This document shows, piece by piece, positions 1 to 64,000 of a stretch of 64,000 nt of DNA. Position 1 is the stretch's first letter. Each line of letters starts with the position of its first letter. Below the pieces are notes generated by a model. The model had not been told where the DNA came from. It did no database searches and saw only the letters and a list, made by a program, of their open reading frames with translations. The position numbers and the translations under genes were made by a program. Source of the stretch: an uncultured Desulfovibrionaceae bacterium (lineage in GTDB: Bacteria; Desulfobacterota; Desulfovibrionia; Desulfovibrionales; Desulfovibrionaceae); NCBI GenBank assembly GCA_949299515.1, contig CASGAP010000012.1, positions 1-64,000 on the forward strand. Direction: 5' to 3'.

Positions 1-156
1 ATGAAAAAGAAAGACTTACAACAAGCTGCCGGAGTGAGTTCTGCACTAATAGCAAAGTTAGGTCGCAATGAAAATGTATCAACAGATTCTTTGGTGAAAA
101 TCTGTTCTGCATTACACTGTGATATTGGCGATATTATGGAAGTCGTAGATCTGTAA
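1..156 (+). CDS. XRE-family transcriptional regulator, C-terminal part (cut by window start)
   Basis: The visible 51 codons end in TAA and read as the end of a small Cro/C1-type helix-turn-helix protein: recognition-helix region around AAGVSSALIAKLGRNENV, then STDSLVKICSALHCDIGDIMEV, a common ending of short XRE regulators. The ATG at position 1 is probably internal, since the first helix of the fold would lie before the window. It is on the same strand as the phosphorothioation operon and ends 77 bp before dptF, so it is a plausible regulator of that operon. No dndB, the usual repressor of dnd operons, is seen here. The family is clear from the sequence; the regulatory target is inference. 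Confidence 0.75.
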   Translation: MKKKDLQQAAGVSSALIAKLGRNENVSTDSLVKICSALHCDIGDIMEVVDL

Positions 157-233
157 TATATGCATCTCTTTAGATGATGTGGGCTGCGGTATCTAATTAA
201 AAAACTGTTTCTTTGGGGAGGCAGGGGGCAAAT

Positions 234-1961
234 ATGAGTTGTGAATTTATCTCTGAATTGAGAAGACTTAGCAAACTTTCAGCCGAAGCGGTGCAAAATC
301 TTGACCACTTTGATCCGCTAAAAAAATATATGCATATTACCCGTCATACTGAAATTGATTTTAAACAACTGCTGCTGAAAATTGCAGAAGTTAATCATAA
401 ACAGCTCGTTTTGGTGTGTGGCAGTACAGGAGATGGAAAATCTCATCTTCTGTCCTATCTTAAATATAGCGATCAGGATCAAATTCTGGATTCGTACACA
501 ATTATCAACGATGCAACAGAAAGCGATGCACCAAACCAGACGGCTATTGAAACTTTAGCTGAGAGAATCGCAGCATTTCGTGATGATCGTTTGAACGATG
601 GTGGTCGTGAAAAGGTAGTGCTTGCGATCAATCTCGGTATGCTGAATAATTTTATTGATTCTGAACAGGGTAAATATTTCGGCAAACTGAAACAATATGT
701 TTTAAACAACAATATTTTTAGTGTTGCCCAGCCGTTACCGTTCAATAAGGATGAGGTTTTCCACCATATTGACTTTTCAAATTATCAACTGTATACATTG
801 ACAGCTAATGGTGCGAGATCTGATTATTTGACCGAATTATTTGAAAAAGTTTTTGGCAATAACACGTGCAATCCTTTTTACAACACATATATAAACCAGG
901 GATCAACTTGCCCTCATCACACGCAGTGCCCAGTTCGACACAACTTTGAGTTCCTGATGAAAGAAGACGTGAGAAAGCTTTTGATTCAGCGCATCATTGA
1001 AGTGTGCATTAAAGATAAGCTTGTTATTACTTCAAGAGATATTTTGAACTTTATTTTTGATGCAGTGGTTTCCCCAGATTTTGATGAGAAAAAACTTTGG
1101 AATCTTCTTAGCAACCCTGCCAAGTTTTTAGAAACATACATTTCTTACACGACGCCAATGTTGATCTTTGAAAATAGAGGAACGTCAAGTTTAATTGACT
1201 GCATGACAGAAAATGCAGCAACCAGTGATAATATCGAAAAACGTGATTGTGATGTACTTGATTTTTACGCCGCAGACGATATTACCCCTATCGTTTTGTC
1301 GGAGCTGAACGGTTCAGAGTATTCAGATATTTTGCATAGTATTGGTCTTTCAGCTATTGATAACGGCAGAGATCCCCTCAAAAAATATGTTTATAAATTT
1401 CTGCGGAATTATAAAAAGTTGACAGACAGTCAAGAGCTAAAAGCTGATCGACTATATCTGTCTTTTGTCCAAGACTTATACCATGCTTATGCTGGAAATA
1501 TTAAGCATTTGAAAAATCTTTATAGCTCTGTTAAGCATAGTATCTATTCGTGGAATGGTACTTATGGAACCGATTTGATTTGCATAGATGATTCCAGCGA
1601 TGATTACAGCATTTTAGAGCAGCTAAATATTAGGTATGATGTGGCCCAAGGAAGCGGCGACGATGAAGTATTGCAATTTGCACCTGTGATTATAGTACGT
1701 TTTAGCAATGAAACTAAAACTGAGCAGGTTTCTTTTTCGATTGACTATAGCCTCTATAGAGTGATTATGGCAATGAAGGATGGTTACTGTCCTACATCTC
1801 AAGATCGGAATGTACACGCTGACTTTTCCAGTGGAATTATGGCATTGTCTGAATTTGGCACAAAGAAATCGAGAGTTTATATCGTCTCAAAGAGAAAAAC
1901 AAGCAATATGAAATTCCTGCTTGAAGAAAGCGACTTTGGGTATAGTTTTAAGGAGGTGTAA
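234..1961 (+). CDS. dptF: DNA phosphorothioation-dependent restriction protein DptF
   Basis: A 575-residue predicted ATPase of the DptF (DndF) family, one of three proteins (DptF, DptG, DptH) that restrict DNA lacking phosphorothioate modification. A P-loop, GSTGDGKS, lies near residue 65, followed by HLLSYL and, about 35 residues on, by NDATES and PNQTAIETL, as I recall for the family. I chose the ATG at 234 because a purine-rich GGGGAGG lies just upstream; an in-frame TTG at 213 would put the start before that site. The gene opens a six-gene same-strand operon and its end abuts dptG. The role is established for the family; nothing here tests activity. Confidence 0.92.
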   Translation: MSCEFISELRRLSKLSAEAVQNLDHFDPLKKYMHITRHTEIDFKQLLLKIAEVNHKQLVLVCGSTGDGKSHLLSYLKYSDQDQILDSYTIINDATESDAPNQTAIETLAERIAAFRDDRLNDGGREKVVLAINLGMLNNFIDSEQGKYFGKLKQYVLNNNIFSVAQPLPFNKDEVFHHIDFSNYQLYTLTANGARSDYLTELFEKVFGNNTCNPFYNTYINQGSTCPHHTQCPVRHNFEFLMKEDVRKLLIQRIIEVCIKDKLVITSRDILNFIFDAVVSPDFDEKKLWNLLSNPAKFLETYISYTTPMLIFENRGTSSLIDCMTENAATSDNIEKRDCDVLDFYAADDITPIVLSELNGSEYSDILHSIGLSAIDNGRDPLKKYVYKFLRNYKKLTDSQELKADRLYLSFVQDLYHAYAGNIKHLKNLYSSVKHSIYSWNGTYGTDLICIDDSSDDYSILEQLNIRYDVAQGSGDDEVLQFAPVIIVRFSNETKTEQVSFSIDYSLYRVIMAMKDGYCPTSQDRNVHADFSSGIMALSEFGTKKSRVYIVSKRKTSNMKFLLEESDFGYSFKEV

Positions 1962-1965
1962 TTCT

Positions 1966-3360
1966 GTGTTTATATTAGATCCAGAAATGATGAAAAAGAC
2001 ATTTCTTATGGGTGAAAACGGCACAAATTTTACACACAAGTCTGCACAACACATTAAACTATTCCCATTTACAGCTAATAACACGGCTACTATTATTACA
2101 TCGTTTTCTGCTGTAATTGGCGAATGGCTTCGCCTTGCTTGTAATCAGAACAAAGTACCGGAATCTATGGAGGCAACTTTAAGCAAACTCGCAGATTCAA
2201 TGGATGATATTGGAGCCTACGAAAAAGAACAATTATTACAGATAGCTCGGAGCATCTATTGGGATGATGACGAGAAGCATTCTCTTAGACCCAAAAGCAT
2301 TACGGCTATGTGCTATATTCCCTGCGATGATCAGACTGCTCTGAAGACGGCGCAGTATCTTTATAGTGTATTGGCCGATAATGAAAACCTAAGCAACGTT
2401 GTAAATCAAGCAGCAGAGCACGCTATCAAGGAAGTCAATGTTTTGGAAAAAGCCGTATTTGAAGCTCTTCAAGCAAAAATTGAGCCGCCAGCTCCAATTG
2501 ACCCTTACTATATTGTACATCTTGCTCCTCAAAAGATTTTTATGAAAGATCTGAAATTTATCCTTAAAAATACAGCAAGGACGAAAGAATACCTTGTGGA
2601 TTTGCTGGAGTTTTATCATTTTTTCTATACAAGTCAAACTTGTTTGGCGTTATCAAGATTTGAACATGGTGATAGGTACGAAATAGTTCCGCTTTATTTT
2701 AGTCTGGATTGGGAACGGACAAACAAAGCAAGAGAATGCTATAGATCGGGTTGGCAGCAGCTTCTGCCCGCAATCAAGCAGCAGTTTTATCATGCAGTTA
2801 CTTTGGAGATTCTAAATCAGAATCCGACAGGTGAGCAGTTCGATTATATCGCATTAAGAGACTATGTTCAGAAAACAGGTATGGAAGAAGAGGTGGCGGC
2901 TCAGATTCGCAGTGTCTGCGACTTGTATCGAAATGCTATTTCGGACTGCAGTGAGTTAAATGATCTTCAGAAAAATGAGCAATTAGGAACTGTTTTTTCT
3001 GAAGTTAACTATTTATACGAAAGTGTTCGAACTCAATTTAGAAATACAGGACGTGGTAGAGTCAGTGATGGCTATGTAAAGCATTTTGAAACATTTTGCC
3101 ACGATCGATTTCTGAAATCACGAGGTGCCAGTGGATTGATGCTGAATATCACGGAAGAATTTTTAATCTTCCTGACGAAACTTGCTATTCATGATGAAGA
3201 AAAATTGAGTTTGAATGAAGTGTTTCGCCAGTTTGAGTTAAGAGGCGTTTTTCTGGATCAACCATCTAAAGACGAAGTTGTCCAATTTTATACCAAGCTG
3301 AATTTGATAGAAAAGAAGAGCGATAGTGGGGATGCGCAATATGTACGAAGAATTCTTTAA
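1966..3360 (+). CDS. dptG: DNA phosphorothioation-dependent restriction protein DptG
   Basis: A 464-residue protein assigned to DptG (DndG), the middle component of the DptFGH restriction machinery. It has no nucleotide-binding motif that I can see, and its family has no well-defined biochemical role. The assignment rests on its position between dptF and dptH and on a fitting length. The start is GTG at 1966, six bases after a strong AAGGAGGTG inside the end of dptF; an upstream TTG at 1921 has no such site. Its 3' end overlaps the start of dptH, suggesting translational coupling. Confidence 0.85.
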   Translation: MFILDPEMMKKTFLMGENGTNFTHKSAQHIKLFPFTANNTATIITSFSAVIGEWLRLACNQNKVPESMEATLSKLADSMDDIGAYEKEQLLQIARSIYWDDDEKHSLRPKSITAMCYIPCDDQTALKTAQYLYSVLADNENLSNVVNQAAEHAIKEVNVLEKAVFEALQAKIEPPAPIDPYYIVHLAPQKIFMKDLKFILKNTARTKEYLVDLLEFYHFFYTSQTCLALSRFEHGDRYEIVPLYFSLDWERTNKARECYRSGWQQLLPAIKQQFYHAVTLEILNQNPTGEQFDYIALRDYVQKTGMEEEVAAQIRSVCDLYRNAISDCSELNDLQKNEQLGTVFSEVNYLYESVRTQFRNTGRGRVSDGYVKHFETFCHDRFLKSRGASGLMLNITEEFLIFLTKLAIHDEEKLSLNEVFRQFELRGVFLDQPSKDEVVQFYTKLNLIEKKSDSGDAQYVRRIL

Positions 3361-6300
3361 TTACATAGCAACACGCATTATCAGCTATTTTGAGCAGGAA
3401 TGCGATAATTTACATGACGGTGACCGGTTTTGCTTCAAGCTTGATAATGGGGAGTTGGTAGAACAGGTAAATGATGCATTATATGATATTACGCTTAAAA
3501 AAGATATTCAGGGCAAATTTTCTTATCAAGAAAAATATCATACATTTACTGTAAGACTTACAAATAAAGAGATTATTATTGCTGCACAGGTCAATGGAAT
3601 GACAGATGATTTCTTTGCTACGTTGCGAAATCTTCCCTTGTCTATTAATAAAAATCCCATTTTGATGATTACTTGTGCACCGATAGATACAATTTCTAGT
3701 GCTACTCGTGATCTTTCAGCTAAAGGAATGCCTTTTTGTGCGGATGAACTGCTCAAGACCATTGAACAGAATATAAAAGAATCTCATTTACCTGCACCTG
3801 ACTATGTATTATTGATGCATGAATTAAAACGAAAAAAAATCGATCGTTTTGTGGATCGAAAATCTTTATTTGAGTATAAGAGTTTGATAACATCTGTATG
3901 TACAGGAAGAGTAAGTGAGGATAGTTGGATCGATTTTCGTTTGCTTCCGGATGCAAATGGACTAGCTTTGAAACCTGATCCCAAAAAGCAGGAACAACAA
4001 ATCGATGAAAATCATTATGATTTTGAATTGATCGATAAAATTTTTAAATTTGGCAATATACGTGATGGACTTGATAGTATTTTTGATAATAGTTTTATCA
4101 GTGAGTTGGAAAATAAAAAGCGTCAAGGAATTAACTGGTTTGAGGATCTTACCTACGCAGATGTAATGCGTTCAAAGGCTAAAAAGGAAAAAAAACAGAA
4201 TACACCTCTTATAATCGATAATGAGACTATTGTTGCTTATTGTGGAAGCCTGATAGAGTATGAATTTCAGCAAGATCAGAAGCTTTTTATTCGAGATGGT
4301 GGTACCACTAAAGTAAAACAACGTGAGAAGCATATCCTGATTTATAATCCTGAAAAGAAGGAAATAGTCACAATTGTAGTTCCTTTCAATGTTGCGGTTC
4401 GTAAAGACTTAATTATGGTAACAGACCCTAGTATAGCGACAAATTTGGGGGAGTCTAAAGAATTGCAGTTACAGATTAAAGCAGATGGCTGTGTATTTAC
4501 TAATGTAGATATATGTGATCCCAGTAGTAAAACGGAAGTATTTCACCTTAAAATCTGTATTATAGACCTGAATCCTTCTTATTTGGAAAATCTTCAGACG
4601 TGCTATAAAATTGAAGGAAGTGGGAAAAAACGCCGCATTATTGCAGAGGGTATCAAAGAATGTCTAGTTATTAATCCGAGGGCATTAAACCAGGTTAGTG
4701 CAGTTGTAGCAGGACAGGAGATTTATTCTTGTAATTTTGATACAGCATTGACATTGATCTTAGATGAAAATAGTGTTTCTCCGGATAATGGTAAAGTTTT
4801 TTTTACTCTTTTCTGTGGATCTATTCAGCTCCCCATGGGCATTTCTGATGATACAGTAAAGTCATCCAAATTGACGGGTGTAAAAGCATTTAAGCAAAAA
4901 AATGAGCGACAACGTGGGTTTGAATATAGAAGCGGAAAAATCATTATGGGTACCACTCCCTATTATGCAGTTGGTGGCTTTGAAGAAAATCTAAAATGTG
5001 AATCTTTTATTGTTGAAAATCAAGCTTTATATGTAGTAAAAGATCGTAATGGTGAATACAATTCTCAGGAAATTGAAATTCCTGAGGAAGTAAGAGATGC
5101 ATATATAAACTTTCTTTCCATTTTTAAAAATTGCAGGCAATTACCTAGTCTGGCTTATTATGATGAAGGTTTGTGTAAAGCGGCTGAAGATTATATTATA
5201 GCTTATCAGAGTTTTTTGCGCAATGTCAAAGAGGGGGACATTTTAAGTCTAGAACACAATAATACTCTCAAATTAGGAATAGTGTATGATTTATCACGAA
5301 ATACTATTGCATTTTCGCCTGTTCATCCTTTGAATGTTATGTATCAGCTTCATATTCGTCAAGAAGTGGGGCTTGGTAATGCTCGTGATGATGTTATAAA
5401 TCGTCTGACATCTGCAAATCTTCTTCCTTATATTAAGGGTGATCAACAGACAATTTACGAAATTGTTGAGCAGGATGAATCTCCAGAATGGAGATATTAT
5501 ACCGTTATTGATTGGGACCGATATAATGAAATTCGCGATTTTGTGCCTAAGTTAGTTGCTGAAAAAATTGAGGAGTATTATGCTCATTTTAGGTTTTTGT
5601 TCAAAGATATTGGCGAGCACCGTATGATTTTGAGTCTACATAATTTGGGTGATTGCAGAGAAATCTTTTTAGGCATAATTCGATATTTTAAGCGACAAAT
5701 TGCTAATAACTGTATACCTGATGAAATCTTGAATTTTGAAGTCAATATTTACAGCGACAAAGATAATATATCATATTATACTGATTTCTCTGTTTTGTCA
5801 AATTTGAAGTGTACAAAAGAATATCTTTGCAATATCCACGGAAAATATGAGCACAATTCTGACTTGTCAGCTATGCTCGTCAGCAAAATACAATATTATA
5901 TTCACAAGGAAACAGATGATTCTTATCGATATTCTCACATTGCATTTTATGAAATGTTATCCAGTGATAAATGTGGAGATAGTCAGATTTCACGACTGAC
6001 AACTGGTACGTCACTGAATGGAATTATTTCTGGTGTGCCATCGGTCTTAGATGAGGGCTGGTATAAAACTGGGTTCGGAACTAAATACGCTCCAAAGACT
6101 CCTCTGAATGATTTTGCTGCACTATTGAATTCACTTTTTCGTGTTGCCTATTCAAGTAGCACCTATATTTCGGATCATTGTATCACAACTGAAGTACATA
6201 AAAAATCTAGCATTCAGCTTAATAAGATTTATTCTGCCGCCAATTGGGTAGTATTTGTTGATCCTAAAATAGATTTAAGCTTTTTCAATCAGGATAAACA

Positions 6301-8638
6301 ATCTAAAGATTTGTTGATTATTCATTATGGCGATCAGAATTCCTCTGCAAGTGGTTATAATGCTATTACAGTAACGCGCAAAGCTGAGCAATATGAGCGC
6401 ATTATTACTCAAGAGTTGGCAAAGAAAAACGTTAAAGCTGATTCAACTGTAGCAAAACGTATTATTGATTTCTTTAATGCAGTTAATGGTCGTTGGTTGC
6501 TTCGATTGATCTCTTCCAAGAGAGCGCTTGATAGTACGTTTAGTAGAGAGAAAATGAGTATTATTTCTGCTGTTAAATTTGCAATGGCGTACTATTCTCA
6601 CGATAATATCGTTTGGGTGCCGGTGTCTCTTGAAGAGTTACTTAGAGTATCTGGAAATACAGGTCTTTCTCAAAATAATGGGTTACTTTCAGCAAAAAAT
6701 TTGTCTTTTGATCACGGTGCTAGCTGTGATGATTTGCTATTGATTGGTATTGAAAAATCTGAGCAGGGAATTTATGTTCACCTTCATCCTGTTGAAATTA
6801 AAATTGGGCAGAATGATGCAGGGGTTATCGAGAAAGCTAAGAGACAGATAATCAATACCCATAAGGGGTTGCTTCATGCGCTATGGCCAGAAGAAGAGCG
6901 CTATACTATTGAACGGAAAGTTGTTAGAAACTTTGTTATGCAGCTTGCAATTCTGAGTTGTGAAAAGATGAAGCTATATGATATTTATCCAGAGGAAACA
7001 TGGCAGCTTGTCCTTGATGAATGCCGGGAAGATTTGTTGAATGAAAACTATGAAATTTCTGAAGCTGTAAATGAATACATCGGTATTGGAACCATTATTT
7101 CCTTTAAGCAAAGTGAAAGCCTTATTTCTGGTGTAGTTGATTCTGAAAATAATATTGCTATTCTTCAACTACCTGAGCATGAGGGCTACGAGTATTTGGT
7201 AAAAACTGTTGCTGAAGTTGCTTGTGAGATAGAATTGTCTAAATTTCTTCCTCCGAAACTTTCAAGGTTTTATACACTAAATCATACTGAAGCCGTAAAA
7301 GAATATGAGCAGCAAAAAGAAGCTTATAAGGAAGCAATGAGAGAGATTCAAGGAGAATGCCGGGATAATAAAACAGAATTTCAAGAGAAAGAAACCGATA
7401 AAGGTTCTGTTAATTGTTTAGAATACATGACTTTAGCTGCTCAAGAGCTTCTTTATGAGAAAGCGGATGATGATCGGGAAATCAGTGTTTTATTTGGACA
7501 GGATCAAAATACTGGCATGCCCGTATTTTGGCATCCTGGAAATACTGATGAAGTATTTCATACGAATACAGGTATCATCGGAACAATGGGTACTGGAAAA
7601 ACGCAATTTACTCAATCATTAGTTGTTCAGTTATATAGAGAAAGAGTAAATAATGTAGAAAGCCCTGACATTGGTATTTTAATTTTTGATTATAAGGGTG
7701 ATTATAATGAGAGTAAAGAAAACTTTGTGAAGGCCACCAATGCAAAGGTTCTAAAACCATATCACCTTCCTTACAATCCGCTTGCTCTTACGCAGCCCCG
7801 AGTGTTTAAGCCTCTCTTACCCATCCATGTAGCAAACACATTTAATGATACTCTTTCTCGTGTTTATCACTTAGGCCCAAAGCAAAGTAGCACTTTGCTG
7901 AATTGCATCAAGAGTGCATATGCGTTTAGGGGAATCATTCCTAATGATTCGAAAACTTGGACTTTGCCTGCTCCAACATTCCAGGATGTTTATTCCTTTT
8001 ATATGGAGGATGATGATATTAAGAAAGGCGATTCTTTGGAGGCGGCACTTCGTACATTAGCAGATTTTGAGGTGTTTGAGGCTGACAGCCGCAAAACAGC
8101 ATCTCTCTTCGATCTTTTAACGGGGGTTGTTGTAATTGATATTTCTGGTTATGACACAGATTTGCAAAACTTAATTATTGCTATCACACTAGATTTGTTT
8201 TATGCACAAATGCAGGCCAGAGGATCTAGTAAACTCTCAGGTAAACACAGACAGCTTACAAAAATGATTCTGGTGGATGAAGCAGATAATTTTCTTCATG
8301 AGGGATTTCCTTCGTTAAAAAAGATTCTAAAAGAGGGGCGTGAATTTGGTGTAGGAACAATTTTATCTACGCAATTTTTGAAACACTTCGGAAGTGGCGA
8401 TGATGATTTCTCCAAATATATTTTGACTTGGGTTGTTCATAATGTTGCAGACTTAAAAAACACGGACATACGATTTGTTTTTAATACAGAGGCTAATAGT
8501 GCAGAAGAAACAAAATTGTTTGGCGATGTGAAGAAACTGCAAAAGCATTATAGTATTGTCAAAATGGGTAATCGCCAAAAACCTATTTATATCAAAGATA
8601 AAGCATTCTGGGAGCTCTTACTTGAATTACAGGCTTAG
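3341..8638 (+). CDS. dptH: DNA phosphorothioation-dependent restriction protein DptH (HerA/FtsK-like ATPase)
   Basis: A protein of about 1,765 residues, the expected size for DptH (DndH), the large motor-like subunit of the phosphorothioation-dependent restriction system. The C-terminal third is a HerA/FtsK-type ATPase: Walker A GTMGTGKT near residue 1,413 and Walker B MILVDEADNF near residue 1,642, followed by a GREFGVGTILSTQ segment typical of HerA-like ATPases. The first 1,300 residues show no domain I can name. I placed the start at ATG 3341, nine bases after GGGG, but ATG 3332 and GTG 3326 are possible; all overlap dptG. dndC follows 23 bp after the stop. Confidence 0.9.
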   Translation: MYEEFFNYIATRIISYFEQECDNLHDGDRFCFKLDNGELVEQVNDALYDITLKKDIQGKFSYQEKYHTFTVRLTNKEIIIAAQVNGMTDDFFATLRNLPLSINKNPILMITCAPIDTISSATRDLSAKGMPFCADELLKTIEQNIKESHLPAPDYVLLMHELKRKKIDRFVDRKSLFEYKSLITSVCTGRVSEDSWIDFRLLPDANGLALKPDPKKQEQQIDENHYDFELIDKIFKFGNIRDGLDSIFDNSFISELENKKRQGINWFEDLTYADVMRSKAKKEKKQNTPLIIDNETIVAYCGSLIEYEFQQDQKLFIRDGGTTKVKQREKHILIYNPEKKEIVTIVVPFNVAVRKDLIMVTDPSIATNLGESKELQLQIKADGCVFTNVDICDPSSKTEVFHLKICIIDLNPSYLENLQTCYKIEGSGKKRRIIAEGIKECLVINPRALNQVSAVVAGQEIYSCNFDTALTLILDENSVSPDNGKVFFTLFCGSIQLPMGISDDTVKSSKLTGVKAFKQKNERQRGFEYRSGKIIMGTTPYYAVGGFEENLKCESFIVENQALYVVKDRNGEYNSQEIEIPEEVRDAYINFLSIFKNCRQLPSLAYYDEGLCKAAEDYIIAYQSFLRNVKEGDILSLEHNNTLKLGIVYDLSRNTIAFSPVHPLNVMYQLHIRQEVGLGNARDDVINRLTSANLLPYIKGDQQTIYEIVEQDESPEWRYYTVIDWDRYNEIRDFVPKLVAEKIEEYYAHFRFLFKDIGEHRMILSLHNLGDCREIFLGIIRYFKRQIANNCIPDEILNFEVNIYSDKDNISYYTDFSVLSNLKCTKEYLCNIHGKYEHNSDLSAMLVSKIQYYIHKETDDSYRYSHIAFYEMLSSDKCGDSQISRLTTGTSLNGIISGVPSVLDEGWYKTGFGTKYAPKTPLNDFAALLNSLFRVAYSSSTYISDHCITTEVHKKSSIQLNKIYSAANWVVFVDPKIDLSFFNQDKQSKDLLIIHYGDQNSSASGYNAITVTRKAEQYERIITQELAKKNVKADSTVAKRIIDFFNAVNGRWLLRLISSKRALDSTFSREKMSIISAVKFAMAYYSHDNIVWVPVSLEELLRVSGNTGLSQNNGLLSAKNLSFDHGASCDDLLLIGIEKSEQGIYVHLHPVEIKIGQNDAGVIEKAKRQIINTHKGLLHALWPEEERYTIERKVVRNFVMQLAILSCEKMKLYDIYPEETWQLVLDECREDLLNENYEISEAVNEYIGIGTIISFKQSESLISGVVDSENNIAILQLPEHEGYEYLVKTVAEVACEIELSKFLPPKLSRFYTLNHTEAVKEYEQQKEAYKEAMREIQGECRDNKTEFQEKETDKGSVNCLEYMTLAAQELLYEKADDDREISVLFGQDQNTGMPVFWHPGNTDEVFHTNTGIIGTMGTGKTQFTQSLVVQLYRERVNNVESPDIGILIFDYKGDYNESKENFVKATNAKVLKPYHLPYNPLALTQPRVFKPLLPIHVANTFNDTLSRVYHLGPKQSSTLLNCIKSAYAFRGIIPNDSKTWTLPAPTFQDVYSFYMEDDDIKKGDSLEAALRTLADFEVFEADSRKTASLFDLLTGVVVIDISGYDTDLQNLIIAITLDLFYAQMQARGSSKLSGKHRQLTKMILVDEADNFLHEGFPSLKKILKEGREFGVGTILSTQFLKHFGSGDDDFSKYILTWVVHNVADLKNTDIRFVFNTEANSAEETKLFGDVKKLQKHYSIVKMGNRQKPIYIKDKAFWELLLELQA

Positions 8639-8661
8639 AATGACCAGTAAGGATGAACAAG

Positions 8662-10047
8662 ATGAACGAAGAAGCACAAAAGCAGTTCAAAGCAATTATT
8701 GAACAAATGGCTCTTGTTTATAAGCATGATTCTCGTCCATGGATGATTGGTTATAGCGGGGGTAAGGATTCGACACTCCTTTGTCAATTAATCTTTGAAA
8801 TGCTTGAATCGCTTGCTCCAGAGGAACGTAAAAAGAAAGTATATATCGTAACATCGGATACAATGGTTGAAAACCCTGTGGTAAGGCGATATATACATAG
8901 CATGAGTAACGCAATCAATGTTGCAAGCATCAAAAAACAATTGAATATAGAGTCCCATATTATCTATCCGGAAGTCAAAAATAGATTTTGGAGTTTAGTG
9001 ATAGGGTTGGGGTATCCAACACCAGAAGCTCCGGGTTTTCGGTGGTGTACGGATCGATTGAAGATTCTTCCTTCTAATGCTTTTACCTACAATGTAATCC
9101 GAAAAGACGGAGAAATTGTAATTTTGTTAGGTGTTCGCAAAGCTGAAAGTTCAACCAGATCAAAGAGTATTACGTCAAGAGAAATCGAAGGAAAAATTTT
9201 AACCCCTCATGACTCTATTCCGAAAGCATATATATATAGCCCCTTGTCTGAAATCGAAAATAAGGATGTATGGGAATATCTTTTGAAAAATGATGGACAA
9301 AGTGCTTGGGGGACGGATAATCGATCTCTCTTTTCCCTCTATCAGGGAGAGGAAATGGGGGAAGAGCAAAGCGTAGTAGGTGAGGTAAACAAAGATAAAA
9401 TTGCAATTACTGGCAATTCTAGATTTGGTTGCTGGTGTTGTACTATGGTCAAGGAAGATAAATCTCTGAAGAATTTTATTGATCACGGGTCTACAGAACT
9501 GATTCCCCTGCGTGAGTATCGTAATTGGCTTGTTGAATTAAGAAGGACTCCTGAAGCACGAGATTATCGACGGAGAAATGGTGCGGTATATCTTATGAAA
9601 AATGGAGAATTGGGGCGAGGTCCTTTTACGTTAAAAACCCGTAAGGAAATGCTTCGCCGACTTCTTGTTCTGCAGAAAAGTTCAGGATTTGAACTGATTT
9701 CCGAAGAAGAACTTAAGTTTATCGATAAAGTATGGGAACAGGAAGGGGATTTGACTTGTAGAGCCGTTGTCGATATCTACTTTGAAGTTATGAGAGAAAG
9801 GCTACCGTGGGATCAATATAAAAAGGCCAAATATGACCATGAGACTTTGGAGACAATTCATGGTTTATGTGCGAAACATGACGTTCCTTTTGACCTGATG
9901 TCTCGACTAATGTCAGTAGTAGATAATAGCAAATTGTACACTCGTTCAAGTGAAACTGCCAAGAAAGTTGAAAAAGTCTTAAATCAAGGATGGCTTCATT
10001 TTGATCGCATAAGAGAGGAATTAGAGAATGATATTACAGAGGATTGA
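8662..10047 (+). CDS. dndC: DNA phosphorothioation protein DndC (PAPS reductase-like, iron-sulfur)
   Basis: About 461 residues, of the PAPS reductase/ATP pyrophosphatase family. The PP-loop motif SGGKDS lies near residue 32. Cysteines at RWCTDRLKI (near 128) and in the FGCWCC cluster (near 255) fit the [4Fe-4S] cluster reported for DndC. With DndD and DndE it replaces a non-bridging backbone oxygen with sulfur, using sulfur supplied by a cysteine desulfurase (DndA or IscS). ATG 8662 is preferred because AAGG lies at a usable distance; ATG 8653 sits almost on top of that site. The end overlaps dndD by 20 bp. Confidence 0.95.
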   Translation: MNEEAQKQFKAIIEQMALVYKHDSRPWMIGYSGGKDSTLLCQLIFEMLESLAPEERKKKVYIVTSDTMVENPVVRRYIHSMSNAINVASIKKQLNIESHIIYPEVKNRFWSLVIGLGYPTPEAPGFRWCTDRLKILPSNAFTYNVIRKDGEIVILLGVRKAESSTRSKSITSREIEGKILTPHDSIPKAYIYSPLSEIENKDVWEYLLKNDGQSAWGTDNRSLFSLYQGEEMGEEQSVVGEVNKDKIAITGNSRFGCWCCTMVKEDKSLKNFIDHGSTELIPLREYRNWLVELRRTPEARDYRRRNGAVYLMKNGELGRGPFTLKTRKEMLRRLLVLQKSSGFELISEEELKFIDKVWEQEGDLTCRAVVDIYFEVMRERLPWDQYKKAKYDHETLETIHGLCAKHDVPFDLMSRLMSVVDNSKLYTRSSETAKKVEKVLNQGWLHFDRIREELENDITED

Positions 10048-12172
10048 ATTGAATAATTTCGGCTCTTATAAGGATTCTAACGTCTTTAATTTAAATACTT
10101 CTGATTCGGGTAAGAAAATCGTAATTATTGGAGGCAAAAACGGAGCCGGGAAAACAACTTTATTTGTGGCAGTCGAACTTGCATTATATGGTCATTACTG
10201 TTTTGGTTATAAGAATTCTGGGAAAAGGTACACCAAAAAAATTATGGCCTATATTAATGATCAGGCCAAGATGGATGAGGATGAAAGTGCATATGTTGCT
10301 ATTGAATTCTCTGATAGTACAAATGGAGATTTGGATCAGTATCGTATTATCCGTTCGTGGTCGTGGAAAAAGGGGGAGCCGAAAGAAGATTTCCAAGTGG
10401 TAAAGAATGGCCATTACTTAGTCGCGCAAGATTTAGTCGACTTTCAAATTTTCTTGCTTCACTTAATTCCTCCAGCTCTTTTAAGATTATGCTTTTTTGA
10501 TGGTGAACGAATAGCTGAGTATCTATTGGACGACCAAAAAAATAATGTGAGAGATGCTCTTATGGTTTTAAGTGGTAATGATACTTTTGATATTATGTAT
10601 TCTAATATTAGAAAGGTTTTAACTTCTAGTAATTCTAATGAGGACGGTATAACCAGGGAATATCTCCAGAATAAGTTTAAACTAAAAAGACTAAGGCAAA
10701 CTAAAGATCGTTTAGCAGATGAAATTGCAGAGCTTCAAGCCCAGCAGGATGAGAAAAATGCTGATATTGAACGGCTTAAAAAGGAATATTCAGATCAAGG
10801 CGGTATTTCTTTAGAAGAATGGAAAGCATTAAATACAGAGCTTAAAGAAGAGGAAGAACGTCGAGAACGCATCAATTGGGAGCGAAAAAATACAGCAGCA
10901 GAAATACTTCCATTTATTATTGTTGGGCCGTTGTTGGATCAGGTGCGTCCTCTGATTGCTAAAGAGCATGAATTCAAAACATGGAAAGCAATTTCAGAAT
11001 CTATTCGAACAGATAAATTCAAAAATGCAGTTGTTTCTTCTATAAATAAAGCTGGTGTTCCTGATGCTGATTGGTTGGGGGCCATTCTATACAGTGATAT
11101 TATAAAGTTTTTACTTCCTGTAAATGGATGGGGAGATTTTGTTCCTCTTTTTGGACTTTCAGATGATGATGAAATGAGGGTTCAGGCTGTTTTAAATCGT
11201 GTATCGCAATTTGAAGTAAAAAAAATTGCTGGTTATCGGAAACGCTTAGATAAGTCTCTAAAAACATCTCAGGAAATTAGAGAAAAACTTCAAAGTAGTT
11301 CCGTTGAGAATTATCAAGACTATATGGATGCTGTATCTAAAATTACAAGAGAAATTTATGGTCTTTCCCTACAGTCTCAGAGCAAACAAATAGAGTTAAC
11401 GGTTTGTGAGGAAGAAATTATTACTGTTGAAAAAGAATTAGAAGTAGCATATAAAAAATTAGAAATGGATATTAAACGTCGTTCTGTATCAGCTGTTTCC
11501 AGTAAGGTATTATTGTTACTGGAAGATTTGCAAGATATAATATTTGATAGACTGATTCGAGAGGTTAGGGAAGATACATTAAAAGAATTTAATCGTTTGA
11601 TTCATAAGAGGAAATTTATTGATGACATTCAGATCGATAACGAGTTTCGAGTACATTTGTTGCGAAAGCAGGTTGTGGAAAAAAAAGATCTGATTAAAAT
11701 CTGTCGTCAATCTGGTATTGCTGGTATTCAAAGAAGTTTGCGTAAATATGCATTTTCTCAGTTAAGTGAATTGATCGGAAATCCTGATGAAGGAGATTTC
11801 GGCAACGAATTGGAATCGTGTCATCTTAGTGAATTTGAGCTTATGGTGGAAATTGATAAAGATACTTTGTCTAAGGGGGAAACCCAAGTATTTGTTATGT
11901 CACTTTATTGGGCGATGATGCAACAGTGCAAGTGTGAACTTCCCTTTATTATTGATACTCCATTTGCTCGTATTGATACTGATCATAGATCTAATATAGT
12001 TGAGCATTTTTTTAAACGTCTTCCTGGTCAGCTTTTTGTTCTGTCCACTAATGAAGAAATCAGTTCGAAGCATATGTTGGCGTTGCATGATCAGACTTCT
12101 AATATTTTCTTGTTAGAATATGGTGAAGATAAATGTACATATATCATGAATAATCAGTATTTTGAGGTATAA
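10028..12172 (+). CDS. dndD: DNA sulfur modification protein DndD (SMC/Rad50-like ATPase)
   Basis: A 714-residue ABC/SMC-type ATPase. The N-terminal half-site begins MILQRIELNNFGSY, with Walker A GGKNGAGKTT near residue 37. Charged coiled-coil segments lie at about 220-260 and 395-490. The C-terminal half-site has the signature LSKGETQVF near residue 615 and Walker B LPFIIDTPFARID near 640. DndD is the ATPase of the DndCDE modification complex and is thought to supply energy or DNA nicking. It overlaps dndC by 20 bp, and dndE begins 2 bp after its stop, so translation is probably coupled. Confidence 0.95.
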   Translation: MILQRIELNNFGSYKDSNVFNLNTSDSGKKIVIIGGKNGAGKTTLFVAVELALYGHYCFGYKNSGKRYTKKIMAYINDQAKMDEDESAYVAIEFSDSTNGDLDQYRIIRSWSWKKGEPKEDFQVVKNGHYLVAQDLVDFQIFLLHLIPPALLRLCFFDGERIAEYLLDDQKNNVRDALMVLSGNDTFDIMYSNIRKVLTSSNSNEDGITREYLQNKFKLKRLRQTKDRLADEIAELQAQQDEKNADIERLKKEYSDQGGISLEEWKALNTELKEEEERRERINWERKNTAAEILPFIIVGPLLDQVRPLIAKEHEFKTWKAISESIRTDKFKNAVVSSINKAGVPDADWLGAILYSDIIKFLLPVNGWGDFVPLFGLSDDDEMRVQAVLNRVSQFEVKKIAGYRKRLDKSLKTSQEIREKLQSSSVENYQDYMDAVSKITREIYGLSLQSQSKQIELTVCEEEIITVEKELEVAYKKLEMDIKRRSVSAVSSKVLLLLEDLQDIIFDRLIREVREDTLKEFNRLIHKRKFIDDIQIDNEFRVHLLRKQVVEKKDLIKICRQSGIAGIQRSLRKYAFSQLSELIGNPDEGDFGNELESCHLSEFELMVEIDKDTLSKGETQVFVMSLYWAMMQQCKCELPFIIDTPFARIDTDHRSNIVEHFFKRLPGQLFVLSTNEEISSKHMLALHDQTSNIFLLEYGEDKCTYIMNNQYFEV

Positions 12173-12174
12173 TT

Positions 12175-12552
12175 GTGGCATTTAAATTGAGAACATCAAA
12201 AAAAACTGAGGAAATTCTGATTCAAATTGAACGGAGCACCAGCATTCCATATGCAACACTTATTAAACTTTCATTAGCGTTGTCATTGCGTAGGGGGCCG
12301 TTACAGGAAGAGGATTTTAAGACGAATAATTTGGGGCGAGAACTGAATCGACAGACGATTACAGGTGATGCAGATGCATTGTATAAGTGCTTGTTTGAAG
12401 TGTGTGCCCATCGACACATGTCTGATGAAGAATATTTCCCGGGAGCCGTAAAAGCACATTTGGATCGTGGTGCAGTTCTTCTGCAAAATGAATTGCGGTA
12501 CAGCAGCAATGACTTTCTTCAGTATCTTTCTGAACTTGATAAGAGCATTTAA
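12175..12552 (+). CDS. dndE: DNA sulfur modification protein DndE
   Basis: A 125-residue protein beginning MAFKLRTSKKTEEIL, then a conserved TLIKLSLALSLRRG segment, matching DndE, the small DNA-binding subunit of the phosphorothioation complex that favours nicked DNA in characterised homologues. It starts with GTG two bases after dndD; the AGG in TGAGGTAT at the end of dndD is its likely ribosome binding site. It is the last gene of the operon, and a hairpin follows about 70 bp downstream. Family assignment is firm through context plus sequence. Confidence 0.92.
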   Translation: MAFKLRTSKKTEEILIQIERSTSIPYATLIKLSLALSLRRGPLQEEDFKTNNLGRELNRQTITGDADALYKCLFEVCAHRHMSDEEYFPGAVKAHLDRGAVLLQNELRYSSNDFLQYLSELDKSI

Positions 12553-12620
12553 CTAGGATATTTTATGAATATCAAAGGAATACGTATTCATAAAAATCTA
12601 TAACTTATTTTTTAAAATAA

Positions 12621-12661
12621 AAAACTCCCGCCAATTCCTGTTATGAATTAGGCGGGAGTTT
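12621..12661. terminator. Bidirectional hairpin between dndE and higA
   Basis: A GC-rich stem with arms AAACTCCCGCC and GGCGGGAGTTT encloses an AATTC/GAATT extension. The T-run is long on the minus strand, so it should end higBA transcription well; on the plus strand it has only a short T stretch and may end the dnd operon less efficiently. Confidence 0.8.
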
Positions 12662-12761
12662 CATATACGCTCGAAAACCGTTAGATCACAGTTGATAGGT
12701 GATTATTTCTTTCTCGTTGTAAGTCATGGGTTTTTCAAGTTTACTATTGAATATATAAAAG

Positions 12762-13043
12762 TTACGCATATTTTGATATGTTTTCAAAGTCTTTGGAGTT
12801 GTTGTGCAGTTCTTTGGAAATGTCGTACTCCATTTGCAGGGTCAGCCAGAATTGGCTTGACGTGCCGAAGAATTTGGCTAGACGGATTGCCGTGTTGGCC
12901 GTGATTGCCCGTTTGCCTTTTATGATTTCTGAAATTCTTGAGGGCGTTAAATTTAAATGTTTGGACAGAAAGTGCGGTGTTATGCCCATGGGGATAAGAA
13001 ATTCTTCGTTTAAAATTTCTCCGGGGTGTGTTTTTATTCTCAT
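12762..13043 (-). CDS. higA: HigA-family antitoxin (XRE helix-turn-helix)
   Basis: 93 residues. It opens MRIKTHPGEILNEEFL, the HigA/VapI signature, followed by an XRE helix-turn-helix (LNLTPSRISEIIKGKRAIT) and the FFGTSSQFWLTLQ segment typical of HigA. It neutralises the HigB toxin and represses its own promoter in characterised systems. It begins 8 bp after the higB stop, behind AGGAG. The toxin-first order is the usual HigBA arrangement. The module lies between the dnd operon and the integrase, where it may stabilise the island; that role is inference. Confidence 0.93.
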   Translation of the reverse strand: MRIKTHPGEILNEEFLIPMGITPHFLSKHLNLTPSRISEIIKGKRAITANTAIRLAKFFGTSSQFWLTLQMEYDISKELHNNSKDFENISKYA

Positions 13044-13051
13044 ATAAACTC

Positions 13052-13330
13052 CTAGTGATAGTCCACGATTTCAACTTCATAGGCTGAACCGTTTTCCCAA
13101 ATAAAGCATATTCTGTATCTGTCGTTTATTCTTATGCTGTATTGTCCCGCCCTGTCATTGATGAGCTGTTCTAGGTGATTGGCAGGTGGTATGCGCAAAT
13201 CATTGATGTCATAGGCGGCGTTTAGCATATCAAGTTTTCGTAAGGCTGTTTTCTTGATCTGGTCAAATTTTTTGCAGTTTCCTGTTATATACAGTTGTTC
13301 CGTATGCTTGCAGCTGAAACTTTTTATCAT
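13052..13330 (-). CDS. higB: HigB-family mRNA interferase toxin (RelE/ParE superfamily)
   Basis: A 92-residue RelE/ParE-fold toxin. The pattern ALRKLDMLNAA, then LRIPPANHLEQL, then GQYSIRINDRYRICF is diagnostic of HigB, a ribosome-dependent mRNA endonuclease in studied cases. It is first in the two-gene operon, with higA immediately downstream. A perfect 25-bp palindrome lies about 20 bp before its start, the expected place for autoregulation by HigA. Intact, with no frameshift seen. Confidence 0.93.
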   Translation of the reverse strand: MIKSFSCKHTEQLYITGNCKKFDQIKKTALRKLDMLNAAYDINDLRIPPANHLEQLINDRAGQYSIRINDRYRICFIWENGSAYEVEIVDYH

Positions 13331-13350
13331 GTCAATCCCGTTGGTTGTCC

Positions 13351-13387
13351 ATGTTTACTGTTTAACAGTAAACATAGTTTTTGTCAA
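13351..13387 (-). promoter_or_regulatory. higBA promoter and operator palindrome
   Basis: A perfect dyad with arms ATGTTTACTGTT and AACAGTAAACAT around one central base covers 13351-13375, directly upstream of higB. On the minus strand a TTGACA at 13387-13382 is followed, 17 bases on, by a weak TAAACA, so the palindrome would cover the -10 region. This is the layout of an autorepressed toxin-antitoxin promoter. The palindrome is seen directly; the binding protein (HigA) is inferred. Confidence 0.7.
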
Positions 13388-13420
13388 ATTTATAGGCTTT
13401 TTTCGTAATTTCGTATTGGT

Positions 13421-14608
13421 TTATAACTGCAGGTTGTTGAGCACAAAGGCGGATTTTCTGAGACCTTCGGGGGAGTGGTGGCTGTACCGCAGGGTCATTT
13501 TGATTGAGGCATGGCCGAGCAGTTCTTTTACGGAAAAGATGTCTACTTTTTTCTGTACCAGCCATGAAGCGTAGGTATGCCGCAGGGTATGGAAAACAAC
13601 CTTGTCCCTTTTGTCCTGCACGTTCTGATTGAAAAGCCTGTCTGCAATCCGGTCAAAGGTATGGGAAACACTGGTAATTCTTCCGCCGATAATATTGGTA
13701 AAAACCAGTCCTTCCGCCCCGTCACCGTTGTCTATGCTTTCCAGCCGTTTTTTGCTGAACAGGGCGTGAATGCTGTCCAACATGTAGGCAACACGTTTTT
13801 TTCTGGCCTTGGGGTCTTTGATAAGAATAAGCCCGCTTTCAAAATCTATGCAGTTCCAATCAAGATTGACGATTTCGCCGAAACGCATTCCCGTTGACAG
13901 CGAGATGAGGGCAATTTCATACAGCTGTTCGGAATGTTCACGCAGTTCGCCAAGCAGGAGTTTGGCTTCCTTTTCCGTAAGATAGCGGCAGCGGTTGTTG
14001 TCCGTTTTGGCAAGTTTTATCTGTCTTGTGGGGCAGTCTTTGTAAACCAGTTCATCACGGCGTGCCAATGTCCACATTTGGGAAATGATGGACAGGGTAT
14101 ATTTAATGGAAGAAGGCGTCCTGTTGTTTCTTTCCATTTGGATTTTTATTTCTTCAATGTTGCGTGCTTTCAGCTCAATAAAGGGGACATGCCCGATAAT
14201 GGGCTTCAGCCATTTTTTGTATAAATACCGTTCCGATTCAATGGATTTTGGGGCTTTGTGCGATTGGGAAAGAATGTAGTATTCTTCAAAAAACTCGCTG
14301 AACGTAATTTTCTTTTTCTTTTCCTCTGCTTCTTCCTGTTCTTTTTTCAGGCGTTCGCTGCGGCGTATCTTTTTTTGCTCTGTTTTTGACGCGGCGCCTG
14401 TGCCTCGTAGGCTTGCGTCTTTGTATTTTTCAATTTCAAGGGCGGCTTTTGCTTCTGTCCAGCCTTGGCTTGCATAGCCTAAAATATATTCATAGCGTTT
14501 GTCGCCGATCTGATAGCGGATACCGAACAGCACATCCCAGCGTGAGCCGTTTTTCTTGGTTTTGTCCGTGAACATTCGTACGCCTTTATATTTTGTGAGG
14601 CTTCCCAT
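13421..14608 (-). CDS. Tyrosine-type site-specific integrase (possible -1 frameshift at its 5' end)
   Basis: A 395-residue phage/island-type tyrosine recombinase. The catalytic box I arginine is in STGMRFGEIV (near 242), HTLRHTYASW gives box II histidine and arginine (near 344), and the nucleophile tyrosine is in MTLRYSHHS (near 375). An N-terminal SAM-like core-binding domain covers about 100-190. The ATG at 14608 has no good ribosome binding site. A strong AAAGGAG precedes an ATG at 14640 in another frame, which would enter the integrase frame through a -1 shift at A AAA AAC. The gene faces away from the tRNA-Ala fragment 440 bp to its right, as expected for the integrase of this island. 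Confidence 0.9.
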   Translation of the reverse strand: MGSLTKYKGVRMFTDKTKKNGSRWDVLFGIRYQIGDKRYEYILGYASQGWTEAKAALEIEKYKDASLRGTGAASKTEQKKIRRSERLKKEQEEAEEKKKKITFSEFFEEYYILSQSHKAPKSIESERYLYKKWLKPIIGHVPFIELKARNIEEIKIQMERNNRTPSSIKYTLSIISQMWTLARRDELVYKDCPTRQIKLAKTDNNRCRYLTEKEAKLLLGELREHSEQLYEIALISLSTGMRFGEIVNLDWNCIDFESGLILIKDPKARKKRVAYMLDSIHALFSKKRLESIDNGDGAEGLVFTNIIGGRITSVSHTFDRIADRLFNQNVQDKRDKVVFHTLRHTYASWLVQKKVDIFSVKELLGHASIKMTLRYSHHSPEGLRKSAFVLNNLQL

Positions 14609-14619
14609 TTTGTGCGTCT

Positions 14620-14626
14620 GTTTTTT
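14620..14626 (-). other. In-phase A AAA AAC slippery heptamer in the integrase leader
   Basis: On the minus strand the reading frame opened by the ATG at 14640 runs CCA AAA AAC. Slipping back one base after AAC gives CAG ACG CAC AAA and then joins the integrase frame at its ATG (14608). The unshifted frame ends after 53 codons at 14479. The motif has the classic X XXY YYZ form in the correct phase. A one-base deletion in an A-run, real or from sequencing, would look the same. Confidence 0.5.
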
Positions 14627-14643
14627 GGATTTGTTTTCATTTT

Positions 14644-15047
14644 AATCTCCTTTTTGGAACTTTGCAGGGAGAATACCATTAAAATAATTTAAAATATATA
14701 ATTATTTTAATATATTATAAATGATATAAAGTGAGGAAAAGTGATGTAAAAGGATATAAAACGAAACGTGAAAACGGAAAAATCCGAAAATGTCAAGGTG
14801 CCCGAATTTTCTGTGAGCATTGGAGTAATTTTTTCTCATTTGAATCTGACCTCTTAGCAAAAAATGCCGAGTTTTTGAAATGCCCTTTCAAATAATCAAA
14901 ATAAAAATCCACCGTTTTTCCACCATTTTTAAGGTGAAATTAAGTGATTTTAAGTGATGTTAAAAAATCACTGACTAATTACTTAAATTTGGCATATCAA
15001 TAAGTTAATTATACAAACTCAAACGGTTGAATGATTTCTTTTGACCC
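14644..15047. other. AT-rich attachment-site flank with repeated AAGTGA motifs (no gene)
   Basis: About 400 bp without a credible gene between the integrase leader and the tRNA-Ala fragment. The motif AAGTGATGTNAAA occurs at 14739-14751 and 14952-14964, with related AAGTGAGGAAAA and AAGTGATTTTAA copies just beside each. Repeats of this kind next to a tyrosine integrase are candidates for arm-type integrase binding sites. The repeats are seen; the function is inference. Confidence 0.5.
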
Positions 15048-15092
15048 ATGGCATTCAAGAGGCCAGGAGTTCAATTCTCCTCAGCTCCACCA
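15048..15092 (+). repeat. Island attachment site: 3' half of tRNA-Ala(GGC)
   Basis: The 45 bp read as the 3' half of a tRNA: anticodon loop ATGGCAT (anticodon GGC), 3' anticodon stem TCAAG, variable loop AGGCC, T-arm AGGAG-TTCAATT-CTCCT, acceptor CAGCTCC and ACCA. The T in CAGCTCC would form the G3-U70 pair that marks tRNA-Ala. No 5' half is present upstream: there is no acceptor, no D-arm and no matching CTTGA stem directly before the loop. This is the expected scar of a tyrosine integrase that recombines in the anticodon loop. The intact tRNA gene should lie at the other island end, left of the window. Confidence 0.85.
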
Positions 15093-15100
15093 GTATTTCC

Positions 15101-15132
15101 AAAGGCTTATAAAGTTCGCTTTATAAGCCTTT
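15101..15132 (+). terminator. Terminator of the original tRNA-Ala gene
   Basis: Perfect 14-bp stem, arms AAAGGCTTATAAAG and CTTTATAAGCCTTT around TTCG, followed by T residues. It lies 8 bp after the tRNA fragment, so it was displaced with it when the island integrated. Confidence 0.85.
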
Positions 15133-15800
15133 TTTCGTGTCCAAAAATTGAGTTTAAAAGTCGGTTAAGTGAAAGAGAGCTAGTCAGAGAGTGAAATTTT
15201 ATTTTGCCGGCAGCGTATCGGGCAGATACAAGGTAGAGCTGCCAGTTTGTGTTATATTTTCTCTATATACAATTTGCTGTTTATGTAAATTTTGTTTGTA
15301 GAAGCGCAGAAAAGGCTGGTAGAAATTTATGAGGCATGGCAAGGTAGATTGGCATAGATAACCGCCATATGTTTTTACAGAATATCTTTTTTTGTCTTCA
15401 GTGTGCCGTAATGCTGAATTCTGCTGCTATTTTAAGCTGCCGCAGGGAAAATTTTTGTTAATATGTTTCCGGTAACTGCCTATAAATATATATCTTATTG
15501 TTTCTGTAGTGAAAATCGTCTATTCTGCCGATTTTGTCAGTTTTTTGCTAGAATTTTTTTGAATTTGCAATGCTGGCTGACAATTTTTACTTTATTAAAA
15601 TAAATAATTATAAATAGTTATATTATAATTTTAATTTTAAGAGTAAACGGATTCAGAAAATTTTTAAATCGACAGTCAATTTTTAGAAAAATTAAGTTGC
15701 ATAATTTTAAAATTCATGCAATATTTTATAAAATATTTCATAGATAAATTATTAAAAAATTTTTAAAATTATTTTTAATTATTTTTCATAAGGAGGCATT
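15133..15800. other. Long gene-free leader region
   Basis: About 670 bp with no convincing reading frame. The right half is extremely AT-rich. A near-perfect dyad with arms TTGCAT and ATGCAA spans 15697-15721, about 80 bp before the binding-protein gene, and is a candidate operator. Nothing else recognisable was found in the left half. Confidence 0.5.
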
Positions 15801-16802
15801 ATGAAATTTAAAAGTTTATTTACCGCGGTATTGGCAGGTATGCTTGCAATGCCTTTTGCTGTTCAGGCACAGACGTATAATGTTGCTGTCGGCGATCCAA
15901 AAGGTTCAGACCAGGCATCGGTTACCACGGCATTTGAAAAGCATGTTGAAGAAATGAGCAATGGCAGAATCAAAATTGAAGTTTTTTACGGTTCTGCTTT
16001 GGGAGATGAAACTGAAACTTTAAGAAACGTACAAAACGGAACATTGGCTTTTGCCGTTGCCGGAATAGCAAACGTTGTGCCTTTTCAAAAGAAATTAGGT
16101 ATATTGACGTTGCCGTATTTATGGAACAGTTTGGATGAAGCAGTAAAAGGAAATACCGGCAAACCTGCGGAACTGATAAATTCTTATGCTGTGCAGTCAG
16201 GCTTCAGGATTTTGGGGTATTCTTATACTGATTTCAGATTTATCACCAACAGCCGCAAACCTATTACAAAAATGGAAGATATGAAGGATTTGAAATTTCG
16301 TGTGCCGCAGTCTGCAGTGCTCATAGCTTCCTATAAAGCTTTTGGTGCTAGCCCAACGCCTATTTCTTGGTCTGAAACCTTTACGGCACTTCAGCAAGGT
16401 GTTGTTGACGGACAATGCAACGGTTATTTAACGTATCAGACAATGAAATTTGGTGAAGCAAATCAAAAATATTTAACCGAAGTTCATTATACGTATCATA
16501 TTCAGCCGCTTGTAATGAGTGAAAGGGTATTTCGCAAACTGAGCAAAGAAGATCAGGAACTTTTTGTTGAAGCGGGAAGAAAAGCTCAGCAAGACGCTTT
16601 GGATTTCCATATTAAATATACGCAGCAAGCAAAGGAACAGCTGATAAAAGAAGGTTTGGTTGTTTCTTACCTTGAAGATGAAGAAAAATGGAAAGAAGCC
16701 GCGTTAACAAAAGTATGGCCGGAAATGGAAGATTTTGTCGGCGGTAAAGAAGCGATTAATGAATATTTGAAGGCTATGGGCAAACCTGAATGGAATAACT
16801 AA
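15801..16802 (+). CDS. TRAP transporter solute-binding protein, DctP family
   Basis: 333 residues with a clear signal peptide (MKFKSLF, hydrophobic core, cleavage after VQAQ near residue 24), so the mature protein is periplasmic. DctP-family features follow in order: FEKHVEEMSNGRIKIEVFYGSALG near 45-70, NGTLAFAVAG, and the TDFRFITNSRKPI and LKFRVPQS segments with the ligand-carboxylate arginine. The start follows AAGGAGG. No dctQ or dctM membrane genes are adjacent; a terminator follows directly, so it works with a permease encoded elsewhere. The substrate (C4-dicarboxylate or other organic acid) cannot be read from the sequence. Confidence 0.9.
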   Translation: MKFKSLFTAVLAGMLAMPFAVQAQTYNVAVGDPKGSDQASVTTAFEKHVEEMSNGRIKIEVFYGSALGDETETLRNVQNGTLAFAVAGIANVVPFQKKLGILTLPYLWNSLDEAVKGNTGKPAELINSYAVQSGFRILGYSYTDFRFITNSRKPITKMEDMKDLKFRVPQSAVLIASYKAFGASPTPISWSETFTALQQGVVDGQCNGYLTYQTMKFGEANQKYLTEVHYTYHIQPLVMSERVFRKLSKEDQELFVEAGRKAQQDALDFHIKYTQQAKEQLIKEGLVVSYLEDEEKWKEAALTKVWPEMEDFVGGKEAINEYLKAMGKPEWNN

Positions 16803-16826
16803 AATTTGTGGCTCCCTAAGAAAAAT

Positions 16827-16855
16827 AAAAACCACCGGCTTAGCCGATGGTTTTT
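16827..16855 (+). terminator. Terminator of the DctP gene
   Basis: Arms AAAAACCACCGGC and GCCGATGGTTTTT, with one C-A mismatch, around TTA, then a T-rich run. It lies 25 bp after the stop codon. Confidence 0.85.
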
Positions 16856-16861
16856 ATTTTT

Positions 16862-17226
16862 TTTGCAGAAGTTTTAGATAAGCTGATGCGTTTTATTTCG
16901 TATAGGAATAATTTATGGTTGCTGTTAAAATTTTCTGACTTGTTGGCAACGGTAAATTATTATTTAATGGTTGCGCGCTGATAGGGCGCTTTTATTATTT
17001 TAGGCATATCTGGGAATGAATTAGGGGCTAAATTTTTTTTGGGGGTAAAAATATAATAATCGTCAGGTGGGGTTATTACTTTTTGCAGTGTACGTGTTGT
17101 ATTATTAGTTTGCGAAGATATTAACAGTCTGTCAGAAAGAGCGGTTTTGTATTTGTTAATTATTATTTAGTCAGTATAGCTGGTTGGATTCAGCAGATAG
17201 TTTTTTGTGCTTAAGCGACAAAAAAA
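16862..17226. other. Gene-free stretch before the tRNA genes
   Basis: About 365 bp in which I see no gene, repeat or structured RNA. It separates the DctP terminator from the minus-strand tRNA terminator. Confidence 0.5.
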
Positions 17227-17245
17227 GCCCGATACGGTATCGGGC
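17227..17245 (-). terminator. Terminator of tRNA-Phe
   Basis: Perfect stem GCCCGATAC/GTATCGGGC with the T-run on the minus strand, 11 bp after the 3' end of tRNA-Phe. Confidence 0.85.
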
Positions 17246-17255
17246 CTAAAATTTG

Positions 17256-17331
<76 letters not shown>

Positions 17332-17479
17332 AACGTGTGTTCTTTATATAGAAGTTATTTGACTTTGTCAAATATTATTTTAATTTTTTTATTATTTTTT
17401 TAAGTTTATCTTACACAAAATATACATACCGCAAGGAAAAGCGGTAATAACAAAATTTTTGAGTAAATTAAACAAAAAA

Positions 17480-17495
17480 GTGAGTAAGAACTCAC
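17480..17495 (-). terminator. Terminator of the Thr-Pro-Thr tRNA operon
   Basis: On the minus strand GTGAGT-TCTT-ACTCAC is followed by six T, just downstream of the last tRNA-Thr. Confidence 0.75.
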
Positions 17496-17503
17496 ATATT
17501 GAA

Positions 17504-17579
17504 TGGAGCCCATGAGCAGGATTGAACTGCTGACCTCATCCTTACCAAGGATGCACTCTACCTACTGAGCTACATGGGC
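17504..17579 (-). tRNA. tRNA-Thr (GGT), copy 1
   Basis: 76 nt with encoded CCA. Acceptor GCCCATG/CATGGGC and anticodon loop TTGGTAA (anticodon GGT). Identical to the copy at 17682-17757. Confidence 0.97.
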
Positions 17580-17601
17580 AGTAACTATTGCGTTGATTTT
17601 A

Positions 17602-17678
17602 TGGTCGGGATGAGAGGATTTGAACCTCCGACCCCTTGAACCCCATTCAAGTGCGCTCCCAGACTGCGCTACATCCCG
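17602..17678 (-). tRNA. tRNA-Pro (GGG)
   Basis: 77 nt with encoded CCA. Acceptor CGGGATG/CATCCCG, anticodon stem CTTGA/TCAAG and loop ATGGGGT, giving anticodon GGG. It lies between the two identical tRNA-Thr genes. Confidence 0.96.
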
Positions 17679-17681
17679 ACG

Positions 17682-17757
17682 TGGAGCCCATGAGCAGGAT
17701 TGAACTGCTGACCTCATCCTTACCAAGGATGCACTCTACCTACTGAGCTACATGGGC
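17682..17757 (-). tRNA. tRNA-Thr (GGT), copy 2
   Basis: Identical over all 76 nt to the copy at 17504-17579. First gene of the Thr-Pro-Thr cluster, which has only 3 bp between this copy and tRNA-Pro. Confidence 0.97.
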
Positions 17758-18018
17758 AATCAACGAAGACTTTATTTACCTAAAAAACATTCTGCCGTCA
17801 AGCAAAAAATGCAAAATTATTTTTTTTTGTTGTTTTTTCTTTTTTGCCGAAGTTTTCAATATGCTTTGTTTTTGAGGATAATAAAAAATATGTCTTTTAT
17901 TTTATGGTGTTATGTTGTTTTTATATATAAGTGTTTGCTGTGGTTGGGGGTTCGGATTAATAGTGCGGCATGAGCAGGGCGTGAGGGCGAACTTAGAGTT
18001 GAGCATTTTATGAAAAAA

Positions 18019-18034
18019 GGCAGCCGAAGCTGCC
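18019..18034 (-). terminator. Terminator of the CNNM/CorC gene
   Basis: On the minus strand GGCAGC-TTCG-GCTGCC is followed by six T, 30 bp after the stop codon. Confidence 0.88.
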
Positions 18035-18064
18035 CTGTTAGGAGAGTGTATAGGGATTGGGTGA

Positions 18065-19396
18065 TTAAATTATTTCCGGGTCAGGAGATAACTTGTCTTG
18101 AATTTCGCAGCGATTTTTTGTGGCTTGTATGGTTTCTATTTTGGTGCCGTCCATTTCCATAATTTCAAATTTCCAATCCTGCCATTCGAGAACATCGCCT
18201 TTTTTCGGCACATTGCCCGAAAGGTACATGAGCAGGCCGCTAAGAATTGTATAATAGCCTTTGTCTTCGTCGGGCAGGGAGGGGATCTGCAGTTTGTCTT
18301 TCAGTTCGAGAATGGGAATGGAGCCGTTTAAAATCCATGTGCAGTTGTTTTGCGGCGTTGCCCAGGATTTTTCGTCGGCATAGCCTACCTGGCCGGCAAG
18401 GACGTTCAGAATGTTGCGTACGGTGAGCATTCCCTGCAGCACGCCGTATTCGTCAATAACAAAGGAAATGTACAGTCCGCGTGTCTGGAAAATTTTCAGC
18501 AGTTCCAAAATGGTAACTTTTTCCGGAACGTAAAACGGTTCCGTGCAGTGTTCTGCCAGTATTTCGGAACTGTCTTCCTTACTGTCCATAAGGATAAGCA
18601 GGGCTTGCTTGGCATGGATCAGGCCGATGATGTTGTTGATTTCGCCGTCGCAGACCGGCAGATAGGTGCAGGTGCAGTTTTTTAAAAATTCTATATTTTC
18701 CGGTCTTGATTTGTTCAGGTCAAGAAAGGATATTTTTCTTTTGGGGATCATAATGGAAACAGCAGGCCTGTCGTCAAGGCGGAACACATTATGAATAAGT
18801 TCTTTTTGCTGTATGTTGATCATGCCGTTTTCCGAACTTTCGTTTATCATGGCCTGAATTTCTTCTTCGGTAACGGCTTGGGATTCGTCATCTTTTACTT
18901 TAAGAATTTTGAGCAGCAGACTTGTGGAACTTGTGAGCAGCAGAATAAAAGGTTTGCTGATGACGGAAAGCAGGTTCATGGGACGCGCCACAAGGCAGGC
19001 AATGCCTTCCGGATTGATTTGTCCCAGGCGTTTTGGCACTAATTCGCCTACGACAATGGAAATATAGGTAATAATGGTAACAACGCCGATTGTGGCGATA
19101 AGATGGGCGGAAGATTTGGGAAGATTGAAAAGCTGCTGAAGTTTTTCGGCCAAGGGAACCGCAAGTGCCGCTTCCCCGAAAATACCGCTGAGCAGACCGA
19201 TGGACGTAATGCCTATTTGTATTGTGGAGAGAAATTGAGTTGGGTTTTCACCCAGTTTGAGGGCTGCCTGAGCCTTTTTGTCACCTGACGATATTCGCGA
19301 CAAAAGTCGCGAGCGCCGTGCGGTTACGAGGGCGATTTCCGACATGGCGAAAATGCCGTTTAGAACAATAAGCATAATTAAAATGAAAATTTCCAT
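18065..19396 (-). CDS. CNNM/CBS-domain membrane protein (HlyC/CorC family)
   Basis: 443 residues with the standard three-part layout. An N-terminal CNNM transmembrane domain (about 1-190) opens MEIFILIMLIVLNGIFAMSE and contains QIGITSIGLLSGIFGE. A CBS pair follows (about 205-330; MIPKRKISFLDL, FVIDEYGVLQGMLT). A C-terminal CorC/HlyC domain has DEDKGYYTILSGLLMYLSG. The family is linked to magnesium and cobalt efflux or homeostasis; the older name haemolysin is misleading. It is monocistronic, with its own terminator and a good GGAG before the start. The ion is inferred from the family. Confidence 0.93.
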   Translation of the reverse strand: MEIFILIMLIVLNGIFAMSEIALVTARRSRLLSRISSGDKKAQAALKLGENPTQFLSTIQIGITSIGLLSGIFGEAALAVPLAEKLQQLFNLPKSSAHLIATIGVVTIITYISIVVGELVPKRLGQINPEGIACLVARPMNLLSVISKPFILLLTSSTSLLLKILKVKDDESQAVTEEEIQAMINESSENGMINIQQKELIHNVFRLDDRPAVSIMIPKRKISFLDLNKSRPENIEFLKNCTCTYLPVCDGEINNIIGLIHAKQALLILMDSKEDSSEILAEHCTEPFYVPEKVTILELLKIFQTRGLYISFVIDEYGVLQGMLTVRNILNVLAGQVGYADEKSWATPQNNCTWILNGSIPILELKDKLQIPSLPDEDKGYYTILSGLLMYLSGNVPKKGDVLEWQDWKFEIMEMDGTKIETIQATKNRCEIQDKLSPDPEII

Positions 19397-19497
19397 ATAG
19401 CTCCTTAAAAAACTTGATTATAGAAATTAAATAGATAAAAAATGAAAAATATGTCAAGATTGTAAAATTGATTTTACAAAGATTTTACAAAATAAAA

Positions 19498-19528
19498 AAA
19501 CTCGGCAAAAAACCATTTTACCGAGTTT
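19498..19528 (-). terminator. Terminator of tRNA-Phe copy 2
   Basis: Stem AAACTCGG/CCGAGTTT with a long T-run on the minus strand, 10 bp after the tRNA 3' end. Confidence 0.8.
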
Positions 19529-19538
19529 GAAATTTGTG

Positions 19539-19614
<76 letters not shown>

Positions 19615-19664
19615 AGCGTGAAAATGATTTATAGTGTACTTTGCTGTAAAAGGCAAGCTTTTTT

Positions 19665-20483
19665 TTATGCATTCGGCAATTTTTCTATTTCGCAGAAAAA
19701 GCGTTTTTTGCCTTTAACCGTATATTCGTAAATTGTTTTTGTATGCCACTGATTTGCTGCGGTATTGTATTTTGAAGCGTCTATTTTTTCCAAGGTAAGG
19801 AAAATAACGCTGGCGTTTTGGGTGCTGCCCTGCAGATAGGGAGCAATAAAGGGAAGCATTTTTTCATAGGGCATGAAAGCGCGGCTGACAATAAGCCGGG
19901 CACTTTTGCCCTGCATGAAATTTTCTGCCCTGTCCCTGCATACAAAGGTTTGTTCCAGGCCGAGTTTGGTGCATACCGTATTCAGAAACAGGGAACGTTT
20001 TTCCCGTGCTTCAACTAGCGTATAACAGCCCTGATTCCATAAAATTCTGAGGGGAATGCCGGGAAGTCCCGCACCTGCTCCCAAATCCCATGCCGTGAAA
20101 TCATGTTCGTTTTCATAGTATTGAAAAGCATATGTTTTTTCGTTTTGGGTAAAAAACGGAACGGATGCGGGAGCAAATTCTGCATGGGAATTTAAATATT
20201 TTGCCAGATGCAGGCTGTCGGCAATCAGTTCCGTGAGTATTTCTTCCCAGGAAGTTTTGCCTACCAGGTTCATGGACAGGTTCCATTTTTGCAGTAAAAA
20301 AAGGTATTCGTGCAGAGCGGCAAGCTGCGGCGCGGTTAGGGAAAAGCCCATGTTCAGACAGTGTTCCGCTATGGCCTGCACGGATAATTTTTGTGTTGCG
20401 CAGTGTATTTTTTTTGCTGCTGCGCTGTTTTTGCGCACTGTGTAAACAGGTTTGTACGGATTGGGTTTTTGTTTGCTGTTCAT
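19665..20483 (-). CDS. rsmG: 16S rRNA (guanine527-N7)-methyltransferase RsmG
   Basis: 272 residues. It methylates G527 of 16S rRNA with SAM. The family block LLQKWNLSMNLVGK is near residues 66-80, the SAM-binding loop WDLGAGAGLPGIPL near 135-150, and VSRAFMPYEKML near 210. An N-terminal stretch of about 30 residues before KLSVQAIAEHC is longer than in most homologues, so a later start is possible. It begins 2 bp after plsC, as the last gene of a five-gene minus-strand operon. Confidence 0.94.
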   Translation of the reverse strand: MNSKQKPNPYKPVYTVRKNSAAAKKIHCATQKLSVQAIAEHCLNMGFSLTAPQLAALHEYLFLLQKWNLSMNLVGKTSWEEILTELIADSLHLAKYLNSHAEFAPASVPFFTQNEKTYAFQYYENEHDFTAWDLGAGAGLPGIPLRILWNQGCYTLVEAREKRSLFLNTVCTKLGLEQTFVCRDRAENFMQGKSARLIVSRAFMPYEKMLPFIAPYLQGSTQNASVIFLTLEKIDASKYNTAANQWHTKTIYEYTVKGKKRFFCEIEKLPNA

Positions 20484-20485
20484 AA

Positions 20486-21247
20486 TTAAAAGCTGTTGTA
20501 GGTGCTGATGATAAAGTCCACGGTTTGCTGGTGTTCTTCTTTGGCGTTTGCGCTTGTAATTTCAATTGGCGCGCCGAAGGTTATGCGCACGGGAATATGC
20601 GGATTAATGGGGCCGAAGTCTTTTGTTACGGAGCTTGTTCCCCAGGCATTGGTTTTCAGGGCAATGGGGATTATGGGCGCATTGGCTTTCTTTGCCAGTT
20701 TGACGCCGAGGGAACTGAAATCTTCGGCTTTTACATCGGGCTTTCTTGTTCCTTGCGGAAAAATAATGATTGATTCGCCGTTCTGTAGTTTTTTCTGTCC
20801 TTCTTCAAGTACGGTGGCCAAATCCTGGCGGGGATTTGTGCGGGTAACGGCAATGGGATTTTCGGCGCGCAGAACAGGGCCGAGCAGGGGATAATTGAGC
20901 AGGGACTCTTTTACGACAAAGGTATGATTGAGCACGGGCTGAATGATCGACGGAAGGAAAAATGTTTCCAGCGTGCTCATGTGGTTGGAGACAAATACGC
21001 AGGGACGGTCGATTTTGGAAAGGTTTTCGTGACCTTTGATGATAATGTCCGCACCTACGCTTTCAATGGCTCTGCCTACAAGATAGCTGTCGTAAACCCA
21101 GCGTTCGTTGGAATATTGTCCGGCTTTGGCAACTTGGCAGGCCTGCCAGACGATTTTCAGCAGTTTTGCATAAAAAACGGGGGTGGCAAATCTGCATTTT
21201 TTGTTGCTGCTTGTGTAGTTTCTTGCATAATGGTAAATCATTTCCAT
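20486..21247 (-). CDS. plsC: 1-acyl-sn-glycerol-3-phosphate acyltransferase (PlsC-like)
   Basis: 253 residues of the PlsC/LPLAT family, which forms phosphatidic acid at the inner membrane. The catalytic block is VFVSNHMSTLETF near residue 90, an H-x4-E in place of the usual H-x4-D, and the substrate block is FPQGTRKP near 165, with Q in place of the usual E. Both are conservative changes, so activity is likely but acyl specificity may differ. It begins 11 bp after rarA and ends 2 bp before rsmG. Confidence 0.88.
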   Translation of the reverse strand: MEMIYHYARNYTSSNKKCRFATPVFYAKLLKIVWQACQVAKAGQYSNERWVYDSYLVGRAIESVGADIIIKGHENLSKIDRPCVFVSNHMSTLETFFLPSIIQPVLNHTFVVKESLLNYPLLGPVLRAENPIAVTRTNPRQDLATVLEEGQKKLQNGESIIIFPQGTRKPDVKAEDFSSLGVKLAKKANAPIIPIALKTNAWGTSSVTKDFGPINPHIPVRITFGAPIEITSANAKEEHQQTVDFIISTYNSF

Positions 21248-21258
21248 ATGTTGTTGTC

Positions 21259-22521
21259 CTATTTTTTTGTTGATCGTTTCCAGTTTGCGTAGAGAATTTT
21301 TTCTTCGCCGTTTTGTTTAGGAAAATAAAATTCTTTATTGACAGTGCCTTTCGGCAGATATTCCTGTTTAATGTATCCGCCGGGGGCGTCATGTGGGTAC
21401 AGGTAGCCTTTGCCGTAGCCCCATTCTTTCTGCAGCTTGGTGGAAGCGTTGCGCAGGTGCAGGGGGACTGGCTGCATACCATTTTTGCGTATTTCCTGGC
21501 TGACGTTGTGAAAGGCTTTATAGGTGCTGTTGCTTTTGGGGGCAAGCGCCAAATATACCACGGTCTGCGAAAGCGGTATAAAACCTTCGGGCATACCGAT
21601 AAATTCCACTGCCTGCTGACAGGCTACGGCATAGCCTAAGGCTTTGGGATCTGCAAGGCCGACATCTTCCGAAGCGGAGATTATGAGTCTGCGGCAGATA
21701 AAACGCGGATCTTCGCCCCCTTCCAAAAGGCAGGCAAGATAATATAAGGCCGCATCGGGATCGCTGCCTCGTATGGATTTAATCATGGCTGACGCCAGTT
21801 CGTAGTGGCTGTCGCCGTTTTTGTCGTGGCGGGCGATAACTTTCGGCAGGGCTTTTTGCGCCTGTTCGAGCGTACGCTTTTCCTCGGGAAGGCTGAATAC
21901 GTATTCGACGAGGTTGAACAGCGTTCTGGCATCGCCGTGGCTTGCGGCGGCCAGAAAATCAATTAAATTTTCTTCTAAAAGGATATTTTTTTGTTCACAG
22001 GCCGAAAAAGCCAGTTTTTTAAGGTTTTCATTACGTAAAGGATTAAGTTTTAAAATATGCAGTCTGGATAAAAGCTGTCTTGTAACGGAAAAAGACGGAT
22101 TTTCCGTTGTGGTGGCTATCAGCGTTATTTCGCCGCTTTCCAGTATCGGCAGAAAAAAGTCCTGCTGCGCTTTGGAAAATCTGTGCAGCTCGTCAAGAAT
22201 AAGGATATCAATTCCCTGCAGCTGTTTGCGCAGCTGCTGCAGGCCCACTTCCGGCGCGCTGAGTCTTAAAATGTGTTTGGAATGGCGGTTTGCAAGAATA
22301 AGTGCAAGAGAAGATTTGCCGCAGCCGGGAGGTCCGAAAAGGAGCAGGCTTGGCAGGCGCGGGGCGTTGAAAAGCGTCTGCAGCTGTTCGGTAAGGTGTT
22401 CCTGTCCCACATACTGCTCAAGGGTTTGCGGACGCAGTTCTTCCGGCAGGGGTTTTAGTGTTTCTTTTGCTGTTTCTTCCACCAATGAAGCCCAAGCACC
22501 ATGACCGCTGCTGTTTCCCAT
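21259..22521 (-). CDS. rarA: Replication-associated recombination protein A (RarA/MgsA)
   Basis: A 420-residue AAA+ ATPase related to the clamp loader; it acts at stalled forks. Walker A GPPGCGKSS is near residue 62, Walker B ILILDELHRF near 108, sensor 1 ATTENPSF near 136 and the arginine finger region LLSRLHILKL near 150. The C-terminal half has the RarA-specific KSIRGSDPDAALYYLA and CQQAVEFIGMPEG. With ATG 22521 it overlaps rsmE by 67 bp; GTG 22482 would shorten the overlap and keep the whole conserved region. Confidence 0.95.
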   Translation of the reverse strand: MGNSSGHGAWASLVEETAKETLKPLPEELRPQTLEQYVGQEHLTEQLQTLFNAPRLPSLLLFGPPGCGKSSLALILANRHSKHILRLSAPEVGLQQLRKQLQGIDILILDELHRFSKAQQDFFLPILESGEITLIATTTENPSFSVTRQLLSRLHILKLNPLRNENLKKLAFSACEQKNILLEENLIDFLAAASHGDARTLFNLVEYVFSLPEEKRTLEQAQKALPKVIARHDKNGDSHYELASAMIKSIRGSDPDAALYYLACLLEGGEDPRFICRRLIISASEDVGLADPKALGYAVACQQAVEFIGMPEGFIPLSQTVVYLALAPKSNSTYKAFHNVSQEIRKNGMQPVPLHLRNASTKLQKEWGYGKGYLYPHDAPGGYIKQEYLPKGTVNKEFYFPKQNGEEKILYANWKRSTKK

Positions 22522-23180
22522 CGTAAAATCCTGTCGCCGATTGTATATGTTTTAAATCCTGCGCTTATTAAAAGTTCCACTTCTTTCGGAGTGAAACCGC
22601 CTTCGGGGCCGATGACGCAGACGGTTTTTCCTTCCAGTCCCAAATCATTTTCGGATAAAAACGCGTCATGGCCGTAGTCGCTTTCCACAAGCAGCTGTTT
22701 GTAATCGTAATCTTTTGTTTTTTCTATTAGTTCCTTGACCCCGCCGGTTATGGACGCCAGTTCCGGTATGTATGGGTTGCGGCATTGTTTTGCGCCGGCA
22801 ATGAGCTGTTCCTGCCATGATTCTTTAATGTCTTTGGGCAGCGGAAACTGGCTGCGTTCCGCCTGCCAGAACCACAGGGCGGAAGCTTCGAGTTCAACGC
22901 ATTTTTCCAGCATAAAGCCGCGGCGTGCCGCTTTGCCCCAGCCAAGGGCAAGGGTTACCTGAGCTTTTTCCTGCGGATAGGTTTTTTCGGAGCAGATTTT
23001 CAGTTTTGCTTCTTTTTTGGTTGTTTCCGTTAGTTCGCACTGGGCTTCTCTGCCTTTTCCGTCAAGCAGCATGACGATGTCTCCGGTTTTAAGCCGCAGG
23101 ACTTTTGCAAGATGATGAAATTCTCCGCCTTCAAGGATAGGATTGTCCCATTTTTCCGGTTCCAAATAAAATGCGTGCAT
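22455..23180 (-). CDS. rsmE: 16S rRNA (uracil1498-N3)-methyltransferase RsmE
   Basis: 241 residues, the usual family size. It opens MHAFYLEPEKW, with the N-terminal PUA-like segment FHHLAKVLRLKTGD. The SPOUT knot at the C-terminus has VCVIGPEGGFTPKEVELL near 190 and LRWETAAVMVLG near 225, both hallmarks of RsmE. The start at 23180, one base after the upstream stop codon, is preferred over a longer form from 23288 that would add 36 unrelated residues inside the neighbour. It is second in the operon. Confidence 0.94.
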   Translation of the reverse strand: MHAFYLEPEKWDNPILEGGEFHHLAKVLRLKTGDIVMLLDGKGREAQCELTETTKKEAKLKICSEKTYPQEKAQVTLALGWGKAARRGFMLEKCVELEASALWFWQAERSQFPLPKDIKESWQEQLIAGAKQCRNPYIPELASITGGVKELIEKTKDYDYKQLLVESDYGHDAFLSENDLGLEGKTVCVIGPEGGFTPKEVELLISAGFKTYTIGDRILRWETAAVMVLGLHWWKKQQKKH

Positions 23181-23181
23181 A

Positions 23182-24915
23182 TTAAAATCCGCTGATTGAG
23201 TTTTCCGCTGTTTTTGCATGGGATTTGTGTATTCCCATGAATTCGTCGCGTATGGTAATGAGTTTGCCGTAGTTTTTTTTGATTTCAAGCCCTTTGGCCG
23301 TAAGCTGGCTTTCGGCTCTTTCTATGTAGTTTTTGCGTAGATATCTGTTATTTAAAATGGTGTCAATGGCGTACATCGTGCTTTCGATGATAGTGTCGAA
23401 ATAACGGACGCATTCAAAGCGCAGGTCTTTGCTTACTCTTACGGCTTCCGTGAGCATTTGTTCGTAGTTCAGGGTTGTATTTTTGTATTTTCTTGTGCTG
23501 ATTTCTTCCAATGCGCGGACTTTGCGCGCCTGAACGATAAAGCTGAATTTGTTTTGGTTTTCTTTGATGAGCTCCCGAAGGTCAAGATTGTCTTCTTCGT
23601 TTAGTTTGCTCAGGTATGCGTCGATAACTTTGCTTAGGTCCGCGAAAAATTCGTCGCTGTAGCCGATAATTCTTCTTTGGTGCTTTGAAAGCCAGGTGAA
23701 AAGGAATTTCAGGCGTTTGTCTTCGGTATCTGTGTTTTCGATAAGTTCCGTGCGCTTGTACAGCACTTTTCCGTAATGTTCGCCGCGGATAATGTCGTTC
23801 AGGCGGATAATAAGGTTTGTGGTGTCGCGCAGTACATTGATGTCTTTTATCGCTTCGCCCGTGACGGGGTGGACGATTTCGTGGGAAATAATGGAAAGCG
23901 CTCTGTCCTGGCGTATGTTGCCTTTGTTGAAGGCGTGCTGTTTGTAAAGCACGCGCAGAATGACGACGCGGCGCTTTTCGTCGACAAAGGCATTGTGTTC
24001 TTTGATTTCTTCGATTAAATCCGTTTGTTCTTTTTCGATGCTTACAAGAGTGACTTTTTCCACGGAGGGGTAACGGCCGTGCTGGTGGTCGTTCCATATG
24101 GTGGTTATGGTACGGTCGGACTGGCCGAGAACGCGGATAAGAAAGTTTTCGCCGGATTTGTGCAGTCTTCTGGAAAAAAGCGCGGCAGATGTTCTGCGTT
24201 CGGAAGCAATGGGAAACCCGTACAGTTCCATTAAAAACTGCATGACAAAATTTCTGTTGCGCTGATACAGTTCGTTGTTGTTCATTTGGAATTTGCCGAT
24301 GCGCAGGCCGAAGCGCTTGATTTCTCCGTCGATGTCGGAAGGGAAAGACGCAAAAACGCCGGACAGCTGATAATGTCCGTAAAAGCTTTTGCTCAGCACG
24401 TGGGCTCTGTCCATTTCCAAAAGATAGGGCAAAAGATAGGGATAGAGTTCCAAAACCGTAATGTCCTGGCGTTGGAAGCGTTTTTTGAATTCTTCGTGCA
24501 GATTGCGCGGCATTCTGGAAAGCATGGTATTGCTGTTTTTCTGTGTCACGTAGGTTTCCAGAGGACAGCAGGGGCCCTTGGCAAAAGAAAGAAATTCGGA
24601 AATGGGATGCAGGGAGTCGTATTGAAAAACTTCTTGGAAAGAAGACAGTTCCCTGTCAAGCACAAGCATGGAAAAACCCGGCAGGTTATGGTATTCGTAG
24701 CTGTCGGATTCAAAAGAGGGGAAAAGGGCACGGATATCTATAAGCGGATAGTTTTTGTTTTCAAAAAACGGTTTGAGAAGCGTTTCCCTGATATGGACAA
24801 CGTCAAGGTATTCTTTCAGTTCCGTAAGGTTTGTAATGGAAATGAAATGGAAAGAATCTGTCTGATTTTCAATGTTCCATTTGCTTTTTGAAAATGCTTC
24901 CGTATAGTGTTTCAT
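23182..24915 (-). CDS. Uncharacterised 577-residue protein heading the rsmE-rarA-plsC-rsmG operon
   Basis: I do not recognise this protein. It has 577 residues, no signal peptide, no obvious transmembrane segment, and a mixed charged composition suggesting a cytosolic, mostly helical protein. Possible landmarks are SIISHEIVHPVTGEAI (near 345) and an HE pair that is not a convincing metalloprotease HExxH. It is intact, opens the operon, and its stop is one base before the rsmE start, so it is probably translated together with that RNA methyltransferase. It may be a lineage-specific protein; no function is claimed. Confidence 0.85.
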   Translation of the reverse strand: MKHYTEAFSKSKWNIENQTDSFHFISITNLTELKEYLDVVHIRETLLKPFFENKNYPLIDIRALFPSFESDSYEYHNLPGFSMLVLDRELSSFQEVFQYDSLHPISEFLSFAKGPCCPLETYVTQKNSNTMLSRMPRNLHEEFKKRFQRQDITVLELYPYLLPYLLEMDRAHVLSKSFYGHYQLSGVFASFPSDIDGEIKRFGLRIGKFQMNNNELYQRNRNFVMQFLMELYGFPIASERRTSAALFSRRLHKSGENFLIRVLGQSDRTITTIWNDHQHGRYPSVEKVTLVSIEKEQTDLIEEIKEHNAFVDEKRRVVILRVLYKQHAFNKGNIRQDRALSIISHEIVHPVTGEAIKDINVLRDTTNLIIRLNDIIRGEHYGKVLYKRTELIENTDTEDKRLKFLFTWLSKHQRRIIGYSDEFFADLSKVIDAYLSKLNEEDNLDLRELIKENQNKFSFIVQARKVRALEEISTRKYKNTTLNYEQMLTEAVRVSKDLRFECVRYFDTIIESTMYAIDTILNNRYLRKNYIERAESQLTAKGLEIKKNYGKLITIRDEFMGIHKSHAKTAENSISGF

Positions 24916-25078
24916 AAGTGCCGTCCCTAACTGATAGGAATAATATATAACATTTTTGTAATTTTATCCAGTCAAAAGTTGTAAAAAACAGAATTTTTTT
25001 TAGGGTGTTGCCTATTGCATAAAGCCCTTGTTCCTTGTTATAACAGGCAATAACAAAACAGAAAAAAGCAGGAAGCCT

Positions 25079-26056
25079 ATGAACACCGCAGCCGACGGCA
25101 ATGGAATTGTAAATAATTTTTTGGCATTGATTGCCAGTACGTTTGAGGCGCACTCCGTGCTGCTGTTTATGCCTGAAAGCGAAAACAGCACGGCACGGCT
25201 GACGGCCTTTTTCAGCATGAGCGAACAGTCTGTCAATTCCGATGCGCAGATAGCACAAGGAAAAGGACTTGTTGGCTGGATTTTGAAAAACAGACAGCCG
25301 CTGCTTTTCCAGATTCCGGAAGACAGCCAGGCAAATCTGGGGTATTACGCCGATAACACGGAAGACAGCATACATTCGTTTATGGGAACCTATGTTGCCG
25401 GCAGCGGTGCCCTGTGCCTTGACAGCAAAAAAATAAACTTTTTTTCGGAAAATCAGCAAAAGCTTTTGGATTTGTTTGCAAAAATGATTCCGCAGCTTAT
25501 TGCTGCCGCCGACACAAGCAAACAGACCGCGGCTGTCGAACAGTATCTGCAGGTATTGGAACAGCTTGCCGATCTGAAAAAAAATTATAACGGCTGGTCG
25601 CCGTATTTGCGCAAGCTGCTGCAGATTCTTTCCGTGTCACTCGGTTTTGAATATGTTGCGTTTACTTCGCTTTCCGGCAAAAAAGACTGTTTTTACATTG
25701 ACGGCGAATTTCCCGCCGTTACCGTAAACAAAGAATTCGGTTTTTCCGGAGGACTTGCCGGCTGGGTATACAAAAACGAGGAAATGGTTCAAAACGACGG
25801 CAAAGGTTCTGCCAAGGGCATTATGCCGCTTTATGCAAAAAACGACGGACTGCCGCTTTTCCCTGCGGTTGTGTGCATTCCGATCAGGGTGGAAAAAAGC
25901 GTGGCCGCCGTGCTTTGTCTTGCTTCTGCAAGTCCCAAGGATTTTGACGGTAATTTTAAAATAATCACCAGGGTAATCAGTGAAGATTTGGCGCAGTTTC
26001 TGGAAATTGTTGCCCTGCGGTACCGCGTGCATAAAATCGGCGCAAAAAATGCATAG
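25079..26056 (+). CDS. Protein with two GAF-like domains and no output domain
   Basis: 325 residues in two similar halves. Each half has the GAF pattern: GKGLVGWILKNRQPLLF near 63-80 in the first, and GFSGGLAGWVYKNEEMVQND near 220-240 followed by PLFPAVVCIPIRVEKSVAAVLCLAS in the second. GAF domains bind small ligands such as cyclic nucleotides or haem. No kinase, GGDEF, HTH or other output domain follows, so it may act through a partner. ATG 25079 has AGGAAG upstream. It is convergent with, and directly abuts, the next gene on the minus strand. Confidence 0.75.
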   Translation: MNTAADGNGIVNNFLALIASTFEAHSVLLFMPESENSTARLTAFFSMSEQSVNSDAQIAQGKGLVGWILKNRQPLLFQIPEDSQANLGYYADNTEDSIHSFMGTYVAGSGALCLDSKKINFFSENQQKLLDLFAKMIPQLIAAADTSKQTAAVEQYLQVLEQLADLKKNYNGWSPYLRKLLQILSVSLGFEYVAFTSLSGKKDCFYIDGEFPAVTVNKEFGFSGGLAGWVYKNEEMVQNDGKGSAKGIMPLYAKNDGLPLFPAVVCIPIRVEKSVAAVLCLASASPKDFDGNFKIITRVISEDLAQFLEIVALRYRVHKIGAKNA

Positions 26057-26563
26057 TTACAGCTGGCGCATTACCAAATTAATAAAATCGGTAACATAAG
26101 GATTTTTTGTTGCGTATAAATACAGGCCTGCGGCAACAAAAAAAACGAAAATAAAGACCGATTCGGAAAACCTGTTGGTTCGCACAAGTTTAAACGCGAT
26201 TTTTTTATCGGTGTCCAGAAAAAGCGGTACGCCTTTTATGGTCAGCATATCCAGGAAAATATGCGAAAAAATTCCCAGGAAAAAAGCCGCGATATATTCT
26301 TTGTACTGCAGAAGCCAAGGCAGATTTCGGGATAGAAACGGATAGGCCGCATAATGGAGCAAAGCCAGCGCCAGGGCATACCATACCCAGGCGTGGCTGT
26401 GCCTTCTGTGAATTTTGTTGAAGTCTGCTCCCAGTTTGGTAAGGAAAAAATCTATGCTGTCGGGAACGGTGGAGCCTAAATAAGCCGCGCCTATTCCGAT
26501 GAAATCAAATTTGCATACAGCGGCCATGCCGACAGCAAAGATTCTGTGCGAAAACCATTTCAT
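26057..26563 (-). CDS. YdjM/DUF457-type membrane-bound metal-dependent hydrolase
   Basis: 168 residues with about four hydrophobic segments. The motif set is that of the YdjM family: MKWFSHRIFAVG at the start, GSTVPDSIDFF near 31, HRRHSHAWVWY near 52, and GIFSHIFLDMLTIKG near 98. The conserved histidines and aspartates suggest a metal site at the inner membrane. The family is widespread, and substrates are mostly unknown. It lies 1 bp downstream of a small membrane-protein gene. Confidence 0.85.
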   Translation of the reverse strand: MKWFSHRIFAVGMAAVCKFDFIGIGAAYLGSTVPDSIDFFLTKLGADFNKIHRRHSHAWVWYALALALLHYAAYPFLSRNLPWLLQYKEYIAAFFLGIFSHIFLDMLTIKGVPLFLDTDKKIAFKLVRTNRFSESVFIFVFFVAAGLYLYATKNPYVTDFINLVMRQL

Positions 26564-26564
26564 G

Positions 26565-26756
26565 CTATACTTGTGAACGCAGATACGCTACCGTAAAGCT
26601 TGCGAGCAAAGACATGATAAACCAAAAAACAAGCGCTTTTCCCGTGGTGGGATTTTTCATAAAAAATCCGGTATAACGCGGCACAATAAGACTGCATAGC
26701 GCTAAAAATGTGCTGGAAATCCCTAAAATAATGAAAAAAAGCATTAATTTTTCCAT
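26565..26756 (-). CDS. Small membrane protein (63 residues)
   Basis: 63 residues with two predicted membrane spans (about 5-25 and 41-59) joined by a short basic loop containing MKNPTTGK. No family recognised. It lies between the Crp/Fnr regulator and the YdjM-type gene with gaps of 13 and 1 bp, so it is probably in the same transcript; the tight spacing and clean hydrophobic pattern support a real gene. Confidence 0.65.
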   Translation of the reverse strand: MEKLMLFFIILGISSTFLALCSLIVPRYTGFFMKNPTTGKALVFWFIMSLLASFTVAYLRSQV

Positions 26757-26769
26757 GTGATACCCCTCA

Positions 26770-27447
26770 TCACCCGATTGTTAAATTTTTGTTCAGAATT
26801 TCGAACGTGTTTTTGTCTACAGAAATAATTCCCTGTTTCTGGAGTTTGCCAAGTTCCTGTGACATGGCGCTTCTGTCCACGGAAAGGTACTCGGCAAGTT
26901 CCTGTCTGTTAAAGGGTATAGTAAATTTTGCGCTTTGTTGCAACTGTGATTGATTTGATAAATAAATCAATAACTTGTCTTTTGTTGTCTTTTGTGTGAG
27001 GTTTTCGATTTTGGAGCTCATCCGGATATTTTTTTCTGCAAGCACGGCGACAAAATTATGGATAAGCGTGTTATGAAAGCTGCAGCGGCTGCTGCAGACC
27101 GAAAGAACTTTGTGAATGTCCATGAACAAAACCGTGCTGTTTTTTGCCGCATAAGCATTCAGCGGGCTGGTGTGTGCGGCTGCGGCAAAGCTTTCCGCAA
27201 AAATGTCGCCCGGGCCTATTTCGGCATGAATGGTTTTTCTGCCCCAATAATCTTCTTTTGACAAATGGACTGAACCGGATAAAACTAAACCCATGTACCG
27301 TACGGCATCGCCCATATGAAAAATGTATTCGTCTTTCAGAAAGTTTTTGGGTGCGGCTTTCAGGCAGTTTAAAATTGCCTGCATTTCGGTTTCGTTCATG
27401 CCTTTGAAAAGAATTGACGAGGCTATGACCTGAAAAAATTTTTGCAT
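26770..27447 (-). CDS. Crp/Fnr-family transcriptional regulator
   Basis: 225 residues. A cyclic-nucleotide-binding-like beta roll (about 15-130; GLVLSGSVHLSKEDYWGR, GPGDIFAES) is followed by a winged helix (about 145-215; PFNRQELAEYLSVDRSAMSQELGKLQ). It lacks the N-terminal four-cysteine pattern of Fnr. The divergent ferredoxin-type gene and the intergenic dyad suggest it controls both; proteins of this kind in sulfate reducers include HcpR, a nitrosative-stress regulator, but that identity is only a possibility here because no hcp gene is present. Confidence 0.88.
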   Translation of the reverse strand: MQKFFQVIASSILFKGMNETEMQAILNCLKAAPKNFLKDEYIFHMGDAVRYMGLVLSGSVHLSKEDYWGRKTIHAEIGPGDIFAESFAAAAHTSPLNAYAAKNSTVLFMDIHKVLSVCSSRCSFHNTLIHNFVAVLAEKNIRMSSKIENLTQKTTKDKLLIYLSNQSQLQQSAKFTIPFNRQELAEYLSVDRSAMSQELGKLQKQGIISVDKNTFEILNKNLTIG

Positions 27448-27460
27448 AAAAAAACCTTTT

Positions 27461-27502
27461 TGTTGGAATTACAACAGAAATGCTTTTAAATTGTGGTATA
27501 TT
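27461..27502 (+). promoter_or_regulatory. Crp/Fnr-type dyad and promoter before the ferredoxin-like gene
   Basis: The dyad TGTTG-N6-CAACA at 27461-27476 lies in the 83-bp divergent gap. A TATATT at 27497-27502 is a likely -10 for the plus-strand gene. The dyad centre then falls about 41 bp before the expected transcription start, the class II activator position for Crp/Fnr proteins. The dyad is also 14 bp before the regulator gene and could autoregulate it. Positions are seen; binding is inference. Confidence 0.5.
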
Positions 27503-27530
27503 ATTTTCATAAAGTCAATGGAGAAAACTT

Positions 27531-28238
27531 ATGATACGACAAATGATTCAAATAGACGAAGAAAAATGCAACGGCTGCGGTATCTGCGTAAATGCCTGCC
27601 ATGAGGGGGCGCTGACCATCGAAAACGGCAAAGCAAAGCTTATTCGCGACGATTACTGCGACGGGCTCGGAAACTGTTTGCCTGCCTGTCCCATGAACGC
27701 GATTTCGTTTATAAAACGCGAAGCTCTTCCTTATGACGAAGCGGCAGTGCTTGCCAATATGCAGGCTAAAAAAGCACAGGCCTGCGGCTGTCCCGGAAGC
27801 AGGCTTCAGGAAATTAAGCCAAAACTGCAGGAAGAAGAAACACAGTCCTGCTGCGAGGCTGTTCCTTCCCTGCTGCGTCAATGGCCGGTGCAGATTAAAC
27901 TTGTCCCTGCCAATGCCGCGTTTTTGAATAATGCCGATGTGCTTATTGCGGCAGACTGCACAGCCTATGCCTACGGGAATTTTCATCGGGATTTTGTGAA
28001 GGGCCGCGTGGTGCTTATCGGCTGCCCTAAACTGGATTCTGTGGATTATTCCGAAAAATTTGCCGAAATGTTCAGGCATAATTCCATTAAAAGCATTACT
28101 GTCGCCAAAATGGTAGTGCCGTGCTGCAGCTGTATCGAACATATGGTGAAGCGGGGTATTGAGCTGAGCGGCAAAACAATTCCGCTGACCGTAAAAACAA
28201 TTTCTCTTGAAGGAAAAATTCAGGAAAAAGTTTTGTAA
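27531..28238 (+). CDS. Ferredoxin-type iron-sulfur protein with extra cysteine motifs
   Basis: 235 residues. Two [4Fe-4S] ferredoxin motifs lie at the N-terminus: CNGCGICVNAC near 15-25 and CDGLGNCLPACP near 45-56. Further cysteines at ACGCPGS (near 85), CC (near 104), GCPK and PCCSCIEH (near 205) suggest more cluster ligands. Proteins of this layout occur in anaerobes, often near hcp or hydrogenase genes, as electron carriers or cluster-relay proteins. It is divergent from the Crp/Fnr gene and has its own terminator. The precise partner is unknown. Confidence 0.85.
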   Translation: MIRQMIQIDEEKCNGCGICVNACHEGALTIENGKAKLIRDDYCDGLGNCLPACPMNAISFIKREALPYDEAAVLANMQAKKAQACGCPGSRLQEIKPKLQEEETQSCCEAVPSLLRQWPVQIKLVPANAAFLNNADVLIAADCTAYAYGNFHRDFVKGRVVLIGCPKLDSVDYSEKFAEMFRHNSIKSITVAKMVVPCCSCIEHMVKRGIELSGKTIPLTVKTISLEGKIQEKVL

Positions 28239-28265
28239 GGCATTTCTTGCAATTATATAAAAAAA

Positions 28266-28281
28266 CACCGGATTTCCGGTG
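28266..28281 (+). terminator. Terminator of the ferredoxin-like gene
   Basis: CACCGG-ATTT-CCGGTG followed by GTTTTTG, 27 bp after the stop codon. Confidence 0.8.
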
Positions 28282-28313
28282 GTTTTTGTAATTTTTATGC
28301 CGATAAAAATTCT

Positions 28314-30758
28314 TTATGAGGATTTTTCTTTCTTTTTGCGGGTCTTGAATGAATTTTCCGCAAGCCAGCCAAGTTCGTGCAGTTCCGCGTCCACGGTATG
28401 GAACAGGGAATTTTTGGGGAAATTGCCTGCTTTGCTGCGTTTTCCGGCGGCAATACCCGTCAGCAGTTCCAGGGCTTCGGTGATGTGACTGACCGGGTAT
28501 ATGGCAAACAGTCCCTTTTCCACCGCTGCTCTGACGCGTTCGTTGAGCATAAGCTGTTCAATATTGTCTTTTGGAATGATTACCCCTTGTTTGCCCGTCA
28601 GGCCGCGCTGTTCGCACAGTTTGAAAAATCCTTCGATTTTTCTGGTAACGCCGCCCACAGCCATAATTTCCCCAGCCTGGCTAACCGCTCCGGTCATGGC
28701 AAGGCTGAGATTGATGGGGGTTTTGGAAATGGCGGAGAGCAGTGCCACAAGCTCGGCTCCGGAGGCAGAATCGCCCTCCACGCCGTTATAGCTTTGTTCA
28801 AAGCACAGGCTGCCCGTAAGCACAAGCGGCTTGTTGTGGGCGAATTGATCCACAAGATAACTTTTTAATATCATCATGGCTTTTGTGTGGATCGGGCCTG
28901 CCAGTTCCGATTCCCTTTCAAGGTCGATAATGCCGCCGTGTCCCACGCCCACGGTGCAGGAAATCTGGTGGGGCAGACCGAATTCAAAATCGCCCGTATG
29001 GGTGACGGAAAGTCCGTTCACTCTGCCTACGGCAAAGCCGGAAGTCTGGATTTTTATCATGTCCCTGTTGTATTCTTCCATGAACAGTTCTTCAATATAG
29101 GCAGAACGGTACATTTTTTCTTCGTAGGCTTTATGGATATATTCTTTGCCGACAATTTCCCTGCCGTCCATTTTTGCCAGTGCCGACGCTTCGATCATGG
29201 TTTCGCGGATAAGCGGGAATTTCAGGGATATTTTTGTGTGGTCTTCGCAGAGCAGGGTCGAGTAATCCACAAGTGCCGCCATGGCGTTTTTGTCGAACGG
29301 CAGCAGGGAAGACTCGTCCGCAATATGCACCAGATTGTGCAGCCAGGCTTTGATGTTTTTGAGGTTTCTGTCTGTATCGCTGCTCATCTGCGCTTTGATT
29401 TTAAAAAGTTTTAAAAATCTGTCGTCGCTTTCGAGCAGGCTTTCGTAAATGTCGTCGGTGCCGATAAGGATTACTTTTACATCTAAATCCAAGGGGGCAG
29501 GGGAAAGGGTTTTTGTTTTTACAAGTTCATTGCTGTCGTCTTCCACTTTGCTCTGACGGGCTCTGAGCACGCGCATAAGACCGTCCCAGGCGTTTGGGTG
29601 GGCAAGAATGTCTTCGATGTGAATGGCAAGATAGCCGCCGTTTGCCTTGTGAATGGAGCCGGCTTTGATCAGCGTGAAGTTGGTTGACAGCGCGCCCATT
29701 TCGGATTCGCGTTCAATGCAGCCGAGTACGTTGAAAAAAGTCGGGTGGCTTTCAAAAATTACCGGTGCGCCTTTGAGTTCGCCGTTGTCAACAAAAAGAT
29801 TGATTTCGTAGCGGGACAGGCTGTGTTCCTGGGAGGGAAGCGGCGGAGCGGAAAGATCCGCAAGGCTTAACGGTATAAGCGCTTCTTTGGTCAGGAATAA
29901 GTCCATGTTTTCCAAAATGTCTTTGCGCACATTGTCAAAAAACAGCTTGACGCTTTCAAGGTATGGACCTGCGTTTTTGCAGAATTTTTCTTGGAACGGC
30001 AGGTAAAATTTTTGCAGAACGTCGTTTATTACTTCTTTTTCAAGTTCTTTTTGGTCGTTTTTAAATTCTCTTTCCGCTTTGCTCAGTTTTTTAATGACTG
30101 CGGTCATGGAATGCAGGAGGTGATCGCTTTTGCGCTTGATTGCGGAACGGATGTTGACGTCCAACAGCTCAAATTCCTCATCGCTGAGGCGTTTGCCTTC
30201 CACAAGGGGATACAGTGTCAGGCTGCCCTGTTCGTCTATGTCGAGGTTGAAGCCTTGTTTTTCCGCTATGCTGTCCATTTCTTTAATGAAACATTCGCGG
30301 ATTTTCTGAAAGTTGGACAAAAGAGCCTGTTTCTTTTTTTCATACGCTTCCGTTTCAAAACGCAGAGGAATTTCTTTTTTTATCTGCTGCAGGATTTTGG
30401 CAAGTTCCGTTTTCAGGATTTTGCCCTGACCGGCGCAGACTTTCAGCAGAACGGGATTGTCCGCGTTTTCAAAATTGTTTACATAGAGCAGGTCGGGCGG
30501 TGTTTCCTGTTTCTGCGCAATTGGTTTGAGAAAATGCCTGAGCATATAGCCGCGGCCGAGGTCGTTTTCGCCGGCAAGGTAAATATTGTAGCCGTTGTCT
30601 TTGATGTTGACGGCAAGGGTCAGGGCGTTTACCGCTCTGGTTTGGCTGAAGTTTTTGCGCAGTGATTTGGGAATGTCGCTGCTTGTTTCCCACGGGATTT
30701 TTTCGGGATCAAAGCTGGCGTACAGTTTGTTAGCGGAAAGTGCTTTTATTTTGCTCAT
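28314..30758 (-). CDS. Lon-like ATP-dependent protease (AAA_32/LonB-related)
   Basis: 814 residues with an N-terminal AAA-type region, a helical insert, and a C-terminal Lon serine protease domain. The catalytic serine is in EGDSASGAELVALL (near 670) and the lysine is in GGVTRKIEGF (near 715). The P-loop position NIYLAGENDLGRGYML (near 60) has R where classical Walker A has K, a change also found in relatives of this group. It degrades misfolded or regulatory proteins by family analogy. The gene follows hemC by 2 bp. Confidence 0.88.
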   Translation of the reverse strand: MSKIKALSANKLYASFDPEKIPWETSSDIPKSLRKNFSQTRAVNALTLAVNIKDNGYNIYLAGENDLGRGYMLRHFLKPIAQKQETPPDLLYVNNFENADNPVLLKVCAGQGKILKTELAKILQQIKKEIPLRFETEAYEKKKQALLSNFQKIRECFIKEMDSIAEKQGFNLDIDEQGSLTLYPLVEGKRLSDEEFELLDVNIRSAIKRKSDHLLHSMTAVIKKLSKAEREFKNDQKELEKEVINDVLQKFYLPFQEKFCKNAGPYLESVKLFFDNVRKDILENMDLFLTKEALIPLSLADLSAPPLPSQEHSLSRYEINLFVDNGELKGAPVIFESHPTFFNVLGCIERESEMGALSTNFTLIKAGSIHKANGGYLAIHIEDILAHPNAWDGLMRVLRARQSKVEDDSNELVKTKTLSPAPLDLDVKVILIGTDDIYESLLESDDRFLKLFKIKAQMSSDTDRNLKNIKAWLHNLVHIADESSLLPFDKNAMAALVDYSTLLCEDHTKISLKFPLIRETMIEASALAKMDGREIVGKEYIHKAYEEKMYRSAYIEELFMEEYNRDMIKIQTSGFAVGRVNGLSVTHTGDFEFGLPHQISCTVGVGHGGIIDLERESELAGPIHTKAMMILKSYLVDQFAHNKPLVLTGSLCFEQSYNGVEGDSASGAELVALLSAISKTPINLSLAMTGAVSQAGEIMAVGGVTRKIEGFFKLCEQRGLTGKQGVIIPKDNIEQLMLNERVRAAVEKGLFAIYPVSHITEALELLTGIAAGKRSKAGNFPKNSLFHTVDAELHELGWLAENSFKTRKKKEKSS

Positions 30759-30760
30759 TT

Positions 30761-31690
30761 TTAAGCCTGTGTACAGTATAAACGTTCAAGAATTTCTTTG
30801 CCGCCGCTTTCAAGAATGGCTTTGGCAAGGTTTTGTCCGAGCTGAATACGGTTGTCGGCGGAATCGTTAAGGGTTTTTCTGATAATTTTGCTTGCGTCGG
30901 GTTCGGCTACCAATCCTTCCAGGGTAATGCTGCCGCCGTGCAGTTCGGAATACGCAGCAATGGGAACCTGGCAGCCTCCGTCGAGGGATTTAAGAAAAGC
31001 CCGTTCCGCTTCTACGCAGATTTTTGTTTCTTCGTGATTTAAAAAGGCGATTAACTCCAGAATGTCTTTTCTGTCTTCGCGGACTTCAATTCCCAGTGCG
31101 CCCTGTCCGCAGGCCGGAAGAAATGTCGGGGCTGTCAGGTCTTTTTGAAAAGCCGTGGTAAGTCCGAGACGTTTTATGCCGGCTTTGGCGAGGATTATGG
31201 CGTCGTAGTCGCCTGCGGTCATTTTGTTTATGCGTGTCTGCACGTTGCCGCGGAGCATTTTTATTGTCAAGTCCGGACGCAAAGCAAGGATTTGTGCCTG
31301 TCTGCGCAGACTGCTGGTGCCCACGACAGCATTTTGGGGCAGGTCTTCCACGGAAGCAAAACGGTCGGAAAGGAAAACGTCGTTTCTGTCTTCCCGTTCG
31401 GGAACAGCGCCGAGGATAAGCCCCTGCGGCAGTTCCATGGGCACGTCTTTCATGCTGTGGACCGCAAGATCGGCGGAACCGTTCAGCAAAGCGTCTTCGA
31501 TTTCTTTGACGAAAAGCCCTTTGCCGCCCACTTTGGCAAGGGGCACGTCAAGAATAATGTCGCCTTTGGTTTTTATAATGCTCAGTTCCACGTCTAAATC
31601 GGAATAGTTTTTTTGCAGCAGGCCTTTAATATGGTTTGCCTGCCATAGAGCCAGTGCGCTGCCGCGGGTGGCGATAGTGATTTTTTTCAT
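30761..31690 (-). CDS. hemC: Hydroxymethylbilane synthase (porphobilinogen deaminase)
   Basis: 309 residues, the usual length. It joins four porphobilinogens into hydroxymethylbilane for haem, sirohaem and corrinoid synthesis. Landmarks are [11 protein letters not shown] near the start, [11 protein letters not shown] near 125, [11 protein letters not shown] near 145, and the dipyrromethane-cofactor cysteine in [12 protein letters not shown] near 240. It lies between an FmdB-family gene (52 bp upstream) and the Lon-like protease (2 bp downstream), so the three are probably one operon. Confidence 0.97.
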
Positions 31691-31742
31691 TGCTGATCCT
31701 TTTGGGGAAATTCTGTGAGAAAAAGGCTGCTGCCTGCAGAAA

Positions 31743-31988
31743 TTAATGGCCGCAGGTTGCGCAGGAGCCTCCGGAACAGCCGGCGCAGCCGCCGCCGGAA
31801 CTTGTTTGGCCTGTCATGGTCGGTATTTCGGCGCCTGAGCCGCCTTTTCTGTTGCGGCACGGTCTTGAAATCAGTTTTTCTGTTTTTGTGCTGCCGCATT
31901 TGGGACAGGCCGGCAGTTCGTCATGGGAAAAAACAAGTTCTTCAAATTGGGTATCGCAGTCTGAACAATGGAATTCGTAAAGAGGCAT
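31743..31988 (-). CDS. FmdB-family zinc-ribbon protein
   Basis: 81 residues. It begins [18 protein letters not shown] and has a second CxxC in PACPKCGS, the zinc ribbon of the FmdB regulatory-protein family. The tail is rich in Gly and Cys ([17 protein letters not shown]), as often seen in Deltaproteobacterial members. ATG 31988 has GGAG upstream and matches the family N-terminus; a longer form from 32009 does not. Function is poorly known; it is first in the hemC operon. Confidence 0.9.
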
Positions 31989-32149
31989 AATAACTCCGAT
32001 GTATTGCATTTTTGCCGATTATATACAAAATGCTTTTGGTTTTCAATATTGTCATACAATAAGAATTATTTAAAATCTGTCAATAAAATAAGATATTGAC
32101 AAATAATTTTTTTAAAGGAAAATAAAAGAAAATATAAAAAAGGACAGTT

Positions 32150-32575
32150 ATGCGTTTTGTTTATACTATTTTATGCTTTTGCTGCATAATGTTCGGCACA
32201 AAAGCATATGCCGCCGATGAAAATCTTGAGCTTATGCGGATTACCGTTCCGTTCGGCTGGGTTATTGCCGAATCCGGTCAGGATCAGGTGATTCTGGAAA
32301 CGCAGAATAAAGAAGCCAAGTTTATTTACAAGAAAATTCCCGTGCATTACATTGAGCTTGAAGATTATGCCAGAGCGCTGATGAAGGCCTACGGCGGATA
32401 CAATTTTACCAAACGTACCAGTTCCATATATTATTTTGAGTATCTGCACGGCAATAAGTTCGCCTGGACCTTAGTGGGCTATTATAAGGGCAATAAGGAT
32501 ATTTTGGCCACGCAGACGGGTATCGGTGAAAGTTCAGATTTTGTTGCTATTATGGAATCGATTGTGTTAAAGTAA
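32150..32575 (+). CDS. Hypothetical secreted protein (141 residues)
   Basis: A signal peptide is visible: MRFVYTILCFCCIMFG, then cleavage after AYA near residue 21. The mature part has about 120 residues, is mostly beta-like with aromatic clusters (IYYFEYLHGNKFAWTLVGYYKGN near 90-112), and contains no recognised domain. A Shine-Dalgarno-like AAAGGACAG precedes the start. It is monocistronic as far as can be seen. I do not recognise the family. Confidence 0.7.
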   Translation: MRFVYTILCFCCIMFGTKAYAADENLELMRITVPFGWVIAESGQDQVILETQNKEAKFIYKKIPVHYIELEDYARALMKAYGGYNFTKRTSSIYYFEYLHGNKFAWTLVGYYKGNKDILATQTGIGESSDFVAIMESIVLK

Positions 32576-32691
32576 TTTTGATTAAATAAAATTTACAAAA
32601 TTGTATAATTTATTTTTGTATAGCATTCCTCCGATATATTGGCACGTTCCCCGTAACAAAAATGGAAATATTAAAAAAAATAACCTTTCTG

Positions 32692-32728
32692 TAGACAAAA
32701 GAATGAGTTTATTTTATAGTTTTGTCTA
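32692..32728. promoter_or_regulatory. Nine-bp inverted repeat upstream of the amino-acid-binding protein gene
   Basis: Perfect arms TAGACAAAA and TTTTGTCTA separated by 19 bp, about 70 bp before the start codon, in an AT-rich leader of 220 bp. It could be an operator with two separated half-sites. The binding protein is unknown. Confidence 0.4.
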
Positions 32729-32796
32729 GTTTAGGGGAATTTTTCGTAACGGAAAAATCATTTGGTTAACATTAACTTTTTTTGTTTGGAGTTGAG

Positions 32797-33540
32797 ATGA
32801 AAAAGATTTTGTCTTCAATGCTTTTGGCTTTGTCTTTAATTGCCGGACAGGCTCAGGCCGCTGATGACACCATTGTTATCGCCACAAACCCGACCTGGCC
32901 GCCGATGCAGTTTGTTGACATGGACAAAAATATCGTAGGTTTTGAAGTGGATCTTCTGAATGCTATCTGTGAAGCCGCAAACTTGAAATGCACCTGGAAA
33001 AATGCCGCATGGGAAGGTATTTTCGGTGAAATCGAGTCCCATAATGCCGATGTTATCGCTTCCTGCGTAACCATTACCGAAGCCCGTCAAAAGAAATATC
33101 TTTTCTCTGAACCTGTTTATAATATGTATCAGGCTCTTGTTGTTCCTGTGGACAGCACCATTGTTAAACCCGAAGATCTCGGCGGAAAGCGTGTGGGCAT
33201 TCAAATCGGCACTACCGCAATCGAAGCTTTGAAAAAAATCGATGCCGATTATCAAATCGTAACCTATGACGAAGTTGGTCTTGCCCTTGAAGACCTTGCC
33301 AACGGCCGTATTGATGCCGTAATGTGCGATGACCCGGTTGCAAAATACTATGCAAGCCAAAAAGAAGGATACAAAGGCAAGATGAAAATTGCTTTCTCAA
33401 GCACTGATCCTGAAGTTTTCGGCTTCCTTGTGCTTAAAGAAAACACTGCGCTTATGGACAAGCTGAGCGCTGGCTTTAAAGCCATTAAGGAAAACGGCAA
33501 GGAAAAAGAAATTCTTGCAAAATGGTTTGGCGAATTCTAA
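32797..33540 (+). CDS. ABC transporter amino-acid-binding protein (family 3)
   Basis: 247 residues with a signal peptide cleaved after AQA near residue 19. The family 3 pattern is clear: NPTWPPMQFVD, GFEVDLLNAICEAANLKC near 50-67, SCVTITEARQKKYLFSEP near 88-105, and GKRVGIQIGTTAIEAL near 130. This matches the polar or basic amino-acid binding proteins (HisJ/ArgT type). No permease or ATPase gene is adjacent; a strong terminator follows. The start at 32797 is behind GGAG; the upstream TTG at 32782 is not used. Confidence 0.93.
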   Translation: MKKILSSMLLALSLIAGQAQAADDTIVIATNPTWPPMQFVDMDKNIVGFEVDLLNAICEAANLKCTWKNAAWEGIFGEIESHNADVIASCVTITEARQKKYLFSEPVYNMYQALVVPVDSTIVKPEDLGGKRVGIQIGTTAIEALKKIDADYQIVTYDEVGLALEDLANGRIDAVMCDDPVAKYYASQKEGYKGKMKIAFSSTDPEVFGFLVLKENTALMDKLSAGFKAIKENGKEKEILAKWFGEF

Positions 33541-33565
33541 TTTTTAGAAAAAAAACATAAAAAAA

Positions 33566-33584
33566 GGCGGTTGTTATAACCGCC
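33566..33584 (+). terminator. Terminator of the amino-acid-binding protein gene
   Basis: Stem GGCGGTT/AACCGCC followed by seven T, with an A-run upstream so it may also work in reverse. Confidence 0.88.
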
Positions 33585-33606
33585 TTTTTTTATGCGGAAA
33601 ATATGC

Positions 33607-33898
33607 TTAGGGTATCCCAATTAATGCATTGCTTATGGAATTATAAAAAATATCTATAGGAGCAGATTGTTTTAAAGTTTGTTTCGGGTTGGGAAAAAGA
33701 TTTTTGCAGCCGTTCTCATTCATGGTATTTGCGGAACCGAAGCCGAAATATTCGCAACGGTTCATTAATACCGTGTAATGAGGGGATTGGGGGAGCCGCC
33801 CAAAAAGCGACAAGTCGTTTGCGTTAGTAAGCTTGCGAACTTTATGCAAACGGACAGCAAGGCAATCATTTCCCTCAAGAAAAAAGAAAAATAATTTG
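33607..33898 (+). repeat. Dispersed intergenic repeat, copy A (longest)
   Basis: About 290 bp filling the gap between two convergent genes. The left 100 bp (from TTAGGGTAT to GCAGCCG) match copy C at 61593-61797. The right 110 bp match both copy B at about 51095-51275 and copy C. A hairpin with arms CGTTTGC/GCAAACG at 33816-33822 and 33846-33852 lies in the shared core and is conserved in all three copies. Reading frames differ between copies, so it is not a conserved gene. Confidence 0.75.
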
Positions 33899-33908
33899 GA
33901 AATACACT

Positions 33909-34610
33909 TTAGGTGGGATTGCTGAATTTAAAATAGGTATCGAATTCTCCGACAAGATGGTGGGAAAGCAGGCTCATGAGTGTTGCGATGGAAGGCTGTT
34001 TTATGTCGTCTTCGGTGCTGACCGGATAAAAAATGGGATAATCACGCAAAAAGCCGAGGGTTGCGTTGATAATCATAAATGCACTCAGTCTTGCCCGTGA
34101 GGGGTTGATGTTTTTGGTTGCTTTATTGATGATAATTTCGATATTGGCGATAAGCGGAAAAAAAACATCTCTGTAGCCGGAAGTGCTGTGGGGATTTTTT
34201 TCGTTGATATCCTGCAAAAGAAGCAGGGCATGGCCCGCTACCTGTTCCATGCCGATAAATTTCATGGCCAGGGAGTTTATTTCGTCGGTAAGGGCGTTGA
34301 ACAGCTCTTTGCCTTCAAGTTTTGATTGGGCAAGAAGTTCCAGATTTTTAACGGAAGGGTCGAGCATTTCGATAAGGCGCCGTTTTACCCGTTTGATAGC
34401 GGCTTCGTACAGACCCTGCTTGCCGCCGAAATGGAATGTGATAAGGCCCAAATTGCATTGTGCGGCTTCTGCCAGAGCTCTGGTGTTTGTGGCTTTGTAG
34501 CCGTTTTGCCCGAAAAGGCGGATAGCTTCTATGACCAGTTTTTCTCTGGTAGCTTCTCCTTTCAGTTTGCGTTGGTCGGTCGTGTTTGCGGCAGTTTGTT
34601 TCTTTTTCAT
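33909..34610 (-). CDS. TetR/AcrR-family transcriptional regulator
   Basis: 233 residues. The N-terminal TetR helix-turn-helix is REKLVIEAIRLFGQNGYKATNTRALAEAAQ, then LGLITFHFGGKQGLYEAAI (about 20-70). The C-terminal part resembles the DUF1956/CerR group (FIGMEQVAGHALLLLQ). The gene is divergent from a sirtuin gene, with two adjacent perfect palindromes in the gap, so the pair is a likely regulator-target unit. The ligand is unknown. Confidence 0.9.
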   Translation of the reverse strand: MKKKQTAANTTDQRKLKGEATREKLVIEAIRLFGQNGYKATNTRALAEAAQCNLGLITFHFGGKQGLYEAAIKRVKRRLIEMLDPSVKNLELLAQSKLEGKELFNALTDEINSLAMKFIGMEQVAGHALLLLQDINEKNPHSTSGYRDVFFPLIANIEIIINKATKNINPSRARLSAFMIINATLGFLRDYPIFYPVSTEDDIKQPSIATLMSLLSHHLVGEFDTYFKFSNPT

Positions 34611-34671
34611 AGCAATTCCAGCAGAAAGAAATTATAATATATTTTTTTTTATCTTGAATAAATAATAATGT

Positions 34672-34714
34672 CAATAAAATATTGTTAAACAATATTGTTT
34701 TATTGCCAATAAAA
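34672..34714. promoter_or_regulatory. Palindrome cluster between tetR-type gene and sirtuin gene
   Basis: A perfect 19-bp palindrome, AATATTGTT-A-AACAATATT, lies at 34678-34696. A second, TTTTATTG-C-CAATAAAA, lies at 34698-34714. CAATAAAA also occurs at 34672-34679, so the outer arms can pair with either neighbour. The site is about 60-70 bp from both start codons. It is the likely operator of the TetR protein, controlling both directions. Confidence 0.65.
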
Positions 34715-34754
34715 AAAAATTATTATAGGATACCGTATCAGAGAGGATATGCTT

Positions 34755-35501
34755 ATGAAGCAATATGCAGCAAGTGAAGAATTGTCAGAAATTATCCGCC
34801 GTGCCGGGCATTTTGTCGTACTGACGGGAGCCGGCATTTCAACGCTTTCGGGCATACCCGATTTTCGCGGCGTGGGCGGTTTGTATTCCAGAAAAGACAT
34901 AGACGCCAACAAACTTTTTGATATAAATTATTTCAGAAAAGATCCAAGTTATTATTATAAAAATTCCCGCGATTTTTTGTATGAAAAGGCGGCCCGTCCC
35001 AATATTGTGCACGAAACCTTGGCAAAGCTCGAAGAAAAAGGGTATCTGAAAGCTGTTATAACGCAGAATATTGATTTGCTGCACCAAAAAGCCGGGTCTA
35101 AAAACGTTTTTGAACTGCACGGTTCGCCGATGCGGCATTATTGCATGAACTGCGGGAAAAAATTTGATTTTGATACCGTTCTTGCCATGATCCGGGAAAA
35201 AGAAGTGCCGTACTGTCCGCAGTGCGGGGGCATTATCAAACCCGAAATCGTATTTTTCGGCGAATCCTTGCCGGAATATGCTTTGGATAATGCCGAATAT
35301 CATGCCAAAAAGGCGGATTTTTTGCTTGTGCTCGGAACAAGCCTGACCGTTTATCCGGCAGCGGCTGTTCCGGAAATAACCCACAGGGCAGGCGGCAAGC
35401 TTGGCATAGTCAATGCTTCTTCTACGTATATTGATGATGTATGTATTTTTAAAGCCAAGGATTTAGGCGGTATTTTTGAAAAACTTAATGTTTTGCTTTA
35501 A
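34755..35501 (+). CDS. NAD-dependent protein deacylase (sirtuin, Sir2 family)
   Basis: 248 residues. The NAD-binding motif [15 protein letters not shown] is near 25-40, [12 protein letters not shown] with the catalytic region near 100, and ELHGSP with the catalytic histidine near 118. The zinc site has four cysteines in CMNCG and CPQCG, and the end of the fold is [10 protein letters not shown] and [13 protein letters not shown]. It removes acyl groups from lysines and releases nicotinamide. ATG 34755 lies 8 bp after GAGAGG; ATG 34749 is only 2 bp after it. Confidence 0.95.
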
Positions 35502-35524
35502 TAAAAAGCAATAAAGGATTGTAT

Positions 35525-36838
35525 ATGAACAATTTGACTCCCCGTGAAATTGTAACGGAATTGGATAAATATATAGTCGGACAGGAGCAGGCAAAAAAAA
35601 TGGTGGCCATTGCCGTCAGAAACCGCTGGCGCAGGCAAAAGCTCGATCCGAAAATGCGCGATGAAATTGCTCCCAAAAATATAATTTTAATGGGGCCTAC
35701 GGGCGTGGGCAAAACAGAAATAGCCCGCAGGCTTGCCAAGCTGACCGGAGCCCCATTCATTAAGGTTGAAGCCACAAAATATACGGAAGTCGGCTATGTC
35801 GGCCGTGATGTGGAATCCATGATACGCGATTTGCTGGATCTTGGCATTAAGCTTATCCGTGACGAAGAAAACCAACGCGTAAAAACGCAGGCGGAAAAAG
35901 CAGCGGAAGAACGGCTGCTGGATTTGCTGCTGCCGCATAATTCCGGCGAAGGCAGCCGCGAAACAACACGGGAAAAGCTGCGCAATCTTTGGCATTTGGG
36001 ACATTTGGACAATCATGAAGTGGAAATCGAAGTCAAGGAAAACGCGCCGCAGATTGATATGTTCGCCATGCCCGGCATGGATCAGATAGGCGATCAGATC
36101 AAGTCGCTTATGGGTAAAATTTCACCCGCAAAAACACAGAGAAAGCGTGTAAAAACAAAAGCGGCTTTTGAAATTTTGCTGCAGCAGGAATCCGAAAAGC
36201 TCATTGATGAAGACAAGCTTATCGAAATTGCCAAGGAACGCGTGGAGCAAAGCGGCATTGTATTTATCGACGAAATAGACAAAGTGGCAAGTTCCGCAAG
36301 TTCCCAAAGAAATTCCGACGTATCCCGCGAGGGAGTGCAGCGCGATCTTCTGCCCATTGTGGAGGGCAGCACGGTCAACACCAAATACGGCATGGTCAAG
36401 ACCGACCATATTCTTTTTATAGCCGCAGGCGCATTCCATTTCAGTAAACCCTCTGATTTAATTCCTGAACTGCAGGGACGTTTTCCGCTGCGCGTGGAAC
36501 TGCAGGCACTCGGTAAAGACGAATTTTACCGTATTTTGACAGAACCCGACAATTCCCTGCAGAAGCAGTACACTGCCTTGCTGCAGACAGAAGACGTACA
36601 GCTTTCCTTTACGGAGGACGGTTTGCAGGAAATTGCCGCCTTTGCCGAAGAAATCAATGCCGAATCCGAAAATATCGGGGCAAGGCGCCTGTATACCATT
36701 TTGGAAAAAATCCTTGCGGATATTTCTTTTGAAGCGCCGGAACGCAAATATCAGCATATTGTCATTAATAGGGAATATGTCAGCGAACATTTGCAGGATG
36801 TTCGGGAAGACAAGGATTTAAGCCAGTACATTCTCTAA
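35525..36838 (+). CDS. hslU: HslUV protease ATPase subunit HslU
   Basis: A 437-residue AAA+ unfoldase of the HslVU (ClpYQ) protease. It opens [20 protein letters not shown], with Walker [17 protein letters not shown] near 55-70, the pore motif GYVGRD near 90, Walker [12 protein letters not shown] near 248, and the C-terminal ISFEAPE segment. The length fits the family. The peptidase gene hslV, usually adjacent, is not in this window. The start is ATG 35525, behind AAAGGA, 23 bp after the sirtuin stop. Confidence 0.97.
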
Positions 36839-36854
36839 ACCGGGCAAATTTCGT

Positions 36855-38345
36855 ATGCAGGAAACAGTAACTGTGTTTTTGACCGGCATGAGCCATGACG
36901 GCAGGGCTGCGGGAAAAATTGACGATATGTCTTCTTTGCGGCACGGTCAGACTGTTTTTGTGGAAAATGCCGTTGCTGGGCAAAAAGTGCGTGCCGCTGT
37001 TACGGCGGACAAGAAAAATTTTTTGGAAGCCGTCTGCACGGAAGTTCTTGAACAGTCGCCGCATTATGCAGAAGCAATCTGTCCGCATCATGCTGAATGC
37101 GGGGGCTGTTCCTGGCAGCATCTGCAGTATGACGAACAGCTCAGGCAAAAAGAACTGTTCGTAAAAAATGCCCTGCGCCGTTTGGGCAATATCCGGGAGT
37201 CGGATTTTGCACAGCACTGCCTGCCTGTACTGTCTTGCAAAGAACTGTCCGATACCGGGGAAAATCCGCAGGATAACACGCTGCGCTACCGTAATAAAAT
37301 GGAATTTGCCTTTGCTTTTTGCCAGGGCCGCCTCAAGCTTGGCCTGCGCAGAAAAAACAGTCATGATATTGCGGAAGTGACGGAATGCCGTCTTATGCCG
37401 CGGCAGGCCATGCTGATTATCGAGGCTTTGCGCCAAGTACTGCGGGACTTTGATCTGCCGTTTTATCGTTATGCGGTGGTGCGGCATTTTCAGGATACAT
37501 GGACGCTTGAACTGATTACGTATCCTTTTTCCGAAAAAAACAAACAAGCCGAAAAGCAGAGCATGGAACGGTGCAGTGATGCGGTGCGGCATTTGGTCAG
37601 CGGGCTTGTCCACGGTATACGCAAATCCAAAACCGATGTGGCGTATGCCGAGCATACCGCCAATGAATACGGCAATGCGCAGCTCATGCAGCGTTTGTGT
37701 TTTGCCGGGCATGATACTTTATATAAATTAGGCAGCCGTGCTTTTTTTCAGGTCAATACGGCAATGGCACAGCTTCTTTACGGTGTGGTGCAGGATTTTG
37801 CCAAATGCGTTCTTCCTGAAAAAAACAGCCATGTTTGGGATTTCTACTGCGGGGTCGGTTCCATAGGGCTTTCTCTTGCGCCTTTTTGCGAGCATAACGA
37901 TAAACAGCCTGTTTTTTCGCGGTATTCGGCGCTGGTGACGGAGTATTCCGGATTTCTTTATAAAAAACCGCTGCTTATCGGTGCCGAAGCCGTTGAAAGT
38001 GCCGTTCTTTTGGCCGAGGAAAATGCCTGTCTCAATAACTGCGGTTTTGCCCGCTTTGAATGTTGTGCCGGAAAGGATATCGGTAAATTTTTTAAGCGTT
38101 TTTCTTTGCCGCACTTGCTTATCCTTGATCCTCCGCGCGCCGGCATCGAAGCAGAAGCTTTGGCGGCTATTCTGCGTTTTTTACCGCCGTATCTCATTTT
38201 AGTATCCTGCAATGCGGCGACTCTTGCCAGGGATTTAGGCAAACTTGTTTCGGCTTATCGGATTTTGGCTGTACAGCCCGTGGATTTGTTTCCGCATACG
38301 CCGCACGTGGAAACTGTAGTTTTGCTGTCCAAAGCCGGACTTTAA
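36855..38345 (+). CDS. 23S rRNA (uracil-5-)-methyltransferase, RlmD/TrmA family
   Basis: 496 residues. An N-terminal TRAM-like segment (about 1-60; GMSHDGRAAGKID, VAGQKVRA) is followed by the iron-sulfur cysteines in CPHHAECGGCSWQHLQYDEQ (near 76-95). The SAM fold has FYCGVGSIGLSLAP near 335 and LLILDPPRAGIEAEAL near 425. The catalytic cysteine lies in LVSCNAATLARD near 450, and FPHTPHVETVVLL closes the fold. It methylates a uracil in 23S rRNA (RlmD) or a close relative. It follows hslU by 16 bp. Confidence 0.9.
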   Translation: MQETVTVFLTGMSHDGRAAGKIDDMSSLRHGQTVFVENAVAGQKVRAAVTADKKNFLEAVCTEVLEQSPHYAEAICPHHAECGGCSWQHLQYDEQLRQKELFVKNALRRLGNIRESDFAQHCLPVLSCKELSDTGENPQDNTLRYRNKMEFAFAFCQGRLKLGLRRKNSHDIAEVTECRLMPRQAMLIIEALRQVLRDFDLPFYRYAVVRHFQDTWTLELITYPFSEKNKQAEKQSMERCSDAVRHLVSGLVHGIRKSKTDVAYAEHTANEYGNAQLMQRLCFAGHDTLYKLGSRAFFQVNTAMAQLLYGVVQDFAKCVLPEKNSHVWDFYCGVGSIGLSLAPFCEHNDKQPVFSRYSALVTEYSGFLYKKPLLIGAEAVESAVLLAEENACLNNCGFARFECCAGKDIGKFFKRFSLPHLLILDPPRAGIEAEALAAILRFLPPYLILVSCNAATLARDLGKLVSAYRILAVQPVDLFPHTPHVETVVLLSKAGL

Positions 38346-38552
38346 CGTATTCATTTTGATAATGGTTTTTTTGTCCGTTATTATCCTGTATTAATGAATT
38401 GCAGAATTTTTTCCTGCTGTGCCAAAACCGTTTGAAATCAGATTTTAAAATAAATAATTTTAAAATGAAAATTAATTTCACTTAATTTAAAAAATACTAT
38501 ATGCTCTTATCAAGATATGAAATTGATATGCATAATCATTAGAGAGGGGCAT

Positions 38553-39458
38553 ATGGATTTAAAGCAGTTGGAATATTTTGTGATAGCCTGCGAAAAGAAA
38601 AGTTTTAATAAAACCGCAGAATGTTTATGCACAACCCAGCCTAATGTCAGCAAAATTATTTTGTCGCTTGAAAAAGAACTTGGCAGAAAGCTTTTTGAAC
38701 GGACAAGCAAAGGGCTGATTATTACGCCTTACGGTGCCGCAATGCAGGAGCATGCCCATATTATTTTGAAAAATACGGGAATAATCCATGAAATGGCGGA
38801 TAAGCATAAAGGGAAGAAATTCAGCATAGCCACATATATCGGCTGCGATCTTTCCGAACTGTTTGTTAATTTTATAAAAAACGAAAATCAGTTTCATTAT
38901 AATTTGGAGCACAGGCAGGGCACGGCCGAAGAAATATGCAATGCCGTATCTGCAGGAATGTCGGATTTGGGGCTTGTTTATTATGCGCAGAAAAAAGCGG
39001 AGCTTTTTCGGCATGTACTGAACCATAAAAAGCTGGAATTTCATTTTCTTTGCAGCAGGCAGCTCTGCGTATTCATGGGGGAGAACAATTCTTTGTATGA
39101 TAAAGAGCAGATAGAGGAAAGCGAACTGAAAAAACTGAAGTTTATCCGTTCCGTAAGGGATTATTATGATGTGTCCCTGCATTTTAATATTGTTTCTTTA
39201 AGTTCTTTGGACGTAAAGGCGTTGTGTTATCCGTTTTTTACGTCAACTGACACAGATTCCCTGCATTTTTTGCAGGAAACAAATTTATGTGATCTGAATT
39301 TGGATATTTTACAGGAAAAGACAAAAAAATATCCCATAAAGGCACTGCCCGTGCAGTCCGTCAATGCCCTTATGGAAGTCGGTTTTGTGACGCTGCAGAA
39401 CACCAAGCTGAACGAAACCGCAAAAAATTTTATGCGCCTGCTTGCCGGCAGAATATAG
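38553..39458 (+). CDS. LysR-family transcriptional regulator
   Basis: 301 residues. The N-terminal winged helix is MDLKQLEYFVIACEKKSFNKTAECLCTTQPNVSKIILSLEKEL, shown here only by its key segments: LEYFVIACEKKSF, TTQPNVSKII and LGRKLFERTSKGL. A periplasmic-binding-like effector domain follows (about 90-300). ATG 38553 lies after AGAGAGGGG; an earlier ATG at 38517 has no site. It is convergent with the NagZ-like gene, with no gap. The target is unknown. Confidence 0.9.
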   Translation: MDLKQLEYFVIACEKKSFNKTAECLCTTQPNVSKIILSLEKELGRKLFERTSKGLIITPYGAAMQEHAHIILKNTGIIHEMADKHKGKKFSIATYIGCDLSELFVNFIKNENQFHYNLEHRQGTAEEICNAVSAGMSDLGLVYYAQKKAELFRHVLNHKKLEFHFLCSRQLCVFMGENNSLYDKEQIEESELKKLKFIRSVRDYYDVSLHFNIVSLSSLDVKALCYPFFTSTDTDSLHFLQETNLCDLNLDILQEKTKKYPIKALPVQSVNALMEVGFVTLQNTKLNETAKNFMRLLAGRI

Positions 39459-40589
39459 TTACTGCAGGTAAGAAGATTTCAGCCTGCGTATTCTGTACCA
39501 GGATTCCTGTATTCTTTTTGCGGAAATTTTTCCTTCGGCCACAAGTTCCTGTATGCAGGCATAGGCTTTTTCGGGAAGTTTGGGATCGTATTTAAAATTA
39601 TTGCTGAAAAGCAGAATGTCGTTTCCTGCGGTTATGGCCTTGTATATGCTTTCTTTTAAAGAGTAGTGGTTGACTATGGCGCCCATCTGCATATCGTCGG
39701 TAATGACTACGCCGCCGAATTTCAGGCGTCCGCGCAGAAGTTTGGTGATCGCGTTATAGGAAAGGCTTGCGGGTACATCGTCCAGATTTTTGTGGTATAC
39801 ATGGCCTATCATGATCATTCCGTCATATTCTTTGTCGATAAATCTGGTATACGGCAGCAGTTCTTTGTCCTGCCAGGCTGCCGTTATGTCGGTAAAGCCT
39901 TTATGCGTGTCTTTAAGGGCATTGCCGTGCCCCGGAAAATGCTTGAGCGTCGGCACAATGCCGTTTTTTTTCATGGCTTTTGCATAGGCGTAGGCATGAT
40001 TTATGGTTTCCAGCGCCGTTTCGTGAAAAGCCCGGCCTTTGGCGCCTATGGCAGGTGAGTTGGGATTGTGCAGATCCACGCAGGGCGCAAAATTGACGTT
40101 AAAGCCGCATTCTTTCAGCTCAAGGGCAATTTTTTTTGCGGTTTGATAGGTGTGTTCGTCGTCCTGTTTTCCGAGTTCGTAGGCAGTGGGGTAATCCGTA
40201 AAGCCGTTTTTGCTGCTTAAGCGCTGTACTTTTCCGCCTTCTTGGTCAACGGCCGTAAACAGCGGATATTTGCTTGCGGCTTTCAGTTCGCTTATTAAGG
40301 AAATAATTTGTTTTTTCTCTGCCAGATTATACGGTACGATGTTGCCGTGGGTGTAAAAAAGGATAATCCCGCCGGCTTTTCCCTGTTCCAGCATTTTCTG
40401 TATTTCCGGATCTTCGGCAAGGCTTTGGCCGCGCATACCGAACATAAGCATTTGTCCTATCATTGCGTCCAGACTGCCGTCGATTTCCTGATAGAGCTTT
40501 TCATTTTGAAGATTTTCCGCATTGTCGGCACGGGCTGGCTGCGGCAGTAAAGCAAGCAGAACAAGAAATGCATAAAACAGTTTTTTCAT
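39459..40589 (-). CDS. Beta-N-acetylhexosaminidase-like glycoside hydrolase (GH3, NagZ type)
   Basis: 376 residues with a signal peptide (MKKLFYAFLVLLALLPQPARA, cut near 21), so it is exported. GH3 landmarks are TAVDQEGGKVQRL near 112, KHFPGHGNALKDTHKG near 215 with the loop histidine acting as acid/base in NagZ, and the nucleophile aspartate in GVVITDDMQMGAI near 295. It removes N-acetylglucosamine from peptidoglycan fragments. Cytosolic NagZ lacks a signal peptide, so this is a periplasmic or lipoprotein-like variant. ATG 40589 is preferred, 7 bp after AAGGA. Confidence 0.88.
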   Translation of the reverse strand: MKKLFYAFLVLLALLPQPARADNAENLQNEKLYQEIDGSLDAMIGQMLMFGMRGQSLAEDPEIQKMLEQGKAGGIILFYTHGNIVPYNLAEKKQIISLISELKAASKYPLFTAVDQEGGKVQRLSSKNGFTDYPTAYELGKQDDEHTYQTAKKIALELKECGFNVNFAPCVDLHNPNSPAIGAKGRAFHETALETINHAYAYAKAMKKNGIVPTLKHFPGHGNALKDTHKGFTDITAAWQDKELLPYTRFIDKEYDGMIMIGHVYHKNLDDVPASLSYNAITKLLRGRLKFGGVVITDDMQMGAIVNHYSLKESIYKAITAGNDILLFSNNFKYDPKLPEKAYACIQELVAEGKISAKRIQESWYRIRRLKSSYLQ

Positions 40590-40681
40590 GGGCATATCCT
40601 TATTGATTTTCTATACGGTATGACTATACTTTTTTATTGGCATTGTAAATAATCTTTTGTATACTGCTTTTGAGGTTTTTT

Positions 40682-41620
40682 ATGAAAAAAATTATTTTGG
40701 CCTGCTGTATGGCTTTTTTGTTTCCGTATGCGGCAGCTGCGCAGACTCACATTAAAATTGGCACCATGCCTGCGGCTGATTCTGTTTTGCTCTATGCAGC
40801 AAAAGAAGACGGCATTTTTGAAAAAAACGGGCTTGATGTTGAAATAGTTCCCTTTCAAAGTGCCATAGAACTCGGAGCTGCCATGCGCAGCGGAGCCATT
40901 GACGCATATTTTACCTGTATTGTTAATGCTGTAATTCAGCACGTCAGCGGCACGCCGCAAACCATAATCGCCACGACTTCTTACGCCCGTCCCGATCAGC
41001 GCCATTTCGGTCTGGTGGTTTCTCCGAAAAAACAGATTAAAAGCCTTGATGAACTGCAGGGAAAAACCGTGGCAGTAGGAAAAGATACCATAGTGGATTT
41101 TTTGCTGACGCAGTTTTTGGAAAGCAGAAACATACCGGATACCGATTTGGAAAAGGGTTTTGTTAAACGTCAGGATATCCGTTCCGTTGCCATGCGTCTG
41201 CAGCTTTTAATGGCGGGGCAGCTTGACGCCGCGCTTTTGCCCGAACCGCTTGTTACCGTATTGGAAAGCAGAGGGGCCTCGGTTTTGCTTGACGATACCA
41301 ATCTGCGTATGCCGCTGGCCGTGATTTCCTGTTCAAAAGCCAAATTAACCGAAGACATTTACCGTGCTCTGCGTCTTGCTTTGGATGAAAGCGCTGACAA
41401 AATTAATGCCGATCCCGAAAAATACAAGCAAATCATGGTTAAGTACAAGCTGCTTTCGCCGCAGGTTCGGGAACAGTATGTTATGCTGACCTTTGATAAG
41501 GCCAATACTCCCTGTTATCTTCCGACAGAACAGGAAATTGACGTGTATCTGCAGTGGCTCGGCGCACGGAAACTGATTCCCGCAAAAACCGATCCGGCAG
41601 AACTGTTGCCTGCATTTTAA
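40682..41620 (+). CDS. ABC transporter substrate-binding protein (NitT/TauT, NMT1/SsuA-like)
   Basis: 312 residues with a signal peptide (MKKIILACCMAFLFPYAAAA, cut near 20-21). The SsuA/NMT1-like fold is shown by IGTMPAADSVLLYAAKEDGIFEKNGLDVEIV, here cited only by ADSVLLYAAKEDGIF and GLDVEIVPFQS, plus GKTVAVGKDTIVDFLL near 120 and LMAGQLDAALLPEPLV near 170. It is first of three genes with ATPase and permease, forming a complete importer. The substrate could be a nitrogen, sulfur or pyrimidine compound; the sequence does not decide. Confidence 0.9.
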   Translation: MKKIILACCMAFLFPYAAAAQTHIKIGTMPAADSVLLYAAKEDGIFEKNGLDVEIVPFQSAIELGAAMRSGAIDAYFTCIVNAVIQHVSGTPQTIIATTSYARPDQRHFGLVVSPKKQIKSLDELQGKTVAVGKDTIVDFLLTQFLESRNIPDTDLEKGFVKRQDIRSVAMRLQLLMAGQLDAALLPEPLVTVLESRGASVLLDDTNLRMPLAVISCSKAKLTEDIYRALRLALDESADKINADPEKYKQIMVKYKLLSPQVREQYVMLTFDKANTPCYLPTEQEIDVYLQWLGARKLIPAKTDPAELLPAF

Positions 41621-41636
41621 TATTGGCTGTATTTTT

Positions 41637-42443
41637 ATGGCAGAAAACTGTTTAGTTGCGGCAGAACGGCATATGGCCGGCATAAGCGCCGAATGTTTAT
41701 GCAAACGGTACGGGCATTTCTCCGTGCTTGAAAATATTTCTTTTTCTCTGCCGCCGGGGAAGAGTCTGTCGGTTATCGGCAAGTCAGGCTGCGGCAAAAG
41801 CACGCTTCTGTCCATTTTGGCGCAGCTGCAGCCCTGTACGGGCGGTACTGTGCATTTTACCGCCGAAAACGGGTTATCTTTTTTTGATACATACAAAAGA
41901 ATGCCGCGTTTATCCTATGTTCTGCAGGAATACGGGCTCTTTCCGTGGAAAACGGCCTATGAAAATTTGGCTTTGCCGCTGCAGATAGTTAACTGCGGCA
42001 AAGCGGAAATTCGGGAAAAAATTACAGCTTTGCTTGAAGAACTGAATTTGCAGGAAACCGCGAAACGCTATCCGTGCGAGCTTTCTGGCGGGCAAAAACA
42101 GCGGCTTGCCCTTGGCAGGGCGTTGATTTCGAAGCCTGAAATTATTTTGCTGGACGAACCGTTTTCTAGCGTGGACGCCATTAACCGCGAATATTTGCAG
42201 AACCTTATTTTGTCGCTGTGGAAAAAGTATCGTTTTACGTTTGTGCTGGTGACGCACAGCGTAAGCGAAGCCGTATATCTTGGCAGCGGTATTTTGTCGT
42301 TGGCGAAATTTGCCGAAAACAGGCCCGTTCAGCAGACATATTTTGAAAATCCGTTTTTTGCGGAAGATGATATGCGGGAGCATAAGGAGTTTTTTGAGTT
42401 GTGCAAAACGGTACAGCATTCATTATCGGACGGTTATGAATAA
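41637..42443 (+). CDS. ABC transporter ATP-binding protein (NitT/TauT type)
   Basis: 268 residues. Walker A IGKSGCGKSTLL is near 53, the Q-loop VLQEYGLFPWKT near 95 (the LFPW form is typical of SsuB/TauB/NrtD), the signature LSGGQKQRLALGRAL near 145, Walker B IILLDEPFSSVD near 167, and the H-loop VTHSVSEA near 205. It powers the adjacent permease from the cytosolic side. Start ATG 41637 is 16 bp after the binding-protein gene; ATG 41673 is an alternative. It overlaps the permease by 8 bp. Confidence 0.95.
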   Translation: MAENCLVAAERHMAGISAECLCKRYGHFSVLENISFSLPPGKSLSVIGKSGCGKSTLLSILAQLQPCTGGTVHFTAENGLSFFDTYKRMPRLSYVLQEYGLFPWKTAYENLALPLQIVNCGKAEIREKITALLEELNLQETAKRYPCELSGGQKQRLALGRALISKPEIILLDEPFSSVDAINREYLQNLILSLWKKYRFTFVLVTHSVSEAVYLGSGILSLAKFAENRPVQQTYFENPFFAEDDMREHKEFFELCKTVQHSLSDGYE

Positions 42444-43224
42444 GATACGCTATCTTTTAAAATATATTCTGACGGCTGCGGTATTGGGGGCGCTTTGGCA
42501 GGCGGGAGCCGTTTATTTTGGGGAATATATTCTCCCGAAACCGCTTGATGTGCTTGTATATGCTTTTTCCTTTGTGCGCGAAGAAGAGTTTTTGCGGCAT
42601 TTTCTGTCCAGCGCATACAGGGTCTGCCTCGGACTTTTTCTGTCCTTTGTTTTGGCGTTTCCCCTCGGACTGTATATGGGCTATAAAAAACGTTTCGACG
42701 GTTTTTTTGCGCCCTTTGTTTTTTTGACGTATCCCGTGCCGAAAATCGTGTTTTTGCCTGTGTTGTTTCTTATCTGCGGCATAGGTGATTTTTCGCGCAT
42801 TCTGCTGATCGTGCTGACGGTTTCGTATCAGATAACCGTTGTTACCAGGGCAAGCGTCCGCAGTCTTGACAGAAAATATTTTGATTCTTTTAAATCTTTG
42901 CTTCCGCTTACCGCGCAGGATGGACGGAAAAAGCATTTCAGACTGCAGAAGCTTGTGCATTTGCTTGTTCCCGCGGCTTTGCCGTCGGCGCTGACGGCTC
43001 TGCGTCTTGCTTCGGGTACGGCCATTGCCGTGCTTTTTATGGCAGAATCGTTTGCCACCCAGGAAGGCTTGGGGTTTTTAATTATGGATTCCTGGGGAAG
43101 GGGCGATACTTTGCCTATGTTCACAGGAATATTAAGTTTATGCATACTCGGCATTATGCTGTATGAATTCTGCAATTTTCTGGAATACAGACTGTGCAGG
43201 TGGAATATGCTGCAGGCAAAATAA
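42436..43224 (+). CDS. ABC transporter permease (NitT/TauT type)
   Basis: 262 residues with six predicted membrane spans, of the SsuC/TauC binding-protein-dependent permease group. The coupling EAA-like loop lies around LVPAALPSALTALRLASGTAI near 180-200, cited as PAALPSALTALRL, followed by AESFATQEGLGFLI. ATG 42436 overlaps the ATPase stop as ATGAATAA, the usual coupled arrangement; a longer in-frame extension upstream is not membrane-like and lies inside the ATPase gene. Confidence 0.93.
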   Translation: MNKIRYLLKYILTAAVLGALWQAGAVYFGEYILPKPLDVLVYAFSFVREEEFLRHFLSSAYRVCLGLFLSFVLAFPLGLYMGYKKRFDGFFAPFVFLTYPVPKIVFLPVLFLICGIGDFSRILLIVLTVSYQITVVTRASVRSLDRKYFDSFKSLLPLTAQDGRKKHFRLQKLVHLLVPAALPSALTALRLASGTAIAVLFMAESFATQEGLGFLIMDSWGRGDTLPMFTGILSLCILGIMLYEFCNFLEYRLCRWNMLQAK

Positions 43225-43287
43225 AATTATTGTGTTTCGCGGAAAATCTACGTATGATATTTAAATCTTATTTTTGTGAGGTAATAC

Positions 43288-43821
43288 ATGGCTGTTGCTG
43301 TTGGACAAAGGATTGAAGCTCGCTGCACGCGCTGCAAGGACATTATGGGACACGTAGTTGTTGCCATGGTAAACGGAGAAATTGCCAAGGTGGAATGCTG
43401 TGCCTGCGGCAGTGTGCATAAATATCATGAATCGGCTAAGAAAAAAGAAAAGACGGAAGCAAAACCCGTGCGCGTACGCGCAGGCGAGGAACGCTCCGCG
43501 GCGGTTAAGGAATCCTGTGCCAGAACAGCCAGACCCCTGTCCGTGACAGAAAAAAAAGATCCCGTGAAAAAAACTGCGGTTTCCAAATCGGAAAAAGCAA
43601 ACCTGAAAAATCTGGAAGAACTGCAGGCACAATGGAAAGACAGAATGGTCAGTTATTCCGGCAATGCCAAGCCGTATTCCATGGACGCTGTTTTGTCTGC
43701 CGATGATTTTGTAGATCACGGCGTTTTCGGAGTCGGCATTGTGCTTGAAGTGTATCCGCCCAATAAAGCAGACATTTTGTTTTCAGCAGGCATAAAAAGT
43801 CTGCGCTGTACGTGTGCATAA
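43288..43821 (+). CDS. Zinc-ribbon protein with DUF3553/CarD-like C-terminus, function unknown
   Basis: 177 residues. An N-terminal zinc ribbon has CTRCKD and CCACGS (near 13 and 37). A long basic, low-complexity linker (about 50-105, rich in K, E and A) follows. The C-terminal 45 residues, FVDHGVFGVGIVLEVYPP then KADILFSAGIKSLRC, resemble the small beta domain of DUF3553/CarD-like proteins. It begins after GTGAGG and stands alone. A nucleic-acid-binding role is possible but not shown. Confidence 0.75.
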   Translation: MAVAVGQRIEARCTRCKDIMGHVVVAMVNGEIAKVECCACGSVHKYHESAKKKEKTEAKPVRVRAGEERSAAVKESCARTARPLSVTEKKDPVKKTAVSKSEKANLKNLEELQAQWKDRMVSYSGNAKPYSMDAVLSADDFVDHGVFGVGIVLEVYPPNKADILFSAGIKSLRCTCA

Positions 43822-43891
43822 TTTTTTTCCGTATTGACGGGCAGAAAAAAAACGGTTATTGTGTAGTTGAGTTTAAATACTCGGAGGAATT

Positions 43892-44194
43892 ATGTTTGTT
43901 TTAGGTAATGTCCTGCTGACTGTGGCAGGAATTTTAGGTTCCCTTATTACTCTGTATTCTTTTGTGATATTTATTGCCTGTATTTTATCCTGGGTCAATG
44001 CTGACCCGTACAATCCCATCGTGCGCATTATCAACACGCTGACCGAGCCTGTGCTGTACAGGATCAGAAGATATTTTCCGTTTGTAATGGTAGGCGGTTT
44101 GGATTTGTCTCCCATTCTGCTTATCATTTTTTTACAGTTGTTTGACGGTATCGTTATAGGCAGTCTTTATGATATGGCGATTACGCTGAAATAA
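43892..44194 (+). CDS. YggT family membrane protein
   Basis: 100 residues with two membrane segments and the YggT signature: LYSFVIFIACILSWVNADPYNPIVRIINTLTEP, of which SWVNADPYNPIV and LTEPVLYRIRRYFP are diagnostic, then GGLDLSPILLIIFLQ. The family is linked to osmotic tolerance and envelope or division gene clusters. It begins after CGGAGGAAT and precedes the DUF465 gene by 33 bp. Confidence 0.93.
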   Translation: MFVLGNVLLTVAGILGSLITLYSFVIFIACILSWVNADPYNPIVRIINTLTEPVLYRIRRYFPFVMVGGLDLSPILLIIFLQLFDGIVIGSLYDMAITLK

Positions 44195-44227
44195 AGGCAT
44201 AATTTCTAACCTCTAAAGGAGTGTGCT

Positions 44228-44446
44228 ATGCAAGCAGAAGAACTTAAACGTATTGAAGAGTTGGCCAAAACCGATGCTCAAGTGAAAGAGTTGTACGAAA
44301 AACACTCAGAATTGAAAAAAATCATTCAAAAATTGGAAGAAAAGCCGTATCATACTCCTGCTGAGGAAACTGAACTGAAAAATCTTAAAAAAGAAAAACT
44401 CGAAGTTAAAACAAATTTGTTAAGCTTGGTGGAAAGCAAAGCGTAA
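44228..44446 (+). CDS. DUF465 (YdcH-like) small coiled-coil protein
   Basis: 72 residues, almost entirely helical and charged: LYEKHSELKKIIQKLEEKP then LKKEKLEVKTNLLSLVE. This is the DUF465/YdcH pattern, small coiled coils of unknown function found widely in Proteobacteria. It starts after AAAGGAG and is followed directly by a strong terminator. Confidence 0.88.
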   Translation: MQAEELKRIEELAKTDAQVKELYEKHSELKKIIQKLEEKPYHTPAEETELKNLKKEKLEVKTNLLSLVESKA

Positions 44447-44484
44447 AAATTTTCTAACTTTCTAAAAACATTAGAAATTATAAA

Positions 44485-44512
44485 AACAACACTTGTAAAA
44501 AAAAGTGTTGTT
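44485..44512 (+). terminator. Terminator after the DUF465 gene
   Basis: Stem AACAACACTT/AAGTGTTGTT with a long T-run; it separates this gene from ilvB. Confidence 0.9.
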
Positions 44513-44599
44513 TTTTTTTTATAGTTTTGGCATAGTAACCAATTAATTGATTATGTTAATCAAGATGTTTTTAAACTTTTAGTGATTTCGAGGTTGATT

Positions 44600-46300
44600 A
44601 TGGAAATGACCGGTGCAGCAATTTTAATGGAATGTTTAAAGCGTGAAGGCGTTGACGTTGTTTTTGGCTATCCGGGCGGTGCTGTTCTAGATCTATACCA
44701 TGAAATGAGAAATCACCCTGAAATAAATCACGTTTTGGTGCGGCATGAGCAGGGTGCCGCCCATGCCGCGGACGGCTATGCAAGGGCTTCCGGCAAAGTC
44801 GGCGTCTGCATTGCCACCAGCGGTCCCGGTGCTACCAACACCGTTACCGGGCTTGCCACTGCCTATGCGGATTCTATTCCCATGGTGCTTATTACCGGGC
44901 AGGTGCATACGCATTTAATCGGCAACGATGCTTTCCAGGAAGTGGATATCGTGGGCATTACCCGTCCCTGCACAAAGCATAATTACCTGGTTAAGGATTT
45001 AACGCAGCTTGCGCGCATTATCCGCGAAGCGTTCCATTTGGCACGTTCAGGCCGTCCGGGTCCCGTGCTTGTGGATTTTCCGAAGGATTTGATGACAAAG
45101 AAAACGGAATTTGTTTGGCCCGAAGAAGTGCGTATGCGTACCTACAACCCGACGTATAAGCCGAATTTGAATCAGCTTAGGCGCGTTGCCGACCTTGTGT
45201 GCGAAGCTTTAAGCCCTGTTGTCATTGCGGGCGGCGGGGTAATTTCTTCCAATGCCAGCGATCTTTTGCGCTCTTTTGTGCAGACTTACAAGATCCCCGC
45301 AACCTGTACGCTTATGGGGCTTGGCGCCGTTTCCACCGATGATCCCATGTATATCGGAATGCTCGGTATGCACGGCACGTATACTGCCAATAAGGCTGTA
45401 AGCAATGCGGATTTAATTATTGCCATCGGCTGCCGTTTTGATGACCGCGTTACCGGCCGTTTGGACAAATTCGCCAAAAAAGCCAAAATTGTGCATATCG
45501 ACATTGATCCGACGTCTATACGCAAAAACGTTGAAGTCGATGTGCCTGTTGTGGGACATATTTATCCGGCGCTTGAAGAACTCAGTGATATTCTTTCAAG
45601 CAAAATCGAAAGCTGTCCCATAGATTTTAAAGAAAAGCACCAATCTTGGCTTGATGTTCTGTACGGCTGGAAAAAAGCCCATCCGTTATATTACCATGCT
45701 CCCAAAGATGCCCTGCGGCCGCAGCAGATTTTGGAAGCCGTGCGCTATATTTTAAATGACGAGTATATCATAGCCACGGAAGTCGGACAAAACCAAATGT
45801 GGGCGGCACAGTTTTTGGCATTCAAAAAACCGCGCACGCTGATAACTTCCGGCGGTCTCGGCACCATGGGTTACGGTTTGCCTGCCGCAATAGGCGCGCA
45901 GATTGCGTTTCCCGATAAAACCGTTATCGATGTTGCGGGTGACGCATCAATACAGATGAACATTCAGGAACTTATGACAGCCGTAGCCAATAACCTGCCC
46001 GTAAAAATACTTATTTTGAATAATAAGTATATGGGCATGGTGCGTCAGTGGCAGGAATTTTTTTATGAAAGAAATTATGCGCATACCAATATGGAAGCCC
46101 AGCCGGATTTTGTGAAACTGGCAGAAGCTTACGGTGCCGAAGGTTACAGAATTACCAATAACGAAGAGTTGAAAACACTTTTGCCCAAGGCGCTTTCTTC
46201 CAAAAAAGCCGCAATTATCGATGTGTTGGTAGAACGCGAAGAAAATGTTTATCCCATGGTGCCTGCCGGTGCTTCTCTTGATGATATGCTTTTAGTTTAG
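44600..46300 (+). CDS. ilvB: Acetolactate synthase, large catalytic subunit
   Basis: A 566-residue ThDP enzyme that condenses two pyruvates, or pyruvate and 2-oxobutyrate, at the start of branched-chain amino-acid synthesis. The N-terminal domain has FGYPGGAVLDLYHEM near 23 and HEQGAAHAADGYARASG near 48, with the catalytic glutamate. The ThDP motif GDASIQMNIQEL is near 448, with A where GDGS is common. NKYMGMVRQWQE near 475 fits AHAS. ATG 44600 follows GAGG. ilvN starts 8 bp after the stop. Confidence 0.96.
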   Translation: MEMTGAAILMECLKREGVDVVFGYPGGAVLDLYHEMRNHPEINHVLVRHEQGAAHAADGYARASGKVGVCIATSGPGATNTVTGLATAYADSIPMVLITGQVHTHLIGNDAFQEVDIVGITRPCTKHNYLVKDLTQLARIIREAFHLARSGRPGPVLVDFPKDLMTKKTEFVWPEEVRMRTYNPTYKPNLNQLRRVADLVCEALSPVVIAGGGVISSNASDLLRSFVQTYKIPATCTLMGLGAVSTDDPMYIGMLGMHGTYTANKAVSNADLIIAIGCRFDDRVTGRLDKFAKKAKIVHIDIDPTSIRKNVEVDVPVVGHIYPALEELSDILSSKIESCPIDFKEKHQSWLDVLYGWKKAHPLYYHAPKDALRPQQILEAVRYILNDEYIIATEVGQNQMWAAQFLAFKKPRTLITSGGLGTMGYGLPAAIGAQIAFPDKTVIDVAGDASIQMNIQELMTAVANNLPVKILILNNKYMGMVRQWQEFFYERNYAHTNMEAQPDFVKLAEAYGAEGYRITNNEELKTLLPKALSSKKAAIIDVLVEREENVYPMVPAGASLDDMLLV

Positions 46301-46308
46301 GAGTTTAT

Positions 46309-46794
46309 ATGCGCAGAGTTTTATCTATTTTGGTTGAAAACGAACCCGGAGTGCTTTCCCGCGTTGCAGGGCTTTTCAGCGGCCGCGGCTTCAATATCGA
46401 ATCCCTGAATGTTGCGCCCGCCTTGGAAGAAGGTGTGTCCCATATGACGGTTACTACCTACGGCGATGAGCAGATTGTGGAACAAATTATAAAACAGCTC
46501 AGAAAGCTGGTTATCGTTATTAAGGTTGTGGACTTTATCGAACATACTCACGTAGAACGGGAAATGATGCTTGTAAAAGTCAATGCCGAAGAAAGCAAGC
46601 GCGAAGAAATTCTGCGCATTGTGGATATTTTCCGCTGTAAAGTCGTTGATGTAAGCATTAATGAATTTACCATTGAAGCAACAGGCACTTACGATAAACT
46701 GCAGGCAATTTTAAATCTGCTGAGCCGTTTCGGGATTAAAGAAATTGCCAGAACAGGCACGGTAGCGCTTAAGCGTGCCATGCAGCTTGATTAA
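46309..46794 (+). CDS. ilvN: Acetolactate synthase, small regulatory subunit
   Basis: 161 residues. The N-terminal ACT domain, MRRVLSILVENEPGVLSRVAGLFSGRGFNIESL (cited by ENEPGVLSRVAGLF and GRGFNIESLNV), binds valine for feedback inhibition; the C-terminal domain follows from about 75. The length equals that of the IlvH type. Together with ilvB it forms the complete holoenzyme. recO follows 12 bp later, an unusual but seemingly co-transcribed neighbour. Confidence 0.96.
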   Translation: MRRVLSILVENEPGVLSRVAGLFSGRGFNIESLNVAPALEEGVSHMTVTTYGDEQIVEQIIKQLRKLVIVIKVVDFIEHTHVEREMMLVKVNAEESKREEILRIVDIFRCKVVDVSINEFTIEATGTYDKLQAILNLLSRFGIKEIARTGTVALKRAMQLD

Positions 46795-46806
46795 TGCGGA
46801 AGTTTT

Positions 46807-47553
46807 GTGGAATATATTGACAGCGGCATAGTTCTGCGGGTCGGAAAATTCCGCGAAACTGATTTGTGGGTAAAGCTTCTTACTTCCGCCCACGGAATTA
46901 TTACCGCATTTGCTTTTGGCGGCAGCAAAAGCCGGCGCAGGTTCAGCGGCTGCCTTGACGCGTATAATTTTGTAAGCGCAAGGGTCGGCAGTTCTAAAAA
47001 CGGTCAGTTTCTGAATTTGCAGGAAACAGTGCTTTTGGAGCAGTTTCAAAGACTGCGTGCGGATTTCAGACGTCAGGGAATGGCTGCAAACTGCATACGT
47101 TTTGTGGAAGCTTTGGGTGTTGCTCCCGAAGACAGCGAAAAAATTTTTTTGCTGACAAAATCCATGCTGCACTTGCTGAATAATGCCGAAAATGCTATTC
47201 CCATGCTGCCGGTTTTGTTTCGTCTGCGCATTGCTGCTGAACAGGGCTATCTGCTTGATCCAAGCCGCTGTCAGCGCTGCGGAGCCCCTTTGCTGGCCGA
47301 TTCGTTTTTTCTTGTTTCCGAGGGGTATTTTACCTGCAGATCCTGCAGGCCGCTGGGAAGCATGAGTTTGCAGGCGTCAAAAGAAACGCTTGACATTCTT
47401 GCCGATATTCAGGAATATTCTCCGGAATATTGGTCTTTCGATTGTGCGCAAAGCGCAGTGTTGAGAGAACTTGGAAGAATAATAGATTCTCATATTCGTT
47501 ACCATGTCGGGCTTGAATGGACTGACGGCACATTCCGCCGAAGCTGGGCCTGA
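46807..47553 (+). CDS. recO: DNA repair protein RecO
   Basis: 248 residues with a GTG start. The N-terminal OB fold (about 1-80; [26 protein letters not shown], cited by [14 protein letters not shown]) is followed by a helical domain, and a zinc site CQRCG...CRSC near 155-178. RecO loads RecA with RecR at single-stranded gaps. The start is 12 bp after ilvN, and the end is separated from glyQ by 34 bp. Confidence 0.9.
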
Positions 47554-47587
47554 TTTGGTTCTGGATATAAAATTCGAGGAGTTATAT

Positions 47588-48466
47588 ATGAATTTTCAAG
47601 ATGTTATTCTAACCTTACAGCAGTATTGGTCAAAACAAGGCTGTGCTGTGGTGCAGCCCTTTGATATCGAATGTGGTGCAGGTACTTTTAACCCCTCTAC
47701 CTTTTTAAGAGTTTTAGGTCCGGAACCATGGAAAACCGCTTATGTGGAGCCTTCCCGCCGCCCGAATGACGGCCGTTACGGGGATAACCCCAACCGTCTG
47801 CAGCATTATTTCCAGTTTCAGGTAATTATGAAACCGTCCCCGAAAAATATTCAGGAACTGTATTTGGGCAGTCTGCGCGCACTGAACCTTGATCCCGCAA
47901 AACACGATATCCGTTTTGTGGAAGACGACTGGGAATCCCCGACCTTGGGCGCTTGGGGGCTTGGCTGGGAAGTATGGCTGAACGGCATGGAAGTTACTCA
48001 GTTCACCTATTTTCAGCAGGTAGGCGGCATTGACTTAAATCCTATAAGCGTTGAAATAACCTACGGTTTGGAACGTCTTACCATGTATCTGCAGGGCAAA
48101 GATTCCGTATATGACATTATGTGGAACGACGAAGTGACATACGGTCAGGTGTATCATCAAAACGAAGTGGAACAGTCCCGCTATAATTTTGAAGAAAGCA
48201 ATGCGGAAATGCATTTGCAGCATTTCAATGACTTTGAAGCAGAATGCAACCGTCTTATTGAAATCGGCCTGCCGCTGCCTGCTTATGATTACTGCATGAA
48301 ATGTTCCCATACATTCAACCTGCTTGACGCCAGAAACGCCATTTCCATTACCGAAAGAGCAGGGTATATCGGCAGGGTACGCGCTTTGGCTTCCGGCATT
48401 TCCCGTCTTTATGTCGAACAAAGAAAAGCGCTGAATTATCCGTTGCTTAATCATATCAATAAGTAA
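47588..48466 (+). CDS. glyQ: Glycyl-tRNA synthetase, alpha subunit
   Basis: 292 residues. The bacterial alpha2beta2 form is clear from the opening [19 protein letters not shown], then [33 protein letters not shown], and [16 protein letters not shown]. The alpha subunit carries the adenylation site. ATG 47588 follows GAGGAG; an upstream in-frame start would overlap recO and lacks support. glyS begins 14 bp downstream. Confidence 0.97.
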
Positions 48467-48480
48467 TCAGAGAGGAATAT

Positions 48481-50610
48481 ATGAGTCATTTTGTTTTAGA
48501 AATAGGTACCGAAGAAATTCCTGCTCGCTTTTTGCAGAACACCGAAAAAGAACTTACCGAGCGTTTTGCCGCACAGCTTCAGGAAAGCCGTTTGGGCTTT
48601 GAAAAAATTGAAGTTCACAGCACACCCCGCAGAGCAGTTCTGCATATATATAATTTGGAAAAAATTCAACCTATGGTTGAAGAATTTATTATGGGCCCGG
48701 CTGTTTCCATTGCCTTTGATAAAGACGGCAGTCTGACTAAAGCCGGCCAGGGATTTCTCCGCGGTCAGGGGGCTTCTGAAGGGGATATTGTCCGCAAACA
48801 GACGGAAAAAGGCGAATATATTGCCGTTAATAAAACAAGCGGAGGCAAAACAGCCGAAGAAGTGCTGAAAACCGTATGCCCGCAGATTATTGCCGCATTG
48901 CCGTTTCCAAAACGTATGCGCTGGGGTGAGGAAAGCTTTGCGTATGCCCGTCCCCTGCAGTGGATATTGGCCATGCTGGACAATCAGCCTATTGTTTTCC
49001 AAGTGGGCGACGTTGTATCTTCCAATCAGACTTACGGACACAGAATTCATGGTTTCGGCCCCTATGTTCTCGGCCACGCTGACGACCTTGAAGCCGTGCT
49101 TCTCGAAAAAAGCCAAATCGTCTGCGATGCGCAGAAACGCCGTCAATATATAATTGATACCGGCAATGCCCTTGTGGCTGATTTGCAGCAGGGCGCAGGC
49201 ATTATCTGGAAAGACGAGCTTCTTGACGAAGTGCAGGGTCTGGTCGAAAAACCTGTGCCCATTATCTGTTCTTTTGATGAAAGCTTTCTTGAGCTTCCCA
49301 AAGAAGTTATTTTGACTACAATAGAACATCACCAAAAATGTTTCGGCATTCAGGGACAGGACAGAAAACTTCTGAATAAGTTCCTTACCGTGCTGAACAT
49401 CGAGCCGGAAGACATCGAAGTTGTCCGTGCAGGCTGGGAACGCGTTGTGCGCGCGAGACTGGAAGACGCCCGTTTTTATTGGAAAGAAGACTTGAAAGAC
49501 AGTTTCAAAAAATGGGTGCCCATGCTTGATAACGTTATTTTCTTGGGGCCGCTGGGTTCTATGGGTGACAAAAGCCGCCGTTTGGAACAGCTTTGCGGCT
49601 GGCTTGGCGAAAAAGTCGATCTTCGCGGCGGTGACCATTTGGATAATGGAGTGGAACTTGCCCAAAGGGCAGGCCGTTGGTGCAAAGCTGACCTTATGTC
49701 AAAAATGGTTGGGGAATTTGATACCCTGCAGGGCATTATGGGCAGCATTTATGCTTTGAAGGAAGGCTGGGAACCGCCGTTTGCCATGGCCTTGAAAGAG
49801 CAGTATCTGCCTGCCGGCCCTGACAGTATGCTGCCCATGAGCGATCTTGGCGCCTGTCTGTCCATGGCGGATAAAGCGGATACGCTGGTAGGCTGCTTCG
49901 GCCTCGGCAATATTCCTACAGGCACTGCTGACCCTTACGCGCTGCGCCGCGCCGCACTCGGCATTTCCAGAATTTTACTGGAATTCGGTTATGAAATTCC
50001 GCTTTCAGAACTGTTTGAAAAGGCATATTCTTTCTATTCTCCGGACATAAAATGGAAATTCACCAAAGAACAGACTTTGGAAAAGCTTTTGGAGTTCTGC
50101 CAGGCACGTCTTAAGCATTATTTTGTCGGCGAAGGCACCGAAACGCTTGTTGTCGAAGCGGTTATGAACGGCAAAAACATTGACGGCAAACTTGAGGCTG
50201 ATCATGTTTGGGCTACGGAAAAACGTCTGAATGCGTTAAAAGCTTTTATGCGCAAGGAAGATTTTACCGAAAACGCCCAAGTGCTCAAACGCATGACCAA
50301 TATTCTCGCCAGAGCGGAAAACTCTCTCACCGGAAGTTTTGACGAAGCACTTTTTGAAAATGCTGCGGAAAATGCGCTTGCCGAGGGCATACAAAATTTT
50401 GTGGGAATTTTTGATACCCATTTTGCAAACCATAATTTTATGCCTATTATGGACGCCATGGCCGCGCTTCGTCCGCTTGTGGACGCTTTCTTTGAAAATG
50501 TTATGGTTATGGCCGATGACAGAAAGGTGCGTGAAAACCGTATGAATATGCTGTTTGCAATAATGAGCCGCATGAACCGTATGGCTGATTTTGCCAATTT
50601 GCAGATTTAA
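48481..50610 (+). CDS. glyS: Glycyl-tRNA synthetase, beta subunit
   Basis: 709 residues, the normal size. It opens MSHFVLEIGTEEIPARFLQ, a signature of the beta subunit, with FPKRMRWGEESFAYARPLQWI near 140, and IEHHQKCFGIQ near 280. The beta subunit contains the HD-like and tRNA-binding domains and is required for glycylation with GlyQ. The start is behind AGAGAGGAAT. A long minus-strand frame inside it is a shadow. Confidence 0.97.
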   Translation: MSHFVLEIGTEEIPARFLQNTEKELTERFAAQLQESRLGFEKIEVHSTPRRAVLHIYNLEKIQPMVEEFIMGPAVSIAFDKDGSLTKAGQGFLRGQGASEGDIVRKQTEKGEYIAVNKTSGGKTAEEVLKTVCPQIIAALPFPKRMRWGEESFAYARPLQWILAMLDNQPIVFQVGDVVSSNQTYGHRIHGFGPYVLGHADDLEAVLLEKSQIVCDAQKRRQYIIDTGNALVADLQQGAGIIWKDELLDEVQGLVEKPVPIICSFDESFLELPKEVILTTIEHHQKCFGIQGQDRKLLNKFLTVLNIEPEDIEVVRAGWERVVRARLEDARFYWKEDLKDSFKKWVPMLDNVIFLGPLGSMGDKSRRLEQLCGWLGEKVDLRGGDHLDNGVELAQRAGRWCKADLMSKMVGEFDTLQGIMGSIYALKEGWEPPFAMALKEQYLPAGPDSMLPMSDLGACLSMADKADTLVGCFGLGNIPTGTADPYALRRAALGISRILLEFGYEIPLSELFEKAYSFYSPDIKWKFTKEQTLEKLLEFCQARLKHYFVGEGTETLVVEAVMNGKNIDGKLEADHVWATEKRLNALKAFMRKEDFTENAQVLKRMTNILARAENSLTGSFDEALFENAAENALAEGIQNFVGIFDTHFANHNFMPIMDAMAALRPLVDAFFENVMVMADDRKVRENRMNMLFAIMSRMNRMADFANLQI

Positions 50611-50652
50611 AAACTTTTTTGCAAGATTGTCTTTAAAACGTATTATTATTAC

Positions 50653-50679
50653 TTGACAATCCTGCTTATTATGTATAAA
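50653..50679 (+). promoter_or_regulatory. Candidate rpsT promoter
   Basis: TTGACA and TATAAA are separated by 15 bp, shorter than optimal, about 65 bp before the rpsT start. No other sigma-70-like pair in the glyS-rpsT gap looked better. Confidence 0.35.
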
Positions 50680-50742
50680 AAAATTTCTCACATGAGAACA
50701 AATAACGTTAAATGGATATAATTCCGTTTTTTGGAGGATTTC

Positions 50743-51015
50743 GTGGCTAATCATAAGTCTGCTATCAAACGTCATAAACAAAGCGTTAAACGCAATGCCC
50801 GCAACCGTGCTGCCCGTACCCGCATGAAAAATCTTGTAAAAGAAGTGCGTACCGCAATTATGGCCGGTGACAAAGCTGCTGCAGAACAAGCTCTTAAAGG
50901 CGCAACTGTTGCTCTTGACAAAAACGCAAGCAAAGGCGTTATTCACTGGAAAAAAGCCGCACGTAAAGTTTCCCGCTTGGCTAAAGCTGTTAACGCTATC
51001 GGCAAAGCTGAATAG
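50743..51015 (+). CDS. rpsT: 30S ribosomal protein S20
   Basis: 90 residues with a GTG start behind TTGGAGG. The opening [29 protein letters not shown], cited by [12 protein letters not shown] and [14 protein letters not shown], is diagnostic, and the basic helical composition fits S20, which binds 16S rRNA early in 30S assembly. Monocistronic with its own terminator. Confidence 0.97.
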
Positions 51016-51042
51016 TTTATTTGCACAATGTTACATGACACG

Positions 51043-51060
51043 AAGTCCCATATGGGACTT
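51043..51060 (+). terminator. Terminator of rpsT
   Basis: Perfect palindrome AAGTCCCATATGGGACTT followed by TTTTG, 27 bp after the stop codon. Confidence 0.85.
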
Positions 51061-51094
51061 TTTGTCGTTTAATACAGTATATTATTAAAATAAA

Positions 51095-51275
51095 ACCATT
51101 GATTGTCCAAAGTATGGGCAGAGTCAAAACCAAAAAATACGCAGGATTAAAATATGTCCCATAATGAGGGTGCCTGAGGAGCCCCCAAAAAGGACGGCAA
51201 ACCGTTTGCGCTATTAAGCTTGCGAACCTTACGCAAATAGACAGCAATGCAATCATTTCCTCCGAAAAAATGGAA
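51095..51275 (+). repeat. Dispersed intergenic repeat, copy B
   Basis: Lies between convergent rpsT and the UPF0280 gene. It matches the right two thirds of copy A at 33607-33898, from CATAATGAGGG onward through AGCTTGCGAAC, GCAAAT and GACAGCAATGCAATCATTTCC. The core hairpin arms TTTGCG (51205-51210) and CGCAAA (51232-51237) are perfectly paired. The left part of copy A is missing or too diverged to align. Confidence 0.65.
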
Positions 51276-51300
51276 AAAAAATCAGCCAATAAATTAAATT

Positions 51301-52149
51301 TTACCGAATGGCGGTAAGTTCTACATCTCCCCAAGCTCCGACGGTATCGTCAATCTGCACAAAAACGCCGCTAAGTCCCTGCTTTGCGGTATCCCCAATA
51401 AATGTATCGTTTTCTATCCGTATTTGCCGATCTTTTTGAGCCTGTTCCAAAACCGCGCCGATATCCTGCCTTGTTTTCAGCAGATTACCGTAACGGGTGG
51501 CAAGCGCATCGGCAAGGCTGGCGTTTTTGGCGGTAACCAGTGCCAAATCACCATTTCCGAAACTCAGGCTGTGCCCTATGGTTGCCGAAGAAGAGCAGAC
51601 AGCCAGGGGAAATTGTTCTTTTGGTATTTTTAAACCCAGCGTGCAGTTTTCCCGGGGATTTGCCAAAATGCCGATTATGCGTTCTTTGCGCGAAAAGCAG
51701 TAAATGTCGCCTCCGTTTTCTGCCAAAACGTCGTCGGGCAGTCCGGCATTGTTTAAATATGCGTGCAGTTCGCCGGCCATGTACTGTGCAACGGTGCCGG
51801 CCACGGCGGCAAAAGGCCCCACATGGGCAAAGGCAGCTGCGCGGCACATAATGCTTATGCACGGGGGCGCGTTTTCGGGGCAGGCAACAGGGTCCAGGCT
51901 ATGCTGTATCTGCGGATACATCTTAATCCAGAATTTTATAATACTGCGCAGTTCACAAAGTTTCTTTGTACAGAATTCCGTGATTTTTTTTGCGTCCGCT
52001 CTGTCTGTCAGGGTAAGCAGTAAATCGCTTTCTTCAATAACTATCTGTATTTTTTGTTCCGTATCGCTGTGTATTTTTTCAGTTCTGTACCAGCGGTAAG
52101 GGCTTTGGTAAATTTCTTTGTCCATAACAACCTTATTAAAACTCTTCAT
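51301..52149 (-). CDS. UPF0280 (ApbE-like) family protein
   Basis: 282 residues. The UPF0280 pattern is visible: GPFAAVAGTVAQYMAGELHAYL near 120-140, then LAENGGDIYCF near 152, and FPLAVCSSSATIGHSLSFG near 190. The family is structurally related to ApbE and is often found beside archaeal or sulfate-reducer cofactor genes, but its reaction is not established. ATG 52125 is an alternative start that removes eight residues. It is divergent from argG. Confidence 0.88.
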   Translation of the reverse strand: MKSFNKVVMDKEIYQSPYRWYRTEKIHSDTEQKIQIVIEESDLLLTLTDRADAKKITEFCTKKLCELRSIIKFWIKMYPQIQHSLDPVACPENAPPCISIMCRAAAFAHVGPFAAVAGTVAQYMAGELHAYLNNAGLPDDVLAENGGDIYCFSRKERIIGILANPRENCTLGLKIPKEQFPLAVCSSSATIGHSLSFGNGDLALVTAKNASLADALATRYGNLLKTRQDIGAVLEQAQKDRQIRIENDTFIGDTAKQGLSGVFVQIDDTVGAWGDVELTAIR

Positions 52150-52277
52150 TAAAACTCTGCGCTGTCTGCGGTTTATTCTTTACATTTTATAAAGAAAAAC
52201 GTAGTATACACCAGCGCATTAAAATGTATTAAGCGCAAAAAATCAAGTTATTGAAAAACCTTTTGGAGGGTAATATA

Positions 52278-53480
52278 ATGGCAGGCAAACAAAAAGTTAT
52301 ACTTGCGTATTCCGGCGGCTTGGATACTTCCGTTATTCTGAAGTGGCTGCAGGTTCACCATGATTACGAAGTTATTACCATGACAGCCGATTTGGGACAG
52401 GAAGAAGATTTGGACGGCGTAGAGCCTAAGGCTTTGAAAACCGGTGCCGTCAAAGCGTATATAGAAGATTTGCGCGAAGAATTTGCCCGCGATTATATTT
52501 TCCCCATGCTCCGTTCAGGCGCCATGTACGAAGGCAGATACCTTTTGGGAACTTCCGTGGCAAGACCGCTTATCGCAAAACGTCTTGTGGAAATCGCCAA
52601 GCAGGAAGGCGCCAGTGCCATTGCCCACGGCGCAACCGGCAAAGGCAACGACCAGGTTCGCTTTGAACTTGCGATTAATGCCCTTGCGCCCGAACTTAGG
52701 GTAATTGCCCCCTGGCGCGAGTGGGATCTTATGTCCAGAACAGCCCTTACCGAATTTGCGGAAAAATATGATATTCCGCTTTCTTCCGGCAGCAAACATT
52801 ACAGCATGGACAGAAATATGCTGCACTGCTCTTTTGAAGGCGGCGAACTTGAAGATCCGTGGGCAGAACCGGAAGAAGGTTCTTATATCATGGCCGTGCC
52901 TGTGGAAAAAGCACCTAATGAGCCGGAATATATTACCATTACTTTTGAAAAAGGCGACGCGGTTGCCATTAACGGCAATTTCATGAAACCTATGGATATT
53001 ATGCTTACCCTGAACAAAATTGCCGGCAAGCACGGTATCGGACGCCTGGATATGGTGGAAAACCGTTTTGTGGGCATGAAATCCCGCGGCGTATACGAAA
53101 CCCCCGGCGGCACAGTGCTGTATATCGCACACCAAGACCTTGAAGGCATTTGCCTTGACCGTGAAGCGCTTGCAGCCCGCGCCACCATTCTTCCCCGGTA
53201 TGCCGCAGCTATTTATAATGGTTTTTGGTTTTCTCCGGAACGCGAAGCCATGCAGGCTCTTATCGACAAAACCCAGGAAGGCGTTTCCGGCGAAGTGCGT
53301 CTGAAACTGTACAAAGGCATGGCATGGCCTGTAGGCCGCTTTTCTCCCAACAGTCTGTACTGCCATGATCTGGCAACGTTTGAGGAATGCGCAACTTATG
53401 ACCATAAAGACGCTGCCGGTTTTATCCGTTTGCAGGGTCTTCGTATCCGCGGCTATGCCGACCGTGTAAAAAAATATTAA
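52278..53480 (+). CDS. argG: Argininosuccinate synthase
   Basis: 400 residues. It forms argininosuccinate from citrulline and aspartate with ATP. The PP-loop [15 protein letters not shown] is at the start, followed by [15 protein letters not shown] near 115 and [12 protein letters not shown] near 172. ATG 52278 follows GGAGGG. argH is 70 bp downstream, with a terminator-like hairpin between them. Confidence 0.97.
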
Positions 53481-53499
53481 TTGTTATTTGATACAGCAA

Positions 53500-53531
53500 A
53501 AAATCCCCTTTATGCCCGTAAAGGGGATTTT
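53500..53531 (+). terminator. Terminator-like hairpin between argG and argH
   Basis: A perfect 13-bp stem with arms AAAATCCCCTTTA and TAAAGGGGATTTT around TGCCCG, ending in T5-A4, 19 bp after argG and 19 bp before argH. It could partly terminate argG transcription, attenuate argH, or stabilise the argG mRNA end. Confidence 0.7.
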
Positions 53532-53550
53532 TAAAATAATAGGGGTGATT

Positions 53551-54945
53551 ATGGCAGCAAAAGATAAACCATGGGGCGGCCGTTTTAAAGAATCCACTTC
53601 CAAAGAAGTGGAAGCATATACCGAATCCATTTCTTTCGATACAAAAATGTACAGACAGGATATTGCAGGCTCCAAGGCTCATGCGTCCATGCTTGCGGAA
53701 CAGGGGATTTTAACCAAAGATGAAGCGCAGACGCTTTGCAAAGGGCTGAACGCCGTTCTTGACGAAATCGAAACGGGAAAACTGCAGTGGAAGCAGGAAC
53801 TGGAAGATGTTCACATGAACATTGAAACCAGGCTTACGGAGCTTGTCGGCGAAGTGGGCAAAAAACTGCATACCGGCAGAAGCCGCAATGACCAATGCTG
53901 TCTTGATCTGCGCTTGTATACTTCCGATGCGCTGCGCAGCTGGGCGGATTTGGCAAAACAGCTTATCCGCGCTTTTGTTGACAGAGCGGAAGAAAACCAG
54001 GGAGTGCTCTTGCCCGGCTGTACCCATATGCAGCCTGCCCAGCCCGTAAGCCTTGCCCAGCATTTGCTTGCATATGCATGGATGCTGAAACGCGATGTGG
54101 AACGTATTGAACAGTGTGAAAAGCGCGCACGTATAAGCCCGCTCGGCGCGGCAGCTTTGGCAGGCACCACGTATCCGCTTAACCCGCAGTCCGTTGCGGA
54201 TCAGCTTGGTATGTACGGTGTATTTAAAAACAGCATGGATACCGTGGCTGACCGTGATTATGTGCTGGAAGCACTTTTTACGGGGTCTGTCGTGATGATG
54301 CATTTGTCCCGTTTTTGCGAAGAACTCATCTGGTGGGCAAATCCGCAGTTTGCTTTTGTTTATCTTTCCGATGCGCATTCTACGGGGTCTTCCATTATGC
54401 CGCAGAAGAAAAATCCCGATGTTGCGGAAATTATGCGCGGCAAAACAGGACGTGCTTACGGCAATCTCATGAATTTGCTGACTACGCTGAAAGGACTGCC
54501 GCTGACGTATAACCGAGACCTGCAGGAAGACAAAATTCCGTTTATGGACACAGATAAAACCGTGCAGACTTCGCTGAGCATTATGGAAGATATGCTGCGC
54601 GGCATACGGTTCCGCGTTGACAGAATGGAAAAAGCCCTGAAAGCCGGTTTTCTCAACGCAACGGAATTTGCCGATTATCTTGTGACAAAAGGAATACCGT
54701 TCAGGGAAGCACATCATATTACAGGCAGAGCCGTTGCCTTTGCCGAAGAACGCGGCCTTGGGCTTGAAGATTTGTCTTTGGAAGATTTCAATGGTTTGTG
54801 CTGCGGTTACGATGTGCGGATAACCGAAGATGTTTATGTGATTTTGGATTATTTTACAGCCGTAAAACGCAGAAATGTAAGCGGGGGCACAGGGCCTGTA
54901 TCTGTAAAAAATCAAATAGACGAATTAAAAATTTGGTTATCGTAA
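53551..54945 (+). CDS. argH: Argininosuccinate lyase
   Basis: 464 residues. It splits argininosuccinate into arginine and fumarate. The N-terminus is [16 protein letters not shown], with [13 protein letters not shown] near 85, [13 protein letters not shown] near 108, and the family signature [20 protein letters not shown] near 280. ATG 53551 matches the family N-terminus and follows AGGGGTG. A long minus-strand frame inside it is a shadow. The last codons run into AAAGGAG, a likely site for the next gene. Confidence 0.97.
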
Positions 54946-54949
54946 AGGA

Positions 54950-54968
54950 GCGGGGAATAATTCCCCGC
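54950..54968 (+). terminator. Hairpin between argH and the next start codon
   Basis: GCGGGGAAT-A-ATTCCCCGC followed by ATTTTG. It may be a weak terminator. It also sits between AAAGGAG (at the argH stop) and the next ATG, so folding would shorten the spacing from 26 to about 8 bases. Confidence 0.6.
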
Positions 54969-54976
54969 ATTTTGTC

Positions 54977-55471
54977 ATGCTGAAAGTATATATTGCCTCT
55001 TCGTTTAAAAATATCCACGCCGTGCGGCTGCTTGCAAAAAATATGCAGTCCATGGGCTATGAAATTTTGGACTGGACGCTGAAAGCAACGCCTCCGGAAG
55101 GACTCAATGCCAGCCAGCGGCGCGAGTGGATGGATACGGACCATGGCGGCGAAGTGTTTGTTTTTTGTGCCAATGCCTGCAGAGAAGCGGATTTTATTGT
55201 ATATTTGGGAACTTCCGGTCAGGACGCAGGGGTTGAAGTGGGCATAGCCTTTGGCAGCGGCAAGCCTGTGCTCGGCATACGCGGCCCTTTGGAATCCCCG
55301 GGACTTATGCTGTACGGAGCCTGCACCTGCTGGGTTGAACATATAGAGCACGCTTTACAAATTTTAAAAGAAATTATACAGTATAAAAAAGAAAATCCTG
55401 TTTTGGATAAAAATAATTTGCCGCAAAGCGCCGTATCTGTTCAGGCAGAACGGATTTTACTCGGTTTATAA
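54977..55471 (+). CDS. Nucleoside 2-deoxyribosyltransferase-like protein
   Basis: 164 residues. The N-terminus KVYIASSFKNIHAVRLLAKNM and the segment READFIVYLGTSGQDAGVEVGIAFGSGKPVLGI, cited by ADFIVYLGTSGQDAGVEVG, fit the nucleoside 2-deoxyribosyltransferase-like (YtoQ/NDT) fold: beta strand with SSF, then an aspartate, then the GxxGxGxEVG site. The catalytic glutamate would be in GVEVGIAF. It starts 31 bp after argH behind a hairpin. Substrate not known. Confidence 0.75.
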   Translation: MLKVYIASSFKNIHAVRLLAKNMQSMGYEILDWTLKATPPEGLNASQRREWMDTDHGGEVFVFCANACREADFIVYLGTSGQDAGVEVGIAFGSGKPVLGIRGPLESPGLMLYGACTCWVEHIEHALQILKEIIQYKKENPVLDKNNLPQSAVSVQAERILLGL

Positions 55472-55548
55472 TATGTATTTTTATTTTAAGTCTCTGCATC
55501 GTTTTACTCTTTTTTTAGCCCTGTTCACGTTGTTTTAGGGAGCCGCTT

Positions 55549-55574
55549 CTTATTATTTTTTTTCATAATAAGGA
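55549..55574 (+). promoter_or_regulatory. Hairpin overlapping the SMR gene ribosome binding site
   Basis: CTTATTAT and ATAATAAG form an 8-bp stem whose 3' arm overlaps the start of AAGGAG, the ribosome binding site of the SMR gene. It could reduce translation. No ACGR-type loops of guanidine riboswitches are visible. Confidence 0.35.
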
Positions 55575-55580
55575 GTGAAT

Positions 55581-55937
55581 ATGTCAGTTAGAGTTACTTG
55601 GATTCATTGGCTTTTTCTTTGCTGTTCCATTCTTTTTGAAGTCAGCGGAACATCTATCATGAAAATTTCCCATTCCTGGAATTTTGCCTTTGGCGCACAG
55701 CTCGGGCTTGCCATAATGTGGGTATGCATAGCCTGTTCGTATTTTTGTCTGGCCAAAGCAACAACGGCACTGCCGGTGGGGGTTGCTTTTGCCCTTTGGG
55801 ACGCTTTTGGGCTGGTTTTGATTGCGGCATTTTCTGTGGCCGTTTTGGGTGAAAATTTAGGATTAATTAAAACCCTTGGTCTGATATGTGTTTTAACCGG
55901 CGGTTTTTTGGTTCACCGCGGAACGGACGCACACTAA
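55581..55937 (+). CDS. Small multidrug resistance (SMR) family protein, subunit 1
   Basis: 118 residues with four membrane spans. The SMR core is visible: the conserved membrane glutamate in FLCCSILFEVSGTSIMK near 18-22, and ALPVGVAFALWDAFGLVLIAAF near 62-84. Resembles MdtJ-type subunits. It has a same-strand partner 10 bp downstream, so the two may form a heterodimer. ATG 55581 follows AAGGAG. Confidence 0.9.
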   Translation: MSVRVTWIHWLFLCCSILFEVSGTSIMKISHSWNFAFGAQLGLAIMWVCIACSYFCLAKATTALPVGVAFALWDAFGLVLIAAFSVAVLGENLGLIKTLGLICVLTGGFLVHRGTDAH

Positions 55938-55947
55938 GGAGTTTTGT

Positions 55948-56277
55948 ATGATTTCCAATATTTTTTCATTTTCCGTTTTGCTGGTGCTTTGCGCTGCGGT
56001 GCTTGATATCATTGCCAATATTTTGCTGGCAAAATCCAATGGGTTTAAACGAAAATCGCTCGGTTTCATTGCGTTGATTTGCGTGGCTGTGGCATTTGGC
56101 CTGCTTTCCGTAGCCGTAAAAGATTTGGATTTGGCGGTAGCCTATGCTTTATGGGGCTGTTTCGGCATTTTGGGCACAAGTTTGTCCGGCTGGATTTTCC
56201 TCGGTCAAAAAATGCATAAAACAGCATTTTTCGGCATTGCACTTTTAATGTGCGGCATTGTGCTGCTAAGAATATAA
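55948..56277 (+). CDS. Small multidrug resistance (SMR) family protein, subunit 2
   Basis: 109 residues with four membrane spans, in the same family as its neighbour: LDLAVAYALWGCFGILGTSLSGWIFLGQ near 68-95, cited by AVAYALWGCFGIL. The membrane acidic residue expected in the first helix is aspartate in AAVLDIIANILLAKS rather than the usual glutamate, as in MdtI-like subunits. Together with subunit 1 it could export polyamines or cationic compounds; speA and carboxynorspermidine dehydrogenase lie 1-4 kb away, which makes spermidine export tempting but unproven. Confidence 0.88.
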   Translation: MISNIFSFSVLLVLCAAVLDIIANILLAKSNGFKRKSLGFIALICVAVAFGLLSVAVKDLDLAVAYALWGCFGILGTSLSGWIFLGQKMHKTAFFGIALLMCGIVLLRI

Positions 56278-56281
56278 ATGC

Positions 56282-56311
56282 AAAAAAAGCCTTAATAATA
56301 AGGCTTTTTTT
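56282..56311. terminator. Bidirectional terminator between the SMR pair and the methyltransferase gene
   Basis: Stem AAAAGCCTTA/TAAGGCTTTT with A-run before and T-run after, so it should act on both strands between these convergent genes. Confidence 0.88.
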
Positions 56312-57056
56312 ATATCAGTTTTTGTGTCAAAACAGGTTCCATAAATCTGTCATTATGGCTTTTTGCATTAATATCCGGCTTCAGCACAAAAATATATTGA
56401 TAATGTAAGGCACAGCGAGTGTTTTTGACATACTTGATTATTTCCTGCGGAATTTTTGAAATATCGATATTACAGTCTGCCGTCAGCGAATCATTAATCA
56501 TAATGGCAAAATCCACAATTTTTAATGCCGTGTTATTAAAAAGTTCCTTGGCTGATTTTGCCGTATAAAATTTGACATGCGTACTGTCCAAAATACCGCA
56601 GGGCGTATAGTCAAATTCATCTAATAAAACAGATAATTTAATGGATTGGTGTGTAATATTCGGAACGGATACGATAATTTTGCCGTCTTTTTTTAAAAGC
56701 GGTTTTATTTTGGCAAAAAGATTTTCAACTTCCGTCAAATGTTCAATAACATCAGTCAATAAGATAATATCAAAATAATCGGCATAATCTGCAAATTCAT
56801 TGGCGAGCGTATTTAAATCTATATGAAATAATTTTTCATAGGCATTTTTTTGACGGGCTATATCCAATTGCAATGCAGAAATATCCGCACCAATCACAGT
56901 ACATTTTCTTTTGAAATGCAAATATTCGCCAAAACTCCCTGTGGCACAGCCAAGTTCAAGCACGGTTGATTTATACCTGATTTGTTTGTTGACAATTTCA
57001 AACAACTTTTCGGGTTTATGTATTTTTTCGTTATTATAAATCTTATCTTCAACCAT
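56310..57056 (-). CDS. Class I SAM-dependent methyltransferase
   Basis: 248 residues. SAM motif I VLELGCATGSFGEYL is near 34-48, VIGADISALQLDIAR near 60, motif post-II DIILLTDVIEHL near 95, and KDGKIIVSVPNITH near 125. This is the UbiG/COQ3-like group often tied to sugar or cell-surface modification. The gene is more AT-rich than its neighbours and lies between terminators, so it may be a horizontally acquired single gene. The substrate is not evident. Confidence 0.85.
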   Translation of the reverse strand: MVEDKIYNNEKIHKPEKLFEIVNKQIRYKSTVLELGCATGSFGEYLHFKRKCTVIGADISALQLDIARQKNAYEKLFHIDLNTLANEFADYADYFDIILLTDVIEHLTEVENLFAKIKPLLKKDGKIIVSVPNITHQSIKLSVLLDEFDYTPCGILDSTHVKFYTAKSAKELFNNTALKIVDFAIMINDSLTADCNIDISKIPQEIIKYVKNTRCALHYQYIFVLKPDINAKSHNDRFMEPVLTQKLI

Positions 57057-57066
57057 AACTCAAAAG

Positions 57067-57094
57067 AAAGACCGAGCAAAATTGCTCGGTCTTT
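57067..57094 (-). terminator. Terminator of the carboxynorspermidine dehydrogenase gene
   Basis: Perfect 11-bp stem AAAGACCGAGC/GCTCGGTCTTT with loop AAAATT, 7 bp after the stop codon; on the minus strand it ends in TTTCTTTTG. Confidence 0.85.
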
Positions 57095-57100
57095 GATATA

Positions 57101-58297
57101 TTATTTATTGATTTCAACAACCTGCCACGGAAGACCGTAAATATTGAGCTGTTCCATGAACGGGTCGGGATCCATTTGTTCCATATTCCATACACCGGGT
57201 TTCATCCATTTTCCCTGTACCATCATCATGGCGCCGATCATGGCAGGAACACCCGTGGTATAGGAAATGGCCTGAGAGCCGAGTTCTTCATAGCAGGCTT
57301 CGTGCTGGCAGATATTGTAAACATAATATGTTTTTTCTTTGCCGTCTTTCACGCCCTGCATGACGCAGCCTATGCAGGTTTTGCCCTTGGTCAGCGGGCC
57401 CAGGCTTGCCGGATCGGGCAGAAGCTTGGCAAGGAATTGGATAGGTACAATGGATTGGCCTTGATATTCGATAGGTTCAATGCCGAGCAGGCCGACACCG
57501 CCGAATACTTTCAGGTGATTGAGATAATTATCGGAGAATGTCATCCAGAAACGCGCGCGGCGTATGCCTTTAAGGTTCAGCACAAGGGATTCCAGTTCTT
57601 CATGGTACATAAGATAGCAGTTTTTGGGGCCGATGCCGTCAGGGAAGTCAAAGCTCATTTTCCAGGACAGCGGATCGGTTTCCACCCATTCACCGCGTTC
57701 CCAGTAACGGCCGCGTGCGGTAACTTCGCGGATATTGATTTCCGGGTTGAAGTTGGTAGCAAAGGGAAGGCCGTGATCTCCGGCGTTTGCGTCAATAATA
57801 TCGAGCACATGGATTTCATCCAAAAGATGTTTTTGGCCGTAAGCGCAGAATACGTTGGTAACACCGGGGTCAAAGCCGCTTCCCAAGAGTGCCATAAGGC
57901 CTTTTTCCCTGAATTTGTCCTGGTAAGCCCACTGCCATTTATATTCGAATTTGGCAAGGTCAAGCGGCTCATAGTTTGCGGTATCAAGATAATGCACGTT
58001 GCATTCAAGGCAGGCGTCCATAATGGTTAAATCCTGATAGGGAAGCGCAACGTTAATAACCATGTACGGTTTAACTTTATTAATCAAAGCAACAAGTTCG
58101 GATACATTATCAGCGTCAACAGCAGAAGTTTCAATGGTAACGCCATAGCGTTCCTTTACTGATTTTGCAATAGCGTCGCATTTTGCTTTTGTGCGGCTTG
58201 CCAAATGAATTTCAGTAAAAACTTCTTTAGCCTGTGCACATTTATGCACTACAACAGAACTTACACCACCGGCACCGATGATTAAAACTCTTGCCAT
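57101..58297 (-). CDS. Carboxynorspermidine/carboxyspermidine dehydrogenase (saccharopine dehydrogenase family)
   Basis: 398 residues. The Rossmann start is VLIIGAGGVSSVVVHKCAQ, then HLASRTKAKCDAIA and VINVALPYQDLTIMDACLE; LGSGFDPGVTNVFCAYGQK near 153 and HGLPFATNFNPEINIREV near 188 are typical of CASDH (annotated also as Lys1). The enzyme reduces the imine of putrescine or diaminopropane with aspartate semialdehyde. It follows speA by 27 bp on the same strand. The decarboxylase nspC that completes the route is not adjacent. Confidence 0.9.
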   Translation of the reverse strand: MARVLIIGAGGVSSVVVHKCAQAKEVFTEIHLASRTKAKCDAIAKSVKERYGVTIETSAVDADNVSELVALINKVKPYMVINVALPYQDLTIMDACLECNVHYLDTANYEPLDLAKFEYKWQWAYQDKFREKGLMALLGSGFDPGVTNVFCAYGQKHLLDEIHVLDIIDANAGDHGLPFATNFNPEINIREVTARGRYWERGEWVETDPLSWKMSFDFPDGIGPKNCYLMYHEELESLVLNLKGIRRARFWMTFSDNYLNHLKVFGGVGLLGIEPIEYQGQSIVPIQFLAKLLPDPASLGPLTKGKTCIGCVMQGVKDGKEKTYYVYNICQHEACYEELGSQAISYTTGVPAMIGAMMMVQGKWMKPGVWNMEQMDPDPFMEQLNIYGLPWQVVEINK

Positions 58298-58324
58298 TTT
58301 ATTCTCCTTATTAAGGGGTTATAA

Positions 58325-60247
58325 TTATCTTTCAAAATAGGTATAGCCGCGCATTCCGTTGTCAAAAGCCTGCATAATGGAAAAACGTTCGGCGGGCGTA
58401 ATGGTTTTGTTGCGCACGGCACGTTCCGCATTGTGGCGTATGTTTTCCATAATTCGTCTTGGTTCGTATTCGACATATGCCAAAATATCGGAAACGGAGT
58501 CCCCGCTGATTTCGCGGACAAATTCATAGGTTCCGTCTTCCTGAACACGTATGGAAACCACATTGGTATCGCCGAGCAGGTTATGCAGGTCGCCGAGGGT
58601 TTCCTGATATGCGCCTACCAGGAAGGCGCCGAGATAATATTCGTCGCCGTTTTCAAGGGGATGAAGTTCAAGCGTATTTTTCATGCCCTGCATATCAATA
58701 AAATTATCGATTCTTCCGTCGCTGTCGCAGGTCATGTCGGAAAGAATGCCGCGGCGTTCGGGGTATTCGTTTAAACGGTGTATGGGCATGATAGGGAAAA
58801 CCTGGTCAATGGCCCAGGAATCCGGCAAAGACTGGAATACGCTGAAATTGCAGTAATAAATATCGGCAAGTTTGGCGTCAATGTCGTGCAGGTCTTTGGG
58901 AACGGATTTAAGTTTTTCCTTTTCTTCGGCAATGGAACGCATGATTGCCCAGTAATAGCGTTCGGCCAATGTCCGCTGACGCAGAGTGACGCGGCCCGTG
59001 ATGAAATGCTGGCGTATTTCGTCATAATAATACATGGCGTCGTTGTAACATTCTTGCAGGCTGCGCGGATTGACGTTTTCAAGCGCTTCTTTAAGATTAA
59101 TTATGGAGTCCGGCGTATCGTCGGGCAGGGTTTCGGGCAGGTTGCCCACTTCAATAAGGCTTACGTCCAAAATATTGAAAAGCAGTATGGAATAATAAGC
59201 AACCGTGGCGCGTCCTGATTCCGTAACAATATGCGGGTGGGGAATGTTCTGTTCGTCCATAATGGTCATAACAGATTCCACAACGTCGGTGCAGTATTCG
59301 CTTAATGAGTAGTTTCGGGAGCTTACGTAGTTTGTGTGCGAACCGTCATAGTCAACGGCAAGGCCGCCTCCAAGGTCAATATAGCCCATGGCTGCGCCTT
59401 CCTGCACAAGTCCCGCATAAATTCTGGCGGCTTCCATAACTGCGGTGCGGATGTCGCGGATATTCGGAATCTGTGAGCCGAGGTGATAATGCAGAAGTTT
59501 CAGGCAGTCAAGCATTTCCATATTTTTAAGGGTATCGACCACATCTACTATCTGAGCGGAAGTAAGCCCGAAAGATGAGCGTTCTCCGCCTGATTCTGCC
59601 CAGTGGCCGGTAGTTGCTTTGGTGCTGAGCTTTACCCGAACGCCGATTTGCGGTTTAATGCGCAGAGCTTTTGCGCGTTCCAGGATAGTATCGAGTTCTC
59701 CCGGCATTTCCAGAACAAAAATGCAGTTATAGCCAAGACGCATGGCATGCAGGCCGAGGTCTATAAATTCTTCGTCTTTGTAGCCGTTGCAGATAAGGCA
59801 GGCTTTGCGGCTTTTAATTTGAGAAACTGCGGCAATAAGTTCGGCTTTGGAGCCTACTTCCATGCCGTGGTGAAAGCTTTTGCCGAAATCGGCAATTTCT
59901 TCCACAACCTGCTGCTGCTGGTTGACTTTAATCGGAAATACGCCGCGGTATTCGCCTTTGTAGCCAAGTTCGGTAATTGCATCGTGAAAGCTGTGATGCA
60001 GCAGGGCAATTTGAGAATCCAAAATATTTTCAATGCGCAGAAGAACGGGCATATCATAGCCGCGGTCTTTTATTTCCTGAATGATTTCAAGAACGCTGAC
60101 TTCCGGGCCGCCTTTGATGCCAAAGGGTTTAATGGTCACTTCGCCCTGCTGGTTGATGTCAAAATAGCCGGAACCCCAGCTGCGGATACCGTACAGTTCT
60201 GCGGAATCTTCAATATCCCATTTTTTTTGTGAACTTTTTTTAGTCAA
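58325..60247 (-). CDS. speA: Biosynthetic arginine decarboxylase
   Basis: 640 residues, the normal size for SpeA (not the inducible AdiA). It decarboxylates arginine to agmatine with PLP. The PLP lysine is in YRGVFPIKVNQQQQVVEEI near 98, and LHYHLGSQIPNIRDIR near 255, YIDLGGGLAVDYDGS near 290 and HIVTESGRATVAYYS near 340 are conserved. It is first of a two-gene operon with CASDH, so the pair would supply the putrescine/agmatine branch and the carboxyspermidine step. Confidence 0.96.
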   Translation of the reverse strand: MTKKSSQKKWDIEDSAELYGIRSWGSGYFDINQQGEVTIKPFGIKGGPEVSVLEIIQEIKDRGYDMPVLLRIENILDSQIALLHHSFHDAITELGYKGEYRGVFPIKVNQQQQVVEEIADFGKSFHHGMEVGSKAELIAAVSQIKSRKACLICNGYKDEEFIDLGLHAMRLGYNCIFVLEMPGELDTILERAKALRIKPQIGVRVKLSTKATTGHWAESGGERSSFGLTSAQIVDVVDTLKNMEMLDCLKLLHYHLGSQIPNIRDIRTAVMEAARIYAGLVQEGAAMGYIDLGGGLAVDYDGSHTNYVSSRNYSLSEYCTDVVESVMTIMDEQNIPHPHIVTESGRATVAYYSILLFNILDVSLIEVGNLPETLPDDTPDSIINLKEALENVNPRSLQECYNDAMYYYDEIRQHFITGRVTLRQRTLAERYYWAIMRSIAEEKEKLKSVPKDLHDIDAKLADIYYCNFSVFQSLPDSWAIDQVFPIMPIHRLNEYPERRGILSDMTCDSDGRIDNFIDMQGMKNTLELHPLENGDEYYLGAFLVGAYQETLGDLHNLLGDTNVVSIRVQEDGTYEFVREISGDSVSDILAYVEYEPRRIMENIRHNAERAVRNKTITPAERFSIMQAFDNGMRGYTYFER

Positions 60248-60396
60248 TTCGCAATTCCTCGTGTAAAAGGGTAATGTTTGTCAACTAGGTTATCAATAGC
60301 TTAATACCGCGCATTTGTCACGGACAATTTTTATAGCAAAAAAAGGACTTTTGTCTTAAAAAATTGTGTGATAGTTTTGTATAAAACAGGTGAAAC

Positions 60397-61596
60397 ATGA
60401 AGTTTGAACGGTATATAATGCACGTGGACATGGATGCGTTTTATGCGTCCATAGAACAGCGGGACAACCCGGAATATCGGGGCAGGCCTCTTATTATCGG
60501 CGGCAGAACCCGCGGCGTGGTAGCCACGTGTTCCTATGAAGCAAGGCAGTTCGGCGTACGTTCCGCCATGCCCGTGCACGAGGCGAAACGCAAATGCCCG
60601 CAGGGTATTTTCATAACCCCGCGCATGGCTGTTTACCGTCAGGTTTCCGCGCAGATTCACGAAATTTTAAAAAATTTTTCGCCGCTGGTGGAAATGGCTT
60701 CCGTGGACGAAGCGTATCTTGATATTACGGGGCTTGATAATCTTTTCGGCGTGCCTTACGAAACCGCACAAAAAATTCAGTCTGAAATTTTTTCCCAAAC
60801 TGGCGGGCTGACCTGTTCGATAGGCATAGCTCCGATTAAATTCCTTGCCAAAATAGCGTCCGACGAAAAGAAACCCCGTGGAATTTTTATGATAACGCAT
60901 GACCAAATGCCTCTTTATCTTCAGAATCTGCCCATTGCCAAAATTCCTGGTGTGGGGAAAAAATTTTTGGAAGAGCTGAACAAGTTGGGAATACGCAAAT
61001 GCGCCGACGTGCTTGCCCTGGATAAAGTTTTTTTTGAGCATAAATTCGGAAAGGCCGGCACTGTTCTCTATGAACGTTCCGGCGGCATTGACCGCAGGGA
61101 AGTGGAGCCTTATGCGGAACGGAAATCCGAGAGTGCCGAAACAACGTTGGACGAAAACGTAAGTGATAAGTCTGTGCTGAAAAAATGGCTGCTTATCCAT
61201 GCGGAACGGGTCGGTGCGGGGCTTCGCAAACAAAATCTGAAAGGAAGAACAATTACGATAAAAGTAAAATATGCCGATTTCAAACAAATAACACGCCAGC
61301 TTACGCTGGAAAAACGCACCAATGCCACGGATACCATTTATCAGAATGCCTGTGCGCTTTTGGACGGACTTTCTTTGAATAAACCTGTACGGCTGATAGG
61401 CGTAGTGGTATCGGGATTTGAGGAACAGGAACATACCGAGCAGCTTTCTTTTTTTGACCTGCCTTTATGTTCTGCTTCGTCAAAAGACAATACCGAAGAA
61501 AAGCGCTGCAGTCTTGACGCCGCGCTGGACAGTCTGCGCGGAAAATACGGAGCAAATGCCGTAGTGCGCGGCAAACTGTTTTCCAAAACCGATTAG
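60397..61596 (+). CDS. dinB: DNA polymerase IV (DinB, Y-family)
   Basis: 399 residues. Catalytic motifs MHVDMDAFYASIEQ near 8 and MASVDEAYLDITG near 105 hold the metal-binding acids; YEARQFGVRSAMP near 48 and IPGVGKKFLEELNKLG near 185 complete the palm, thumb and HhH regions. A clamp-binding QLSFFDLPL lies near 350. It performs translesion synthesis. No LexA box is obvious upstream. Its stop codon lies in the left end of repeat copy C. Confidence 0.96.
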   Translation: MKFERYIMHVDMDAFYASIEQRDNPEYRGRPLIIGGRTRGVVATCSYEARQFGVRSAMPVHEAKRKCPQGIFITPRMAVYRQVSAQIHEILKNFSPLVEMASVDEAYLDITGLDNLFGVPYETAQKIQSEIFSQTGGLTCSIGIAPIKFLAKIASDEKKPRGIFMITHDQMPLYLQNLPIAKIPGVGKKFLEELNKLGIRKCADVLALDKVFFEHKFGKAGTVLYERSGGIDRREVEPYAERKSESAETTLDENVSDKSVLKKWLLIHAERVGAGLRKQNLKGRTITIKVKYADFKQITRQLTLEKRTNATDTIYQNACALLDGLSLNKPVRLIGVVVSGFEEQEHTEQLSFFDLPLCSASSKDNTEEKRCSLDAALDSLRGKYGANAVVRGKLFSKTD

Positions 61597-61797
61597 GGTA
61601 TGTTACCGAATTAATGCCATTGATTATAACAGTTATAAAAAATATCAACGGAAACGGACAGTTTTAAAGGTTGTTTTGGTTTGGAAAAAATTTTTCAGCC
61701 GCCAAAGGGCGACAAGTTATTTGCGTCAGTGAATTTGTGAACTTTACGCAAATGGACAGCAGTGCAGCTATTTCCCCCAAGAAAAAAAATAAGTTGG
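61593..61797 (+). repeat. Dispersed intergenic repeat, copy C
   Basis: Lies between convergent dinB and mnmA. The left 100 bp match copy A from TTAGGGTAT through TTATAAAAAATATC and GTTTTAAAG to CAGCCG; about 85 bp present in copy A are then missing, and the right 100 bp match copies A and B. The core hairpin arms are ATTTGCG (61719-61725) and CGCAAAT (61747-61753). Its left edge begins at the dinB stop codon. Confidence 0.72.
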
Positions 61798-61816
61798 AAG
61801 CATATTCTAAAAAATA

Positions 61817-62971
61817 TTACAGCAAAACGCCGCCGGCAAGCAAAAATCCCTGTCCGTCGTAAACGGCTAGGATTTGACCCGGTGCATAGATTTGTTTTTC
61901 TTCAGTAAATTCAACTACAAGTCTTGTTTTGGAATCGGACAGCACATGGATATTGTCAATAAGAAGTTTGCTGTTGCTCGGATTTTGGATTAATACTTCA
62001 AGTTTTTCTTGAATGTTTTGCAGATAAACTTTGCAGGTGCTTTGTTTTTCACGGAAACGGGTACGTGCATAAAGCTGGTCTGACCATAAATACGGCGGCA
62101 CCAGAAAATTTAATGTGTTTGCAGCGGCATATTTTGTCGAAATACAGTCCTTATTGCCCACCACAAGCGTATTGTCCCGTATGCTGCGCTTGATAACATA
62201 GAGCGGTTCTGTCCATGCAATGCCGAGGCCTTTTCGCTGTCCTTCCGTATAGGCCCATAAGCCTTTGTGTTCGGCAATTTTTTTGTATTCCTTTGTTTTA
62301 TTGTCAAAATACAGCACGTCTCCGTGATTGTTCGGGGAAAAGTCATACTTTTGAGCGCCGGCCAGCAGAAAACTGCGGTAATCGTCATTGGGAACAAAGC
62401 ATACTTCCTGACTTTCCTTGGGACAGGGGATTGTTATGTTCCGTTCTGCCATTTCGTTTTTTATGGCTTCTTTGGTTTTTCCGGCAAGAGGAAACAGGGC
62501 GGAACGGAGATTTTCCAAAGGCGTCAGGGCAAGGAAATAGCTTTGGTCTTTGGTGATGTCCTCTGCGCATTGTATGCAGTTCCCGAATGTTTTGGTAAGC
62601 TCATTTTCAAAAGGAACGGATTTTACGTAATGACCGGTGGCAAGTTTTTCCGCCCCCAGCTCTTTGGCTTTTTCAAGCAGTTTTCCGAACTTCATGCTCT
62701 TGTTGCATAAGGCACAGGGATTGGGGGTTTGCGCGCTTTTGTACAGATCAAAAAAAGGGCGGACGACATTTTCGGAAAAATCGGCTCTTAAATCCGCAAT
62801 ATGCAAAGAAATGCCGAGACTGCCGCAGACTGCCTGCAATGCCGGAACCGGATCGTTTTCCGTGTCGGTAAAGCGTGCGTGCAGAGCAAAGACATCGTGT
62901 CCTTGTTCTTTTAAAGTTATTAAAGCATAGAGGCTGTCTATGCCGCCGCTTACCGCTACTGCAATTTTCAT
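61817..62971 (-). CDS. mnmA: tRNA-specific 2-thiouridylase MnmA
   Basis: 384 residues. It thiolates U34 of tRNA Lys, Glu and Gln. The PP-loop is VAVSGGIDSLYALITL near 5-20 (V is more common than I). The first catalytic cysteine is in PCALCNKSMKFGKLL near 103, the second in QEVCFVPNDDYRSFL near 197, and DQSYFLALTP near 142 and the C-terminal LAVYDGQGFLLAGGVL fit. It is divergent from the truncated regulator gene and convergent with dinB. Confidence 0.94.
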   Translation of the reverse strand: MKIAVAVSGGIDSLYALITLKEQGHDVFALHARFTDTENDPVPALQAVCGSLGISLHIADLRADFSENVVRPFFDLYKSAQTPNPCALCNKSMKFGKLLEKAKELGAEKLATGHYVKSVPFENELTKTFGNCIQCAEDITKDQSYFLALTPLENLRSALFPLAGKTKEAIKNEMAERNITIPCPKESQEVCFVPNDDYRSFLLAGAQKYDFSPNNHGDVLYFDNKTKEYKKIAEHKGLWAYTEGQRKGLGIAWTEPLYVIKRSIRDNTLVVGNKDCISTKYAAANTLNFLVPPYLWSDQLYARTRFREKQSTCKVYLQNIQEKLEVLIQNPSNSKLLIDNIHVLSDSKTRLVVEFTEEKQIYAPGQILAVYDGQGFLLAGGVLL

Positions 62972-63017
62972 AAAGCATTTATAAAAAATTTTTGCAGCCG
63001 CTGCAAGAAATTTTAAC

Positions 63018-63094
63018 TATATCTAAAAATATTGATATAATTTAACTTGACTGTATAAGGATATTTACATATAAACAAATAGCAATATGCATAT
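63018..63094 (+). promoter_or_regulatory. Promoter and dyads before the SahR-like gene
   Basis: TTGACT (63047-63052) and TATAAA (63070-63075) are spaced 17 bp. A dyad TATATC-N10-GATATA lies upstream at 63018-63039, and a palindrome ATATGCATAT at 63085-63094 lies near the expected transcription start, overlapping the leader. Either could be an autoregulatory operator. Confidence 0.55.
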
Positions 63095-63105
63095 GAAGGA
63101 AAACA

Positions 63106-64000
63106 ATGAACAGTCACGATATACTTAAAAATATCAAAGCATTAGCCGACGATACGAGGCTGCGGCTCGCTTATATCCTGTGGCATTATGAGCTTTCCGT
63201 AAATGAACTTGTGACCTTGCTGAATATGGGGCAGTCACGTGTTTCCAGGCATTTGAAAATCTTGACTGACGCAGGGCTTCTGCAGGCACGCCGTGACGGG
63301 CTGTGGGTTTTTTATAAAGCGGTGGAAGAAGGGGAAAACAAAAATTTTCTTTCTTCGGTTTTTTCCTTTCTTTCAAAAGATATTCAAAATGACTTGGATT
63401 TAGCGTCCCGCATAATCGAGGAACGTGCCGTCAAAACACGGCAGTTTTTCAACAGCATAGCCGACGACTGGGACGAACTCAACAAAGAAGTTTTAGGCGC
63501 TTTTTCCCTGCCTGACGAAGTGAAAGCCTCTGTGCCGGAAAACTGCCGCATAGCTGTTGATTTGGGCTGCGGCACCGGTGAAGTTTTGGACAAACTGCTG
63601 GACGTGAGCGAAACCGTCATCGGTGTTGACGGTTCGCCCAAAATGCTGGATTTGGCACGCCGCAGATTTAACGACAACATTAAAAAGCTTTCGCAGTTAT
63701 CCCTGCGCATCGGAGAACTTGACCATTTGCCGCTCAGGGATAAGGAAGCGCATTTTGCCTGCATCAATTTGGTCCTGCACCATCTTTCCGAACCTAAAAT
63801 TGCGCTTGGCGAAATCGAACGCGTACTGGCGCCGCAGGGTATTTTGTTTATCAGCGATTTTGTTCAGCATAAAGAAGAAAAAATGCGCAGCAACTATGGC
63901 GACAGGTGGCTTGGATTTACCAAAGAAACGCTGGAAGCCTATTTGCTGGAACTTGGCTTTAATATAATTCGGTATAAAACGCAAAAAGTGAAAATGGGCT
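63106..64000 (+). CDS. ArsR-type HTH and SAM-methyltransferase fusion regulator, SahR-like (cut by window end)
   Basis: 298 codons are visible and the frame runs off the window. The N-terminal ArsR winged helix has LADDTRLRLAYILWHYELSVNEL near 15-35 and MGQSRVSRHLKILTDAGLL near 45-63. A class I methyltransferase domain follows, with VDLGCGTGEVLDKLL near 150, VIGVDGSPKMLDLARRRF near 172 and LGEIERVLAPQGILFISDF near 235. This fusion is the layout of SahR, a repressor of the SAM cycle in sulfate reducers that senses S-adenosylhomocysteine. The usual neighbour ahcY would lie beyond the window. Start ATG 63106 is behind AAGGA. Confidence 0.85.
   Translation, partial: MNSHDILKNIKALADDTRLRLAYILWHYELSVNELVTLLNMGQSRVSRHLKILTDAGLLQARRDGLWVFYKAVEEGENKNFLSSVFSFLSKDIQNDLDLASRIIEERAVKTRQFFNSIADDWDELNKEVLGAFSLPDEVKASVPENCRIAVDLGCGTGEVLDKLLDVSETVIGVDGSPKMLDLARRRFNDNIKKLSQLSLRIGELDHLPLRDKEAHFACINLVLHHLSEPKIALGEIERVLAPQGILFISDFVQHKEEKMRSNYGDRWLGFTKETLEAYLLELGFNIIRYKTQKVKMG

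Follow-up and report, generated by a model that had tools for sequence, protein, structure and literature searches.

What kind of locus carries a complete phosphorothioate (PT) modification and restriction set but neither dndA nor dndB, and how might its two halves be kept in balance? The stretch analyzed here (the window, 64,000 nt) is best explained, with good confidence, as a Dnd/Dpt restriction-modification defense locus on a mobilizable island at a tRNA-Ala gene. By homology, DndC, DndD, and DndE would insert sulfur into the backbone of self-DNA at one short motif, and DptF, DptG, and DptH would attack DNA without the PT mark.

Gene content and genomic setting

All six ORFs of the series dptF-dptG-dptH-dndC-dndD-dndE are open and on the + strand of the window (Table 1); the genes, order, and single strand given by an earlier sequence-only reading are borne out by PADLOC, Pfam, and NCBIfam family matches. 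PADLOC scores are 8e-136 for DndF, 8e-145 for DndG, 2250 bits for DndH, 6e-131 for DndC, 6.5e-107 for DndD, and 5.5e-10 for DndE. NCBIfam cut-offs are exceeded by DptF, DptG, DndC, and DndD; DptH (557 vs. 620.65 bits) and DndE (49.2 vs. 71.85 bits) fall below theirs. DptH has a Walker A motif at residue 1419 and a Walker B at 1647, and the longest dptF ORF begins at TTG 213. The gene joints are overlaps or gaps of no more than about 25 nt, the exact value varying with the start chosen for dptG. Since dptF, dptG, and dptH are adjacent and intact, the DptFGH restriction module is present; with DndC, DndD, and DndE encoded together, so by gene content is the DndCDE modification module, of which DndB is an optional feature, absent here. 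G+C content is 36–37% in the dnd/dpt genes vs. 43–45% around them.

Table 1. Features at the left end of the window (contig C12). R>M, restriction genes then modification genes on the same strand.
Feature	Coordinates	Strand	Basis and remarks
XRE-type (Cro/C1, HTH_26) regulator gene	1..156	+	Pfam PF13443 3.4e-14; 5' end cut by contig start
dptF (DndF)	234..1961	+	PADLOC, NCBIfam; restriction component, P-loop GSTGDGKS
dptG (DndG)	1921..3360	+	PADLOC, NCBIfam; longest ORF from TTG 1921, later start possible
dptH (DndH)	3326..8638	+	PADLOC, Pfam DUF87; 1770 aa, C-terminal HerA/FtsK-type ATPase
dptH-dndC junction, 14 nt	8639..8652		Position of dndB in 13/13 other same-strand R>M loci (best 80 of 151 matches)
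dndC, variant	8653..10047	+	PADLOC, NCBIfam; PP-loop SGGKDS
dndD	10028..12172	+	PADLOC, Pfam, NCBIfam; SMC/Rad50-like ABC ATPase, Walker A present
dndE	12175..12552	+	Pfam PF08870 5.2e-18
G+C-rich inverted repeat, probable operon terminator	12617..12666		3' of dndE
HigA-like antitoxin and HigB-like toxin genes	12762..13330	-	Pfam HTH_3 and PF05015
Tyrosine recombinase, probable island integrase	13421..14608	-	Pfam PF00589 9e-29
27-bp exact repeat, perhaps integrase arm site	14903..14929		Matches C3:120469-120495, just inside other island end
attR-like copy (97%), tRNA-Ala(GGC) 3' part and terminator	15048..15147		Intact tRNA at C3:120341-120416

The set is on a mobilizable island (IME) at tRNA-Ala, with an integrase, an att repeat, and a relaxase; MobC/NikA and relaxase genes are on the side carried by contig C3, and the middle of the island is unassembled. 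In a complete genus-mate genome (G003), the outer C3 and C12 flanks lie on either side of a single tRNA-Ala. Insertion at a tmRNA, to which there is an Rfam match at 15025-15092, was rejected: the full tmRNA on contig C6 differs, and the true partner is the tRNA-Ala on C3. Scans of viral contigs found no relatives.

The assembly also holds a second dptFGH, 89% identical to the window copy, with dN/dS of 0.08-0.16 between the two. Relative-rate comparisons of window DptH with that of the second set (copy A) give an excess of change in the window protein with L101 or L045 as outgroup (41:19 and 35:11), and no excess with L106, L048, and L063 (12:8).

Loss of dndB and its candidate operator

As the sequence-only reading had it, dndA and dndB are missing from the 12.5 kb: there is no adjacent dndA, and a search with Pfam PF14072 (E<=1), a model that recognizes DndB in the nearest loci with 353-357 bits, found no dndB in the 91%-complete assembly. 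The window begins at base 1 of C12, so there is no sequence readable to its left; with the island split over two contigs and an assembly that is 91% complete, a gap could also hide dndB, dndA, or a second dndCDE.

Neither these absences nor the gene arrangement proved as unusual as first supposed. Among taxa having the modification module, 51% have DndB and 32% have DndA (PMC10853773). For comparison, 79 loci (the best 80 of 151 matches) were picked by likeness to window DptH, so that their frequencies are not those of nature; dndB is missing from 12 of the 64 informative ones. Same-strand R>M order occurs in 14 of the 65 with both dptH and dndC: the window, 12 Clostridia (mostly gut) or faecal scaffolds, and one Paenibacillus.

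These 13 relatives (best 80 of 151 matches), all with dndB between dptH and dndC, share more than gene order. Within 150 nt 5' of dndB, 10 of them have ACTTAAGT, as does L055 after start correction (11/13 in all, and 11 of the 12 gut-type relatives); it is found in 0/39 other dndB loci, and 18 copies were observed vs. 0.03 expected. ACTTAAGT is put forward as a conserved, clade-specific candidate operator/promoter of dndB, predicted from sequence and open to footprinting in gut bacteria. Even with one mismatch allowed, its ten-base form does not occur in the 64-kb window, which has lost both dndB and this predicted operator/promoter, leaving a 14-nt dptH-dndC junction. In the nearest relatives, with both halves in one row, the marking half would keep its own promoter, operator, and repressor gene dndB. 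Because these are gone, one transcript is likelier in the window than in its relatives: the co-transcription proposed earlier is supported as the simplest reading, with dndCDE most likely on the dptFGH transcript. Promoters inside dptH could also occur, since a scan of positions 1-15200 gave 63 promoter-like matches vs. 51 expected and was no more informative than chance. With dndB and its operator gone, the locus offers a natural test of how restriction and marking stay in balance.

As regulator of the whole dpt-dnd set, the best candidate would be the product of the XRE gene that precedes dptF. XRE-related genes abut dptF in L045, L047, L063, L071, and L106, and a degenerate one does so in L055; in relatives the XRE gene is the first operon gene, and it is intact in only some of them. 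XRE genes replacing dndB as a general rule was rejected: no HTH gene abuts dndC in the 11 other no-dndB loci with sequence present 5' of dndC, window left out (best 80 of 151 matches). The one case of overlap between an XRE gene and dndC among the matches listed is L143, a faecal scaffold.

An exchanged modification cassette with a variant DndC

The DptG and DptH trees group the window with the gut-Clostridia R>M clade; those for DndC and DndD group it with two Lachnospiraceae loci, L046 and L071, beside Peptostreptococcaceae-type loci, with the caveat for placement that long branches meet at window DndC. The AU test rejects a DndC grouping of these three loci (window, L046, L071) with the remainder of the R>M clade (p 1.6e-4), and a DptH grouping of the window with L046/L071 (p 1.8e-48). 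DndB of L046/L071 stays inside the R>M clade. Judging by the trees, the modification genes are of another lineage than the restriction genes, as by cassette exchange: the marking cassette would have been swapped for one with another predicted motif, and the restriction cassette kept. The window DndC specificity loop, EAPG (9025-9036), fits none of the three loop classes in PMC12193691. Whether DptFGH reads the motif or merely the presence of sulfur is a question for which the exchange provides a natural test.

Two of five otherwise invariant DndC cysteines are replaced in the window, E. coli Cys262 by E238 (codon 9364-9366) and Cys273 by T253 (9409-9411). Both are present in 61 of 64 DndC sequences (best 80 of 151 matches), and the same two are missing in L046 and L071, the closest relatives among the matches listed. 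C132, C260, and C263, equivalent to E. coli Cys146, 280, and 283, are kept. These three and Cys273, the latter also a proposed sulfur-transfer residue, are the proposed [4Fe-4S] ligands (PMC12193691); the window DndC, which has the PP-loop and only three of the four, is filed as a variant rather than a standard member, the four-ligand assignment being itself predicted. It keeps 78 of the 85 columns conserved at >=90%, and dN/dS of dndC between L046 and L071 is 0.038, the lowest of 7 genes, which indicates strong purifying selection. The DndC structure model, with a pLDDT of 84.5 overall, drops below 50 at 233-256, precisely in the loop that has lost its two cysteines, and was therefore not used for geometry; a sequence search of PDB with DndC gave no match at E<=0.01.

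The locus is a natural test of the cysteines that the iron-sulfur cluster of DndC requires. The tRNA thiolases TtcA, TtuA, and NcsA have a PP-loop sulfurtransferase fold like that of DndC (TtuA and APS reductase were the top Foldseek matches), and a [4Fe-4S] cluster bound through three cysteines, one iron site being left open (PMC10067955), as variant DndC might have. Unlike DndC they act on tRNA, and identity is 10-14% with a TM-score of about 0.3; the resemblance is one of chemistry, not membership. By this analogy it is conceivable, if doubtful, that the DndC class of the window, L046, and L071 holds its cluster on the Cys146, 280, and 283 equivalents and could draw its sulfur straight from free sulfide rather than as persulfide from DndA/IscS; the PT motif read by the cassette would fall outside the three known classes, and the cassette would be swappable behind unrelated DptFGH, so that restriction would need no cognate motif. 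Direct sulfide use, if true, would suit sulfide-rich gut anaerobes. The earlier suggestion that IscS probably supplies the sulfur is unconfirmed: the 91%-complete assembly yielded no IscS/NifS-like cysteine desulfurase, though a full one is present in four of five genus-mates and, in the fifth, part of one at the edge of a contig. The NifU neighboring a genus-mate's IscS has no match in this assembly, so the gap is not placeable.

Known systems and alternative readings

Like the window, L046/L071 have FGH then CDE on one strand and no dndA, and their DndC is 55% identical to that of the window, with the same loop; unlike it, they keep dndB and operator between dptH and dndC, and their DptH is in another branch of the R>M clade. 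The window DptFGH family belongs with other Clostridia (mostly gut) and faecal scaffolds (L038, L047, L048, L055, L063, L064, L101, L106), L101 and L045 being nearest among the matches listed. These have FGH then B-C-D-E on one strand and, in several, an XRE gene before dptF, but differ in having dndB and operator and a DndC of another lineage that retains all five cysteines and whose loop is of the RKK type (predicted GGCC class). The IscS-DndBCDE-DndFGH systems of Salmonella enterica and E. coli (L043, L081) share the six core families; unlike the window they have restriction genes on the opposite strand, dndB (also PMC4507180), and a TRS loop (GAAC/GTTC) vs. EAPG. The kind of system, its single-strand order, and the absence of dndA/dndB are thus already known; new are the apparent cassette exchange, the DndC cysteine loss, the second dptFGH, and the mobilizable island at tRNA-Ala, all of which, like the XRE gene, the sequence-only reading had passed over, and the search for a cysteine desulfurase that found none in the assembly. 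In open-access literature we found no description of an XRE/helix-turn-helix gene with dptF, of this same-operon, dndB-lacking variant, of a DndC variant without Cys262/Cys273, or of such a Lachnospiraceae dndB palindrome/XRE arrangement.

The cysteine losses could instead mean that sulfur insertion itself is lost: DndC would make no PT, DptFGH would be a stand-alone defense, as proposed for DndFGH in general (PMC10853773), and DndCDE would be vestigial or differently used. The near-invariance of both cysteines, the double role proposed for Cys273, and the missing cysteine desulfurase all point this way, but we consider it quite improbable. Constraint on dndC between L046 and L071 is tighter than on its neighbors, SGGKDS, the conserved columns, and the other three cysteines are kept, and the loss is common to three loci of different genomes; moreover, DndFGH damages the DNA of PT-deficient Salmonella (PMC9239217), so selection should act against an inactive DndC wherever DptFGH next to it is intact. 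Nor is it likely that this is an ordinary Dnd island in which cysteine and dndB losses are neutral variation. The frequent lack of DndB and DndA elsewhere, the 12 compared loci without dndB, and the recurring single-strand order (best 80 of 151 matches) would fit; an operator kept in nearly all gut-type relatives, cysteines otherwise invariant among the matches listed, and a loop outside the described classes would not.

That the PT defense locus shares one genome with the second dptFGH is a separate matter, and there is a real possibility, somewhat short of even, that the assembly is mixed and the latter is the allele of a neighbor strain. Contig C3 breaks off after the first 12 nt of a dndC, C12 opens shortly ahead of dptF, the whole assembly has a single dndCDE, and identity between the copies climbs from ~87% to 95% towards the break. 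Stated contamination, however, is 0.07%, the outer flanks meet at one G003 tRNA-Ala as expected if one island holds both copies, unrelated sequences precede the two dptF genes, and the last exact run shared by C3 and the window is 17 nt, unlike an assembler-type overlap.

Layout of the six-gene operon

All six genes of the predicted operon, dptF-dptG-dptH-dndC-dndD-dndE, are present and uninterrupted on one strand, joined by overlaps or short gaps: open reading frames and family matches bear out the sequence-only reading. The window covers bases 1 to 64,000 of contig C12 in the source assembly (1.76 Mb in 16 contigs, 91% complete). DptG is rare around this genome, with no match in other genomes among 98 relatives or among 394 from the phylum, two partly overlapping samples.

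Eighty-eight loci were annotated: the window, a second dptFGH on contig C3 (copy A), seven database records, and 79 from one genome-contig scan, taken from the best 80 of 151 matches by likeness to the window DptH. Within this selection, dptH and dndC occur together in 65 of the 88, with restriction then modification genes on one strand (R>M) in 14, convergent in 42, divergent in 5, and modification first in 4. In all 13 R>M loci other than the window, dndB lies between dptH and dndC; in the window these are separated by 14 nt, without dndB. Absence of dndB is not in itself new (12 of 64 informative loci of all layouts among the matches listed, including eight Bacteroidota, two Peptostreptococcaceae and one Sulfurospirillum), but combined with the R>M layout it is found, among the loci surveyed, in the window only. 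Earlier work describes common loss of DndA and DndB and frequent decoupling of the two modules (PMC10853773), and sporadic spread (PMC8569181). Three closely related Paenibacillus dnd sets (L054, L051, L052) have three different orientations, so layout changes easily.

The dptH-dndC junction and the head of the operon

Within 150 nt upstream of dndB, ACTTAAGT is found in 10 of the 13 other R>M loci, mostly as two copies in an inverted repeat flanking TATACTTAAGTA, and in none of 39 other dndB loci. L055 also has it once its dndB start is shifted to the ATG, L057 has half the motif only, and Paenibacillus L054 has another palindrome. Altogether 18 copies were observed, with 0.03 expected. A TATACT -10 box overlaps the repeat, and in several loci TTGACA precedes the repeat; the arrangement resembles an autoregulated dndB promoter, a candidate reading based on DndB work in Salmonella (PMC4507180). 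Since dndB, operator and promoter are all missing together from the window junction, transcription of dndCDE would have to continue from dptFGH, although dptH may contain promoters of its own.

The operon is preceded by the end of an XRE-type gene. A comparable gene directly adjoins dptF or overlaps it in five loci (L045, L047, L063, L071, L106), and that of L055 is degenerate; L046 has at most a remnant (by eye), L064 and L101 have a different small ORF at this position, none was recognised before dptF in L038, L048 or L054, and copy A lacks one. In length and position the gene resembles those for the controllers of type II restriction-modification systems. Searches of open-access literature found no description of the ACTTAAGT operator, the XRE head gene or a cysteine-lacking DndC.

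Features of the window, of contig C3 and of surveyed loci
Feature	Location	Remark
XRE (Cro/C1-type HTH_26) gene, terminal part	window 1-156	Pfam domain match
Inverted repeat	window 12617-12666	3' of dndE; may be a transcript end (predicted)
97% copy of tRNA-Ala 3' part	window 15048-15147	beside tyrosine integrase
Two tRNA-Phe(GAA), same anticodon; two tRNA-Thr(GGT), tRNA-Pro between	window 17256-17757 and 19539-19614	minus strand
Intact tRNA-Ala(GGC)	C3:120341-120416	
Second dptF, dptG, dptH (copy A)	C3:128617-137033	
Different XRE-type gene	L060 6580-6810; L068 6158-6421	Bacteroidota; directly 5' of dptF
XRE gene overlapping dndC start; then dndD, dndE	L143 (MT838064.1) 1367-5598	faecal scaffold labelled 'Bacteriophage sp.'; no dndB
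dptFGH-dndB-dndC-dndD	L038 (MT836308.1) 9690-21247	faecal 'Bacteriophage sp.' record; phage label doubtful

Origin and cysteines of DndC

In trees, the window DptG and DptH fall in the R>M clade (gut-type Clostridia and faecal scaffolds), DptH with L101 and L045. DndC and DndD group with the Lachnospiraceae loci L046 and L071, neighboured by L049, L050 and L053; DndE gives the same six-locus grouping (value 96). The AU test rejected a grouping of the three DndC proteins from the window, L046 and L071 with the other clade members (p 1.6e-4), and one that joins DptH from the window and copy A to its L046 and L071 counterparts (p 1.8e-48). DndB of L046 and L071 remains in the clade, so only CDE was exchanged there.

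The specificity loop of DndC (E. coli B7A residues 140-142; PMC12193691, section 10) mostly reads R-x-K/R in the other clade members apart from L048, which is the GGCC class of that paper. Of five clade loops that the search pattern missed, four show FPRKKLRWC on visual inspection. The loop of the window, L046 and L071 is EAPG, outside all three published classes, so the predicted modification specificity changed behind a retained restriction half.

Five alignment columns are Cys in at least 61 of 64 DndC sequences. Two of these are Glu and Thr in the window (positions 238 and 253, which correspond to Cys262 and Cys273 in E. coli L043), L046 and L071. PMC12193691 proposes Cys146, 273, 280 and 283 as [4Fe-4S] ligands, attributing 146, 280 and 283 to Pu et al. 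(2020); the variant retains equivalents of these last three. Between L046 and L071 dndC has the lowest dN/dS of seven genes (0.038), and is thus not decaying. It is proposed that the variant could work like NcsA/TtuA/TtcA, which hold a cluster on three cysteines with an open iron site able to take inorganic sulfide (PMC10067955). The faecal L143 DndC (46% identity) keeps all five.

No cysteine desulfurase was recognised among eight class-V or related aminotransferases in the 91%-complete assembly (a ninth, weak match lies outside this set). The IscS profile scores at most 22 bits there; of five genus-mates, four give 390-398 bits and one gives 76, from a fragment at a contig edge. With about 9% of the genome missing, the absence may reflect either gene loss or an assembly gap.

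A second dptFGH set and the tRNA-Ala island

Copy A is 89% identical to the window dptFGH over 8.47 kb, with dN/dS of 0.16 (dptF), 0.08 (dptG) and 0.10 (dptH). Only the first 12 nt of the dndC that follows copy A lie on C3, where the contig stops, and the assembly has no second dndCDE. DptG matches were found in 26 of 29 other carrier genomes, one in each. With two of three outgroup sets, each used singly, DptH of the window shows more changes than that of copy A; the third set gives no clear excess.

The C3 tRNA-Ala is followed by genes for a DUF3987 protein, MobC/NikA, a relaxase and a resolvase. In the complete genome of a genus-mate (G003), genes from C3 left of the tRNA and a gene right of the island on C12, the window's contig, flank the same tRNA-Ala, so the two contigs most likely carry the opposite ends of a single island with two dptFGH sets; a mixture of strains is possible instead. 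G+C is 36-37% in the dnd and dpt genes vs 43-45% in the integrase part and surroundings. In G003 (C1:472000-491000, L034), some 8 kb of different DNA separate the tRNA-Ala from the point at which shared gene order resumes, making the site a hot spot for islands.

Follow-up and report, generated by a model that had tools for sequence, protein, structure and literature searches.

IS5-family MITEs are short, non-coding elements that carry the TIRs of an IS5-family insertion sequence, are flanked by TA and occur in many copies in intergenic positions. Correia/NEMIS elements of Neisseria and RUP elements of Streptococcus pneumoniae, which use TA targets and are linked to IS630-type transposases, are likewise short TIR elements with strong hairpins. 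REP/BIME elements are palindromic, present in many copies and found in tandem and convergent positions; REPs measure 20-40 bp, carry GTAG or CGTC tags and have RAYT partners. It has been reported that REP repeats are located chiefly between tandem or convergent genes (PMC3733652), that Correia transcripts are cleaved by RNase III, and that ERIC elements, which are intergenic and hairpin-forming, have effects upon insertion at gene 3' ends (PMC10969869).

Here, we analysed a repeat present in three copies in a stretch of 64,000 nucleotides (the window), which is C12:1-64000 of a 1.76-Mb genome assembled in 16 contigs (G000). Among named genomes, the MnmA of this organism is most closely related to that of UBA8003 (72%), followed by Mailhella (66%). 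UBA8003 belongs to Taurinivorans muris, the genome of which is 2.2 Mb (PMC10507020). This relatedness suggests that the host is a Desulfovibrionaceae near T. muris and that the organism of the window is a sister species.

The repeat resembles IS5-family MITEs in size, non-coding nature, ends, TA flanks, copy number and intergenic location, but its body, rather than an evident internal deletion of the insertion sequence, is a structured module that has kin in other genera. It has the general build of Correia/NEMIS and RUP, but is unrelated to them in sequence, and an IS630-type MITE was rejected because PF13358 (DDE_3) is absent from six genomes of the genus. ERIC elements are similarly intergenic and hairpin-forming, and are set apart by their different ends as known from the family, not by alignment. 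In the literature on the element, its setting and the organism, we found no description of the repeat or its module, and Rfam has no model for it. Nothing in the element scores above the Rfam gathering cut-off; the sole Rfam matches in the window are five tRNA genes (17259-19614, minus strand).

Copies and anatomy of the element

A previous sequence-only reading of the window had proposed three related non-coding copies in one orientation with a ∼100-bp core in common, which was confirmed by the scores of a core covariance model (Table 1). The further ∼100 bp on the left that it had seen in two copies is common to copies 1 and 3. Its coordinates designated real copies and needed correction at the ends, which are TIRs: copy 1 ends at 33911 rather than 33898, and copy 3 spans 61593-61809. 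The genome-wide covariance-model search that it had recommended revealed 59 core-bearing copies spread over the whole G000 genome, to which searches by DNA and TIR added ∼10 core-less copies; with copy 1 as a BLAST query, there were 53 matches genome-wide. The core model also found 2, 1, 2, 18, and 1 copies in five congeners and no match in six further genomes tested. As assessed by this search, most G000 copies are not common to relatives.

Table 1. Coordinates of the three copies of the element and of their parts in the window
Feature	Positions	Strand	Remarks
Copy 1, full-length element from TA to TA (TIR, AT-rich left part, long hairpin, clamped core, TIR)	33607..33911	+	
Copy 1, left TIR, TTAGGGTATCCCAATTAATGCA	33607..33628	+	77% to consensus TIR
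Copy 1, right TIR; outer bases are the TAA stop of the tetR-family gene 33909-34610	33892..33911	-	Stop offset 0
Copy 1, long hairpin, CTCATTCATGGTATT.../...AATACCGTGTAATGAG	33714..33783	+	Arms covary across copies
Copy 1, core, with clamp GGGGGA / TTTCCCTC at its borders	33789..33876	+	Covariance-model match 33776-33879, 109.6 bits
Copy 1, core hairpin (named in the sequence-only reading), TCGTTTGCGT / ATGCAAACGG	33815..33853	+	
Copy 2, core kept, ends no longer recognisable as TIRs	51069..51300 (boundaries approximate)	+	Identity: left TIR 0.23, right TIR 0.55, core 0.84
Copy 2, core match	51162..51266	+	92.5 bits
Copy 3, bounded by TIRs, with deletion of the long hairpin and the 5' clamp	61593..61809	+	
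Copy 3, left TIR; its TAG is the stop of dinB (60397-61596)	61593..61614	+	Stop offset 0
Copy 3, core match	61684..61781	+	73.4 bits; hairpin arms 61719-61726 / 61746-61753

Full-length copies are ∼300 bp long, with TIRs of ∼20 bp (TAGGGTRTGTTTCC) and TA outside, and the two ends of the consensus are inverted repeats of each other. The left half of the consensus consists of TTAGGGTATGTTTCCGAATTAA, an AT-rich left part, a T-run, the long hairpin, and AATGAGGGGGCCTGGGGGA; the right half consists of the core, ATCATTTCCCCC, an A-run, and TAATTTGGAAACACACCCTAA. The fold of this consensus has a z of -10 relative to shuffles. The core (∼85 bp) is clamped by G5...C5. In short copies, GGGGGA is joined straight to AATCATTTCCCCC, which generates the palindrome GGGGGAAATCATTTCCCCC, indicating that the core occupies the loop of that palindrome. 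In G003 and G005, an orthologous clamp module (L104, L099) has its loop filled by a different core, GCAGCCGTCAGCGGGTTTGCGAGCTTTACGGACAGCGGCAGAG, which suggests that various inserts can be accommodated in the loop. A further element end (TTAGGGTATGTTTCCGAATTA) is found in G001 immediately inside the left terminus of an older element (L130:1850-2180), an arrangement that looks like the insertion of a MITE within another MITE.

Ends, target site, and a candidate transposase

A congener (G003) contains an 832-bp element (L125 6696-7527) with TAGGGTGTGTTTCC ends; the IS5-family transposase of this element occupies two reading frames, scores above cut-off for NF033580, and matches PF01609. Because the TIRs of the window repeats are common to this autonomous insertion sequence, the repeats can be assigned to the IS5-type MITEs. 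Homologues of the transposase are present in three of six genomes of the genus (G003, G004, and G005), and none was found in the G000 assembly, which is 91% complete. In the sister species G004, there are 270 TIR matches, and two element types are present. On the same G003 stretch as the 832-bp element, two ISXO2-like (IS1595-family) transposase gene copies lie between IS5-type ends (L125:3138-5294).

Features of the target site are those of IS5-type MITEs. TA is found outside 32 of 52 TIRs, with a variable base before it. The dinB/mnmA spacer, 220 bp long in the window, measures 73 bp in G003 and G005, which therefore display the empty site; relative to that site, copy 3 has TA at both ends, consistent with a TA target duplication. 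Downstream of rpsT, there is no element in G001, G002, G003, and G005, and there is a different, short-type element in G004. The body is non-coding, as assessed by the frame test of the core (see below). TIRs are not found in all copies, with both ends showing <60% identity in 16 of 60 core-bearing copies, and only the TIR-bearing copies are filed as IS5-type MITEs.

We consider it probable that the three copies are IS5-type MITEs, with TIR GGGTRTGTTTCCRAATTA and a TA target, mobilised in trans by a transposase of the IS5 family and carrying a structured module as cargo. The common ends, the TA, the empty site, and an IS5 transposase lying between the same ends all suggest that transposition would have taken place, using an enzyme of the kind present in sister species. 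The putative cargo would be the long hairpin, followed by the G5...C5 clamp that encloses the ∼85-bp core, and a similar hairpin-plus-clamp module, core-less, occurs in other Desulfovibrionaceae. The earlier description of the repeat as MITE-like is thus upheld by the TIRs, TA flanks, IS5-family partner, and empty site.

Gene context

After calling genes by a dicodon method, 69 copies could be classified genome-wide, 42 of which are convergent, 22 tandem, and 5 divergent. The background, taken from the 52 junctions in the window, is 11 convergent, 30 tandem, and 11 divergent. The bias for convergent over divergent positions (42:5) is highly significant (P=2e-8). The sequence-only reading had placed the element always between convergent genes, which is true of the window, where all three copies are so located (solute-binding protein/tetR, rpsT/unknown, and dinB/mnmA), but genome-wide it is a strong bias only (42/69). 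Eight element ends fall exactly on the stop codon of the gene reading in, including the TAG of dinB and the TAA of tetR. Insertion at a stop-codon TA re-creates the stop, and the element may owe part of its harmlessness to this. Insertions are mostly found downstream of genes, often between convergent ones, and sometimes exactly on a stop codon, which is then restored by the TAG of the element end; those in promoters or within genes would probably have been purged by selection.

This distribution bears on two other explanations. Like the repeat, REPs favour spaces between tandem or convergent genes (PMC3733652), which would fit a REP/BIME element mobilised by a RAYT transposase (IS200/IS605-type), and the label REP-type given to the repeat in the sequence-only reading does fit its location on the 3' sides of genes. 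However, the tags do not describe the element, since neither GTAG nor CGTC was noted in any copy or module that we read, and a ∼300-bp element with long TIRs, TA flanks, and an IS5 partner is no tagged palindrome of 20-40 bp, which makes this explanation scarcely credible. Position on the 3' sides of genes, together with strong hairpins, could also be expected of bidirectional transcription terminators between convergent genes, another of the original suggestions. In the window copies, however, no element stem is followed by a U-tract on either strand, no terminator-like site was found in hairpin or core, and two neighbouring genes have their own adjoining terminators outside the elements (33555-33595 and 51042-51061). 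Moreover, five copies in the genome lie between divergent genes. A terminator function is therefore very improbable.

Hairpins and core

The core hairpin had been described as compensated, and one of its pairs cited as a sign of selection on structure. Among 50 G000 copies, we found 9 double-change cells in this hairpin versus 10.3 in shuffles, i.e. no excess, and rejected within-genome covariation, including that of the pair cited. Across species, there are 22 double-change cells versus 9.7, although these represent only few independent events; in comparison with G004, two pairs have switched from G-C to C-G and pairing remains at 99%. Compensation in the core hairpin, and structural selection with it, is thus supported between species but not within G000. 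There is also real compensation in the long upstream hairpin, which the sequence-only reading had not named. This hairpin has 117 double-change cells versus 58 +/- 8, and a pairing of 76.4% versus 71.0 +/- 0.6, in shuffles that ignore kinship among copies, so that the excess is supportive and gives no probability; none of 500 shuffles reached either value. The long hairpin is degraded or lost in approximately one-third of the copies.

We then considered the core itself. The ratios of synonymous to nonsynonymous changes range from 1.0 to 1.55 over its six frames, with no clear synonymous excess, and stops arise in every frame; a coding core was therefore rejected. A core with a sequence-specific function, as an sRNA or a protein-binding site, might instead be under purifying selection after insertion. 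This would fit a conservation that is uncoupled from loss of TIR and hairpin, as well as the two pair flips that preserve the core hairpin across species. On the other hand, the single orthologous pair found (G000 C9:18.9k and G001 C21:15.4k), with 8/86 substitutions in the core versus 9/208 in the remainder of the element, does not support in-place selection on the core. A promoter search gave no site in copies 1 and 3, and two weak sites at the left edge of copy 2. Tandem copies are randomly oriented, 12 in gene direction and 10 opposite, which argues against a strand-specific signal, and most copies are absent from relatives. These findings make a functional core unlikely, and speak against the autonomous small RNA envisaged in the sequence-only reading. 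Should read-through transcription extend into the element, its most likely effect would be that of a double-stranded 3'-UTR structure of the kind known for Correia elements (PMC10969869), which might block ribonucleases, or be cut by them, from either side.

Other origins of the core were rejected as well. For a phage or plasmid origin, there was no phage match and one weak plasmid match, and viral contigs yielded no core by exact pattern or by protein. The RYYYAAC/GTTRRRY boxes of an integron attC were not seen by eye in the core. Between the prophage baseplate genes GPW_gp25-like and Baseplate_J of G003 (L097:1378-1632), there is a stretch resembling the core (96% over 48 bp); it has one open frame, an 84-aa ORF with no Pfam match.

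Copies without TIRs and a related module in Desulfovibrionaceae

Identity of the core to the consensus is 0.87 both in nine copies with good TIRs and in 16 TIR-less copies. Copy 2, which is TIR-less, is missing from G001, the DNA of which is ∼90% identical to that of G000 around a shared locus, making gradual decay of its ends after insertion unlikely. Considering that ∼16 of 60 core-bearing copies are TIR-less and that copy 2 is lineage-specific, with too little time for decay by point mutation, dispersal may be possible without the ends. Either source elements have variable ends, or the module spreads without ends.

A survey of 149 Desulfovibrionaceae genomes identified GGGGGAAATNATTTCCCCC, with ≤1 mismatch, in 44 genomes and in 13 of 44 genera, whereas the reversed control pattern gave zero matches. 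There are 155 occurrences in G004 and ≤55 per genome outside the genus. In two complete genomes, most of these sites are preceded by a perfect hairpin with ∼20-bp arms, which differs from copy to copy, and the modules are distributed as 13 convergent, 15 tandem, 0 divergent, and 3 within called ORFs. At orthologous sites of G114 and G096 (L203/L228, L204:4876/L227, and L219/L223), both hairpin arms differ and are still complementary, a pattern suggestive of coupled change or of inter-copy conversion. No IS5-type ends were noticed around the palindrome modules at the loci examined in other Desulfovibrionaceae. At L203 and L228, there is an extra hairpin of the type GGGGGGAAACTTTTTTGAAAAAAAGTTTCCCCCC, ∼150-200 bases upstream of the palindrome, and a similar one is found in G004 (L179).

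These observations raise the possibility, which we hold tentatively, that the hairpin-clamp-core module itself disperses, by ectopic conversion or another enzyme, and that some copies captured IS5 ends. Equal core identity with or without TIRs, the resemblance of TIR-less copy 2 to a lineage-specific insertion, the wide occurrence of a related palindrome in genera with no ends noticed at the loci examined, and the whole hairpins that differ between G114 and G096 are all in its favour. However, copy 2 retains vestiges of TIR-side sequence (CCATTGATTG), and no sharp alternative ends, duplications, or enzyme were identified. Family-wide, it is conceivable, if doubtful, that structured modules, composed of a hairpin with interchangeable complementary arms and a fixed G5AAATNATTTC5 clamp that can host the core, spread without transposon ends and were packaged secondarily as an IS5-type MITE in Taurinivorans. 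The IS5-based and independent-module readings overlap, and TIR-bearing and TIR-less copies may use different routes.

Significance

With the three copies read as IS5-type MITEs, a repeat that stands out in a little-studied gut genus would be accounted for by a mobile element whose partner can be named; in addition, the analysis brings to light a palindromic module found across the family. If this module spreads without IS5 ends, its mode of dispersal becomes a testable question. The orthologous sites with both arms changed offer a natural case to separate structural selection from inter-copy conversion.
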